Shown piece by piece: positions 1 through 64,000 of a stretch of 64,000 bases of DNA. The notes below the pieces were generated by a model, which searched no databases, was not told the DNA's origin, and was given only the letters and a program-made list of their open reading frames with translations. A program made the position numbers and the translations under genes. Within the stretch, counting starts at the first letter, position 1; the number at the start of each line of letters is the position of its first letter. This DNA is from Amylostereum areolatum. Lineage: Eukaryota > Basidiomycota > Agaricomycetes > Russulales > Stereaceae. Location of the stretch: positions 62,001-126,000 of the forward strand of contig SAXG01000088.1 of assembly GCA_012932865.1 (NCBI GenBank), written 5' to 3'.

Positions 1-1
1 G

Positions 2-440
2 ACGCCTTTGCGATTCTCCAGCAGCGTCGAAGAATTCACCCGCTCGTCGGTGCCAGTCCCAGTGAGCACGCTACAGCTCTGCCCACTGTCGATGGTAAGC
101 CGATACATCCTTATCAGCCATGATTACAATGTTCATACATCTACTCGTACAGGTCCCTGATCCTAACTCCAGCTTTGCCGATGAGTCGACAATGTCATCA
201 GCATCCTCCGACACATCCTCCGACACATCCTCCGACACATCGGAAGAAGCGGCGATCGCAGCGGCCATGGACAACATACCCTCACAACCTGATCTTGATC
301 TATTAAGTGGGGAGGATGTGGCATTGGACATGGATGGAGGGTATTGGCTTGATGAAGATGCTGAGTCTGACATAGAGTTTGACGAAGAGAATAATCCTGA
401 CAGTGATATTGACGCTATTTCTTCTGACAATGATGACTAA
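2..440 (+). CDS. 3' end of an acidic-tailed protein gene (partial)
   Basis: Only the last two exons are inside the window. Exon 2-94 is open in one frame and ends in a good donor (GTAAGC). The intron runs 95-152 and ends in TACAG. The last exon is 153-440, ending in TAA, and the frames join in phase 0. The tail is strongly acidic and serine-rich, with repeated Ser-Asp-Thr units followed by runs of Asp and Glu up to the stop. Nothing upstream is visible, so the family cannot be named. Acidic C-termini of this kind occur in nuclear and chromatin proteins and in some transposon-derived proteins, but that is only a guess. The gene model rests on frame continuity and splice signals. Confidence 0.6.
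203..238 (+). repeat. 12-bp tandem repeat, three copies, in coding sequence
   Basis: Three perfect copies of ATCCTCCGACAC lie inside the last exon of the partial acidic gene and encode its Ser-Ser-Asp-Thr repeats. The 12-bp unit keeps the frame. Confidence 0.9.
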
Positions 441-607
441 ACAGATATGTACATCACTTGTATCTATTTAGAAGCCGGGAAATGAGGGTAACGAGTGTCG
501 GGAGCCACTTGACGGTGCAGGAGGAAGCATAGCTTTGCGCGCAAAACATGAAATTTCGCTAAGTCGGGATCAGGATTGGCCCCCCGCCAAAACCGCCCCA
601 AGTGTGC

Positions 608-711
608 CCAGGCTGTATGGAGATTCCACGGCAGGCCGGCTGGAATGAGACTCCGCTTGCGCTCTCATTCCGGACGGTCGGCGTCATGCTTGGTAATCTC
701 CATCAGCCTGG
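608..711. repeat. Imperfect hairpin of about 104 bp
   Basis: CCAGGCTG at 608 pairs with CAGCCTGG ending at 711. The arms stay largely complementary inward to GGAATGAGA and TCTCATTCC around a short GC-rich loop near 655. It lies 11 bp from the next, larger hairpin. It looks like a small non-autonomous element or its remains; no coding content. Confidence 0.7.
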
Positions 712-722
712 TCACGAGGCTA

Positions 723-967
723 GGATCAAATGCAACATTTTGAACCTGTGTTCTCCGAGATAAAACACATTAGAAATCTGTTCCTCAGGAACTAATGAAC
801 GGCTGGATTGAGGACTTGTGCACTTGAGGGTTGATACAGGCAAGGGCTCACCATATCCCCACACAGGTGCACAAGGCTTGAGTCCAGCCATTCATGAGTT
901 CCTGAGGAACAGATTTCTAATGTGTTTTATCTCGGAGAACACAGGTTCAAAATGTTGCATTTGATCC
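723..967. repeat. Fold-back (MITE-like) element, 245 bp
   Basis: The outer arm at 723-795 (GGATCAAATGC and onward) is an almost perfect reverse complement of 893-967. Inner arms around 796-830 and 858-892 are also complementary but more diverged, leaving a loop of roughly 30-40 bp. CTA stands directly outside both ends, which could be a 3-bp target duplication. No ORF of note. This is the usual shape of a MITE or solo fold-back. The family cannot be assigned from this copy alone. Confidence 0.75.
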
Positions 968-2379
968 CTACCAAAACGAGAAGTATCAGTTCGATTTGCT
1001 CCGCAATAAGTCCTATCACAAATAAGTCATTTCAAGCCGGTCGTAAGCGGTCCGAAACCTCACGTGTCTAATGTGTTTTTTCCCGTCGAATACACATTCC
1101 ACACGACACGTTTTGATTGACTTCACTTCGAGCTAATGGACATTACAAATCGATCATATCGGATTTGTAGACTTAGTTACAACGGCTTTCTGATATTTGT
1201 ACTTCCGACGCGCATTTCGAATGCGTGAGAACCGGGCTCAAATGGACTTCTGCCCGCGGTGATTGGGCCTGGTGTCAACTCAGTCAAGTGAGCCAAATAA
1301 TCTACGGCCATACGGCATCATATCGAACCGTCGACTCGCAAATTCTCTTACCAAATACTTGGATAGATAGGATCAGTGCACGGAAAGATTTAGTCCTCCA
1401 GCGGGTGCAATCGAAAAACCATACAGGCTGTGTAAACCCTCCGAGGAAAGATGTGAATCTAACCTGAAGTAATGAGCGGCGCCGCCCATGGTTCTCACTT
1501 CTTTCCATCACGCTCCGTGCATTATACTCTTGATACATACAATACCCCTTAGACACACCTTCTTCGCATTGATCATGGTTTCACTGTGTACATGTGATCA
1601 TAGGCGGGGCGGCCGGCGACGGGCGTTGGTCTGACTCTAACGCGAGGGGGAGTCTCACCTCGTTCGAGCGAAGGTTTTTTTGTCACCGTGTCAAAGACTT
1701 TCGTCAGTACACTGATAGGATCTGAACGGGAAGTGTTGTGAACGATAATCATAAATCGCATAACCACCTAATTTACACATTCGAACATAGGTGTCGAAGT
1801 CGCGGAAGGGTACCCACTCCCGGGGAGTCTCGAGATGAAACACAAGAAAGTCTAAAAACAGGATACGCTTCAAAAGACGAGCACCATACATATAAGAAAG
1901 CACGGACGCCTTACTCGTTATAGCAGTCTGAAGTCAGCGAAATCTAGAGAATCCCTTTGGTTTGTTGCTCTGGGTCGGGTGACTCCACATCCGACTGTGG
2001 TACGCTCGGACCAGGGGCCGAAAGTTTCGACGCGTTGGCATGTGACTAGACATGGGATGAGTACAATGGATGAATGATACAGTAAAAAGTGTGCTCGCGT
2101 ATGTCAGATCTTCAAGGATGACAAGGTGATTCGGACGCGCAGCACCAGAGCGGCCGGAAGATCCTCGACTTCCCGAGATCCCACTGTTGATATATTCATT
2201 GACAGTGGATTCGCCTTGTATGAAGTGACGCCCATTCAGGTTGGCCATCAGGGTGCAATAGTATATCGATGCCAGAGGATACTCGAAAATGCCAAACCAG
2301 ATCGCGAGAGGAAATGCGGCAAACTATAACCATGTCAGCTTCGTAGAACATAGGAGGGAAATGCAACTGACGAGGGCTA
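968..2379. other. No recognisable gene
   Basis: Only short unconvincing ORFs on both strands, with no splice-consistent extension and no family motif. Sequence near 1065-1115 weakly resembles the fold-back arm at 893-967 and may be a decayed copy of it. Otherwise I see nothing to annotate. Confidence 0.5.
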
Positions 2380-3868
2380 AGCTAAGGAGCGCGAATAAAG
2401 CCGTCCAGGTTCCGGTGTTGAAAGTAAGGACAACGAGTCTCTGAAGGCGTAGGCGTGACCTATATATCGGTGTTTGAACAACCGTCGAAACGCACGATGC
2501 AAATGAACAGGAACATACCGAGAGAACTGGGGAACACCTCCACGTAGAAGCAGGTACAGTAGCGAGGTGGAAATAAGAATATCATCCACAACACTGCAAA
2601 CTCGCAGCGCTATCGCTAGGTCCTGGGAATTTCACAGCTGAGCCAGAACTAGGAGCTGCTGGATAGTTTGACAAAGCTTACATATTCGACTTTCCCGCCC
2701 AAGACCGCGCGATCCGTGGTATGCAATATTCTACAATTCGAGCTGTGAGCAAATCAGAGAAACCGGAACAGGTAAGGCAAATTCACGCTATAACGAAATA
2801 TGCTGTGACGAAGGACCATTAGAAATCGATACATATAGACATGGGAGATATACGCACGAAATGCGCACGCTGAGAATAGTTTGTCAGTTGAACAGTATCT
2901 TTTCCACGATCATGGCAGACACACCTAGCTGCGCGATAGTAAGCAGCACCTTGTGAGGGATATTAGTATTGTATGTGAACCGTGTGGAGCGATGAAAATG
3001 CACCAAACCCGAGCACAGGAGTGACCATGTCTTTCCACTCACTGAAGGAGTTGAATAAGTCATCCGGGGGGGGGGGGGGGGGGACGCACAAAGCCAGATG
3101 CGACGAATGAAGAATATCTGCACGGTGGCAGATATAACAGTCTTCCGAATGACATTCAGAAAGATAAACGAAAATGCTGTGAAAGACGCACCTCCATCCA
3201 TATGACGTGCTTAAGGACAGTTGATAAGCAAGATTTACCGAGCATCCGTGGTAAAAGGGATGTGAATATTTACGAACCAGAGCATATCTTCGCATACAGA
3301 CGATGAGCGCGATACGGGAAGAGAGGATTCGCAGACGTACACAGATATGGCAATCTCAGCGGTGAGATCCCCCCATCGAGAGATCAAAGGCTCCCATACT
3401 AGAGCGAAACATAAGAAAGTTTCAATGGTAAGCTGTGCTACTGACCGCTCAGGAGGGTGAAAACAACATGAAGAGTGTCAAGAGCCCTTTTTGAACCGTT
3501 CTATGAATATTATCCAAGGCTACCACGAGAGCACTTGCCAGAGAAAAAGCACCTGGTCAATAGAAATAAGACCAATCGGCTGCTGCAAGATTTAAAAAAA
3601 CAGCGCCTACAAGTCCTTTCATCAAAAGCTTGTCCTTCCCATACCTGTAGTAAGACGGCGTCACGAATTGCGAGAAATAAGAATGTAGGATACAAGCACG
3701 CACACACTGAAATAGTAGACCCTGAGCAAGTTGACGATGAGTTGGCGCAACGGTGAAAAAAGTTAATGGGGGTCTGAGATCGTACGTCTGAACGCATGAG
3801 ATTCCCCATACGGCACAAGTAGCGCACAGGCCAATGACTTCAGCTCCGTGAGTGCTTGAGAGGTCCAT
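2380..3868 (-). pseudogene. Decayed DUF6534-type membrane protein gene (tentative)
   Basis: On the minus strand, pieces resembling the basidiomycete DUF6534 membrane-protein family occur in the right order. A start and first membrane segment lie at about 3868-3780 (MDLSSTHGAEVIGLCATC). A piece reading RYGKDKLLMKGLVG lies at about 3640. A segment reading VQIFFIRRIW lies at about 3140, like the VQxFFxxRI motif of the family. A hydrophobic piece with DDILISTSLLYLL lies near 2580. The pieces do not join into one frame, stops intervene, and an 18-G homopolymer sits just after the VQIFFIRRIW segment. I infer a dead paralogue of the better-preserved gene at 44 kb. The family assignment is by eye. 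Confidence 0.4.
3066..3083. repeat. Homopolymer of 18 G
   Basis: Uninterrupted run of 18 G on the plus strand, inside the decayed membrane-protein gene. Its length is probably unreliable in most sequencing data. Confidence 0.9.
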
Positions 3869-5228
3869 GTGAGCTTGGGCACGTGTCTGAAGAACGGAGG
3901 AGAAAGAGTTAGGGAAGGCGACAGTTGCGCAGAAGTCCTTATACTAACCGGGTACCACATTTCGCATCGGGCGTTAAAGGACATCGTATGTCACTGATTG
4001 ATGAATGCCGTACAGCAGTATCATACACCATGGGTCTGTGTACGATGATCGGATATTCGGAAACCCAAGTTAAGCGCGGTTTGCACCTCCTCGACTCAGA
4101 AAACGGCGGGCACAGAGAGTAAGTACGTACGGAATCCGAAATGGAGCTTGCAACTAGGGCAAGCATCTAATCAAGTTAATTGAAACCCGTGCGGCTGCCC
4201 ACGCCCAGAGCTGCCGCCTCGTGTTGTATGAAGCAAACGACCTGGTGCCTTGGAGGCTACCGCGGTCAGCGCTCAAGGTGCGATAAGAACCGTCACGGTG
4301 TATCGCCGGTAGCCTGCTGGGCGCCAGCATGTGCGCGCACGCACTGCTCGCGAGCTTTTGACTATCGAACTGCGATTGTGTTTCATGGTGTTATAGCGAT
4401 CGGTCCCGCATTCTAATCTTATGCTGGCTGTGAGAGCACGCTAGAAGAAAAGGCGATGTCGGGAGTCGGTGTGAGACTGTGAGATGAGTCCAATGAACGC
4501 CCAGAAACACCACGGAATTTGCCGGACGTAAGTCATCCAAATTCCCGGTTCTCACAAGGCGCTGTACTTGTTCAAATTCTAGAAGTTCGCTGCGAATTCG
4601 AAGTACTCCAACTAAAGGACAGTACTCACACAACAATGAAAACACAATTATTTATGTGTTTAGCTGAAGCTGTAAGTTGATCCATTTCGTCTCTCAGTGC
4701 CTCATCGTCAGCGCTCACCTACTGACGTACACAGACCGATTAGTGGATACTACCCTAGTACTACTGGGGTGCAGTGTTCTGTCACGGCGGTGGCATATCG
4801 TTCAGTTCAGCGATGTCGACTTTGAACGCTGTTGGCATGTGTCCGCCCAATGTCAGCCTCCGAAACCATCGACCACTTCTCCGAGTCGTCGCCTTCTCAT
4901 CGATTATCTCTGAACCCCTGTTTACCCCCCTGCACCGGGGTCAAAGCTACAGCGTCGCGCCGGCGGGTTCCAACTAGATACCCATCATGTCCATTCGCTC
5001 CGCGGAAGACCTCTTCCTCTGCCTCGTGTTAGTGGGAAGACTGATCATTCCGCTAGGTTGCTCTAGTAAGAGAATCCTCACGCCGGCGGCGTTTGTATTC
5101 TCCGCTTTTCCTAACTCGTTCATTTCATCCACACGAACTCGATCCTAAAATAGACGCCGACCGTTGCCAAACACCGAACACACATATATTTCGTAGACCA
5201 AGCATTGCTGCTATCTTCCTCAGGCATA
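3869..5228. other. No recognisable gene
   Basis: Short ORFs only, overlapping on both strands. None carries a motif I recognise or extends across plausible introns. The last part is the upstream region of the P450 starting at 5229. Confidence 0.5.
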
Positions 5229-7542
5229 ATGGCGACGTCCCTATTGCATTTGCAGCTCAAGCAGTGGGCCACCGCTCTTTCCGCTGTATCCCAACGGCCC
5301 TGTTGGATTGGACTGTCCTTATGTTTCTTCGGTGCGTCTGCGACTATTATTTGGAAAAGGTGGCTTCTTTTTCCGAGGAAAACTTCCTCCAGCCTTCCTG
5401 GTCCGCCTATGAAGCCGGTGGTAGGTAACTTGTTCGATTTCGACAAGTCCCAGCCGTGGATAGCATTCACAGAGTGGAAGCAACAGTACGGTATATATAA
5501 ATCTCACCTCTGGATGCTCGCGTATTGATGCTGTACTTTCAGGAGATGTTTTTGCGCTTCGCGTCCTTGGAAAAGACGTTGTCGTTCTGGGCTCGCTTAA
5601 AACGATGGGCGACCTCTTAGAGAGCCGCTCAGTTAACTTCTTGCATCGACCGACCTTTACAGTCGCCGGCGAGCTCATGGATCTCAACAAGGTACGTTGC
5701 GTCCTTTATTATCTTACCTACTCGAAACGGCTCGTCTAGAGTTTACCGTTTATGCCCTACGGCACCGAATGGCGAGCATGTCGAAAACTGGCACACAGGT
5801 CGCTGAGCCCCTCTGCCACGTCCAAATATCATCGCCTTCAGGAAGATGTTATTTCCCTCTTCGCAAAGGACCTATTGGACACCCCGGAACGTTTTTACGA
5901 GCATGCGCGATTGTAAGCATCTCTCTGTACTCGCGTGATCCTCAGAGCAATGACATAGTCGTATAGGTCTTCGGGACGTATCATACTCACGATCACATAT
6001 GGTATCTCCGTACGTACTGCGGACAGCGAAGTTGGTACCTTCTGCTGTCTATCGTAATTCTTTTGAGTTAACGAGAACCCGTGTTAGTTCATCTCACATG
6101 CCGAAGAAACCATGAAGATCATCATGAAGTCCTCCGTACCGGGGGCGCACTGGTGTGATTTACTTCCCGCAAGTACGTTATTGCTTCCGATTGCAGGACC
6201 ACAATCGATTTGAATGTTCGATATGTCAAGTGAAGTATCTGCCTTCCTGGGTCCCCTTCCAAAGATATGCGACGAAGGGGAAGGAGTTAATCGCCAAATT
6301 GGTATCCGCTCCCTTCGAGAAGGTAAAAATGGACATGGTCAGTTCCGTCTCGCCGGTCTGATACCGATTCGTTATCAAAACCGTTTACGTGACTCTCCAG
6401 GCATCAGGGATGGCTCGACCATCGCTTACTCAAGAGCTCCTCTCCGGAGAACCGTCGAAAAGTTTCAGTCGCCCTCAGTACGAAGATCGTGTCAAGTGGA
6501 CCACAGGTACTACCAGTATACTCCACCCCCTGCTTTTGAACACGGTCTTCTAATAGCTACTGATCCGCCAATGAACAGGAACGATGTATGGAGGTCCGTT
6601 CATCATATTTCTTCAAATGTAGCCGTGGTTGTTCATGATGCCTCGTGTCCAGCTGGGAGTGAAACGGTTTATCTCATATATCGCGTCAGCTTCGTTTCAC
6701 AGCTGATCATCGTTCTAGACATTCAGTGCATTCGTAACTCTCATGATGGCTATGGCGATGCATCCGGAGGTTCAGAAAAAGGCACAACAAGAAATCGATT
6801 CAATCATAGGGAGCGATGCGCTGCCAACGGTCGCCGACCGTGAAAAACTCCCGTACGTTAATGCCGTAATCAAGGAGACCATGCGTCGTTGGCCAATCGC
6901 ACCACTCAGTGGGTCGCCTTAACCCTACTCCAATGAACGCATTGTCTGATCGCTTATCTTGGCCAGGTATTGCCAGGAGCGCTTCTAAAGAGGAGATATA
7001 CAACGGATGCCTCATACCGGAAGGCTCTATCATTATTCCTAACCTATGGTAATCCGTTTTCGTCACGTTTCTCTGGGGAAAGCGTTGAACGGTTTTATCT
7101 TAGGGCCGTCGCTTTGGAACCTCATGGGATATATCCTCCCGAACAGTTCATACCTGAGCGCTTTATGGACATCTCCCAAAATGTTCCAGACCCAGGCATC
7201 TACGCTTTTGGTCTTGGGAAAAGGTAAAACCCCAATTTAGACATTCTGTATTCTCTGACAGTGTTCGCCGGCAGATCGTGTCCGGGCAAATACCTAGCAG
7301 AAAATTCGATCTTCATTTTCATAGTGACAGTCATGGCGTCGTTCAATCTATCTCTTCCAGACCCATCCCATATTCCGCAATTCACGGGCGATTTGGCAAG
7401 GTCATCGTGATCAATCGCTTAGATGCCTTCTCTTCCTTACTTTCGTCGCAGGTACCCAAAACCGTTCAAGTGTAACATCGAAGCCCGCTCAGAAGGCAAG
7501 AGGATACTGGTTCGAAACAGAGCGTCTCAGAGTGAAGCTTAA
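5229..7542 (+). pseudogene. Cytochrome P450 monooxygenase with a frameshift at the I-helix
   Basis: Many exons with good splice sites give an almost complete P450: an N-terminal membrane anchor (about residues 20-50), then the proline hinge LPGPP, the C-helix region YGTEWRACRK, a GTMYGG stretch entering the I-helix, the ExxR region (KETMRRWP, about 6880) and the haem loop FGLGKRSCPG across the last intron near 7200-7275. The stop is at 7540-7542. The break is in the I-helix. After Gly-Ala-Asp the usual Thr codon reads His, and the distance to the next clear segment (AFVTLMMAMA) is out of frame (20 nt where a multiple of three is needed). No convincing intron repairs it. It is otherwise well kept, so the loss looks recent, or a single sequencing indel may be to blame. 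It would have been an ER-anchored oxygenase of the adjoining cluster. Confidence 0.65.
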
Positions 7543-8794
7543 AGCACATAACCCCAGTCCAGAGATTGTATTCCTGCCGTTCATTCCGTGCCTCGTGCAC
7601 CACAGTGATATTAATTCCACATTTTCTATTGATCGTGCTGAGCGCGAGCTCCCAGTAACTTAGTGGTCGAGAGCCATAGATCAGGCTTGTAGCCCCAGTA
7701 GGTCGCTCCTTATATGAACTCTGTGCGTCACCAAGACAATAGAATCTTGAGCACTTAGTAACTAATATATCTTGTTCTTCTACTAGCTGCATGTCATACA
7801 GGCTATCTGGCTGACGGTGGAGGACGCGCGCGCATGCCAGTGTAGGTGTATGCAGGCGGGCTCGCTGTCAGGAGCATTGGTAGTCCACCAATCGGATGCT
7901 CGGATCAGAAGACCGAGGCACAGGGTCCGAGCTTCATCGCATATGTATCGTTGGCTACGCTACCCATATATAATGCAGATCGTTCTAGATGATACGAGAT
8001 GTAGAACATTGGTATCGACACATTTGATACGATAACGTGCTGGTATACTTGACGTACGATACCCCCATGACATGACACAGATCCGTGTATCGTCTGCTTG
8101 TGACGAGGTTGATTCAAGACCAATCGAACTGTGATCAACGCCGTAGAGGAGCATATCTAATAGCCACGATACCCTCTTGACACAGCAAGTACAGTACCCG
8201 TATCGATGCTACTGACACCACTGATTTAACGCAGTGTAGTGTAGGCTTGTGCGGAATCTAACGGAAGAACATCGATCGACCCAATACGTCGGTCTCCGCT
8301 AGATTCGATTCTTGATGCATCGTTGTTCTGTTCGAAATAGACTGCTATTGTTCTGTGTAGGTACATACTCAATGGAACGGCCGGTGGTCACTGTAGTCAG
8401 CGGAGCTGCGTGTGAGGAAGCTTCCGACGCCCAAGTCGGCGGAGCAGCAGTGAGTAGAGTACTTCGACTCTTCGAGACGACAGTACATAACTTTCCATTT
8501 GGAGTGGGTTCCCCGTTCCGAGGACCGTTCTGCGAGTTCTCCCGCGTGCCGACTCTCAGGTTCTCAGCGCCAGCCCTCAGCCCCGGTCAGCCCGTGTTAT
8601 GGCTCGATGGGAAATTTATGAGCCTGAGGGTGTTGACGGAGATTGCTAGGGAGTCTCAAGATGAGCACGTAGTATTGAGTCCGGGTTTGTGTGACCAGCG
8701 CTTCAGCCACGGCGTACACTTCCAGCGGTGCGATCGTGTTGGTCCTACGTGCTGTATTGTATATTATATACAGCAATTTCTCAACGGATAGTCC
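7543..8794. other. No convincing gene
   Basis: Contains one plus-strand open frame of 159 codons (8312-8791) without recognisable motif or conserved neighbour. It ends just before the stop of the convergent methyltransferase gene. I regard it as probably chance. Confidence 0.5.
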
Positions 8795-10033
8795 CTAGTC
8801 AACGCGTTTGCGAGCCCAGAAGAAGTACGTATCGAGGGTCAATCTAGTATCAGCATTCTCCAACTCCTCCAAGCATCTCTTGGCGACTTCAGAGGTGATG
8901 TCGGGATGAACATGACGCTCGGACATCACTGAGACGACTCGTTTCATCGACGCTTTGTGAGCGAGTCCAAGTCTGTTCACCTTGGTATCTGTCGCAGACT
9001 CGTCACTTGAACCGGTAAACGAAGGTTGGCATTGGCTCAACTTACCAGTCTCGGACGACCCGGACAACGGCACCTCAACTTTCTGGCTATTGATGGTGTC
9101 GAAGTAGCCGGACGCTTGAGCAAGAGAAGCAAGCTCTCGACAAATAGTGATTTCGCAGCCTTTTTTGTCCATTATGGTGAGCCACGCCGAGATGTATGTT
9201 GCCCATCCCGGAGGAACAGGCCCCGCGGCTCTCATGTAGCTGGTGTCCGGCTCTTCGATAATCAACCAGCCACCTGGTTTCACGAGCTTGAAGATCCGGC
9301 TAAGGACCTCCCGTGGTTGAGGGACCTAAGGTTGGTATATGAGGACGATTCACCGTGTGTGGCAGACGTGACGGGTCCTCACATGCATAATTACCCAACG
9401 CGCGTGAACGACGTCAAAAGACCCGTCCTCAAATGGGAGCGATTTGGTGATGTCGGCCTGCTCGCAGTGACAGTTCTGAGGAAACGCGCTGGAAAAAAAT
9501 GTAAGTATGGAATATGTACTCCAACCGGATATCATTACCGGGTGGGCATCGGCGAAATGTCGACTGCGATGACTGTGGCGTCTGGAAACTTGACGGCGGC
9601 GTCGATTGCCCTGATATATAACACCCTGTCAACGCGAATTTTGTTCGTGTGGAGGATTGGCGCACCATGCTCCGCTTCCAGCACTGATAGAGGTAGGTAG
9701 ATAGTGAATAAGTAAGGCTGGGTCTCGTCCCAACGAACACTGGACAACTTGCCCGATATCTATAACTTTCTTGGGGTGAACGTCGTCGAGGGGCGCATAA
9801 CCCAGTCGTCCGTCAAAGTACTCCGTCATGCTTCGGTGGAGAACATCGAGTCTACGAGTATTTTAAGTCAGAATCAGCAGGTTCTGACCAGTACTCTACA
9901 TACCTCTCGAGCTCCTGATCGGACGTATTGACAGCCTGGACAATCCAGATTATCAACGGGATCACAAGGAGATATGATTGGATAACGCTACCGGGAAGAC
10001 GTAGTCAGAGGTAGAATCGGACGCCTTGGACAT
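8795..10033 (-). CDS. Class I SAM-dependent methyltransferase
   Basis: Start ATG at 10033-10031 (MSKASDS). Joining exons by splice signals gives one continuous frame to the stop at 8795. Motif I is VIDIGAGSGAWAIDAA. The acidic residue ending strand 2 is in VIAVDIS. A later SAM-fold strand reads FDVVHARWVIMH, followed by LVKPGGWLIIEEPD, as in UbiE/Methyltransf_25-like enzymes. The N-terminal ERLDVLHRSM segment is typical of fungal secondary-metabolite methyltransferases of this type. An intron inside motif I seems to use a GC donor (GCAAGT). No disablement seen, and about 300 residues is normal length. It lies between two P450 loci and upstream of a GMC oxidoreductase, so a tailoring role in the cluster is likely. 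Substrate unknown. Confidence 0.85.
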
Positions 10034-10489
10034 CTGTGCGAAAGGCCTAAAGTATGGGAAAGACAGAATGGGTCCAGGGGTGCGACAGCATTCTTACTTA
10101 TATGCAGTGCGCAAGGCCGCTGCCGCGCGCGGAACACTAGAAAAGTGATCTAGAGGTTGATCGTGGTGCAATGGACGGGGGGCGCATTCTGGTGCATTCG
10201 GCTTGAAGTCAGGGAAGGAGAATCTGGATTCGAGGCCCGGCTCAGACCGGACGATATTTGGGAAGGACTACCAGCCAGGACTGCTGCATCTCGCCGCCGC
10301 TGTGTCGGTCTATCTGCCCCTGAGCGCCGATGTTCAATCTCAGCCAGAGAACAAGGAATGGGGAATGGAACGTGCGTGTTGATAGAATCATAGAAGGCAT
10401 AAGAATCGTGATACTTACAGTACAGGAGTGTGAGAAGGGGAGAAGGAAGACCCGAACCCGGGGGACGACTGAGCGGCGGTGAGCGCTGA
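10034..10489. other. No gene seen
   Basis: Region between the start of the methyltransferase and the P450 relic. It should hold the methyltransferase promoter. No clear TATA box or other element recognised. Confidence 0.4.
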
Positions 10490-10844
10490 ACGCAAGCAGT
10501 GGCCGATCCCTCGAGCTTTGGAAGCCTTACTCTCGACGCTGAGGTTCAAGACCTCAAAGGACACAAAGATCAGGCCAGTGAGACTGTGTAAGACGATGGC
10601 ATGGCCGACACACCATATTGATCCTTCCACAGAGTGAACGTCGTCCAAAGCGCATGCCGGTCGAAGTCAAACACGTTCCCGAATCCCGAGGAGGGTAAAC
10701 CGGTAAAGGGCGCGGTCCGTGGAGTCGTGAGGTAGAAGACGTCTTGGATCTGAAAAGCCATGTGGCTAAAATGAATAGAGAAATGACTATAATGCCTTGG
10801 TTAGCTGTAGTGAGTAGCTCGGAGAGAAATTGGAGAAGAGCCAT
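10490..10844 (-). pseudogene. P450 5' relic
   Basis: Minus-strand start at 10844 with a hydrophobic anchor (MALLQFLSELL, then IIVISLFILATWLF). The proline hinge is garbled by a frame change. The text then resumes in another frame with GNVFDFDRHALWTTFTLWK, the same segment as GNLFDFDKSQPWIAFTEWK in the P450 at 5229, so the two were close paralogues. After a likely intron a short exon-2-like piece (about 10490-10560) follows, and then similarity ends. The remaining four fifths of the gene, including the I-helix and haem loop, are missing. Non-functional. Confidence 0.65.
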
Positions 10845-11527
10845 GATCTTCGTCGTCCTCGTCGATTATGTGGTAATTATCAAGATTCACCCACAAACCG
10901 CGACCGATCTCCGCTGCCTTTAGATACTTGATGACTCTTGAGCTTGATGCACTGTTGTTCGGATGGAACGTCTCTGATGGTCATTGAGCGAGGTAGCCGG
11001 GGAAGCACCTCTGATCGTGGTGTGGGTTTCTCGATAGGACGGTAATTGTGAGACGCAGATAAATAGTGTTACAGGAGGACGGGCTATAGGATAGGACGCT
11101 GGACGGCTGAATCAGATCAGCAAACGAACCGCATGAAACAAAGGCTGCGTGGGAACGCGCCGGTCCGCTTCGTCAAGTCGACCGAAGTCGACCTTTCAGA
11201 GAATCCAGCTTGCGGCGACGGCCTGCAACAATCGATAATTCGTGAGTGCACATCACCAAGGATATGAATGTATGCATTGATCGCAAGTAGTGAACAGCGA
11301 CCTTCAAGTTCTACCAAAACAGCTGCGTTCTGGCTAAGTCAACGAGGTCAGCGACTCTGAGAGAACAAGCGCCCGTCGCCCCAACGGCTCTCCGTTTCGT
11401 TCCACTACGGTTCTAATACTGGAGAGTCATTGCATCACAAATCTACACCGACATACGCCGATACACTGTTGCTTGGGCACCCCACCTGTGAACTTGCAAC
11501 GCCTTCTGCGAGTCTTCGATTATCACA
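10845..11527. other. Intergenic, upstream of the GMC gene
   Basis: No coding signal beyond short chance ORFs. It separates the divergent P450 relic from the GMC oxidoreductase and should contain the promoter of the latter. Confidence 0.45.
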
Positions 11528-14116
11528 ATGCCCATCGTGTCTATGCACGACTTCGTCCAGTCAACTTTCGACTACGTCATCATAGGCGGCGGAACCGCTG
11601 GCCTTGCGGTGGCAGCCAGGTCAGTCTCACGTCATTTGATACAAAGTTCTCTCTTGTACTTAACCCGGCCATAGGCTTTCAGAGGACCCTAACGTTGTCG
11701 TTGGTGTCATTGAGGCTGGAGGGCACCATGAGTTCGCTCCGGAGGCCAACCTTCCAGGTTGAGATTCCTTTCGCTCTCTGTGTCGATTTTCGCTGACCGC
11801 AAATCGTGTTCCAAGGCTTTGCCGGTAGAGCAATGGCCAATCCCGAATTTGACTGGGCTTTCTCCAGCGTTCCTCAGAAGCATGCCAACGACCGTCTTGT
11901 TTTCCAACCGCGGGGAAAGGGACTCGGTGGTTCGTCGATGGTTCGCCTTTCAATCCCTGCAGAGACTTTGTATGGTGTATTCATGTTTTTCTTCTTTGTG
12001 ACTAAGCTCAACCACCTCGCGTCTTCGCGCCCATCGAAGGCAGACATAGACACTCTCGAGAGCTTGGGTAACAAAGGATGGGGCTGGGACTCCCTATTGC
12101 CTTACTTCAAACGAGTACGCGCCTTACCATTCTCTCTCGCCGTTCTAATGTACCTACTATCTTCCGAAGAGTGAAACATGTGTCCCTTTGGAAGATAAGA
12201 AACTTTCCGAGTCTCTTGGTATCGCTCTCAACCCTGACGTCCACGGCAACGACGGTGAGTTGCCATCTCTTTGTCCTCACCCGTGTCGTTATGTTTGCCC
12301 ATCAAAGGACCCATCGTGAAATCGTTCGCGAGCTGGTACAGTCCCTTGCACCACCCCATGCAGGAAGCATTCAGAAGTTTGGGCGTTTCTGTGAACGGCG
12401 AACCAGTTAGCATCTGCACTGCCTTCTTTGGAAATGTTTGACCCTACCTGCGCCATAGGCTAGTGGAATAAACGTCGGTTATAACACCGGATTCGGAACC
12501 GTCGACCCTTCGAGCGCGACGAGGTCCTACTCGGCCTCTGGATATTACAAGCCCAACGCATCCAGGAAGAACTTGATCGTCTTAACCAATGCACAAGTAT
12601 CGAAGGTGCGTGTTTATTCCCGTTTTCATCCCGTCTATAAATGAGTATGAGACGCAGATTGTTTTGGAACCAACCGCCAACGGGCTGCAACGAGCGGTTG
12701 GCGTCGACATAATCCAATCTGGGGAAATATTTAACTTGCGTGGTGTTCGGAAGGAAGTCGTGCTTTCCGCTGGTAAGCCAACTTGTTCATGATGATATGT
12801 GTACCGTGCTCAACGTTCAAAATTCTGTACAGGCACGATGCAAACGCCTACCATACTTGAGCTCTCGGGCATCGGAAACTCGAACATACTCAAGAAACAC
12901 GGCATACCTACTGTGATTAACTTACCTGGCGTCGGCGAAAATTTCCGTAAGCACTCCGCTTTGCTCTTCTGACTCAATTGAACGATGTTTTGAACGGCGC
13001 TTCCAGAGGACCACCCCATATCATTTATCATCGTTGAGGTCGACCCCATACTCGACAGCCTAGACATCCTCAAAGAACCGGTCAGACTGGCCGAACAGGA
13101 GGAGCTCTAGTGAGATACCGTCATTTTCACTCTGCCTCGCTTATGACTCGATGACTTTGTTTTAGCAAAAAGAAGGAGGGTATTTTTGCATCGATGGCAT
13201 GCCAGCAATTCGCATACATCTCCGCGCCCACCTTACTAGGACCCGACATCATCAAACGATGGCAATCCCTGGTCGTGAGCGCCAACTCGACGAGTGTCCA
13301 ATCTCTGGGGAAGCAATATGAGGCCATACGAAGCTGGATGGCCGAACCCGAGGAGGCATACATTGAGTACGTTTTAGGTGTTTCTCGTGGGCCGTTTCTG
13401 ACGTCCATACCGTAGACTGCTTGGCCTTCCTGGCCATTTCTTTACTCCCGCGTCAGTCGCGGTCCCGGGCAGGCGATACTACTCCTTCGTCGTCTCGGTC
13501 ATGCATCCACTGTCCCGTGGCTCGGTGCACATCCCCTCGTCAAACCCTGCCGACGCTCCGGCCATCGATCCCAACTATCTCGACCACCCCGTCGACCTTG
13601 AAATGCTTACCAGCGGCGTCAAACTTGCTCTCAAGCTGTTCAACACAGACCCTGTGAAGCAGGCGACCGTGGGATACGTCATGCCCAGCCAGGAGATCTG
13701 CGACCAGGGTGATAGCGCGCTGAAGGCATACGTCAAGGAGACGGTTGGCTGCTCCTTCCATCCGCTCGGAACTGCCTCCATGCTTCCACGCGATGAGGGC
13801 GGTGTTGTTGACGAGAACCTCAAAGTTTACGGAACGTCAAATCTGCGCGTGGTATGTCTTCATATTATATGCGTGTGTCTTTCATTGATCAATCGCTGTA
13901 CAGATCGATTGTTCTATACTACCACTTGCGAGCAAACATTTTCTTTTGTCATTGCGTGATTCCCCTCTGACCCAGACTCGTAGGAGGTGTCTGCGCACAC
14001 TCAGAGTATTGTGTACGCAATCGCGGAGAAGGTGCGAGAGTTTTTAGATCAAGTTTTATCAAGTTTATAGTTGATTCCTTGGCTAGGGCGCCGACATCTT
14101 GAAACGTTGCACATAA
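11528..14116 (+). CDS. GMC-family FAD oxidoreductase (AA3-like)
   Basis: Start ATG 11528; stop TAA 14114-14116 after more than ten introns. The N-terminus has the ADP-binding loop IIGGGTAGLAVAAR, then the strand-2 acidic residue VIEAGG. The GMC signature region GKGLGGSSM is near residue 100. The middle carries TMQTPTILELSGIGN (GMC signature 2). The C-terminal oxidoreductase domain ends with the catalytic pair: His in SFHPLGTASM (about 13755) and His in VSAHTQS (about 13990). The intron before EVSAHTQS appears to use a GC donor (GCGAGC). Length and motifs are complete, so it looks functional. Such enzymes oxidise alcohols or sugars with release of H2O2, or act in secondary metabolism. Its place beside the methyltransferase and reductase genes favours a cluster role. 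One internal splice choice near 11940-12030 is uncertain. Confidence 0.9.
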
Positions 14117-14758
14117 TGTTTGCTCGTCTGACTGTATCCATTGCCCAGTACGAGTACAGGTTTCATAGTCCGTAAAAGGTATCCATTGAATGAGAAATGA
14201 TTCGTCAACTTCATTGTCAGGCATTCGGAAACTAATCGGATTGGTTGCATCAGGCTGTTGAGTTGCCTGCTTACCGGTTATCGCATCAACCAGACCACAC
14301 CGCCGCTACTTGCGAGTGCGTACGTGTATTCCGTGGCTGCGTGCATGAAAATTCGCTCACTTCTGCGCCACAACATACTTCGTGATAGCGTCAAGTTCGC
14401 TCCATTATTCCGAGTCTCCTCTAATTTGCTTATAACGGATCCGCTTGTGGGATCTTGCACCTCACTAACTGTAAGGTCTTTGGTGGGAAAGTCGTATACT
14501 TTGCTCTGGAGTCTGCGAATCGAAGGCATGCTTTGAATACGACCTTCGTACAATCCCTGTACAATCGATAGAAGACAGCATACAATTTCGAGGAAATATA
14601 GAGAAAAGAGTGCTGGCAACGGGCATCATAAAGCTAAAATACACAAAGGAACCAGAGACTAAGTGCTGCATGCACCAAGTCAGCGCATTGCCCATTATGA
14701 GGAGACTGTATAACGTAGGTCGCTGGGTAACAAGTACATGACGCACGGCTCGCCCAAA
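14117..14758. other. Intergenic with a dispersed relic repeat
   Basis: No intact gene. About 100 bp at 14224-14325 is clearly related to 49318-49422, including CGGAAACTAATCGGAT at one end and CACACCGCCGCTA near the other. The shared piece is interrupted by stops here. It may be a fragment of a duplicated gene. Confidence 0.5.
14224..14325 (+). repeat. Dispersed repeat copy A (relic)
   Basis: Shares several blocks in the same order and orientation with 49318-49422: CGGAAACTAATCGGAT, TACCGGTT and CACACCGCCGCTA, the last followed by TTGCGA. In one frame both begin RKLIG. Probably remnants of one duplicated gene; family not recognised. Confidence 0.55.
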
Positions 14759-14988
14759 TCACTTGCGCTTATTTTTCGGTTTGGGCTTCGTCGACCCAGT
14801 CGCTTTGGACTTGCCCGATCCGGTCGACTTCGACTTCGCCGATTTGGACTTCGCTGATCCAGTCGATTTGGACTTCTTCGACCCAGTCGTTTGCGGCCGT
14901 GTCCCGGGAGCGGGGACGGCCCTTGACAAAGTCGCTGTCTCGTTCCCCAGCAGGGTCTTGGACGAAGGTGGAGTTCCCACGGAGCCGC
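14759..14988 (-). pseudogene. FunK1 kinase gene, 3' piece
   Basis: Minus-strand coding segment ending in TGA at 14759. It encodes a Ser/Thr/Lys-rich basic tail: VGTPPSSKTLLGNET, then repeated KSKSTGS-like units and a terminal KPKPKNKRK that could act as a nuclear localisation signal. Such tails are usual at the end of FunK1 kinases. Its upstream edge is the outer end of transposon copy 1. Joining it directly to the kinase body across that transposon keeps the frame with no base added or removed. It is therefore read as the separated C-terminus of the kinase at 21916-24238. In the present arrangement it has no start of its own. Confidence 0.7.
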
Positions 14989-14992
14989 ATCA

Positions 14993-15006
14993 GGGAAAAC
15001 CTCCCC
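14993..15006. repeat. Terminal inverted repeat, copy 1 outer end
   Basis: GGGAAAACCTCCCC, preceded by ATCA. Matches the inner end at 21901-21914 as a perfect reverse complement. Inside it, up to about 15110, short motifs built on CTAAG, TTTAGAG and CTCTAAA recur, with a near-palindrome GTCAAAATTTGAC at about 15030. Confidence 0.9.
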
Positions 15007-15252
15007 CCCTAAGGTGATGCTAAGGTGCGTCAAAATTTGACGACCTTTAGAGAGAGCCGCCGCGAGCACTCTAAAAGCTCGAAGTCCATCTAACCGCTTC
15101 TAAGTTTCTTTCGTAGTTTCTTGTCAAGTTCACGCGGCCCCCTTCGTCGTCGCCATTCTCGCTCGTATAGTCGTCCCTTCTGTCCCCCGACTGCCTCTAT
15201 ACATTGTCTGACATCCGAATGATACAAATATATTTTATTGTTTGCTATTTTG

Positions 15253-18200
15253 TCAAAATACCTTCATGTACGTGTTCCGCTCGAGGAAGGGGTTCACTCG
15301 AAACTTGGAACACTCCTCGAGCACATTGTAACTCGTCCAATGACGCGGGGCCGTTGCCCCAAATCGGGGGAAGAGTTGCACGCTACGTTGGATATCTTCC
15401 ACAGGTATGATCTCCACTTCGCGTCGACCGTTGCGAATGGACCGAGAGACTCGGTACATGAGCGTGTCGTCCTCTGGCTCGGCCGCGAAGGGTGAAAACC
15501 ATTCGACGTATGCAAGATGCCGCGGGGGCGACGGACGCGATTCGTCGAAGACTTGGGTTGCGACCTTCGTTGCGAGGTGAAACACGACACGGACCTGAGC
15601 CACGCGAAGTCCTGGACCTCAGGATATGAGCAAGGAACATGGTGAACCGTCAAGAGGTACATACCAACAACCCCCTTCGATGATCCATCGTGACCAGTGC
15701 GAACCAACACGGTATCGAATCGTCCAGGGATTGGCCGGCCACGGTTGTCCGAACGTTGAGGACGAACATGGGCAGCGTCACGGTCATCTTCGCCGTTTTC
15801 GCGCCGCAACGCGTCGTGGTTCCAAAACTTGATCTTGTGGTACACGGCGACGGAGGTTGTAGGAATGAGTGTATTGTCTGCCTTGTGACGAGCAGCTGAA
15901 GGTGTGAGATGGGGGAAGTTGTGTTTGACAATGAAGGCGGCCAGAGCATCTCCGAAGTCAACGGCGCCGTACGCGTCGCTGAGAATATTGAAAGAAACGG
16001 ACTTGACGGAGGCATGTTTTGTCATCTCAATGTGTGTGTGTAGGAAGACCTCGGGTACATGTTCAGCGGTGACGGCGGGTTTGCCAGCGAGGCGCCACTG
16101 GAGAAAAGCAGCATGCGATTGAACTTTCTCGCGCCGTTCGAGCCAGGTTGTCATCTGGGGGTATTCATCTTTGCAGTTGGTGGACCTGTACGCGTCCTTC
16201 GTGAAGTCGATGTGCAGCCTTTCCGTTTGCTCCGTGTTGTAATTGTCTGTTGTGCCGAACAGCTCGATGCTGGACCTGTAGTGACGCAAACCGTGGAGCT
16301 TGGGTAAGTTGAAATCAGTGCGGATCCCTAACTCGATGAAAATAGCCTTGTTGTCGTGGAAGCGCTGAAGAGCATCGTCCATGGCGGTCAGGGTCGCGTC
16401 GGTATGCAACGGGTACTGAGCAAGATAGAGAAAGTCCAAGAGGCCTCTGACTGCGCGTATGAGTCGTGCAGGATTACGGCCGTCGGGAAGGGGGAGGTCG
16501 GCAATGAGACCCAAAAGAATGCGGCACATATGCTTGTGTTCAGTGCCAGAGATGCGCGAGAGCGTGGTGATTCCTTTGGTGAAGAGGTGTGCGTTGTGAT
16601 TGGGAGGCATGCGACGGCAGCGGGCATCGATCTCGTCGGGTCCAAATGCTTGCGGGTCTGAAACCCAGCCCACAACGTGCTTGACTACGCCTTGATACAA
16701 CTGATGGAGGATATCTGGGGTACAGGAGACAAAGATGTTGGTATAAGGAAGATCCTCCCAGAACGGGTGGAAGATGGGTCGAAAGCGTGCGTCGCGACAC
16801 GCAGCATGGAATATGGCTGGTTCTTCATCAGCCAGCTCGAAGACATCCAGAGCGTCGTCGACAGAGCGAAATGGATAGTCACTGTCATCGTTGTAGTCGC
16901 CGAGCTCATTATGACGAGCGGGACAGCGCGGACAGTCACCATAAAGTGTTGAGGTGACGAGGACTTGCTCGGGATAATCCCCGACGAACGTAGCATAGAT
17001 TAGGTGGCAGCGCCGCCAAACGCCGTCCCCGCTAACCATAGCGATACCGCACTCCGAGGAGTCCTTGATGGGAGCGAGGATCCTTCGCATGCATTCATGA
17101 AAGACATTCCCAACTGCCCGGCGCCGTGCTGCCTTGTTGGTGATGTGTTCAAGCTTCGCAGTAGGCAGATACCCCACGAGAACCTGTGCGCGGCGTGACG
17201 GTTTGCGGCGGATGCTTTTTGGAATGTTTCCGATTGTCATGTAAACCGGATAAGCTGACTTGCCACGGAACATGGTAAGTTGTGTCTTGTCGGAGGAGAT
17301 GATAAGGGGGACAACAGTTGCGCCTGGATGGATTGCTTCAATAGAGGACTGTACATAAACATGGTTAGAATCTACAGCTACTTCTTCGACGGACGAGGTG
17401 ACGGACCTGAACATTCCACCACCACTTTCCTGTGTTCATCTCATCGAAAATGCGAATTGTCATGTCTTCATCTTGATAGTGCCGCTCTGGCGCGAACATA
17501 AGGTGCTCTGCGAACTCAGGATCACCGTACAACGCACGGACACATGGTATGATGTCGCGCATGTAAACCTCAAATGTCTCGCCGCCGATCCGAATCTCTT
17601 CCATTGAAAACTTGGGCCGACCTGGAAGCTGCTCGTCGATGATCTTGTTGAGCTGCGCAGTGGTTCGATACGAGAGGCCAAGTTTTTCAGGCAGCTAGAG
17701 ACAAGATCAGTTTCGCCGATTGCAGCTCAAAAACCAACAGAAAACATACCTCATCCATTTGGAAGAGTTCCGAGACGGCCGACGAGGTTGGACCCCTGGT
17801 CTTCGCCCAGTACGCCATGGTCCAGTCTATCTTGGATTTGAACGGGGCCCATATGTTGCCCTCACCACCAGCATCGAAATGCGAACCCAGTGCCTCGTAG
17901 CGAGACACGGCGGGCGTGCAGTCGAGAGGGGCACCGGCACCTTCACCCGGAAAATGCTGAATGATGGGATGTTTCCAAAGCTGACCTTCCACATGGAGGC
18001 GTTCCGCTGGTGTGAAAAGACGGCCGGAAGTCCCAGAGTTGGGAGATGCACCACCCCAAGCCGTATCGGGCTCCTCCACATGAACCAGGGGGGCATTTGG
18101 GTTGATATCCGACTCAATGTGGTGCTGGCGGAGGGCTTCTAGGATTTGCGCGTCATTCTCTTCATCCGAGTCGGCGTCGTCGGTAAGGCCGGGGACCATG

Positions 18201-18631
18201 TCATCATCCTCATCTTCATCGTCAACTTGATCGGTTGGACTGGGGATGGTAGGATGGCCTTCGAGAAATGTGTCGGGGTGGTCTGATGGTGCGTCAATAT
18301 CCATACGGTCTCCATGTGCGCTGGAAGAGGGGCCATCGCTGTCCCAGACTCCGAGATCGGCGGGTGAATATGAAGTGGCGAAATAGTCGCCCGTGAAATG
18401 TTGTTCGGCTTCAAATGCATTGTCATCCTTGTGTACTGCGTTGGCAGGGGGTCCGGGTACACCAGGATGACCAGAGAAAATGCCCAGAAATTCAGTATCT
18501 CGACGAGCCTGACTAGCGGCACGGCAGACGTCTCGACGGGTTTGTGCCCAGTGATTTGCAAGGCCCTTGCCGGTAAAGGACTTGTCACATCCAGGGCATG
18601 TGTTCGTTGATTCTGACGCTGTTTTGGGCAT
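15253..18631 (-). CDS. Plavaka/KDZ transposase, copy 1
   Basis: Mirror image of the gene at 27523-30901, with the same four exons and an identical predicted protein of about 1,070 residues; see that entry for domains. It reads away from the kinase fragment inside the inverted repeat, toward the GMC gene. The start is at 18631 and the stop at 15253. No stop or frameshift separates it from its twin. Confidence 0.92.
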
Positions 18632-18889
18632 GGTGACGTGGTGAGAATGGATAACGAGGTTGTTGTCGGAGTTGAGGAGAAAGAATGCACATTCGCCCCT
18701 GGCTATGGCCTCGCGACCGTAGGAACCCTCTAAAATCCAAAATCTCTAAACCAAATCTACCTTGAGCACATGTCAGCTCAATGGGTTGCGCTTATAAGTT
18801 GACGCTCACTTACAGTCAACTCTCCATCTCCCTCCAATTCCCCATTCTTTTCCACTTCTCTTCATTCTCTGACTTAGTACTCGGGCACC
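18632..18889. promoter_or_regulatory. Divergent promoter region between the two transposon genes, copy 1
   Basis: 258 bp between the start codons of the transposase (minus) and the DUF6532-like gene (plus). A TATA-like TTATAAG lies about 100 bp upstream of the plus-strand start. The layout implies shared control of both genes; no experiment or motif proves it. Confidence 0.5.
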
Positions 18890-21391
18890 ATGAGCAAACG
18901 CACAACCCGTACCTCTACTTCGAAGCCGCAACAGCGCACGACATCCCCGACACAGGCTGCCAGCACACCGGCGTTGACCAGGGGCGAGAAAGCCAAAGCA
19001 ACCCGAGCTCGCACCAAAGCCGCTGCGCTCGCACTCCAGAATGCGAATGAGTCGTCTTCTAACCCAGCAGGTGCGTTAGGTTTTGCACCATACAGACGAA
19101 TTCTACGAGACTTACCATTGTGTCATCAGAACCAGTCCTTGTGCCAGTGGCCCCCGGTGCGTGTTCATTTGGTGCCGTTTTCCTCAATTCTCATTGACCT
19201 ATATGAATAACATTTCAGCCGACACTACTGCTCCTGTCCCCGCAAAAAAGCGCAAGGCCCATACCTCGAACGTTGACCTTGTTGGCAGTGCGGACGCAGT
19301 CGAACCACCCAGCAAAAAGACAAAAGCCCGTAAAGGTGCGTATCTCTCACGCTGTGGTGCAGTGACGCGTCGTCCAACTAATTTTCATCTTCCAGGACGT
19401 GTTCCTCCACTCGTCCTGGACGAGGACACGCCGCCGCTGGCTCCACTGAAGATCTGGTCAGACCAGACGGCTCCAGCTCCTTCTCGTACATTGGCAGCCT
19501 CGGGCAACGTTCCGGTTGCGGCTATCGAGGTACGGGGTTTTCTTGCAACTCTCGGATTCGGTTTACTTACCTCGAGGGATACACAGGTCGACGACGACGA
19601 CGACAGCTCCCTGCCCGCACTCTCTGATACGGAGGGCGAGAACTCAGAGCCGGACGACATGGAGGAGATGCATTGTATGGCCAAGGGGAACTCCCGGGCC
19701 CTCCAGAAAGCTATGGATCTTGAGGTGCGCCCCATATTTCGCGCATCTTCCACTCAAAATTGGACTGATGCACGCAATGACAGCGTCCTCAATGGATGCG
19801 CTCACTTGTCAAGTCCCCTGTGCCGCAGAACATCCATGCGGTGACGGTCTTTTCCGCCTTGGTTCCATCCCCGTCCTTCCACGCGATATCCACCGGAACT
19901 CCCGAAGGTCTGGCACTGCTACCCGCTCCAACTTCTCAGGCTCCCCCGGCAGTCGTGGCAGGCAATCAGACAATGCCCAACCCCTCTGAACATCAAGAGG
20001 ATGATATGCCCGAGCTTGTGACAGGTCTGTAACATCCGTCTCTCCTTGTTTCTTTCTACTTATATCATCTTAGATGGTGCTACTGTTCCCTCTGCACCTC
20101 AACCGGATGCTACGCCTCTGCCGCCGGTCGCTGCGCCTGCCACGCAACAACCTTTGCAACATACCGACGGACTCGTTGGAGGTAACTTTTCTCAGAGTCG
20201 CATGTGGCGAATCCTGGGTCTGGTAGGTGACCGATATGTATCTGATGCCGACGGTCCTATAGGAGCTGGTGTTGTCAGCCTTCCCGACGCAACAATTACC
20301 GATCCCAACGAGCCTCACCCTCCACACACCGACCTGGTCCTTCCGCCCCAAGGACAACGGATGCGCCTTTCGCATCAGTCTGACATTGTTCAGCGGATGG
20401 TTCGCGACGCATTCATGCAGCTTATGCTCCATCTGTACTTCGTCAACAGTTTTCCTGATGGCATCTTGGCTGCCTCGTTTGCTCGGCAAGCTCTGACTGT
20501 TGCAGCATCACTGCGGGAGGTTTGCCGTCACATATATAGGCGTGTCTTGCAAGAAGGGGCATATCTCGAACCTCTCATTCCATTGGTACGTCCTGCAGCT
20601 CATCGTGAAGATCTGATTAACCATGTTATAGATTTCCGCTCGTGTCGCACTCTACCGCAAGACCGTCAAGGACCACAGTGATAGCCTCGTCGTGGCAATG
20701 TTCAATCTACTTCCGAACGGAGTGCACTGTGAACAAAGGGTGACCGCTGCACTGTTGGACTATGCGTATATTTTCCGTCGCAACTCGCCGGTAATTTACA
20801 TACATTGTCAGCTTATCGAGTTTCAACTAACGATACCTAGGATGGTTTGACGGGAGCTGTGCGCCGTAGCTGGCCGTACCGCCATCCCATCGGCATCACA
20901 ATCATGAACCGTCTGCTTTTTGCGCGGGGCCTCGCGAACCAGCAACGTCCATGGTTTCCATTTCGCGTCGACTCTGTCACCAACGAGTATCAGCTTGAGC
21001 TCCCTCAAGCTCTTGTTGCACTCGTGTACACGGCGGTACGTAACACTTCTCGCATCTCACCGGCAATACTAACACATCTTTCGGATACTAGGTCTATGCA
21101 TCTCTATATGAACACCGTTCCGGTCAGCAACAGAGGGGCGATTTCTCCTCCGACGCATTCCTTGACGTCTACAACGGCCACATTGCGACTCTCGAGAACA
21201 TCAGGACCACTCGCCCAGAGCACTACCACCGCATGATGTTCAATCTGTACACGGAGGTCTCGTAAGTCCAAATCAACACTACCGTGATATAATCATACTA
21301 ACCTCCGCCTAGAGCTGCTGGCACATCTTCTCCTGCCCCAAATGCAGTCTTTGCCGGGGCTATCGCGGCAATTGAGTTTGAGGATGCGTAA
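18890..21391 (+). CDS. DUF6532-like accessory gene of the transposon, copy 1
   Basis: Start ATG 18890 (MSKRTTRTSTSKP), stop TAA 21389-21391, about ten short exons. The N-terminal third is basic and low in complexity, with an Ala/Lys/Arg helix-prone stretch (KATRARTKAAALALQ) and two lysine clusters (PAKKRKAH, PSKKTKARK) that look like nuclear localisation signals. An acidic Asp/Glu stretch follows. The C-terminal half has MWRILGLVGDRYVSDADGP. It ends in a region with GAVRRSWPYRHPIG, ELPQALVALVYTAVYASLYE, and a DFSSDAFLDVYNGHIATLE motif typical of DUF6532 proteins. Function unknown. The constant pairing with a transposase in all three elements suggests a role in transposition, target choice or silencing control. 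Identical to copy 2. Confidence 0.8.
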
Positions 21392-21900
21392 ATTGTGTAC
21401 TCCCACCGCCTCCCCCATCATACACTGTTCTCTTTCCTTGCGTCGTTATACCTGTCTCGTTCGTCCTGCCCCCACTTACGTCCTGTCTACTAATGTCTTT
21501 CGTGTCCATACTTACCACTACTCTCCATTCCGTATTCTGCCTCCCATCCCCCGCTACGCGTGTCCACTCGTTTACGTTTCATCCCCCCCCCCCGCCCGGC
21601 TGTCTGTTTGTATCGTACTATCCTGCCCTGTGCTAATGTTTCTAATGACCATAATTCTGGTCTAAACCGTTTGAACCCGCGAGCTAACCCCGAACAAATG
21701 GCACGGGTATATGTCTTCCTAAATTTATCCTAATGTACTAAACCCTTGCCAAGGCGGACGCACCGACCGCCGCCTTAGCAAAACCTAGTACAGTTTTAGG
21801 CCAGGATTACCCGTCATTTTGCTTCTAATAAGAGGGGGACCTTCCTAAACTCCTAAGCCGCAAATTAGAGCCAATAAGATCAAATTATTACAATTTTGCA
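21392..21900. other. Transposon inner subterminal region, copy 1
   Basis: About 500 bp of non-coding sequence between the accessory gene and the inner inverted repeat. It is pyrimidine-rich at first and includes a run of 11 C near 21583. It then holds scattered TTAG/CTAA motifs and a GC-rich palindrome-like stretch near 21755-21780. Likely 3' UTR and transposase binding sites. Confidence 0.6.
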
Positions 21901-21914
21901 GGGGAGGTTTTCCC
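21901..21914. repeat. Terminal inverted repeat, copy 1 inner end
   Basis: GGGGAGGTTTTCCC, the reverse complement of the outer end at 14993-15006. It abuts the kinase coding sequence. Confidence 0.9.
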
Positions 21915-21915
21915 A

Positions 21916-24238
21916 GAGCGTCGTTAAGGCGCATCCTCTTCGATTCACTTTCTTCAACCCCGTCCTCCAAATCACGCCGTTTCGACGTTGTGGGATTATT
22001 GTATGCCGTCTTGACCGCAGAACCCGTTGGGTTGTAGACGGAGGCAACCGCACCCTCAGAGATTTGGTTTTGCGCCCCATCGTTCTGGGGCCAGCCCGGA
22101 GTTTTGAGAGCGGTTATAAAGGCCCCCCCAACTAGTTTTGAGGTCTCCAAGTTCTTCATACATGCCTCTCTTTCGGCCTCCACCTCAGCTCCGGTGAGCT
22201 CCTTCGAAGGAATTGCCACGACCACATCGGTGCCGTAGGCTGCGTCGATGTCGGGATCTTCGCGCTTGGCTTCCACCGCATCGGACACCTCACGGTAGAG
22301 AGGTTTGAAGAGGTCGCGCAGCTCGTTCATTAATATGACGAGGGGACGAGGGAGATCCCAGCTGGCCTGAAGCTCCTTCGCCGTGAAACAGTTCCCTGTC
22401 AGTATGGACTTCCTCACTACCCCCCCGACTGCAAGGTCGAAGGCGGTGTGGAAGTTCAAGGCGAAAGTATTCTGGTCGGCGGAGCAGATAGTAGGTCGAT
22501 ATTTGAGAACGTGATGGAAAAGGACGTGGACGAAGGACTCGAGGTCGTCCCGCAGAAGATGGTCCCGTCCGATAGGATTCATCAGAATGGCCACAGACAT
22601 GTATTGCACCGTTCCCTATCGAACAGGTTAGGATAAATGCGAAGCAGCTCATGAATGTGGAAAGACTCACTGTTCGCCACCGCCGACGCGCCTCTAATCC
22701 GTCCTTCGTAAACCAGCACAGGTCCCAGTCAATAAGCATTCCGTTCCCGTCATCGTCGATCATAATGTTGCTGGCACTGACGTCGCGATGCAATGTTTCT
22801 GCATCTATGTAGGCTTTCCAATGACCTGAAGCTATCGTAAGAAACCACGACCGTGTTAACAGATGAAGGTACGCACAGAAAACAGCATGTGACAGAGCTC
22901 GACACAGTTGTTCGGTTGAACTGAATTTGTTGAGTGGGCGGCCAATCTTCCCGAAAACAGTACGATGGTGGGTAAGGGGATAGACGTCGTGCGTCATGTA
23001 TGCCCATTCCTTCTCCGCGTAATTTTGCGTTTGAGTGGTCTGTGACTCCCGCGTTGACGTTTGTGAGGAAGTAGACTTCTTCTTGGACTTGGCAGATGAT
23101 TTCTTCTTGGAACGAGACGGAGAATCCAACGGGACATCGCCGCCGTAAAGATAATCGGGGAGATGGGGAACTTTGGCCTCGTTGAGACGCTCATAGATTT
23201 CGCCCTCAATGGGCATGCCCGAGAGTGAAATGCGCCAGCTGTCCTTCAGGAAGACCAGCTTTGGCGCCTCGGGGTCTGTGATATCGACTCCGATGTACCC
23301 GAACGTCGATCGGCCGGGAAGAGTGCGAGGGTATGCTTGTGGTCGACCAGTGATAACGATGTGACAGTCTTCTTTGTCCCAGACCTCGAAGCGACGCAGC
23401 ACTTCAGTCTCCTCGGGCAGGGCATGGGGAGATCTCGCTTCTCGTTTGGCTTTGAAGACGCTGTGGGCAAGCTCCGTCTCTCGGACGCTTGGGAGCGAGA
23501 CAGTCGTGTCGAAGCCACGCTGAGCGGGGGTCATGAAGTTGAATCTCCAGAGAAACTCTGCCAGATACGACGTCGTTTGCCAGTTGAACCTCTCGGAGAA
23601 GATGGCGCCGCTGCGGTCCCATCGAAAGAGGCGAGCCTCTTCCTCCATGATGACCACGGAGAACACAAAGACACGATGTGTGTTCTCGAACATCAACATC
23701 GCATACGACAACAGCTGCCCGCGCACCTCGGAGGCATCCTCGTCCTTGCCCACTGGGTCAAGGTTCTTGCGGTCCTCGGCGTGGGCTGGGGCCTTCATAG
23801 GATCTTCGCATCGTGTCCTCTGCCCGGAAGCATTCTTGAATTTCAGCTCCAAGAAAAAGAGGGATTTCATGAACATTTCGAAGTCCTTCCTCTTTTGCTT
23901 GGGCGTGGGGGACGGTGCGTCGGAAGGCAATGGAGTGGAAGTGGACGATGGGGATCGGAGAGGGTTGTTCCCTTTTTGGAACGCAGTCATGTCCGCCTTG
24001 CCCGTAATACCAGTGCTCTCACCCTTTCCTATGACGTTGTGTGTGTCCTCGACGTCCATGTGTAAGCAGAAAGGCGCAAAAGCCGGAATCTGGAAATCGA
24101 CATTAGCGATAACCTCCGTGGTTGCAATAGCGAAAGACATACGAGGGTCGACTCCTCAACTTTGACACCTTTGGTGTAGTCGAACTTCCCATCGTTTGGT
24201 AAAGGGGGAGCCCACGCTGGCAGTCCCCCCATATGCTC
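21916..24238 (-). pseudogene. FunK1-type fungal protein kinase, central body
   Basis: Minus strand, reading from 24238 down to 21916 between the two transposons. Exons: one ending at about 24151 (KFDYTKGVKVEESTL), a long one starting IPAFAPFCL, then further exons down to RRDLEDGVEESESKR. The FunK1 regions are in order: an N-lobe with RGQLLSYAMLMFENTHRVFVF and RWDRSGAI, the catalytic loop HRDVSASNIMID, the metal-binding segment LIDWDLC, then GTVQYMS and DDLESFVHVLFHHVLKYRP. All frames are open, so only the transposons break this gene. The body could still be translated from an ATG at 24232, 3 bp inside the kinase sequence. In that case 20-odd residues at the C-terminus would come from the transposon end (stop at 21845). 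Kinase family: protein kinases expanded in basidiomycetes; substrate unknown. Confidence 0.85.
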
Positions 24239-24239
24239 T

Positions 24240-24253
24240 GGGAAAACCTCCCC
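24240..24253. repeat. Terminal inverted repeat, copy 2 inner end
   Basis: GGGAAAACCTCCCC; mirror of 21901-21914. Confidence 0.9.
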
Positions 24254-24762
24254 TGCAAAATTGTAATAATTTGATCTTATTGGCTCTAATTTGCGGCTTA
24301 GGAGTTTAGGAAGGTCCCCCTCTTATTAGAAGCAAAATGACGGGTAATCCTGGCCTAAAACTGTACTAGGTTTTGCTAAGGCGGCGGTCGGTGCGTCCGC
24401 CTTGGCAAGGGTTTAGTACATTAGGATAAATTTAGGAAGACATATACCCGTGCCATTTGTTCGGGGTTAGCTCGCGGGTTCAAACGGTTTAGACCAGAAT
24501 TATGGTCATTAGAAACATTAGCACAGGGCAGGATAGTACGATACAAACAGACAGCCGGGCGGGGGGGGGGGATGAAACGTAAACGAGTGGACACGCGTAG
24601 CGGGGGATGGGAGGCAGAATACGGAATGGAGAGTAGTGGTAAGTATGGACACGAAAGACATTAGTAGACAGGACGTAAGTGGGGGCAGGACGAACGAGAC
24701 AGGTATAACGACGCAAGGAAAGAGAACAGTGTATGATGGGGGAGGCGGTGGGAGTACACAAT
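24254..24762. other. Transposon inner subterminal region, copy 2
   Basis: Mirror of 21392-21900: non-coding, with the same 11-base G run (complement of the C run) and TTAG-type motifs. Confidence 0.6.
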
Positions 24763-27264
24763 TTACGCATCCTCAAACTCAATTGCCGCGATAGCCCCGG
24801 CAAAGACTGCATTTGGGGCAGGAGAAGATGTGCCAGCAGCTCTAGGCGGAGGTTAGTATGATTATATCACGGTAGTGTTGATTTGGACTTACGAGACCTC
24901 CGTGTACAGATTGAACATCATGCGGTGGTAGTGCTCTGGGCGAGTGGTCCTGATGTTCTCGAGAGTCGCAATGTGGCCGTTGTAGACGTCAAGGAATGCG
25001 TCGGAGGAGAAATCGCCCCTCTGTTGCTGACCGGAACGGTGTTCATATAGAGATGCATAGACCTAGTATCCGAAAGATGTGTTAGTATTGCCGGTGAGAT
25101 GCGAGAAGTGTTACGTACCGCCGTGTACACGAGTGCAACAAGAGCTTGAGGGAGCTCAAGCTGATACTCGTTGGTGACAGAGTCGACGCGAAATGGAAAC
25201 CATGGACGTTGCTGGTTCGCGAGGCCCCGCGCAAAAAGCAGACGGTTCATGATTGTGATGCCGATGGGATGGCGGTACGGCCAGCTACGGCGCACAGCTC
25301 CCGTCAAACCATCCTAGGTATCGTTAGTTGAAACTCGATAAGCTGACAATGTATGTAAATTACCGGCGAGTTGCGACGGAAAATATACGCATAGTCCAAC
25401 AGTGCAGCGGTCACCCTTTGTTCACAGTGCACTCCGTTCGGAAGTAGATTGAACATTGCCACGACGAGGCTATCACTGTGGTCCTTGACGGTCTTGCGGT
25501 AGAGTGCGACACGAGCGGAAATCTATAACATGGTTAATCAGATCTTCACGATGAGCTGCAGGACGTACCAATGGAATGAGAGGTTCGAGATATGCCCCTT
25601 CTTGCAAGACACGCCTATATATGTGACGGCAAACCTCCCGCAGTGATGCTGCAACAGTCAGAGCTTGCCGAGCAAACGAGGCAGCCAAGATGCCATCAGG
25701 AAAACTGTTGACGAAGTACAGATGGAGCATAAGCTGCATGAATGCGTCGCGAACCATCCGCTGAACAATGTCAGACTGATGCGAAAGGCGCATCCGTTGT
25801 CCTTGGGGCGGAAGGACCAGGTCGGTGTGTGGAGGGTGAGGCTCGTTGGGATCGGTAATTGTTGCGTCGGGAAGGCTGACAACACCAGCTCCTATAGGAC
25901 CGTCGGCATCAGATACATATCGGTCACCTACCAGACCCAGGATTCGCCACATGCGACTCTGAGAAAAGTTACCTCCAACGAGTCCGTCGGTATGTTGCAA
26001 AGGTTGTTGCGTGGCAGGCGCAGCGACCGGCGGCAGAGGCGTAGCATCCGGTTGAGGTGCAGAGGGAACAGTAGCACCATCTAAGATGATATAAGTAGAA
26101 AGAAACAAGGAGAGACGGATGTTACAGACCTGTCACAAGCTCGGGCATATCATCCTCTTGATGTTCAGAGGGGTTGGGCATTGTCTGATTGCCTGCCACG
26201 ACTGCCGGGGGAGCCTGAGAAGTTGGAGCGGGTAGCAGTGCCAGACCTTCGGGAGTTCCGGTGGATATCGCGTGGAAGGACGGGGATGGAACCAAGGCGG
26301 AAAAGACCGTCACCGCATGGATGTTCTGCGGCACAGGGGACTTGACAAGTGAGCGCATCCATTGAGGACGCTGTCATTGCGTGCATCAGTCCAATTTTGA
26401 GTGGAAGATGCGCGAAATATGGGGCGCACCTCAAGATCCATAGCTTTCTGGAGGGCCCGGGAGTTCCCCTTGGCCATACAATGCATCTCCTCCATGTCGT
26501 CCGGCTCTGAGTTCTCGCCCTCCGTATCAGAGAGTGCGGGCAGGGAGCTGTCGTCGTCGTCGTCGACCTGTGTATCCCTCGAGGTAAGTAAACCGAATCC
26601 GAGAGTTGCAAGAAAACCCCGTACCTCGATAGCCGCAACCGGAACGTTGCCCGAGGCTGCCAATGTACGAGAAGGAGCTGGAGCCGTCTGGTCTGACCAG
26701 ATCTTCAGTGGAGCCAGCGGCGGCGTGTCCTCGTCCAGGACGAGTGGAGGAACACGTCCTGGAAGATGAAAATTAGTTGGACGACGCGTCACTGCACCAC
26801 AGCGTGAGAGATACGCACCTTTACGGGCTTTTGTCTTTTTGCTGGGTGGTTCGACTGCGTCCGCACTGCCAACAAGGTCAACGTTCGAGGTATGGGCCTT
26901 GCGCTTTTTTGCGGGGACAGGAGCAGTAGTGTCGGCTGAAATGTTATTCATATAGGTCAATGAGAATTGAGGAAAACGGCACCAAATGAACACGCACCGG
27001 GGGCCACTGGCACAAGGACTGGTTCTGATGACACAATGGTAAGTCTCGTAGAATTCGTCTGTATGGTGCAAAACCTAACGCACCTGCTGGGTTAGAAGAC
27101 GACTCATTCGCATTCTGGAGTGCGAGCGCAGCGGCTTTGGTGCGAGCTCGGGTTGCTTTGGCTTTCTCGCCCCTGGTCAACGCCGGTGTGCTGGCAGCCT
27201 GTGTCGGGGATGTCGTGCGCTGTTGCGGCTTCGAAGTAGAGGTACGGGTTGTGCGTTTGCTCAT
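24763..27264 (-). CDS. DUF6532-like accessory gene of the transposon, copy 2
   Basis: Exact inverted copy of 18890-21391: start at 27264, stop at 24763, same introns and same predicted protein. See copy 1 for the domains. It is transcribed toward the kinase fragment, so run-through would give antisense-free reading in the kinase direction (both minus strand). Confidence 0.8.
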
Positions 27265-27522
27265 GGTGCCCGAGTACTAAGTCAGAGAATGAAGAGAAGT
27301 GGAAAAGAATGGGGAATTGGAGGGAGATGGAGAGTTGACTGTAAGTGAGCGTCAACTTATAAGCGCAACCCATTGAGCTGACATGTGCTCAAGGTAGATT
27401 TGGTTTAGAGATTTTGGATTTTAGAGGGTTCCTACGGTCGCGAGGCCATAGCCAGGGGCGAATGTGCATTCTTTCTCCTCAACTCCGACAACAACCTCGT
27501 TATCCATTCTCACCACGTCACC
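27265..27522. promoter_or_regulatory. Divergent promoter region between the two transposon genes, copy 2
   Basis: 258 bp between the divergent start codons, identical to 18632-18889 in reverse. A TATA-like CTTATAA lies on the accessory-gene side. Confidence 0.5.
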
Positions 27523-30500
27523 ATGCCCAAAACAGCGTCAGAATCAACGAACACATGCCCTGGATGTGACAAGTCCTTTACCGGCAAGGGCCTTGCAAAT
27601 CACTGGGCACAAACCCGTCGAGACGTCTGCCGTGCCGCTAGTCAGGCTCGTCGAGATACTGAATTTCTGGGCATTTTCTCTGGTCATCCTGGTGTACCCG
27701 GACCCCCTGCCAACGCAGTACACAAGGATGACAATGCATTTGAAGCCGAACAACATTTCACGGGCGACTATTTCGCCACTTCATATTCACCCGCCGATCT
27801 CGGAGTCTGGGACAGCGATGGCCCCTCTTCCAGCGCACATGGAGACCGTATGGATATTGACGCACCATCAGACCACCCCGACACATTTCTCGAAGGCCAT
27901 CCTACCATCCCCAGTCCAACCGATCAAGTTGACGATGAAGATGAGGATGATGACATGGTCCCCGGCCTTACCGACGACGCCGACTCGGATGAAGAGAATG
28001 ACGCGCAAATCCTAGAAGCCCTCCGCCAGCACCACATTGAGTCGGATATCAACCCAAATGCCCCCCTGGTTCATGTGGAGGAGCCCGATACGGCTTGGGG
28101 TGGTGCATCTCCCAACTCTGGGACTTCCGGCCGTCTTTTCACACCAGCGGAACGCCTCCATGTGGAAGGTCAGCTTTGGAAACATCCCATCATTCAGCAT
28201 TTTCCGGGTGAAGGTGCCGGTGCCCCTCTCGACTGCACGCCCGCCGTGTCTCGCTACGAGGCACTGGGTTCGCATTTCGATGCTGGTGGTGAGGGCAACA
28301 TATGGGCCCCGTTCAAATCCAAGATAGACTGGACCATGGCGTACTGGGCGAAGACCAGGGGTCCAACCTCGTCGGCCGTCTCGGAACTCTTCCAAATGGA
28401 TGAGGTATGTTTTCTGTTGGTTTTTGAGCTGCAATCGGCGAAACTGATCTTGTCTCTAGCTGCCTGAAAAACTTGGCCTCTCGTATCGAACCACTGCGCA
28501 GCTCAACAAGATCATCGACGAGCAGCTTCCAGGTCGGCCCAAGTTTTCAATGGAAGAGATTCGGATCGGCGGCGAGACATTTGAGGTTTACATGCGCGAC
28601 ATCATACCATGTGTCCGTGCGTTGTACGGTGATCCTGAGTTCGCAGAGCACCTTATGTTCGCGCCAGAGCGGCACTATCAAGATGAAGACATGACAATTC
28701 GCATTTTCGATGAGATGAACACAGGAAAGTGGTGGTGGAATGTTCAGGTCCGTCACCTCGTCCGTCGAAGAAGTAGCTGTAGATTCTAACCATGTTTATG
28801 TACAGTCCTCTATTGAAGCAATCCATCCAGGCGCAACTGTTGTCCCCCTTATCATCTCCTCCGACAAGACACAACTTACCATGTTCCGTGGCAAGTCAGC
28901 TTATCCGGTTTACATGACAATCGGAAACATTCCAAAAAGCATCCGCCGCAAACCGTCACGCCGCGCACAGGTTCTCGTGGGGTATCTGCCTACTGCGAAG
29001 CTTGAACACATCACCAACAAGGCAGCACGGCGCCGGGCAGTTGGGAATGTCTTTCATGAATGCATGCGAAGGATCCTCGCTCCCATCAAGGACTCCTCGG
29101 AGTGCGGTATCGCTATGGTTAGCGGGGACGGCGTTTGGCGGCGCTGCCACCTAATCTATGCTACGTTCGTCGGGGATTATCCCGAGCAAGTCCTCGTCAC
29201 CTCAACACTTTATGGTGACTGTCCGCGCTGTCCCGCTCGTCATAATGAGCTCGGCGACTACAACGATGACAGTGACTATCCATTTCGCTCTGTCGACGAC
29301 GCTCTGGATGTCTTCGAGCTGGCTGATGAAGAACCAGCCATATTCCATGCTGCGTGTCGCGACGCACGCTTTCGACCCATCTTCCACCCGTTCTGGGAGG
29401 ATCTTCCTTATACCAACATCTTTGTCTCCTGTACCCCAGATATCCTCCATCAGTTGTATCAAGGCGTAGTCAAGCACGTTGTGGGCTGGGTTTCAGACCC
29501 GCAAGCATTTGGACCCGACGAGATCGATGCCCGCTGCCGTCGCATGCCTCCCAATCACAACGCACACCTCTTCACCAAAGGAATCACCACGCTCTCGCGC
29601 ATCTCTGGCACTGAACACAAGCATATGTGCCGCATTCTTTTGGGTCTCATTGCCGACCTCCCCCTTCCCGACGGCCGTAATCCTGCACGACTCATACGCG
29701 CAGTCAGAGGCCTCTTGGACTTTCTCTATCTTGCTCAGTACCCGTTGCATACCGACGCGACCCTGACCGCCATGGACGATGCTCTTCAGCGCTTCCACGA
29801 CAACAAGGCTATTTTCATCGAGTTAGGGATCCGCACTGATTTCAACTTACCCAAGCTCCACGGTTTGCGTCACTACAGGTCCAGCATCGAGCTGTTCGGC
29901 ACAACAGACAATTACAACACGGAGCAAACGGAAAGGCTGCACATCGACTTCACGAAGGACGCGTACAGGTCCACCAACTGCAAAGATGAATACCCCCAGA
30001 TGACAACCTGGCTCGAACGGCGCGAGAAAGTTCAATCGCATGCTGCTTTTCTCCAGTGGCGCCTCGCTGGCAAACCCGCCGTCACCGCTGAACATGTACC
30101 CGAGGTCTTCCTACACACACACATTGAGATGACAAAACATGCCTCCGTCAAGTCCGTTTCTTTCAATATTCTCAGCGACGCGTACGGCGCCGTTGACTTC
30201 GGAGATGCTCTGGCCGCCTTCATTGTCAAACACAACTTCCCCCATCTCACACCTTCAGCTGCTCGTCACAAGGCAGACAATACACTCATTCCTACAACCT
30301 CCGTCGCCGTGTACCACAAGATCAAGTTTTGGAACCACGACGCGTTGCGGCGCGAAAACGGCGAAGATGACCGTGACGCTGCCCATGTTCGTCCTCAACG
30401 TTCGGACAACCGTGGCCGGCCAATCCCTGGACGATTCGATACCGTGTTGGTTCGCACTGGTCACGATGGATCATCGAAGGGGGTTGTTGGTATGTACCTC

Positions 30501-30901
30501 TTGACGGTTCACCATGTTCCTTGCTCATATCCTGAGGTCCAGGACTTCGCGTGGCTCAGGTCCGTGTCGTGTTTCACCTCGCAACGAAGGTCGCAACCCA
30601 AGTCTTCGACGAATCGCGTCCGTCGCCCCCGCGGCATCTTGCATACGTCGAATGGTTTTCACCCTTCGCGGCCGAGCCAGAGGACGACACGCTCATGTAC
30701 CGAGTCTCTCGGTCCATTCGCAACGGTCGACGCGAAGTGGAGATCATACCTGTGGAAGATATCCAACGTAGCGTGCAACTCTTCCCCCGATTTGGGGCAA
30801 CGGCCCCGCGTCATTGGACGAGTTACAATGTGCTCGAGGAGTGTTCCAAGTTTCGAGTGAACCCCTTCCTCGAGCGGAACACGTACATGAAGGTATTTTG
30901 A
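27523..30901 (+). CDS. Plavaka/KDZ transposase, copy 2
   Basis: Four exons: 27523-28404, 28460-28747, 28806-30489, 30543-30901; about 1,070 residues. The N-terminus holds a zinc-finger-like C-x2-C...H...C motif (CPGCDKSFTGKGLANHW, residues about 13-37). An acidic linker follows. The Plavaka core has SDKTQLTMFRGKSAYPVYM, IPKSIRRKPSRRAQVLVGYL, SGDGVWRRCH, VGDYPEQVLV, GDCPRCPA, FHPFWEDLPYTNIF and the hallmark CTPDILHQLYQGVVKH. Later come GTEHKHMCRILLGL and FGTTDNYNTEQTERLH. KDZ transposases use an RNase H-like DDE fold. I did not assign the exact catalytic triad. The protein would bind the terminal repeats and catalyse cut-and-paste movement in the nucleus. All frames are open, so it is probably functional. 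Confidence 0.93.
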
Positions 30902-31147
30902 CAAAATAGCAAACAATAAAATATATTTGTATCATTCGGATGTCAGACAATGTATAGAGGCAGTCGGGGGACAGAAGGGACGACTATACGAGCGAGAATG
31001 GCGACGACGAAGGGGGCCGCGTGAACTTGACAAGAAACTACGAAAGAAACTTAGAAGCGGTTAGATGGACTTCGAGCTTTTAGAGTGCTCGCGGCGGCTC
31101 TCTCTAAAGGTCGTCAAATTTTGACGCACCTTAGCATCACCTTAGGG

Positions 31148-31161
31148 GGGGAGGTTTTCCC
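31148..31161. repeat. Terminal inverted repeat, copy 2 outer end
   Basis: GGGGAGGTTTTCCC followed by TGAT; mirror of 14993-15006. Confidence 0.9.
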
Positions 31162-31165
31162 TGAT

Positions 31166-31390
31166 GTGAGCGTTGATGAAGTCTGCAGGGGGCTGAGGGC
31201 CGACGTAAAGACCGGCCATGTCGACATCGTGCATCTTGTACGCTTGTTTGGCGGGAGGGTTTTGTTGAATAGCGTGAGCTTGCGTCGCCCCAGGCTTGAA
31301 GCGCGGAGGTGTACGCTTGAGGTTCGCGCGGAGATCAGGTGCGACTGTGGACTGGACGGGAGTGACGTTGGCGGGTGCGGTGGCAGACAT
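31166..31390 (-). pseudogene. FunK1 kinase gene, 5' piece
   Basis: ATG at 31390 (MSATAPANVTPVQ) followed by 75 open codons ending in GPQPPADFINAH at the transposon end. The segment KPGATQAHAIQQNP and the MHDVDMAGLYVGP stretch are what I expect near the N-terminus of FunK1 kinases. Joining directly to GAG CAT ATG at 24238 continues the frame into the kinase body. This piece supplies the native start and promoter but runs into transposon copy 2, so a normal mRNA would need to splice out or cross 6.9 kb. Confidence 0.75.
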
Positions 31391-31430
31391 GGTGAGAGTA
31401 GACTTACAGATGATTGTGTCTCGAATAGTA

Positions 31431-31438
31431 TTTATACT
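31431..31438 (-). promoter_or_regulatory. TATA box candidate for the FunK1 gene
   Basis: TATAAATA on the minus strand, about 40 bp upstream of the kinase start codon at 31390. The position is close to the start codon, so either the 5' UTR is short or the match is chance. Confidence 0.35.
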
Positions 31439-32403
31439 CGTGTAGCGCCTCAACTGTGAGGACGAATTTGGAAGAGAATGAGGATGGAGGATAATGGGAA
31501 GAGAGCAAGCGCGCCACCATGTTCATTTCAACTGGGCTCCCGGCCCCCGGCCCGCCATTGTTCCACTCAACGCACCATGCGCTCGGTCCACAGTGATAAG
31601 ATCGATCCGACTCATCTGTCCCGAACGACCAAGCGTAATTCACTCACAGGAATTATAAGTTTGTTCACTTGATTTTCAGGTTTTGTTAGGCAAGTCCTTC
31701 TCCGATCTCATATCAAGTAAATGGCACTGGCATTCCCCGTGTCGATGCGGCGGATAAGTTGTGTGCATTGCGGCGTGCGCATACGAGCTACTATTTTACC
31801 GGCGCACAATATCTCGACCCTCTTTTGATTTTGATGTATGTCAGTGTTTGAATGGTAGAAGTCGTTGATGCGGTACCGGTGACCTTCACCCACAAGTGGC
31901 AACCCCACCTTCGCAGTATTATCCGGACTCACTCCAAGTATCCTCCTACTGTTTAATTTAACCTTTCTGTCAAAAACATTCAAGGCAACACTGACTCGGA
32001 GGGAATAAATCCGGGCTACGAGGAGTGTTACTGATTCACCAAGCCCCATTGTATCTATCTCCTTCGCTTTGCCGCATACCATCGGATAACGACCCGGTAG
32101 GAACGCTTGCGTGTAATATTTAGCGAGGCAACAACAACTGCTCCAGCCATTGTTCTTGTTTCGGTTTCCGGCAGCATTTGACCGAGCTCCCTGGATTACT
32201 TATAGACACCAGATGGCATTGTACTCATGTTGTCCCAACGCAACATATAAGCCGTGAGCTGGCTGCACGACGCGCCTTGGCGCAACCCATGAAGTGCATG
32301 TGCATGTCACGATTGATACAGCCAGAATGATCTACCATACATTGAGTGGGATGCTAAGGAGAGGCTAAAGAGACACGCTGACCTCCGGCCATACATGGAA
32401 GAC
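31439..32403. other. Intergenic, no recognised gene
   Basis: Lies between the kinase start and the 3' end of the adenylate-forming reductase gene. One minus-strand open frame of 124 codons (31708-32082) has no recognisable motif, and I do not annotate it as a gene. The kinase promoter must lie at the left edge. Confidence 0.5.
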
Positions 32404-32655
32404 TCACGACAAAACCCCAGCCCTCTTCCAACCCTTCACCCATTGCAAGACCTGTTCATCGCCAAGAGCCTCCTTGCACTGCCTAAGCACCTCCGACACC
32501 ATCTTCGCCTTCTCAGCATCAAGTCGCGGAACACCTATCGGTTCCCCGTCCTCTCCAGCGCTCGCCGCGTGGAAGAAATCAACAAGTCTAAGTGCCGGGT
32601 TGTGCCCAAACGCGTGTTCTTCAACGCCCTTCGCCACCTTCCGCGCGCGATCATC
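32404..32655 (-). pseudogene. Adenylate-forming reductase, separated C-terminal exon
   Basis: Minus-strand frame ending in TGA at 32404. It encodes ARKVAKGVEEHAFG, then HNPALRLVDFF, then GVPRLDAEKAKMVSEVL and ends KGWKRAGVLS. This is the usual helical C-terminal end of the thioester reductase domain in fungal NRPS-like reductases. It is preceded by the 7-bp duplication and the third transposon. With one copy of GATGATC it joins the frame ending SAWLNALDD at 39459 exactly, giving LNALDDRARKVAK. Without excision it lacks a start. Confidence 0.85.
32649..32655. repeat. Target-site duplication, left copy
   Basis: GATCATC on the plus strand immediately left of the third transposon. Same sequence and orientation as 39459-39465. 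Seven matching bases; an eighth differs (C against T), which fits an original 8-bp duplication with one change. Confidence 0.85.
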
Positions 32656-32669
32656 TGTAAAAACCTCTC
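32656..32669. repeat. Terminal inverted repeat, third element, left end
   Basis: TGTAAAAACCTCTC. Pairs imperfectly with 39442-39458 (reverse complement ATCAGGGAAAGCCTCTC). Confidence 0.75.
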
Positions 32670-33140
32670 GTGCGAATTGGATCTTTTTGGAGGATATTGG
32701 ACCTAAACGGCGAGTTAGAGGATTTGACGTGTTTAGGAAGGTCCTCTTACTACTAGATCTAATTTAGCGGCTAATGGTTTCTCAAGACGGTACAATCTCG
32801 GTCCAGCCGCACACCAACAGTGGTCTCAAACTGATCTCAACAGCATCCAAGCATTTTCACAACATAGGTTTGGTTCACTTTTAGATACCGTTGTCCTGCC
32901 TTTGTCACGGCTTTTGGGGCTTGCTCAGACACCATTAGAGAAACCGGGTATCCATTTTTCATACATTAGCACGAGGCACGGATTGTAAACTAAGCGTTAA
33001 TGAATGAGCGGAGGGGGGGGATGAAGCTACGGATGCGAGGGGAAATAGAGCAGGAGCGAGAACCATTGTACACGAACACATATTACGAGAATCGACTAAA
33101 GCGGAAGTGAACGTAAGCGTAGCGGGAGGGGGACACACAT
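32670..33140. other. Left subterminal region of the third transposon
   Basis: Non-coding. Holds TTAGAGG, TTTGACG, GTTTAGGAAGGTCC and TAATTTAGCGGC. Two of these have close counterparts in the twin elements near their inner end (GTTTAGGAAGGTCC; TAATTTGCGGC). Probable transposase-binding region and 3' UTR of the accessory gene. Confidence 0.6.
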
Positions 33141-35675
33141 CTACTCATCATTATAGTCAATCAATGCAGCAGGAACACCGGGGGCGGGCAGCACCGACAA
33201 AGGGCCTGTTCTAGACAGATAAATGAGTGGAATGGATTGAAAAGCTAGGGAAACAACTTACAAAGCCGCCGTGTACAAACCGGACATGAAGCTGTGGTAG
33301 AACGGGGGGCGAGTGTTCTCCATCTCGTTCAAAGTGGCAATATGGCCACCGTACACATCCAGGTATGTCCCCGCCGAGAAATCGGACTTGACATGATGCC
33401 CGGATCGACGCTCGTGCAGAGATGCGTAAACCTACACAAGGATAAGCAAAGGTTTATCATATTGAGATCAAAATGAGTCACTCACCGCTGTAAATGCCAG
33501 TGCAACCATTGCCTTCGGGAGCTCGATGCGACGCTCGTTAGTTACCGAGTCAATTGTAAACGGGAGCCTATCGCGGAAGCCGTCCGGAATTCCCTTTGCG
33601 AAAATGGTCTGGTGAAGAATTGTGATCCCGATTGGGTGACGGTAAGGTTGACCACGGCGCACAGCCCCAGTCAACCCATCCTACAGTATGATACTATAAG
33701 TCAGTAGAAACCCACAGAGACATGACCAGTGAAAACACACCGGAGAGTTGCGACGGAATATGTAGTTATAATCCCGGACAGCGAAAGCTACTGCCGCTTG
33801 ACTCTGCTCCCCTTCAGGAAGCAGGTTGTACATTCCGACGATGTGATTGTCGCTGGATTCCTTGAACTTCAAGCGAAAGATACCAATGCGAGCGATGGGC
33901 TAGTACAAAATGGTCTGAGAACCGTGCTGCCAGGAAAAATCCAAACTGACTTACCAAGGGAATGAGACGGTTGATGTACCCGGGTTCCTGGAGCAAACGG
34001 CGGTGCATGTCGATACAGACATCGCGGAGAGACGCCGCTCGGATCAGTGCATTGCGCGAGAATGTCTCACTGAGCGTCGCATCGGGAAACCCGTGGACTA
34101 GAAGGATCTCGTATATAATCTGAACGAAAGCGCCGCGGATTCCAAGTTGAACGATGTGCGATTGCACTCGAAGTGACATCCGCTGATGTGGGCCTCCCAG
34201 CACCAAGTTTGTATTCTCCGGAAACTCGCCTCCGACCGTTGCTGGTGGAAGGTTGATCACGCCGGCCGCTAGAGGACCTTCAGCATCAGAGACAAATTGG
34301 TCGCCTATGAGACCTAAAATTCGCCAAAGGTATCTCTGGCGGACATTACCTCCAGTGGTATCTTCGTTAACTTGGACCTGCTCTCCGAGGGCAGCATCAA
34401 CAGCTGTGACAGGAAGAGCCGTGGAAGGAGCCGTGGCAGGAGGAGGAGCCGTGGCGGCGGCGGCGGCAGCGGCAGCGGCAGCGGGTGGAGCGGCGGCAGC
34501 GGCGGCGGCAGCGGATGGAGCGGCGGCAGCGGTGGCAGAAGCAGCGGTAGTGGCAGCGGATGGGGCAGCGGCAGCGGTGGTGGCAGCGGCAGCGGATGGA
34601 ACGGCGGCGGGGACAGAAACAGGAATGGGTGGAGGAAGAGGAGCCGAGACCGGGGCAACAGGAGGGACGGCGGACGGAGGAGAAGGAGCTGTGTTAGAAG
34701 TCGACGGTCCCGCAACGGCTTGAGGGGCATCGAGGCGACTCAGGCAAGGATCAATGGGAACGAAAGATGGGCTTGAAGACGCAGCCGAATTTGCACTGGA
34801 GAGCCATGTAGGACGCTATAGTATCCGTTAGCATGCTGCACTTGAGGAGGTTAAGGACAACACATACCTCGAGGTTCACCTGACGCTGGAACTGCGTCGG
34901 GTTCGTCTTCGCCAACTCGTCCCCGTCGTCATCTTCGATCGCGTCAAAATCGTCTTCGGAGAGCGGCGAGAGGCCGTTATCGTCGTCATCGTCGTTTTCG
35001 TCCTACAAACAAATCCGTCAATCAGCAACTCGGAACCTGATACAAAGTGAAAGTTATGTACCTCAATCATGGCAACACCTGTGTGACCCGAGGTAACCGC
35101 CTTTGCCTTGCCTTTCGTCCCGTCCACGTAGAGCTTGAGTGCAACCGGTGGAAGCTCGTCCTCTTGAAGAACAAGCTGAGGAGCGCGCGCTAAAGAAAGT
35201 GGAACGACAATGTCAGCCCGTGGGAACACACGCGATTGAACGCGAACGTACTCACACTTCCGAGTTTTTGACTTCTTCGCCGCTGGGCCATTGGCCTGAA
35301 CACCTTTCCCCCCCTTTCGTTTCTTGCCCGCAGCTAAAGGAGGGAAGTGTGAGCGTCGGAAGACACCAACAAAGACAGCAATACAACATACCGGCAGTAA
35401 CAGGCTCGGATGCAACATCTATTTCGGCCACGGCCCACGGAGCCAGCGGAAAAAAAATGGTAAGTGGTCTGTGATTCGATGGGAAAAGCTATTGACGTAC
35501 CATCCACAGGAGCTTGCTCTCGCTGTAATTGCGCTGCAGCGGCAGCCTTCGACGCCTTGGTGCGAGCACGAGTAGCAGCAGCCTTCTGCGCTGGCGAGAG
35601 TGCCGCGCTGGCGGTCCCAGAGGCCGAGGAAGTGTTGCGCTGCGACGTTCTCAATGTGCGTGACTGGTAACTCAT
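33141..35675 (-). CDS. DUF6532-like accessory gene of the third transposon
   Basis: Start at 35675 (MSYQSRTLRTSQRN), stop TAG at 33143-33141, about ten exons in the same layout as the twins. The N-terminus repeats the KAAATRARTKASKAA stretch. A basic cluster (GKKRKGGK, KKSKTRK) follows, then an acidic stretch. Next is a long Ala/Pro-rich stretch that the twins lack. Then come YLWRILGLIGDQFVSDAEGP, SLRDVCIDMHRRLLQEPGY, a TGAVRRGQPYRHPIGITIL block and PKAMVALAFTAVYASLHE. It ends with DFSAGTYLDVYGGHIATLN. The strongest conservation with the twins is in this C-terminal DUF6532-like half, so that half is the functional core. It is maintained with the transposase despite divergence. Confidence 0.8.
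34430..34620. repeat. GCN-type microsatellite coding for poly-alanine/proline
   Basis: About 190 bp of imperfect GCGGCGGCA-like repeats. On the minus strand, in the frame of the accessory gene, they encode Ala/Pro runs. The matching place in the twin elements has no such repeat. The plus-strand open frame over this stretch is a by-product of the composition. Confidence 0.85.
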
Positions 35676-35991
35676 GCCGTTGACGGGGGGGACGGAAAAG
35701 AAAAAGAGGGGAGAAGGAAAGTGGGGAAGAGGAAGAAGAGCGAGGATGCCTGTCGACACGGCGAGGTGAGCGTACAAATATAAGTCCTGCGCCGTTTGCT
35801 GACATGGCCGTAGGTTTCGTAATAGTGCGGGCTCTGCGGAGCGTGAGCACTCTCACGTCTGGTGGGGTCTTGGTGAGTTTTAGACGGACTTGGTGAATTT
35901 AGGCGGCTGATTTCCTCCGCGCATAGTGAAATTGGATATAACGCACCCTTCTCTCCTCCACATCACGACCTCCAACACACGCTGTATCCTC
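35676..35991. promoter_or_regulatory. Divergent promoter region of the third transposon
   Basis: 316 bp between the divergent start codons (35675 minus, 35992 plus), corresponding in position to the 258-bp region of the twins. Shared control of both genes is inferred from layout only. Confidence 0.45.
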
Positions 35992-38900
35992 ATGGCGTAT
36001 CAGCTGCCCACAGCCAAGGCTTCCGTAGTTTGCAACGGATGCAGCAAAAACTTCTCGCCGCGCGGGCGTACAAACCACTGGAGACAGACTGCGCGCGAGG
36101 AATGCAAAGCTGCTCACACCGCATACCAGGCTCTTCAAGAAAGCCTGTTCCCCGGTCTTATGGCACCGCCAAATCCTCAAGTTGCGGAGAACCTATCAGC
36201 AGAGAACACGGGCGTCGGCGCAGACTACTTTTCGGAAAGTTATACACCTGCCGAACTCGGACTCGACAATCCAGCTGGCAACACTGCCGATAATCCTCGT
36301 GCAACTCCTATGGATGTCGACAATGTTTTTCCGGCTCCTATGTCGGTCTCTGACAGGAATCAAGGAACCACGGAAGAAGATGAAGCGGATGAAGAGGAGG
36401 ATGTGCGAAACTTTGAGGAGCTCGGGCGCGTCTTGGAGCCCGTAATCAACCCGAATGCACCCCAATCGGCGCCAGGAGAACTGCCTGCAGACGAACTAGC
36501 GGCTCCGCAAGATACTTCTGGCCGCCTCTTTACACCCGAAGAACGGCAACGTGTTGAAGGAAAGCTCTGGGTGCACCCGACGATCGTGCCGTTCCCGAGC
36601 GAGAGCGCTGGCGCACCTCTCACTTTAGAGGTATCTGCGTCACAGTACGACACTCTGCGTTCGCATTTGGAATCTGGGAGTGCGGGAAACATCTGGGCAC
36701 CGTTCAAGTCGAAACTCGACTGGTCCATGGCTTACTGGGCCAAAACACGTGGGCCAACATCGACCGCGGTCTCTGAGCTCCTCCAGATGGACGAGGTATG
36801 CATCCAATTGCCAGTGATCACGCGTCAAGTTCAATGCTCATTACCCTCTTTTACTTAGCTTGCCGAGAAACTCGACCTCTCATTCTGCTCGTCGGCTCAG
36901 CTCAACAAGATCATCGACGAACAACTGCCTGGTCGGCCGAAGTTCACGATGGAGGAGATCCAGGTCGGTGGCGAGAACTTTGAGGTGTACTTTCGCGACA
37001 TTGTTCCTTGCATCCGCGCGCTGTACGGCGACCCCGAATTTGCGCAACACCTGATCACGGTCCCGGAGCGCCACTACCAAGATGCCGACATGACGATTCG
37101 GATGTACGATGAGATGAACACGGGCACTTGGTGGTGGAACGTGCAGGTGCTTGGCATCATCTTCTACGGTTCCCTCCTCCGACCTAACACAAATTTTCTC
37201 TTCCGCAGACAAGCATTGAGGCAAAACTCCCTGGCGCAACAATCATCCACCTCATCATATCATCAGACAAGACTCAGCTCACGCTCTTTCACGGGAAGAC
37301 AGCATACCCGGTCTACATGACAATCGGAAACATCCCGAAGGACATCCGTCGCAAGCCCTCCCGTCGGGCGCAAGTCCTCATTGGCTACCTGCCCACAGCA
37401 AAACTGGACCACATCTCCAACAAGGCTGCCCGACGCCGTGCAACCGGCAACATTTTCCATGAGTGCATGCGTCGGATTCTTGCACCCATCAAGGACATCG
37501 GAGAAACCGGAATCGCCATGGTCAGCGGTGATGGCGTTTGGCGTCGCTGTCATCCCATCTATGCTATATTCGTTGGGGATTATCCGGAGCAGGTTCTTGT
37601 GACGGCAACACTCTATGGTGACTGTCCAAGATGTCCGATTCTGCACGCTCTTCTCGGAGAGTACGATGATGACACAGACCTCGATTTCCGTGATGCCGAC
37701 GACGCATTGGACGTCTTTGAACTGGCCGATGGTGATCCCACAACCTACCACGCTGCATGTCGTGAGGCGCGCCTCCGCCCTATCTTCCATCCGTTCTGGG
37801 AAGATTTGCCCTATGTAAACATCTTTGCCTCATGCACACCCGATATCCTCCACCAGATGTATCAAGGAGTCATCAAGCATGTCATTGCATGGATTTCGGA
37901 CCCGCAAGCATTTGGGCCCGACGAAATTGATGCCCGTTGTCATCGGATGCCACCCAACCACCACGCTCGCCTCTTCACACATGGGATCAGCTCGCTTGTC
38001 CGGGTGTCGGGTACAGAGCACAAGCACATCGCGCGCATTCTCCTTGGTCTGATTGCAGATCTTCCTCTCCCAGATGGCCGCAGTCCTGCCCGCCTCATCC
38101 GCGCCGTTCGAGGAATTCTCGACTTCCTCTACCTTGCCCAATATCCATCCCATACCGATGAAACCCTTGCGCAGATGGACGATGCTCTTCGGCGCTTCCA
38201 CGACAATAAATCGATCTTCATTGATCTCGGAATCCGGCTGGATTTCAACCTTCCGAAAGTTCATGGTGCACGGCACTACTCGCCAAGCATTGTGCTCTTC
38301 GGTACAACAGATAACAGCAACACGGAGCAATCGGAACGCCTGCACATCGACTTTGCGAAAGACGCGTACAGGGCTACCAACCGAAAAGATGAATATCCAC
38401 AAATGACGGCATGGCTCGAACGTCGCGAGAAGGTCAACGCGCATGCGGCGTTCATTCAGTGGCGCTCTTCGGGGCACCCTCCTATCACTTCGGAACGGAC
38501 ACCAGAGGTGCACCTTCACATGCACACCCAGATGACGAAACATCCAACACTCCCAGCCGTCTCGTTCGATCGACTCCATGAACTGTACGGCGCCGTTGAC
38601 TTTTCCGATGCACTCGCAGCATTCATTGTCAAGTGTAACTACCCAGATCTCGGTCCTGGGCCCGCGCGTCACGAAGCTGATAACACACTCATCCCGACCA
38701 GACCTATCGCCGTGTATCACAAGATTAAGCTCTGGAATCACGACGCTCTGCAACGCGAGGACGGAAAAGACGAGCAAGATGCTGTCCATGTTCGCCCTCA
38801 GCGGCGGGACACCCGTGGACGTATCGTTCCCGGTCGGTTTGACACCGTGTTGGTTAAATCGGGAGCTGGAGGTGCTCGCGGCGTAGCAGGTGAGCTTTGC

Positions 38901-39299
38901 TGCTCGTCTGAGATTTCACCGCTGACCGGTCATGACCAAGGCTACCGCGTCGCACAAGTGCGCGTGGTCTTCCGACTATCTGCCAAGACGGCCGACACCG
39001 TCTACCTACCCACACGTCCGACACCCCCACAACACCTTGCCTACATCGAGTGGTTCACGCCGTTCGCAAAGGAGCCAGAAGATGACACACAGATGTACCG
39101 TGTGTCTCGTTCCGTGCACAATGGGCGACGCGACGCCGAAATCATCCCTATCGAAGACATCCAACGGAGTGTCCAGCTCTTCCCGCGTTTCGGTGCGACC
39201 GCTCCCCGTCATTGGACAAGCTATAATGTCCTTGAGGAGTGTACTAAATTCCGTGTCAGCTCATTCCTCGATCACCATACATACAGGACCGTATTTTAG
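35992..39299 (+). CDS. Plavaka/KDZ transposase of the third element
   Basis: Four exons: 35992-36795, 36859-37146, 37209-38889, 38941-39299; about 1,043 residues. Exons 2 and 4 have exactly the same lengths as in the twins (288 and 359 bp). The N-terminal C-x2-C...H...C motif is kept (CNGCSKNFSPRGRTNHW). Core motifs: SSDKTQLTLFHGKTAYPVYM, IPKDIRRKPSRRAQVLIGYL, SGDGVWRRCH, VGDYPEQVLV, CTPDILHQMYQGVIKH, GTEHKHIARILLGL. Conservation with the twins is high through the core and low in the acidic linker, as expected under selection. The start was taken at MAYQLPTAK because it aligns with the twin start; an upstream in-frame ATG at 35926 exists. Confidence 0.92.
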
Positions 39300-39441
39300 C
39301 CCGAGAGTCCGTACAATGACAATGTGTGTAACCTCTAAAAACCTCGGACTTGACTTAGACACCTTTTGACGTACTAGACCGCCTTAGAGGGCACCATCTA
39401 AACGGCACGCTAATTAGAGGACCTTGGCGCGGCATTTGCGG
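39300..39441. other. Right subterminal region of the third transposon
   Basis: Non-coding. Shows AACCTCTAAA, TTTTGACG, CCTTAGAGG, CTAAACGGC and TTAGAGG in close succession, recalling motifs at the outer end of the twins. Confidence 0.55.
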
Positions 39442-39458
39442 GAGAGGCTTTCCCTGAT
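39442..39458. repeat. Terminal inverted repeat, third element, right end
   Basis: GAGAGGCTTTCCCTGAT. The last bases CCCTGAT are the same as at the outer end of the twins (31159-31165), which fixes the boundary. Confidence 0.8.
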
Positions 39459-39465
39459 GATCATC
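39459..39465. repeat. Target-site duplication, right copy
   Basis: GATCATC directly right of the third transposon; matches 32649-32655. Confidence 0.85.
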
Positions 39466-42400
39466 GAGCGCATTGAGCCAAGCCGAGTAAGAGCAAACGG
39501 GTACGCGGAGCTCTGCCGCAACGATGCCTATGATGTTCGAGAATGCGACAGGGCGAGGGTGGACGAGATGAACGTGCAGTTCATCACCGTGGACTATCTC
39601 GACGAGTGCTGATGCTGCCATTCCAGATGGAATCCAGGAGACGTTCTGAATCCAAAATCAGAACTAACGGGGGAATATCGGGGGGTACGCTTACGCCGTG
39701 CATGGTGGGAAGGCATCCCAAAGTCTCCGCTGACTTGACCATTGACGGGAACCACTCCTTCTCGTTCCACACGCCATCCCCGTCGCCGCAGACCTGCCCC
39801 AATCGTACGATCACAGCTCTTACTGCTGTTCTCTCCGACGCAACATCCAAGATACGTTCTGCGATCCACTTGGATTCGGCGTAGCCCCCACCAGCGGGCA
39901 CCTTGGCGTCTTGAATGGCGGTCTCCTTTGCGGCCACTTTCAAATCGAAGTCTACGCTTATTGTCAGCACTGGGTCATTTACGGCCTGAGGCGACTCACT
40001 TCTGAAGACCCCGATAGAGGATGTAAAAAGGATACGAGGAGGGCGAGAGTAGGGTGACTCTAGCGCGAAGTCGACCATCTTTCTCACACCACGTACACTC
40101 TCATCGTAGACCTTCAACGGCGCATTGAAGTTGACAGGCCATGCTAAAGCTTGCTCAGCTGAGCGGAACGGGTTGCATACTGAGCCCACACGCACCGTTG
40201 TGAATAACGTGAGTCACGGAGTCAAGCATCTATGTAGACGGTAAGCGCGAAGACATTGAAATGAACTCGTATCAATGCTTACGGCGGAATACACATCTTC
40301 TGTAACACCGAAGTGAGGTGTTGCTAAGTTGCCTTCAACCAGAACGAGCTTCGACGAGGCCAGAAGCGCAAGGTCTAACCCTCCTTTCGCAAACGCTGCT
40401 TCATGCCTCTCCAGTGCGCCCGATCCTGACGGTCTGTTGACCGCATATATGCGCGCCACCGACTTCGACATGAGCAGACAAGCCAGCAAGCGAGACCCGA
40501 GCGTCCCTGTCGTTCCCGTGACAAGGAAGACGTCTCCGCCAGGAATTGCTACGGGTTTGCCTATGCTACCTCTTTCCGGGAAGTCCTTGGTCAGGTCGTC
40601 TACCATGGCTTCGAGTTGCTTAGACCGAAGTTCGGCGTTGACAGTACCGTCTACGTTTGGATTGACGACGGCCGCGTGGATGAAGGCCGCCATGGCATCG
40701 ACAGTAGGATGGTCGTAAACAAAGGTCGGATGTATTTTTCCGGTTATAATCGGAACCGTATCCCGTAACCCACGGAGAAGAGAGTTGCGGATCCATGCGG
40801 CTTGCAGGCTAGATACCCTCTAGCTGGTGAGGGATATGTTGATTCTATCGTGAGGAGTCAACTCACCTATCGCAACCGTGTCGGAACAGATCTTCGTCGT
40901 CTTCAACGGAGGTCTTCAAAACCCCTGCGACAGACCGACGTACAAAATACAGTGTCTGCAGCAAAGACCACTCCGTCGGCACTGGTATATCGCTCTGTGA
41001 GCTCTCATCGACCCTCTTGTACACGGCTTCGATCTCGTGCTCGTAGTCCTCGAGAATCGTCGGCCGCCGAGGGGACATCTTTCCGGAGTATACGAAGGGC
41101 TTGGAGGGAGAGGTGACGATGATCATCTAAAGGACGGGGAGGTGATTGAGAAGTACAATGACTGGAGGATAACGATGACACCTACTTCCTTGAATAAACG
41201 AGAATGCTGAGGCGCGTATTCGTTCATGCGTTCAACGGTCGGCCTGGAAATAGGTTCAGCTTTCCCATACCGCTCCTATTATTGCGTCGAATTTACCATA
41301 TGAGGCTACGAAATGCGACAAGCTTCTCCTCGTCCGTAGGATCAAACGTGAATGCTGGCTTAGGCTCAACGAGAACGCCATTCTGAAATCGACTCCTTCC
41401 GAACATTACGACGGCCGTTATATGCGGGTCTTTGACCAAGATGGCCTCTATATATTCGCGCATAAGTTTTTCACCGAGGGGAAAGAGGATGAGAACGCAC
41501 CAAGAGGACCTGAATTTGTCTAAGAGAAATCAACATTGTGCATCGAACTGTCAACGAAAAGTAGCACCTTTTCTCCTGTCGAAAGCATGATTTAATCGTC
41601 CTTCCGTCCGTATACCCTCCAAAGTCCTGGTCTGGTTGGATGTGGCTGGAGAATATCAGAGGTTGCATATCCCCTACGGCCGTCGATTGTCGTGTTAAGC
41701 ACCATAGGTGTATGCATATCGTGCTCCTGAAAACACATTTGAACGCATGCGCCGTCATGAGGAGGAAATCCTCACCATTACGAGCAGTTCAGAAGTTCCG
41801 TCCCCTTGAGGTATAAGCTCGGGGCGGATTTGAGGGGAAAGAGGGAAGTACTCCCAATCGTAACCTAGAGTCTCCTCTGCGATGCCTGAATGAGTTTGGT
41901 TCCCATCGGCAGCGTAGATTTTGCTCACTGGGCCATGTAGTGCTCATCACGCCGGTTTCAGAGCTGACACAGTATGGACGCCGAGTAAGATGGGATTCTG
42001 ATATAAGAGGGGAGGGACTCGCCAAGCATATACGGTCAACACGGGGACACCTCTGGATACCAGGCTATCGCCGACTTCCTTCGACAAGGGACCGCCGCTA
42101 TACACCTAGGAAAGGAATTTCAGTGTGGAAAGATCGGGCGATCGAAGGCGGGCGCACTGACCACTCCTCGCATGGTTTTCAAGTAGTCGACAATACGGGG
42201 GACCTGGCCCCATGCCTACATCGCGGAGGAGTCAACAATCCGGGAGGTCCAACCAGATGATGATTGCGTTCATACCTCAAGGAATGCGGGTGGTCCGAAA
42301 GCGAGCATGGACTGGGTAGCTATCATGGAATCCGCGATATTTTGGGGATTCGGAATAACGGCTGGGCTCATTGGTCTGAACATAGCCAAGGTTACCCCAC

Positions 42401-43481
42401 TTCCAGCCTTCCATGAGAACCGCGAGTGAGAATCCTTTCACTGTAATTGAAAAGGTAGAAAACACGCACCGCGAGGACAATCTCGAAAATCCCCATCCCA
42501 TGATACATTGGGACCCCTTGGGACCCCATGACTACACCGCTTAGGTCCATCTCGCCGTATCCTATTTGTACCAATGAGTGTAGTGTTGCATCCGGTGAGA
42601 AAGGACGTACGCGGGGCTAGACCAAAGGTCATGTAGTCTTCATGCGTCCACGTAATTCGCTTCGGAAAAGCAGTCGATCCTGGAAAGGGCTCAGTTTCAG
42701 GGGTACGTTCAAATGTGTGATAGCCTTACCGGAGGAGTGTAGGATGAGGACGTGGGCCTTGAAGTTGAATTTGACCGCACTATATTTGTTGGACGTCGCG
42801 TCCGCGGTTTGATTCGAATACAGGTCATCGAAGACTGGCATGCGAGAGAAGGGGATGGGTGCTAAATTGCCAGGAAGTAGCGATAAAGCCTGCGTCGCTG
42901 CCTGCTCCATGATGGGAGTCCCTTCCACAAGAAGATGCCGGGCGCCAGAACCATTCAGAAGGTGTGCGACAGCTTCGGGCGAGTTACGAGGGGATACGAG
43001 GAAGACAGTAAGCCCAGCTCGCATGATTCCGACTATGGTGGTCATGTATGTGATCGTGTCTGTTGGATGGGGATTGCGTGAGACTTGACTATAGACGGAC
43101 GAGGGGGCGTTGTGTACCTGTCGTAGCAAAAACTGCGACTACAGCCGGACTCCCCTTCAAAGCTGCACTAACGACTTGAGGAGGAAGGCGAGAGGCAACC
43201 ATGTGAGCTGCGCGATGGATAGCGGGGACAGCGGTGGCGAATGATATGTTGTCCGTTGCGCCCTGAGCATTTTGATAGACAAAAAGAGGGTGACCGGGAT
43301 TGTTCTCTGCCTGCCAATCGTACAGCTCAGGGATTGTGAGCGCGCGATGGTCGAAGGGAGGGAAAGAGAGATCTGGAATTCGGGGGAGACGTCGTTCGAG
43401 CGGATTAGCCATGAAGGATATTGCCACAGAATCGGCGGTGGGAGCGTTATTAACATAGGCTTGAGGCCGTGAGTTAGGCAA
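39459..43481 (-). pseudogene. NRPS-like adenylate-forming reductase (A-T-R), interrupted
   Basis: Minus strand, from an ATG at 43481 or the internal MANPLERR at about 43412, through more than ten introns. Adenylation domain: VVAVFATT, MTTIVGIMRAGLTVFLVSPR, HVLILHSSG (the usual STSG-type loop), VPMYHGMGIFE, SMLAFGPPAFLE, ETGVMS, GLWRVYGRKDDQIMLSTGEK. Carrier domain: EDDEDLFRHGCDSLQA with the serine for phosphopantetheine. Reductase domain: VFLVTGTTGTLGSRLLACLL (NADPH site), RILFTSSIGVFR, GGYAESKWIAE (YxxxK) and GNVSWIPSGMAASALVE. It breaks off at SAWLNALDD, where the third transposon sits; the missing end is at 32404-32655. One intron near YACSETG uses a GC donor. Family role: ATP-dependent activation of a carboxylic acid and release as aldehyde. 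Dead only by the insertion, hence a recent loss. Confidence 0.88.
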
Positions 43482-44273
43482 AACCCGAGATAGAGAGAAG
43501 ATGGAAATGTACTTACTGAAAGCATATAAAGTTCAAGGGTGCACCGTGCCCCGCACAATCCTGTTGCATTCCATCTGGCGCACGACGGTTGAATGTTCTA
43601 TTGATTGCCATATCAACGCTCTTCGGAACCCCTCAATTTCGGGCGCATGTTGTGGTGCTATAGGTCGCTGGGTACCAGATGAGCGAAGCGGCCAGCTGCG
43701 TGGAAAGCTGAGCACCCAAAAGCCGTAAAGAAGTGGAACAAAGACTCCGTGGGAATGTGGCCCGGAGAGTTCCGAACATTCGTGCCGCCGCACCCATGAC
43801 CTATCTTTGTTTCCTTCAAGTCATGTACTTACTTACCAGACACTTGGTCGCCAAGGCTTCGACATCGGGCACATCAATTATCATAACTAGTCTCGCAAGT
43901 CGGTCGAGGTGAGTCGTCTGAGCATGTTCCTCCTCATGGCGGCGGCGCTGATACAGTTTGGATCTGCCTCAAAAGGAGTTACGCTGTCTTTGCACCCATC
44001 CCGTTTCGCCCTTCCTGGGAAGGCCGCGAGACAGAGGACAGCGTGGACGGCGGAGAGCCTCCCGTCTCCCGTCTGAAGTAAATTCGCTCCTTCTTGCGTA
44101 TCTAACTGCCCCGCTTTGACTTTGTGGCATGGCCCCACTGGGCCCGGAAGGATCACTCTGCGCGACGGACCCAGCCATGATTCAAGACGCAGGCGGATAG
44201 CACTGCATGACTATTATCGTATTAATACGGCGGATGTGGCGTTCCGGCGATGACTGTACCCCATCCTGCCACC
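43482..44273. other. Intergenic between divergent genes
   Basis: Separates the reductase (minus) from the DUF6534-like gene (plus). No coding evidence. ACCATG context marks the right-hand start codon. Confidence 0.45.
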
Positions 44274-45430
44274 ATGTCTTCTTCGCCAACGGAAGAAAGT
44301 CGCAACCTCACGCCAATGTACGTCGTTACCTTCCACAGAGGACACCCGCTCGCTTACTCGTGCTCTTTTCTAGCCTTGTACCGGAGGTTCTGAAATCTCA
44401 GCTGACGTGCAATCCACCAACAGCTCACTCATATATTGCCTTCCGTTTAGCTTTTAGGTGGTATGATCGCCTGGTTTTTGTTCGGTATCAACATCGTTCA
44501 ACTCTGTGAGTCGTACACCCGGCCGTAATCTTCTACAGCTCCGAGGCGACTACTCAACGTTAACGCTCTCCAGATGTATATGCGCTCTCTTTTCCGAATG
44601 ACCACAAGCTCGTCAGAATCACAGGTATGTTCGTATATCATCGTCGTATCTTCACCCTGTGGTTCTGAACCAGTTGAGTCGACAGTATATGGTATATTTG
44701 TCATTGAATGTTTTCAGACCGCCGTGGCGACAGCTGCACCTTGGTCTCTGCTGTGCGAAGGGTGGGGGAAGAACTCGGCGTTGACCCGCGTGGGATGGCA
44801 AGACCCTTTTGTCCCATTGCTCGATGGTATCGGTACGTCCCAAGCTTGCGGCACTTATTCCGCACCTTACTTTAGTTTCTAGTCGCAGGTTGGGTCCAGG
44901 TGTTCTATGCCTGGCGGATTCATATACTTGGGCGATCAAAGAATTGGACTGCCGTCGCGATCGGGATATTGCCGGTGCGTTGAGGGTCACAGCCCGCGTC
45001 AGCAAGGTGCTTTTCTGACAATCGCTCTAGCTCGCGGCCTTCGGATCCGTCATGGCGATCTATGCAGGATGCAGGGTACCTACGACCATCATCGCCTAAC
45101 TTTGACCTAATCCCACTCGTATATGCAGGTTTTTCCTCTTCATACGACCGAAGAGGTCCTGGGGAGGCTAGCGCACTATGTGACAGTGAGTGTAACACGG
45201 CCCGTTTTCTTGCCTCATCACTTACTCGATGCTTGCTCGTACAGGCTTGGTTAGTAGCTAGCATGGTGTGTGATATCATCATAGCAGGATGTATGGTCTA
45301 TGGCCGAAGGGAAAGTCGCCGAACGTTGAGGTCCGCCAGCTGTTATCTCCTTCAGACGCTTTCAGTAGGAGACCTGAAATGGTTGCTTGCCCTCCTAATC
45401 GGTCAAGGCATTCTTCAGCGTCACGTTGCG
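44274..45430 (+). CDS. DUF6534-like integral membrane protein, 3' end unclear
   Basis: Start ATG 44274 in a good context (CCACCATGT). Exons joined by splice signals read: LLGGMIAWFLFGINIVQLY (first membrane segment), FPNDHKLVRITVYGIFVIE, CFQTAVATAAPWSLLCEGWG, then VAGWVQVFYAWRIHILG, IGILPLAAFGSVMAIYAGCR and a last membrane segment AWLVASMVCDIIIAGCMVY. This matches the basidiomycete DUF6534 family (several membrane helices, VQxFYAWRI motif). The conserved end of the family, with the loop rich in basic residues and two more helices, is not found before the transporter start at 45535. Either it is truncated or I missed exons. Function of the family unknown. Confidence 0.65.
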
Positions 45431-45534
45431 CTTCACCCGAATAACGCCCCTTCAATACCAACCCCCACCGCTTCTCACACTCCCGACGACTGGGGGGCTC
45501 AGATCCTGCACTTCGCTCAACGATATTCTCGCTC

Positions 45535-47636
45535 ATGGACCAACAACTTGTTCAACAAAAGCCAGACTCTCCACTTCATCCTCAGGCCGGCGATACCAGC
45601 CTCAGTGCCCTGGCACGTCCAGCCACCATAGATGCGGAAGCTGAGAAGGGCTTACCACTCGAAAACGACCCAGCGCCGATCCCAACATACCCTGAGGGTG
45701 GGTATCGGGCGTGGATGACGGTGTGCGGCGCGTGAGTTGTGCTTTTTTGTTGCCGATAGATCACCACTGAAGATTCAGACCCTGCCCAGGTTCCTTTTGC
45801 AGTTCGCAACCGGGTAAGGCCACCGTTGAACGCTCCCTCTGTTGCTTATCCCAACGTCAGCTACACGAATGCGTTTGGAGTGTATCAAGGTAAGCAGTAA
45901 TTTCTCAAGGCAGGGAGTCGTCGCAGCGGAAGGCTGATCAACGTATAGATTTCTTCGTACAGAATTTCCTCAGCAACTTCACTCCCTCGCAGATCAGGTT
46001 TGTCCAATGCTCTCCTAGTTGGCGTTTAGACCTAATCTCTGCAAATAACAGTTGGATCGGCAGTGTTGCCACATTCATCGCGTTCTCCGGAGGTATTGTC
46101 TCTGGAAGGCTCTTCGACGCGGGCTACTTGTAAGTACGTGGCTCTTGATGTTATGGTCAGTCTACTACATCTATTCTATTTTGAACAGTTACTTCTTGAT
46201 AATCGGAGGTTTTGTGCTCGTCGTCTTCTGTCTGTTCATGCTGTCACTCGCTCAGCCTCAGCACTATTATCAGGTTCTCCAACAGTTATACATGACGCAG
46301 TTGTTCCTTGCTGATATATCTGTAGGTTTTCTTGACGTTGGGCCTGGGATACGGCATCGGAACGGGGGCAGTCTACGTGCCATCAGTCGCCATCGTCTCC
46401 CACTACTTCCTACGCAAGCGTGCGTTGGCCATGGGCATCGTATCCTCGGGAACTTCACTTGGTGCCCTCCTCCATCCTATCATGTTGAACAATCTCTTCC
46501 ACGGATCAACTGGCTTCGTCAATGGAGTACGCGCCAGCGCCGGCCTTATTGGGGGAGCGATGTTGATTGCAATCATGATTATGCGGACAAGACTCCCTCC
46601 TGCGAAAACGGCGCACGCGGGGCTCGCGAAAGCGGCGTGGAAATTCGCCCACGACGATGTTTACCTCATCGCGTTTTTCGGGTGGCGTCCTTTCTTTTAG
46701 TTTTGTATTTTGCAGCCGTTGACGCATCCCATCGAACAGGATGTTCTTGTTCGTTCAAGGGATATTCTTTCCTTTGGTCTACATTCAGCTTGACTCCGAC
46801 GAGCATGGTTTGAATCGGACGTTCGGATTTTACTCGGTTGGTCCCCTCCCTCTCTTTCCTATTCATGCGATTTATGCACACGTCATCTCGTTAGCTGGCC
46901 ATGATGAATGGTGCCGGACTTCTCGGGAAGCTTGCAGGTGGCGCTACAGTAAACCATCTGGGCGTTTTCAACACATTAGTGTTCTGCAGCTTTGCCTGCA
47001 GCGCTCTGATATTCTCCATGGTCGCAATTCATACCATTGCAGGTGTTACGATCTTCTCTCTGTTATACGGGTTCTTCAGCGGTGCCTGTACGTTACACAT
47101 CTCTCCTTTGCATATCTAGGCTCATCTCCTGCCCACGTTCCGCAGATGTCTCACTGTTGAGCCCCATGATGGCGTCTCTTGCCAACAATGTATCGGAGAT
47201 CGGGTGAGTTCCTCTGCCATACCTGCCCCCCCACCGACTAAGATGGCAACCTGGGTACTTTGCAGAGCTCGCATTGGGATTGGTTACGTTGCTATAGGTT
47301 CGCACCCCTCACCGTCTTCATTCCGTGCTCGTCTAACCCCAACGTTTGGTCAGGATTGGGAAGTCTTGTTGGTGCGATGACCTTCTTAGTCGTATCTGCA
47401 CCACCATTGGCTGACATCGAATTCAATGTAGGGACTCCTATTACTGGCGCACTCCTGGGACGCGATTTTGTCTGGTGGAGACCATCTGTCTATGCAGGAG
47501 TAAGACGGGTCTCCTTGTATGTCTCTCACGATATTGCTAACTTATGATCGTATAGGTGATGTCACTTTTTGGAACTTTTCTTTTCTTGATCTGCCGTTTC
47601 ATAGTTGCACGACGTAAAGGCACCGTCTACTGTTGA
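45535..47636 (+). CDS. MFS transporter, monocarboxylate-porter type
   Basis: Start ATG 45535 (MDQQLVQQKPD), stop TGA 47634-47636. The hydrophilic N-terminus is followed by PEGGYRAWMTVCGAF, the standard opening of fungal MCT-type (TC 2.A.1.13) transporters. The helices include FATGYTNAFGVYQDFF, SQISWIGSVATFIAFSGG, LTLGLGYGIGTGAVYVPS, a central loop KTAHAGLAKAAWKFAHDD, and in the second half MMNGAGLLGKLAGGATVN and SEIGARIGIGYVAIG. It ends after a last helix with RFIVARRKG. Twelve membrane segments are plausible. About a dozen short introns, no breaks seen. It is located in the plasma membrane or in organelle membranes. In this setting it may export or import the cluster product or precursor. 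Confidence 0.88.
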
Positions 47637-47753
47637 GACGATTTTTTTAGCTGGTATAGATGTGCTTCACTCTACACTTGACTGTGTGTCAATCGATTCG
47701 ACGGCGAGCCCGCGTAGGCGTCCACAACGGTGGCTGATCAGTAGATGTCCTAA

Positions 47754-47797
47754 GTCTCTGTCTTCAACTTCCACCGTCTCTGTCTTCAACTTCCACC
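47754..47797 (+). repeat. 22-bp tandem duplication
   Basis: Two perfect copies of a 22-bp unit starting GTCTCTGTCTTCAAC, directly adjacent. Confidence 0.9.
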
Positions 47798-49317
47798 ATT
47801 CTACTAGTGAAAAGTTTCTTCCGTACTTTTGGCCGGTGGGCAGACGGATGGCTGAGCAGCGAGAAGGGGAGACAGTTCATGAATATTGACGCGCGTTGAA
47901 CGTTGAGCAAACTTCGAGGCCGTCGAGGCCGCGGGAGACAAGTACCTGACTGGTCAAGGACTTTTTCCTGGTCGACGCCCACAATCAGTCGTATAGATTG
48001 CCGTGCCTTCATTCCCCGGCGCTGGCTTATGGCCGTAAGTACGGGGAAGGGTGGACGCCGAACGGCGGTGAGTTAACTTATGATAATGAGAGTCGTAGCG
48101 GTGACGTCATGTCTATTTCTAATAAGTAACAAAGAGTACAGTAAGTTCTTATGTAACAGGCCTATACGTGCGTTCGCCGACTCATCGACAATCACTCGGC
48201 TTTCAATTTCAGCCCTCTCTGTCTGTATTCACCTATCCAACTGACGTGTTGGGAATCAAGGCATCCATCCCGTCACCTCCTTCTTGGTCCAGACTTCAAA
48301 GCAAGTCCGCAACGCCAGGCAACGCCTTTGGCAAGAATCAGCGGATCGTATGAGTCCCCATGAGTCCCGGCTTCCAGCAACCGCGGAGCAACGACACGAT
48401 CCTGGCAAGACGTATAGTACGTAGGCTTTGTGAATCCATTAATCTCGCCTGACTTTGATCCTGCTAGCTGCGATAGACTCTGGCACCGAACAACGCACAT
48501 GTCCAGATGGTATTACGGTAACGCTGGGGCAAAGTATCGAATTCTACATCCCCAATTCGTCGGCCTCAGAGAATTAGCGCTTCATCATGTTCGCAAGTTG
48601 TGCGAACACCGGAAACACCGGAAAGGTATCGCCTCCCCCCTCATCTCCGATCACCAGTAGGATCACGCGTGAAGACGCCTCTTAAAGATTCAAGTTTCGA
48701 GCTTCAAGGCTTGACCAAACGTATAGCCCATCTGCATCGACGGCACATGTACACCTGCTCGCATGCTCGCACGCCGGATGGAAATCTAGGGACGTTTTGA
48801 ACAACGAGAATAAGTACCGGTAATTCCAAACCTGAACATTTTCACACCTACGCCGCGACCTTTCTATGAGAAGTGCGTTTCTTACAACGCCCCATCTGCT
48901 TTGGTGCGGCACTCTTGTCGATGACTCGTTGTGGGTCCCCAAGGTGTGCTGCGTTCAATATATCTCATGTGGTTGAACGAAGCGCAGGGACTTGAGCTGA
49001 TCATTGCAATATCTATCCCTAGGTGTACGCGCTGGTCATGTCTTCGGGGCCGGTGTGGCGTTTACATCATACCTTACTACTGATACATGTTCTACATCCG
49101 TTGATGCTTCCATTGCTGCTTTCGTGGTGACGGTCACGGTCAGTAGCGGACTTCAACTTCAAGATAATAAATTAGGTGGCTTGCTAATCATGGTTTAACG
49201 GTAGCTCTGACTGCTGCGCAAACATTATGGCAATACGACACAGGAAACTGGACCTCGATGAACGTCTTTTCAAGCGTATGGAACTCTCTGGAGAATACGC
49301 GGTGCTCTGCGTGTGTT

Positions 49318-49422
49318 CGGAAACTAATCGGATCGGCTACATTGACAATATACCATTCACGTTGTTTGCCTACCGGTTTTATCGTCGTCCAGTTCACACC
49401 GCCGCTATTTGCGACGGCTGCC
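49318..49422 (+). repeat. Dispersed repeat copy B (relic)
   Basis: Related to 14224-14325: same CGGAAACTAATCGGAT start and CACACCGCCGCTA near the end. Here the frame RKLIGSATLTI is open for longer. Confidence 0.55.
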
Positions 49423-49881
49423 GTTGACGTTGACAAATCGTGTGAGCCTTCTTCTATTGTTCCCGCCTTCGATTGCTAACCACGCAGCCCCATTCCACAG
49501 GTTTCTTTATGGTCTTTCTCATGATCGAGCATGTCCGGCCACATCAGCACGTCTTCACCAACTTCACTAAACGCGGTGGATACGAACTCTCGGAAGGTAA
49601 ATAGACCCGACGGCTTTTTGGGCATGTGATAGCGTCTTTGAAGACAGGCGAAGAATTCCTAGCCCCGAGTGAGTACGGCGAATTGCCTTTATGCGTCGGT
49701 AAGGTCTTCACCGGTAATCTACGAACTCCGCTGTGGGCGCGTAGGCGATGGTCCGCAATTGTCGCATCTGATCTATAGCAACGCAGCCCAAGAACTCCTT
49801 GTGCCACTGAGACAGCTAGGTGGTATAAGTACTGCCAGAATTGCCAAGCTTTTGCACCTCATTTGCAACCTCCCGTCTATC

Positions 49882-51960
49882 ATGCCGCTGGAATTCATGG
49901 ACTGCCTTGCAGTCCTTTTTGCTGCATCCTTCGCCGTGTACATCTACACCTCCAGGTGCCTTATGTCCAGGAGAGGGCTCCCGCTTCCTCCAGGTCCTCA
50001 GCCCCTTCCAATCCTGGGCAACCTCCTCGACATGCCCCACAAGAATGAGTGGATGACATACCAGGAGTGGAGCAAGAGATTTGGTGCGTCATACATGTCG
50101 TAGCGAACGAGGCTCGTTGTCTAACTCCTTGGCAGATTCAGATATTGTGTACATCAAGACGCTTGGACAGAGCATCGTCATCCTCAACTCGGTCAAGGCG
50201 GCATCCGATCTGTTGGATAAGCGGTCGTCCATATACTCCGACCGGTCAGTGACGCTGTCTTCCTCACTTGATCTTTCTAATGCTCTCACCCCCTCAGACC
50301 TACCATCACAGCGCTGAGCGACTTGTGAGTTGCCAAATCGGTCTGTATTCGACCATGTTGACTGACTGGTTGCCGGCACTAGCGTCGGATTCGGCTGGAC
50401 AACGGGGCTACTGCCGTACGGGAAACGATGGCGCAAACATCGCAAAGAGCTTGCCCTTACGTTGGGTGCGGGAGCATCAAGACGTTACGAGCCCCTGGAA
50501 ATGAAGGCAACGTATAGATTGTTGAGAAATCTCCTCCAAACTCCAGATGCCTTCAGCCAGCATTTACGACAGTGCGTTCTCTTTTACTCGAACGCATTTT
50601 GTCCATCTGAATCTTCAGCAGCATGGCTGGACAAGTCACTCTGTCTATCTCTTATGGTATCGACATCCAACCTTGCGAGGACCCCTGGATTGAACTGGCC
50701 GAACGCTGTTTGAAAGCGTTTGACGTTAGCACCCAACTGAGTGGCAGGATTTTCGATCTACTCCCCTTCTGTGAGTTCTTTCACTCGACTCTCTATCCAA
50801 CGAACCATCCTTAACGGCGGAAACAGTGAAGCGCATGCCTTGGTGGTTTCCCGGTGCGGGCTTCAAGAGGAACGTGCCGAGGTTTGCACGATGTGTCGCT
50901 GACGCTGTCGAGAAACCGTATGCAGCTACAGAAGCTGCTGTGGTGCGCTCCCATTAAAGTCCACTGTCCAGGAACCGTGTGCTAATGGTACGTCCGTATA
51001 GGCTGGAGGCCATGCAAGTTCGTCGGTGGCTCATGCTATCATAACAGACCAGAATTCCCTTCCCGCTTCACAAAGGGATACGGTACTAGCAAAGGAAGTT
51101 TCCGCCAATATTTTTCTCGCTGGGGCTGACACCGTAAGGTTTACCGTTGCCGTCCTTCCGTCCACACATTTATGTTCACTCCAGACGAATTCTGTCCTGA
51201 TTACTTTCATGCTGGCCATGGTACTCAACCCCGACGCACAGAAGAAAGCTCAAGCAGAGATTGACACTGTTGTTGGCACAGTACGCCTTCCTGACTTCGA
51301 AGACCAGGAGTCCCTTCCATATGCCAACGCCCTCGTGAAGGAAGTCTTTCGTTGGCATCCAGTTACACCTTTAGGTACGTCGCGCGATCTACGTGTTATT
51401 TTCGGCCACTAAACGTATATGCCGCAGGTGTCCCCCATCGTTTGATGACCGACGATATATACGAGGGGCTTTTCATCCCGGGTGGCGCAGTTGTCATTGC
51501 GAATACTTGGTCAGCCCCGTATCTCACCTGTCGTCGATGAAGCTTACCTTAGAGCGTAGGGCTATACTACACGACGAAGTCGAATACCCCGATCATGGTA
51601 AATTCAAGCCAGAGCGTTTCTTGGACGAGAAGGCAAAATTCCCGGATGCGTCGTTCGGGTTTGGAAGACGTGTATGCCCTGGTCAGCTCGTGGCACGTTC
51701 TGCTGTGTGGATGACCCTGGTCAGCGTCTTGGCTACATTCAACATCTCCCATGCGGTCGATGAGAACGGGCGTGCGGTTGAAGTGTCGGAACAGTACAGC
51801 TCGGGGATGATTTCGTGAGTGTTATCAAACGTCGTTTACCAATATCTTCTAACCGAGTCGCGGCCATAGGTATCCTCCTCCCTTCAGATGCATGATAAAA
51901 CCGCGGTCGGAAGTCGCATCTACTCTGATCAAGGCCACGAAGGAGGTGGATGATGTATAG
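49882..51960 (+). CDS. Cytochrome P450 monooxygenase
   Basis: Start ATG 49882 (MPLEFMDCLAVLF), stop TAG 51958-51960, about ten introns. The N-terminal membrane helix is followed by the hinge LPPGPQPLPILGNLL. Then come YGKRWRKHRKEL in the C-helix, the I-helix FLAGADT (oxygen activation, Asp-Thr present), KEVFRWHP (ExxR), FKPERFL and the haem loop FGFGRRVCPG with the cysteine ligand. The C-terminus reads YPPPFRCMIKPRSE, as usual. Intact and of normal length, unlike the two P450 loci at 5.2 and 10.5 kb. ER membrane oxygenase, likely tailoring the cluster product. It resembles basidiomycete OrdA-like P450s; CYP family not assigned. Confidence 0.9.
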
Positions 51961-52228
51961 GACAGTATTGCTGTTACAAACCTTGAGAAACCATACTAGG
52001 GGCCCTTCTGAGCTGCCTCTGTGACGGATGAATACGACTACATACTTGAGTTATTTGACGAATAGTGCTTGAAGGTTGTGCACTGTGCAGCTCGCCGCGT
52101 GGCAATGACCGAGTTGGCCGATGGGAATTTGACGGCCTGCCTTGTGATCACCACCGTCGGACCATCATGCTGGACAACCGAACGCCCTTCATCCCAACCT
52201 CGTCATTCTCTCTTAACGGCGCCGTGAA

Positions 52229-52937
52229 ATGGCCCCTAAGACGCACTCTTGGATATCGTTATGGTTTCTGGTGACAACGCCAGTCATCATATGGGACGCA
52301 AGCTACTGCTTTCTCAGGTATACCTCATGCACTTGTCAGTTTGAGCTTGTATGAGATACCATCCACAGGCCTCGTTCAATGGTTGGGGGTGACCTACACT
52401 GGATATGGAAACCATACGAAATCTACCAAAACATTGACTACGTATACGGATTACCGGCGTTCGAACGGGGAGACGGGTTCACCAACGCGCAATGTACGTT
52501 CTCTCTATCACCACTTGTTTCGGATCTAACTGGGCCATGATGCATGTTGCTCCAGCCTTCCTGAATATAGTGGAGACCGTCATGAATGTCTTGTACCTCT
52601 ACTTGGCCCATGTCGTTGAATGGCCCGCCGCCTCTGTCATTGGGTTCGCGAGCGTGGTTATGACGCTTTCCAAGACCGTTCTATATTGGCTCCAGGAATA
52701 CTTCTGCGGAGGGTGTGCTGTCGGGCATAACTCCCCGTATGACCTTGTCGTATACTGGATTATTCCTAACGGGTAGGTCGATTGTTCGTTGCCCCTACGC
52801 TGCAGCTGACCTCCCGTCGCAGGCTTTGGCTCGTCGTTCCAAGTTTCATCACATACACTCTCGGGCGAGAGCTCATCAATACGCTGCTTATTGCTCATCG
52901 GAGTGCCACGAAGGAGGTGTCAGGAAAGAAGGAGTGA
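52229..52937 (+). CDS. Small conserved fungal membrane protein (EXPERA-like?)
   Basis: Start ATG 52229 (MAPKTHSWISLWF), stop TGA 52935-52937, four exons, about 170 residues. Features: IIWDASYCFLRPRSMVGGD, then HWIWKPYEIYQNIDYVYG, three more hydrophobic helices (FLNIVETVMNVLYLYLAHV; GFASVVMTLSKTVLYWLQEY; YDLVVYWIIPNGLWLVVPS). The end is basic (KEVSGKKE). I know closely similar hypothetical proteins to be widespread in fungi. The four-helix layout with acidic residues inside helices recalls the EXPERA (emopamil-binding) fold, but I am not sure of that. Function unknown. All splice sites are good. Confidence 0.75.
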
Positions 52938-53213
52938 ACTAGTTCTTCAGTCTGATCTGTCCAGACGAAAAGCAACCGTCTAGATATCTCATCTTTGTAT
53001 CCCATATAGCGTCTTTTCCTCCCTTCTTGACTACTTTGTTCTTGACTGCTTTTTGTACTCCCGTATCAATATATCCTCGATGAGCAGTCTATCTCTTTTC
53101 ACCAGAGCATTTTGTTGCCCCTACGACTCACGAGAATATGCGAAATAATATGCCATTTATCTGATAAGTACGCGAGCCGCGGAACGCAGCGTTGAGTCCA
53201 ATACGCGACTTCC

Positions 53214-54110
53214 ATGTCTTCATCAACCTCAACAGCGATCAAAGTCGTCCAGGAGGATAAAAACCCTCGCGGAATCCCTAAGGCTCTCTTCATCGTACGC
53301 CCCGTCTCCAGGACGCCCCACGATCAAGCTCACACCCGGCCGCACAGAACGACGTAGAAGAGTACCTAGGCGGTCCTGAAGCAGAGGCGGACAAGGTCCT
53401 TAGCGCGCTCCAAGATGCTCTTGCGTATGTATCTCCAGAGAAAGATGGACACCCCGAACATATGCTGACGTTCTACCATGCAGAAAATACCGTTACATGG
53501 AGAGCAATCTCACCCAACGACGCCAAGGCCTCGAGGACAAGATCCCTGACATCAAGAAAACGTTGAGCATGGTGGAGTACCTTCGCGACAGACGAGTACG
53601 CCCTCCGTTTCTTTTGGGAAATCTCCTACTTATATTTTCACGGTAGGAAGGAAAGAAGGCCGCGACGGCGGACGATGAGGATGGCCTCGAAGACGATGAG
53701 GAGGACGATGAGGAGGACAAATCCAAACCCCTTCAAACAACCTTTGAGCTAGCCGATACACTCTATGCCGAGGCAGAACTTGAAGACACCGACGCTGTCT
53801 ACCTGTGGCTTGGGGTACGTAGTCTTTTTCCACGTCCCACCATCCTTCACCCTGTTCACCGGACGCTATATCACAGGCAAACGTCATGCTCTCCTATAAA
53901 ATTCCTGTAGCGATTGATCTACTACGATCCAAGCTCAGCGCCGCTCAGACTACCCTCAATAACACGATCGAGGATCTCGAGTTCTTGCGCGAACAGCTCA
54001 CTGTGATGGAGGTGAACACAGCGCGGGTGTATAATTGGGACGTGAAGCGTCGAAGGGAGAAGAGGGAGCGGGAAAGTTTAGTCGGCACGGCGGAAGGCAA
54101 AGACCGATGA
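53214..54110 (+). CDS. PAC10: Prefoldin subunit 3
   Basis: Start ATG 53214 (MSSSTSTAIKVVQEDKN), stop TGA 54108-54110, with five short introns. Alpha-prefoldin fold: first coiled coil from NDVEEYLGGPEAEADKVL through KYRYMESNLTQRRQGLE, a central hairpin PLQTTFELADTLYAEAEL and VYLWLGANVMLSY, and second coiled coil AAQTTLNNTIEDLEFLREQL. This is the order seen in yeast Pac10 and human VBP1. An acidic insertion (DDEEDDEED) lies before the hairpin. Part of the hexameric cytosolic prefoldin that hands actin and tubulin to the CCT chaperonin. Its 3' end faces that of MRD1 with 125 bp between the stops. Housekeeping gene. Confidence 0.92.
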
Positions 54111-54235
54111 TGTCCTCTCAGTCTCCTCTGTACTTACCCACACAATGTTTTTTCGTTGCGTTCGATATTCGCCCACTAGCGTTGTCGGAAGAGGGAAGTA
54201 TGGCCATAAGTGTCAACTAATACCAAGTCAATACA

Positions 54236-57118
54236 TCAAACATCGGTCTCCCCCTCCTCCTCATCCTCATCCAACACGAGCTTTCTCTTCTTCCCGGGCA
54301 ACTCCTTGCCATCACCAAGGCCAACCCCAGCCTTCTTCCTCAACTGCTCGATATCCATATCACCCTCTTCCGCCCACTCCAGCACCAAATGCCTTCCAAG
54401 CAAGTGAGTATGTTTGAGGGCGTTGTATGCATTCTCAGCTTCGTGTCGAGAGACAAACTCCAAGAAAGCGAAACCGCGCGTCCGTTGGTCGAACCGTTTG
54501 GGTACACGCACTGACTTGAGTTGCCCATGAGCCCTGAACCATTCGCTATGAGCATCGGTGGGCAAACGAGAGGAGGCGAGAGAATACACACCCGAAGAGT
54601 TCCCGAACGTCCTTTCTTGTCGCCTCGAAAGGTAAGTTCTTGACCAACATCTTCGTTGTGCTGCTCTTTCCTGCACCTTTCGCCTTCTCGTCCTTTTCCT
54701 CCTCTGCCCCACGCCCAGCGAACTTGGCCGTCAACGCGTGACCGTCCAACACATAACCTTGAATGCCTTTGACCGCCTTCTTCGCCGCATCGGTTGTCTT
54801 GAACCCGACGAAACCGTACCCCATACTGAGACGCGCCGTCGGACGCTTCGGGTCCGGCTTCGTTTGCACGCGCGCAAAGGAGAATGAGGGTAGATGACGG
54901 AAGACTTGTACGAGTCGCTCTGTCGTCGTCGAGAAGGCAAGGTTCTTGATAAAGAGCGTCGTCCCTGCGGACACCGCTGGTTCTTCGCCATTCTCAGAGT
55001 CTTTGTCGTCAATTGTGACTGCGTTCGTCTTCGAGCCATCCATGGGAGTAGAATGGCCAGTGTCTGTCGACGGATCTTGGAACATCCCAAGGGGGCCCTT
55101 CTCGAGGTAAATGACTGAATTGCCCAGTCGTCGATAGGCGATGGCACGGAACGCAGCGCTTGCCTCGTCCGAATGAATGAACTCCACTACGGCCATAGTC
55201 CCTGCAGGCGGCACCAGCACACGGCTGAGCGTCCCATGGCCCTCAAACATCTCGCGTATTTGCTCGGCGGTCGTACCGTAGGGGATGTTCTTGACAAGGA
55301 TAGTAGTGTCTGATCGTCCGCGACCCGAAAACGAGGATAGGATGACGCCTTGGGATTCAAGGTATGTTTTGGTCTCTTGAATGACATGAGTCTCCGCAAG
55401 GGCTAGCTTGACAGCAGCGTTCGACGACTCAGGGTCAAGGATATCGGCTTTCGATACGTTCATCCGATCAGCGACGGAAGACAGAACGGCGTCGCTCTGT
55501 ATTGCCACTTTAGTTTTAGGAAGACATGAATATAGGGCACCACTCACGTTCATGTAGAGCATAGTCCAGTTGAACTCCTTCCCGGCGCCCGCCTTGCGTT
55601 TTGCGTTCCGATCCTCTTTCAAGGAACGCTTCTTGGCGTCCTCACCTTCAATGGAAAGGTTTCCCTTCCTGTCCACAGCACCCATTATGTGCAACAGACG
55701 GCCTTGAAACGAACGCCTGTCCAAGGACTCGTACGCAGAAAGCGCGGACTCCGGCTGAGCGAATTTGACGTATGCAAGGCCTTTCGGCTGTTTTGTTACG
55801 GGGTCCACGGGGAAGTAAATCTGGGGAGGAAGTCAGCGTTATTCAAATCACTTAGCGACAAGGAAGAAAAAAAGGTCAGAGTATACTATCAAATTTCCCA
55901 ATGCATAATCAACAATCCACGAATGGTCTGATGTCCCTATGCAAGCGTCTCATCCGGAAGCGAGGTCAGAGAGAAGAGCTCACCTTTGGAATGCAGAAGA
56001 ACAGAAGAAAAAGGCTCAGCCGAAGACATTCCATTCCTATACTGGAAACACGGGCATACCTGCGAAACAATGGTCAGCAATGAACGATATCAAATGGACG
56101 CAGGAGAAAGTGGATCAGAAAAAAAAACTATTTAGTTCCCGCATAAATCAACATACTCCTGAGAGTCTGCTGTCCCTATGCATGATATCATCTCGCTACC
56201 GTACAGCCAGTGCGACTTGCCGTACAAGGAAGGTTGAGCAGGTACTCACCTGAAGGATTTCGCCGTAAGGCCGGAAGAGTTCGCGCAGCTCGTCTTCGGT
56301 ACAAGAGAAGGCCAGGTTGCGAACGAAGAGTCGTGCAGTCTGGAGGATGGTCTCCCGATTAGGGTCGTTGTCGTCTTGCAACGGGGGTTCAATAGCAGTG
56401 TCCCCTTCCCCGTCGTTCCCATCTCCATTTTCATCGTCAGACTGAATGAAAGTCTTGCCAGCCTCCTCGACGCCTTGCTTCATTCGTCGTCGCATCCACT
56501 CCATGTCTGACAAACCCTCCGGTATCTGGCTGTCCTCGCCTTCTTCGCCCTGGTGGTCTGACACCGATTTGCCCCCATTTTTCGTGTTCATCGGCTGAGT
56601 TAACTCGTCGTTCGCCCATGCAGGGCCCGATCTCGCTTTGGGTTGCATGACCTCCATGAAGGCGTCGAGCTGGGCATCTTCGGGTTTGTTGAGCTCGTCA
56701 GCATCGGCGGACCCCTTCGAAAGCTTCTTAGTCTTCAGTATATTTGACGGACCAGGCTCCCTGTGTTCTGGGTCGATTCGTGGTCGTTTATTGGGTCGAG
56801 GAGCAGGGGCGTCCTTCGCACCCTACGACGTGGTCAGTATGCCTGCAAGCAGGTCAGCAACAGACAACTCACATCGACAACTTCAACCCTCACCCGTGTT
56901 GAGTCGATGAATGTTTTGTCAAACCATTGCTGCGCCTGCACGGCCTCTTCGCCGGTCTTATAACCAACGAACCCGAAACGCCGCGATGAGCCGTCTCTTT
57001 TGAGAGCGACTTTGATGTCGGTAATGGTCCCCACGGGTGCCTTCGCCTGAGAGAAGTGTTGCTGAAGGCGGTCTTGAGTGACATATGCAGGTAAGTTTTT
57101 GACGATGAGACGAGACAT
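54236..57118 (-). CDS. MRD1: Multiple RNA-binding domain protein 1 (pre-rRNA processing)
   Basis: Start ATG 57118 (MSRLIVKNLPAYVT), stop TGA at 54236. Five RRM domains: RRM1 at the N-terminus (GFVGYKTGEEAVQAQ), RRM2 (ARLFVRNLAFSCTEDEL; LAYVKFAQPESA), RRM3 (TTILVKNIPYGTTAEQI), RRM4 (TTLFIKNLAFSTTTERL) and RRM5 (KMLVKNLPFEATRKDV; GFAFLEFVSRHEAENA). An acidic and charged linker separates RRM1 and RRM2. The C-terminal tail is basic then acidic. Domain number and spacing fit yeast Mrd1 and related RBM19 proteins, which bind the 35S pre-rRNA in the nucleolus and are needed for 18S rRNA formation. Introns are short except one of 429 bp inside RRM2. Confidence 0.93.
55821..56249 (-). other. Unusually long MRD1 intron (429 bp) with an internal duplication
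   Basis: Splice sites GTGAGT (56249 side) and a CAG acceptor (55823-55821) join GEILQ to IYFPVDP without loss, so the region is intronic. Two related blocks of about 40 bp, at about 55901-55940 and 56142-56181, both run from ATAA(A)TCAACA to GTCCCTATGCA. Other introns in this region are mostly 50-60 bp. Function, if any, unknown. Confidence 0.7.
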
Positions 57119-57339
57119 CGTTGACGGGAGAAGGGGAAGAGGAGAGAGGAATTGTATGAAAAATTCCCAACGGAAATTCGGCGAGGCCCGGTGGCGTGGG
57201 AATATCCACGTGATCGCGTGTAGCGCGCTCTCGCGGCTCTTGTCATTGATCCTTTCACGAGTTTCAGTTTCTTCTTACATCTCATCCACAGTCACCACCC
57301 AAGTTCAATACGACTAGGTTCCGTCGTATTTCGTAGAAC
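57119..57339. promoter_or_regulatory. Bidirectional promoter of MRD1 and IRC20-like genes
   Basis: 221 bp separate the divergent start codons. No clear TATA box. The short distance implies overlapping promoters for two housekeeping genes. Confidence 0.55.
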
Positions 57340-60300
57340 ATGCGGTGCTCGCGTTCGAATCATACTTTCTACTCTCGGCGCAAGTCGTTCTATGACTATC
57401 ACTTCAATAGCACCCCTCGTCCTGCAGTCGGTTGGACAGGACTTGGTCACGCTCTCCGTGGTATAACGGAACGCATAGAAGCTGAAGAAGAGACGGTCAT
57501 CAGAGGGAAGCGCAAGGCTGCATCGCTGTTTCCGGAAACGACAAAAAGAAGGAAACCATCCGACAATGTCAATACCGTACCCAAGTATAATATTCAAGAC
57601 GAAGTTTCGGTGTTCCGCCATGAATACGAGCTGGAATACTCGAGAACTCCGCTGAAAGAAGGTCCAAGGGACGATACTTTGGAAGAATCTGCCGCTCAAC
57701 ATGACTTGCTTCGTCAGGAGAAGGAGTTCATGGAGATTCTTCACAAGTGTTATTGTACGCACGGCGAGTCCAAGACATCGTCCGTGGTACTCGATGTTGG
57801 CGAGGTTTCGATTGCCTATAATAAGCATGGTGCGCAACTTACAGACGCTTCAAATGGATACCTACTCTCCCTTCCTCCCGTCCAAGATGAAAACGGGGAC
57901 GGTCACCTTTTTGCGTGGATGGACGACTTGCCTGCGCACATCGCCCCTGGCATTGCCAAACTCACTGCTAGTCTCCGTTTGGTCATTCCGTCTCCTGTGG
58001 ATTGGGACGAAGCTTCGGAAAGGCTTCCTTTCCGTGCCTCGGTTCATGTTACACTCTCTTTCTTCACCCCTCGAATCTTTGAACCCATATCCCCTGACCT
58101 CAAGAGAGCAGCGGTAGTTGCGCAGGAGGCTAGAGACCATCTCCTTCAACTTGCCTTTCCCACGCCCAATCTTTCCCCGTCGCTCGAACCATCATTTCAT
58201 GGCAGGATTGACATCCCCTTCTTTTATGCCGCAGTTCATGGTGCCCCCGCTCCCGATTCCCAAATGTCACAAGAAGCAGCGCAGCCCGACGAACTTGTCC
58301 CAACCCTTCTCCCTTTCCAGCGCAGGAGTGTGATCTGGATGCTCTCCAAGGAGGGTAAATCTATATCGCAACACGGCAAGATCACAGACTCAGTCAAGGA
58401 TTCGACGTCCTTGCCGCCTTTGTGGGAACGCGTCACAGTTCAACGCTCATCCGGCGAACAAATTGATTGGTACTATCATCGTCTCACTGGCACGTTAACG
58501 CCCGAGTTTCCAGAGGACAAGTCTCATCCAGGTGGAATTCTCGCCGAAGAGCCCGGGTTGGGAAAGACCCTTGAATGCATCTCCCTCATTCTTCTCAATC
58601 CCGGCATCGAAAGGAATCCTAGCACCTCACGTTGGGACGTAGCAGCGAGGGTAGACGTAAAGCAAGTGAAGGTTCGGAGGATCGGCATTCCTTTATCCTA
58701 TATCTTTCTGAGTTGCTTCCCAGACAAGCCTTATCGTCACACCTTCGTCCCTTGCACAACAATGGATCGATGAGTTGGCTGCACACGCGCCCGTCCTCAA
58801 AGTTCTTGTTTATGATGGCTGGTCCAAACTTCCCGCCTTTGTCCGCACGACATCCAACACACCTCCAACGAAGCTGACCGGCAAGGCAAAGACCGGGAAC
58901 AACGCAGTCGCCGAAGAGTCGGAAACCGACTGGTGCTCCTACGTGAATAGGTTCGACGTATGCATCACCACGTATAACGTCCTTCAGCAAGACCTGAACG
59001 TTGCACGTCCGCCCCCTCGTAGACCCCGCCGGAAAACTGCGGATTACTCTCGTACTGAACGGCCGCGAAGCCCGCTTGTGATGTGCGAGTTCTTCCGGGT
59101 GATTATGGACGAGGTACGCTGGCTATGTGGTTAACTCTGCCACTTGTCTGACTCCATCTGCAGGTGCAAATGGTAGGCGGGGGGAAAACGTCGTAAGTTT
59201 GTTGCAACATCCCCAAGCTTTAACTAGGCGACAGACTTACCGTTACTTACTTACAGTGAGATGGTGTCCCTCATCCCACGCTACTCTTCTTTCGCTGTTT
59301 CGGGCACCCCTGCTCGCGCACATGTCGCCGATTTGTCTCACGTTTTGAAGTATGCTTGATAACTCTCACCCATGCGTTGCATTCTCACCCCCAAGCACTG
59401 GCAGGTTTCTTCGTGTTGATCCGCAAATTGTAGCACCTCGTAGCTGGTCACGTCTCCTTGAACCTGATATGGCCTCCAACTTTGTGGCGCTCTTTCAACA
59501 CTACACTGTCAGGTGCTTTGCTTCGCTAACCTTGTTTACAAAATACCTATTTTATTTCTAGGACTCTCAAGGCTTCGGTCAAGGATGAGCTAACTATTCC
59601 ACAACAAACTCGCTATCTCGTGCCCATAGAACTCGGTAGAGTTGAACGCCACGTAGGTCCGCAACAACACCCCTATATCGAGTTTCAATGACACGCTCTT
59701 AAGGTCTACGACCAAGCCCTCGAAAAATCTTTGCAGGAACTCGGTCTCGACGCACGTGGTGTAGCAGCGACGGAGAATTGGGAAATCGATACCGCACTCC
59801 TCCGAAGTTGTCTTCGCCGACTCCGGCAGATCTGCACGCATCCGCAGGTCGGCCAACTCAAAGTAGGTGAAAAGTTCGCCCACAAGCCGGGGCGATTGAA
59901 AACGATGGGGGAGGTACTGGATGTAAGAATTTTTCTGTTTTAGCGGGGCGATGATCTCATCACGTTCGTGATTATTTTTAGGGGATGAGTGATCAGAACT
60001 GGAGAAATCTCATGGAAGACCGCCGTACTAAGGTGCTATCATTTTTTTAATTTGCACTTCCTGGCGTAACCTCCCTTAATTCAGATCAATGAGCTTGCTC
60101 GCTGCGCCCAGCTGACCCAGCACGCCAAACACATTCAGGCTCGCCACCATAAATCCGCTGAAATCCTACTGCAGGCTGAGAAAGAAGCGAACCAACTCAT
60201 TGAGGATATCAAAACCGAACTCGCTCATCACAACGAAAAAGGTGAAGCGCTGAAGCGTGAAGTTGTCGCCCTTGGGGCTGCGCGGAAGCAGCATTCAACA

Positions 60301-63300
60301 GCAGATAATCTCAAGGCGAAAGGTAAAGGACGGGCTGCATCCCCTTCGACCGACAGCGAAGACAACGATTCTGAGGACGGGGATATCCCGGACACCCCAG
60401 CTGGAAAAGAGCACAAGCACAAAAAGCACGGGATGCAGTCACGACTGCGAGAGGCGGATCTTTCCCTCCATCGCGTCAAGTTCTTACAGGGAGATGTCTA
60501 CCATGTCCTTGGAGAAGGAAAAGCAGTTGAGGAGGCAAGGGCTTATGCTGCTGCGGAAGAGCTACGTCGTCAACTCTTGAAGCGTACGCTTTTCTCTTGC
60601 TTGGCCTACCCATCTGCCTGATCAGTGCACAGTCTCAGAGGAAGCAGCCACCTTCGCTATGGCTCAATTGGCTAAGGAAGCTATCAAGAATACGAGCAAG
60701 ACGTTCATATGTCTGGAGGATATGCTGATTAAGCTGCCCTACTGTCCACAGGGTGGCGCTCGCTCGGCTGAAAAGGTACGTTTTTTTACAACTCCCCTGT
60801 TATCGTACCAGTAAAAGTCTCCCTTAGATGGAGGAGGCGGATAGAATCATCGAAGAGGGCATCAACGCGCAATCTTCGTTGCTCTGGGCATGGCGCCCTC
60901 GCATATATGAACTCCTGACCCAGTCGCTTAGCGCAGGCGAGGGTGATGCCGATGGTCAAGAATATTCCCGCTCACTGGAGACTCAAGGCGAGGCCGAGGC
61001 CTATCTGAAAGCCTACTCTGCCCTGCTCGCCGACCGGCGGGAGATCATGATAGCAGAGCGGACGATGTTGGCCGCCCATGAAGATCAAGAGAAGAAGAAG
61101 CGGAAGACGATGGCAGCTGCAAAAGCGGCGGAGGCTTATGATGACGACGTTGAAATTCCGGAAGAAGATGTGGAGCTCCAACCCGAGCATGAGGTTTTGT
61201 ACAAGGAGCTCACCCTTGCTCGAAGGGAGATCATGAGCCGTGTCGAAGGGAGCGCCATCAAATCAGTCCTGGTTGACCTCACCGCCATTGTGGCAAAGAT
61301 ACCTGGGGATGACAATCCGGAGAAGGTCGTCGCCAAAGAGGGTATTGCGATGCTGCGCCAATTGATGACCGAGCAAGGTAAGCAGGACGAACTCAGCTCT
61401 GCATATGTCTTCGTGTGGCTGATAATAGCATCTCAGCGACTATCAACGATAAGATTGAGATGGACCTCAAACAATTCCGTCGCGCATTCAATGAGCGAAT
61501 CCAGTACTTATCCATGTCTTTGTGGTTTCCAGTGTGTTTCTCATGTGCTCTCTCCAGGTATTTCCGACAGCTTCAAGAGATTTCCGACTCTGTCGTCGAA
61601 GTAGAATGGGATGGATCCGCTGCCAGTGCCATCGAGGAGAGCAGAACCCTGCAGGGAGAGCTGGACGGTAAGATCAACACGGGTCGAGCTAGACAGCGCT
61701 ATGTATGCATGCTCCCGCTCCCATCTAACCTTGTCGAGTGACACTTTGTTGTAGCTCGATAACCTGGCCCAGAGCCACGAGCAGGGTCAAGACGAGGACG
61801 AAGATGGGTGCATCTTATGCAAATGCGAGTTCAATCGCGGTTACATCACACAGTGGTAGGCACCCCTTCCCCGCCAGGTACTACAGCGCATGTACTGATA
61901 CATGCTCTCGACCCAGTGCACATGTTTTCTGCGAGGTATGCATTTGAGGGTTCTTCGTTCGCCGTCCGATGGCTCAAGTTGTTCTGATTATCAGGATTGT
62001 ATGAAGTCATGGCTGAATCGGCATAGCAAGGCCTGTCCTGTCTGCAGGTGCGTGCATGCCAATTATTGTCCATGAGCGTGCCTTCATCCGCGATCGCAGA
62101 GTGCCAATCAACGTGGACCACCTGCAACGTTTCACTGTCCAGGCCAAAGACAAGGAAGGGACGAAGCCAGCACTTGTGCCGCCGAAGTACAATCACGACA
62201 CTGTCCCGAAGTCTCGCCGGCAGATCGAGTACAATGTTATTCCGTCGTCCCTCTTCGAAGAGATAGCATCAATGGAGGCGCGCGGAAGCTATGGTAGCAA
62301 AATCCAAACTCTCGTGGCGCACCTGCTTTACCTCCAAATCGTGGAACCTGGCGCAAAGAGTATTGTGTTCTCAGCCTTCGCCGACTCCCTCCATAGTGCG
62401 TAATTCCGGTTTCATCTCGATCGATAAAGGCGATAACACAGCGCTCGTCCGTGCAGTTGTCGAGCACGCGTTGCGCCTGAATGGTAAGCTTGACGTCTGG
62501 CCTCGCACCGCACCGCTCTCATGCATGGACATCGTCAGGCGTGCCATGTTTGCGCATCGATTCCACCAAAGGCAAGCAGCACGCGACGAAGCGGTTCCGC
62601 ACCGATCCTGAGATACTGGTGCTTTTATTGCACGGGTGCGTATAGGCCCAAGCCTCATCCGCGTTATCGCACGCATCTGACCTCCTCTGTTTACTTATCA
62701 TCCTACAGCGAGCGGGAGAATGCCGGACTCAATGTGACGTGCGCCTCGAGGGTGTTCCTGCTCGAAAGCGTCGTTCACCATTCGTTCGAGATTCAAGGTT
62801 GGGCTCCGATTCCCTCGATCACGGCGCAGAGAGCTGACCATCCCCTCGGATATGACGCACAGCTATCGCCCGCATAGACCGAATGGGCCAAAGCAGGCCT
62901 ACCGAAGGTACGGATACGAACCATTACACCTTCGCAAACCTTGTCCTGACCACACTCGATTAACCTTCTTCCCCCAGTGTTCTGCTATTACGCCGAAGGT
63001 GCGCCTCCGTCATTATCAGTAGTAGGGTCATGTCGGCGTCGAGACGTCCCGCTGACGCGTCACCACCTCCCACGCCAATCATAGATACCGTCGAGAAGAA
63101 CATTTTGGACCTCGCCGCGCGGCAGGGCCTGTCGTTGTACACGACCGAAAGCGCAAAGGGCACGCTCGACGTCGCGCCGCTCGCGCCCGACTCGGACAAG
63201 AACCTCGTGGACGCCCCCACGAAGAAAAAGCTCCAGAAGGGGGACTTCATCTTCAAGTGCGTAGCCCGTCCTCCGTCCCCTAATTTCCATTTCATCTCGC

Positions 63301-63566
63301 TGTTGCGTGTGGATGTGTGGACGGTGCGCTGACGCTAGTGGCGCGACCCCGTGCGTGCGTGCGTGCGTGCGTGCAGGCTGGACGATATGATGTCAATCCT
63401 CTTTCCCCATCTCGTCGAAGACGTCGAGTATCTCCTCCCCCCGTCCGAAGCCGGCGAGGACGAAGACGCGCTCATGCGCGATGTCGATGACCCGCAACCG
63501 GGGCCGTCTCGCATCCACGCCCCCGCCTACGTCAACGCCGTCGCCGGGCCCTCCAGACTTGGTTAA
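57340..63566 (+). CDS. IRC20: SNF2-type helicase with internal RING finger (IRC20/SHPRH-like E3 ligase)
   Basis: Start ATG 57340 (MRCSRSNHTFYSRRK), stop TAA 63564-63566, many short introns, roughly 1,600 residues. Helicase first half: LLPFQRRSVIWML, Walker A GGILAEEPGLGKTLE (the usual Asp of motif I is Glu), TSLIVTPSSLAQQW, Walker B FFRVIMDEVQMVGG, VSLIPRYSSFAVSGTPA. A long charged coiled-coil insertion follows (about 59700-61700). Then a C3HC4 RING: CILCKCEF, CAHVFCEDC, CPVCR. Helicase second half: AKSIVFSAFADSLH, ENAGLNVTCASRVFLLE, AIARIDRMGQ. A RING inside the helicase core is diagnostic of the SHPRH/Irc20 group, nuclear proteins of DNA-damage tolerance and recombination control. No disablement seen. 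Confidence 0.9.
63351..63374 (+). repeat. (GTGC)6 microsatellite in the last intron of the IRC20-like gene
   Basis: Six perfect GTGC units end four bases before the coding CTGGACGATATG; the acceptor is the CAG that follows the repeat. Length change here would alter the intron only. Confidence 0.85.
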
Positions 63567-64000
63567 CTTCAACCTTCAACTTTGTTCCACGGTCCATACT
63601 ATACTTGTAGTACCATGGCCCGGTGTCCCGAGGTCCACATATGTACACTCCCACTTCTACACATACATACCATAGATCGGCCTACCCACAATCTCCCGTC
63701 CCGCGATCATTCGTAGCCCTTCCGTCGTCCCGCTGGCCTCCGCGTCACCAACCTTGATTAGCGTCGTAGATCCTCCATCTCCCCGCCAACCCCTCGTTCC
63801 CTCTTGCCTCAATGCCGAGTAGTGCAGTTGATTATTCGATATCCAACATGCGAACCTTATTCTCCCCGGACGTCCCCGCAACGTCACCCTAGCGTGAGAA
63901 TGCACGAAATTCCATTGGTCGAGCCGTATGTTGAGACCGAGAAGACGAGACCGAGAAGGGGAGGTAGAGAGAGCAGGCCGTAATGCAAACAGAAGCCGAT
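63567..64000. other. 3' flank of the IRC20-like gene
   Basis: No gene recognised. A minus-strand open frame at 63657-63905 has no motif support. Probably 3' UTR and intergenic sequence. Confidence 0.45.

Follow-up and report, generated by a model that had tools for sequence, protein, structure and literature searches.

Two identical, inverted Plavaka elements in one FunK1-type kinase gene of Amylostereum areolatum: probable insertion followed by a short-range jump

Introduction

Short-range transposition is known for cut-and-paste elements such as Ac/Ds and Sleeping Beauty. For Plavaka elements, neither a report of a short-range jump nor a paper on how far they jump was found in the accessible parts of the literature searched. 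PlavakaB elements are assigned to the CMCT clade (CACTA/EnSpm-Mirage-Chapaev-Transib) of DNA transposons, with termini published as 5'-CATCA..TGATG-3' and a target-site duplication (TSD) of 2 or 3 bp, in the available text of PMC12730594. For Mu killer of maize, silencing via a hairpin transcript has been proposed, as far as the available text of PMC3440606 goes.

The window analyzed here is a stretch of 64,000 nucleotides from Amylostereum areolatum (contig C170:62001-126000; genome 57.1 Mb, 182 contigs). It contains a FunK1 (Pkinase_fungal) gene in three colinear minus-strand pieces, with a Plavaka element in each of the two gaps (Table 1).

Results

At the settings used, one inverted repeat of at least 60 bp was detected between positions 12000 and 34000, a perfect repeat with 6.9-kb arms around 2.3 kb, and the two element copies show 0 differences over 6,931 positions. 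The element ends (CATCAGGGAAAACCTCCCC...GGGGAGGTTTTCCCAGAG) were placed from other copies in the genome, in which CATCA and AGAG are part of the element; AGAG stood at 13/13 second ends read. For this reason, the 5-bp ends common to the arms were rejected both as a 5-bp TSD, the TSD being 2 bp, and as products of an inversion. The sequence-only reading had placed one 6,927-bp Plavaka element in each gap, in opposite orientations; the identical arms and the Plavaka domain confirm the elements and their orientations, and the gap length is corrected to 6,931 bp plus a 2-bp TSD, of which that reading had named none.

The Plavaka transposase domain PF18759 was found at 15294-17435 (E 2.5e-83) and 17365-17694 (E 9.2e-25), with a score of 280.4 bits against a cut-off of 26.3, and the Pfam scan of 17687-18745 gave no match; the open stretches are presumably exons, with the joins predicted. 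Plavaka transposases are common among mushroom-forming fungi: 3,194 relatives reached E <= 1e-60, of 8,000 candidates scored. No TET/JBP domain was found among nine element open frames scanned with Pfam, which do not make up a full gene model. With CATCA at one end, as published, and AGAG at the other, the element was filed as only PlavakaB-like, an asymmetric variant.

Table 1. Features of the window, matches in the uninterrupted relatives, and copies of the element
Feature	Position	Strand	Remarks
Kinase piece 1 (N piece)	31167..31390	-	Start codon and first 74 codons; ends at right-hand insertion; TSD copy TG 31167-31168
Kinase piece 2 (middle)	21919..24235	-	Body, with LHRDVSASNIMI and LIDWDL in the kinase frame, the catalytic HRD and D-W-D motifs; TSD copies TG 24234-24235, CG 21919-21920
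Kinase piece 3 (tail)	14759..14987	-	Lysine/serine-rich tail and stop codon; TSD copy CG 14986-14987
Inverted arms	14988-21919 / 24235-31166		100% complementary, same string
Left-hand Plavaka element	14988..21918	+	6,931 bp; CATCA end at 14988; TSD CG 14986-14987 / 21919-21920
Right-hand Plavaka element	24236..31166	-	6,931 bp; CATCA end at 31166; TSD TG 24234-24235 / 31167-31168
Transposase gene, left element	15294..18745	-	Open stretches 18745-17687, 17694-17365, 17435-15294
Transposase mirror image, right element	27409-30860	+	
Second element gene, DUF6532-like, weak	20632..21236	+	PF20149 E 0.0019 (20632-20850) and 0.00039 (20841-21236), below Pfam cut-off
Substitution, element position 2983	17970 (left copy, +), 28184 (right copy)		T here; C elsewhere
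Substitution, element position 3211	18198 (left copy, +), 27956 (right copy)		A here; G in 10 other copies
Relative L059, matches to window pieces	1980-2204 / 2202-4550 / 4548-4777		Positions in L059
Relative L060, matches to window pieces	1464-1688 / 1686-4018 / 4016-4245		Positions in L060
Full-length copies			Two in window; one each on C106, C108, C114, C150, C161, C163, C169, C172, C178
Other copies			C110 interrupted; C120 and C51 diverged 4-5%; C18 rearranged

In the middle piece of the kinase, Pfam matched Pkinase_fungal (PF17667) with E 2.3e-30 and 106 bits against a cut-off of 24.1; the N piece and the tail, searched alone against Pfam, matched no family. Two natural uninterrupted relatives, L059 and L060, lie on contig C13 with all three pieces joined, and have the same start ATG and stop as the window kinase. 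Piece 1 is identical to L060 at 221/224 positions and to L059 at 216/224, piece 3 to L059 at 221/229 and to L060 at 210/229 with the stop codon shared, and piece 2 showed 92% and 89% identity to the C13 relatives in a DNA search. At the piece joins in both relatives the matches overlap by exactly 2 bp, a single TSD copy per empty site, and searches with the outer flanks gave matches at directly adjoining C13 positions. The sequence-only reading had seen three minus-strand pieces in order and in phase, a single gene hit twice, and a kinase that is not transposon cargo, and had proposed looking for the uninterrupted gene. An uninterrupted form was found in two relatives with both sites empty; the pieces match back to back in each, and every insertion carries its own 2-bp TSD, so all three claims hold. 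A composite transposon with the kinase body was rejected on the matching TSD of each element and on the outer pieces, which are of the same gene. An inverted middle, produced by recombination of one copy with the other, was rejected because the TSDs match within copies and the middle piece is oriented as in the relatives.

P0001 of Amylostereum chailletii (763 aa) is the nearest annotated protein: its residues 2-24 align with the N piece up to the insertion (74%), and its residues 31-747 with the middle piece from just beyond it. The window tail finds no counterpart in P0001 but is carried by both C13 relatives, on which the second junction therefore rests. The best four kinase matches were from Amylostereum chailletii, followed by Mycena, Peniophora, Multifurca and Russula; a phage collection searched with a kinase piece gave no match, which is uninformative. 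Whether C13 may carry the window locus as an allele was judged on divided evidence: C170:1.6-6.6 kb is close to C13:141.8-146.8 kb, with 4,933 identities, 22 mismatches and 28 gap letters, but the C13 and window kinase loci diverge by 8-9%, and colinearity is lacking in the matches around them.

As 6,931 + 2 = 6,933 = 3 x 2311, the kinase phase is preserved across the inserts. The kinase frames, earlier described as all open, are so in blocks N, B2 and C of the window kinase, with 0 stop codons; block B3 has one stop ('VR*GTVQYMS'), in the stretch ahead of the exon, which was read as putative intron sequence. Each relative has one stop codon in B2 and one in B3, taken for putative introns read through by the comparison blocks. 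Against the two relatives, dN/dS was 0.15-0.20 for the kinase body (477 codons), 0.16-0.19 for the N piece, 0.26-0.44 for the block preceding insertion two and 0.40-0.82 for the short tail, figures that mostly reflect pre-insertion time; the change in the body is of the conserved type. The reading frame from the N piece runs into a stop inside the element (after ...FINAHIRENLPP), and therefore the split copy very probably gives no kinase product and is very probably a null, with the catalytic body severed from its natural start. Insert-free relatives of the split kinase are still present on C13.

The genome contains at least 11 near-identical full-length copies of the element (34 of 70 candidates scored), a lower bound in which one search took exact ends only, and the nine outside the window differ from the window copies at 3-8 positions each. 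The C178 insertion is absent from C66, a second, 99.7% identical copy of its locus (1488 identities with 7 mismatches on the left flank, 1495 with 1 on the right), and is therefore recent, as is the mobility of the family. This empty site, the 3-8 differences and the conserved-type change of the kinase support the earlier view that the insertions are recent.

TSDs match in nine of the 11 full-length copies (misses C161 and C169) and in 11/14 end pairs overall (C110 also misses), with the ends set by inspection of the same copies. The three unmatched TSDs and the two head-to-head partial copies on C18, all doubtful joins through the repeat, lend something to an assembly artefact, in which a single insertion would be real or the pair would have been made identical by read collapse. 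A false join is, however, hardly expected to yield the matching TSD seen at each window insertion and flank pairs that are both contiguous in two natural relatives. The other copies keep their own substitutions, so they were not collapsed with the window pair, whose homogenization on its own is compatible with the data. Overall, we regard an artefact as very improbable.

The two window copies are linked by their substitutions. T at element position 2983 was found in both of them and in 0/11 other copies read there (13 read in all), and A at 3211 occurs outside the pair in the diverged C120 copy only, which has C at 2983; this A may be an ancestral state or a repeat mutation. At these two positions, C110 and each of the nine full-length copies outside the window read C and G, respectively. 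Both changes are missense, in the open frame preceding the transposase core, and both are CpG transitions, as are 14/18 private substitutions of the nine others by hand count. These nine carry 0-5 private substitutions per copy, on average 2.0 with indels left out of the count; every one of their 36 pairs shows at least one substitution, and the chance of identity for two equally old copies is ~0.02. As a pair, the two window copies are therefore younger than the family's spread, or they have been homogenized. Linked copies with derived changes absent elsewhere point to local transposition, and the common substitutions (2983; 3211 is also in C120) support the local hopping that had been suggested; the pattern fits gene conversion as well. 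Counting against a short-range jump, the sister link consists of one fully private substitution and one common with C120, both of the CpG transition class to which most substitutions here belong, and conversion between inverted neighbors or read cross-assignment would also erase differences.

Gene conversion is the main rival: two unrelated jumps from different sources, with the inverted neighbors made identical later. Identical inverted arms this close together (2.3 kb) lend themselves well to conversion, and the family offers its near-identical copies, at least 11, as sources for both jumps. What this would require, however, is a rare coincidence, as 11-14 copies placed at random in 57.1 Mb give 0.004-0.007 expected pairs within 2,320 bp, a post hoc figure that takes no account of the greater tolerance of dispensable, repeat-rich regions for insertions; the conversion must then have run from end to end and left the flanks untouched. 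We consider it unlikely.

The sequence-only reading had also offered a target preference, and Plavaka might favor, or survive best in, FunK1 genes or their clusters, which would make repeated hits the expected outcome. In its favor, the C178 insertion is also in a FunK1-like gene, with the catalytic loop GWLHRDLTVTN, FunK1 profile scores of E 1.6e-5 (right flank) and 0.19 and 0.35 (left flank), and Pfam PF17667 scores of E 2.8e-4 (left flank) and 0.067 (right flank), both below cut-off. Yet in 1,140 open stretches from 29 flanks of 1.5 kb at 15 sites, the profile matched at E <= 1 at no site but the window gene and C178. Other sites fall within or next to a 2-oxoacid dehydrogenase acyltransferase gene (C150) and a sugar-transporter gene (C172), and 7/9 flank frames scanned matched no Pfam family. 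With one FunK1-like gene among the nine other full-length sites, the preference is not supported: at least one is expected with a chance of ~5-10%, estimated by hand from 132 scored matches x 2.5 kb (5%) or from all 279 candidates (10%). The underlying genome count is rough (132 matches from the 107 candidates that were scored, out of 279), and the profile also matched in 4/14 control genomes, above cut-off in 2. By eye, TSDs and flanks have no common motif, and a preference leaves the common substitutions unexplained. It is distinctly improbable as an account of the pair.

Discussion

Two precise insertions with their TSDs are established, as are the natural uninterrupted form of the gene and the substitutions common to the pair. 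In the reading that we consider most likely, a short-range jump came after a first insertion. A FunK1-type kinase gene received a PlavakaB-like cut-and-paste DNA transposon in its coding sequence, and a second copy would then have arisen 2.3 kb away in the same gene and in opposite orientation, a 2-bp target duplication being made at each insertion. The first copy was probably the source of the second via short-range transposition, e.g. out of a replicated sister chromatid; we infer both this link to replication and that one copy preceded the other as its source. The identical copies give no order for the two insertion events.

The twice-hit kinase gene serves mainly to illustrate transposon behavior that is already known. 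The sister pair, the empty-site relatives and the empty site on C66 make it a concrete case of recent, probably short-range movement, in which a single jump is able to create a perfect inverted repeat, and such structures can destabilize a chromosome or silence a transposon family. A read-through transcript of the repeat would form a hairpin. The further idea that the locus is a natural hairpin locus silencing the recently active Plavaka family is speculative and improbable; if true, transcription starting at the kinase promoter or at the elements' inward-facing second genes would yield a perfect 6.9-kb hairpin with a 2.3-kb loop that feeds RNA silencing, a fungal analogue of Mu killer made by one short-range jump.

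The split gene resembles FunK1/Pkinase_fungal (PF17667) kinases in its catalytic motifs and in a domain score far over the cut-off, and differs in being broken by two insertions. As in the local transposition of Ac/Ds and Sleeping Beauty, the sister copy would have landed near its source. With PlavakaB, as far as the available text of PMC12730594 describes it, the element shares the Plavaka transposase domain, one CATCA terminus and a 2-bp TSD, whereas its second terminus is AGAG and the published one TGATG. Mu killer, in the available text of PMC3440606, is likewise an inverted transposon duplication by a gene for which a hairpin transcript is possible in principle, but a partial one, whereas the window locus, known from its DNA, consists of two complete elements.

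Recent insertion and possible haplotypes

The same 6,931-bp element was found inserted in a FunK1-like gene on contig C178 (extracted loci L028 and L029), where it adjoins the LIDGDLA motif. Contig C66 carries a second copy of this locus (L076 and L078), 99.7% identical and without the insertion, and because the element is missing there, the C178 insertion is very recent. The insertion may be a difference between the two nuclei. The left end of C170, the contig of the window, holds a related kinase gene whose near-identical partner lies on C13 (locus L033 against L034, with 4,933 identities, 22 mismatches and 28 gap letters), and this hints at both haplotypes being partly present in the assembly.

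Rearranged and diverged copies

Contig C18 (12501-20500, locus L058) matches the window in the left flank and over the element's first 2,273 bp, which are followed by a partial element copy in head-to-head arrangement and then by an unrelated flank, with CG at both sides. A 96% relative of this unrelated flank on C155 represents an empty site; inspected by eye, none of the 29 exact element ends carries the other flank of this site. The C18 contig is probably chimeric.

In three copies, on C161 (L016/L017), C169 (L020/L021) and C110 (L008/L009), the 2-bp flanks differ between the two ends, reflecting either earlier recombination between copies or false joins across the repeat. Among the nine full-length copies outside the window, CpG transitions accounted for 14 of the 18 private substitutions, which is what methylation of the copies would lead one to expect.

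The first 549 bp of a second Plavaka element also occur at 25 other places in the genome, with 97-100% identity.

Position of the second Plavaka element in the window
Feature	Window position	Location	Relatedness
Second Plavaka element	32652-39459 (approximate)	upstream of the kinase gene	~71%

Element termini

Across 13 second ends, the two element ends are unlike each other except for a common GGGAAAACCTCCCC. The second terminus given for PlavakaB is TGATG, whereas the element described here ends in AGAG (element positions 6928-6931, window 21915-21918; 13 second ends).
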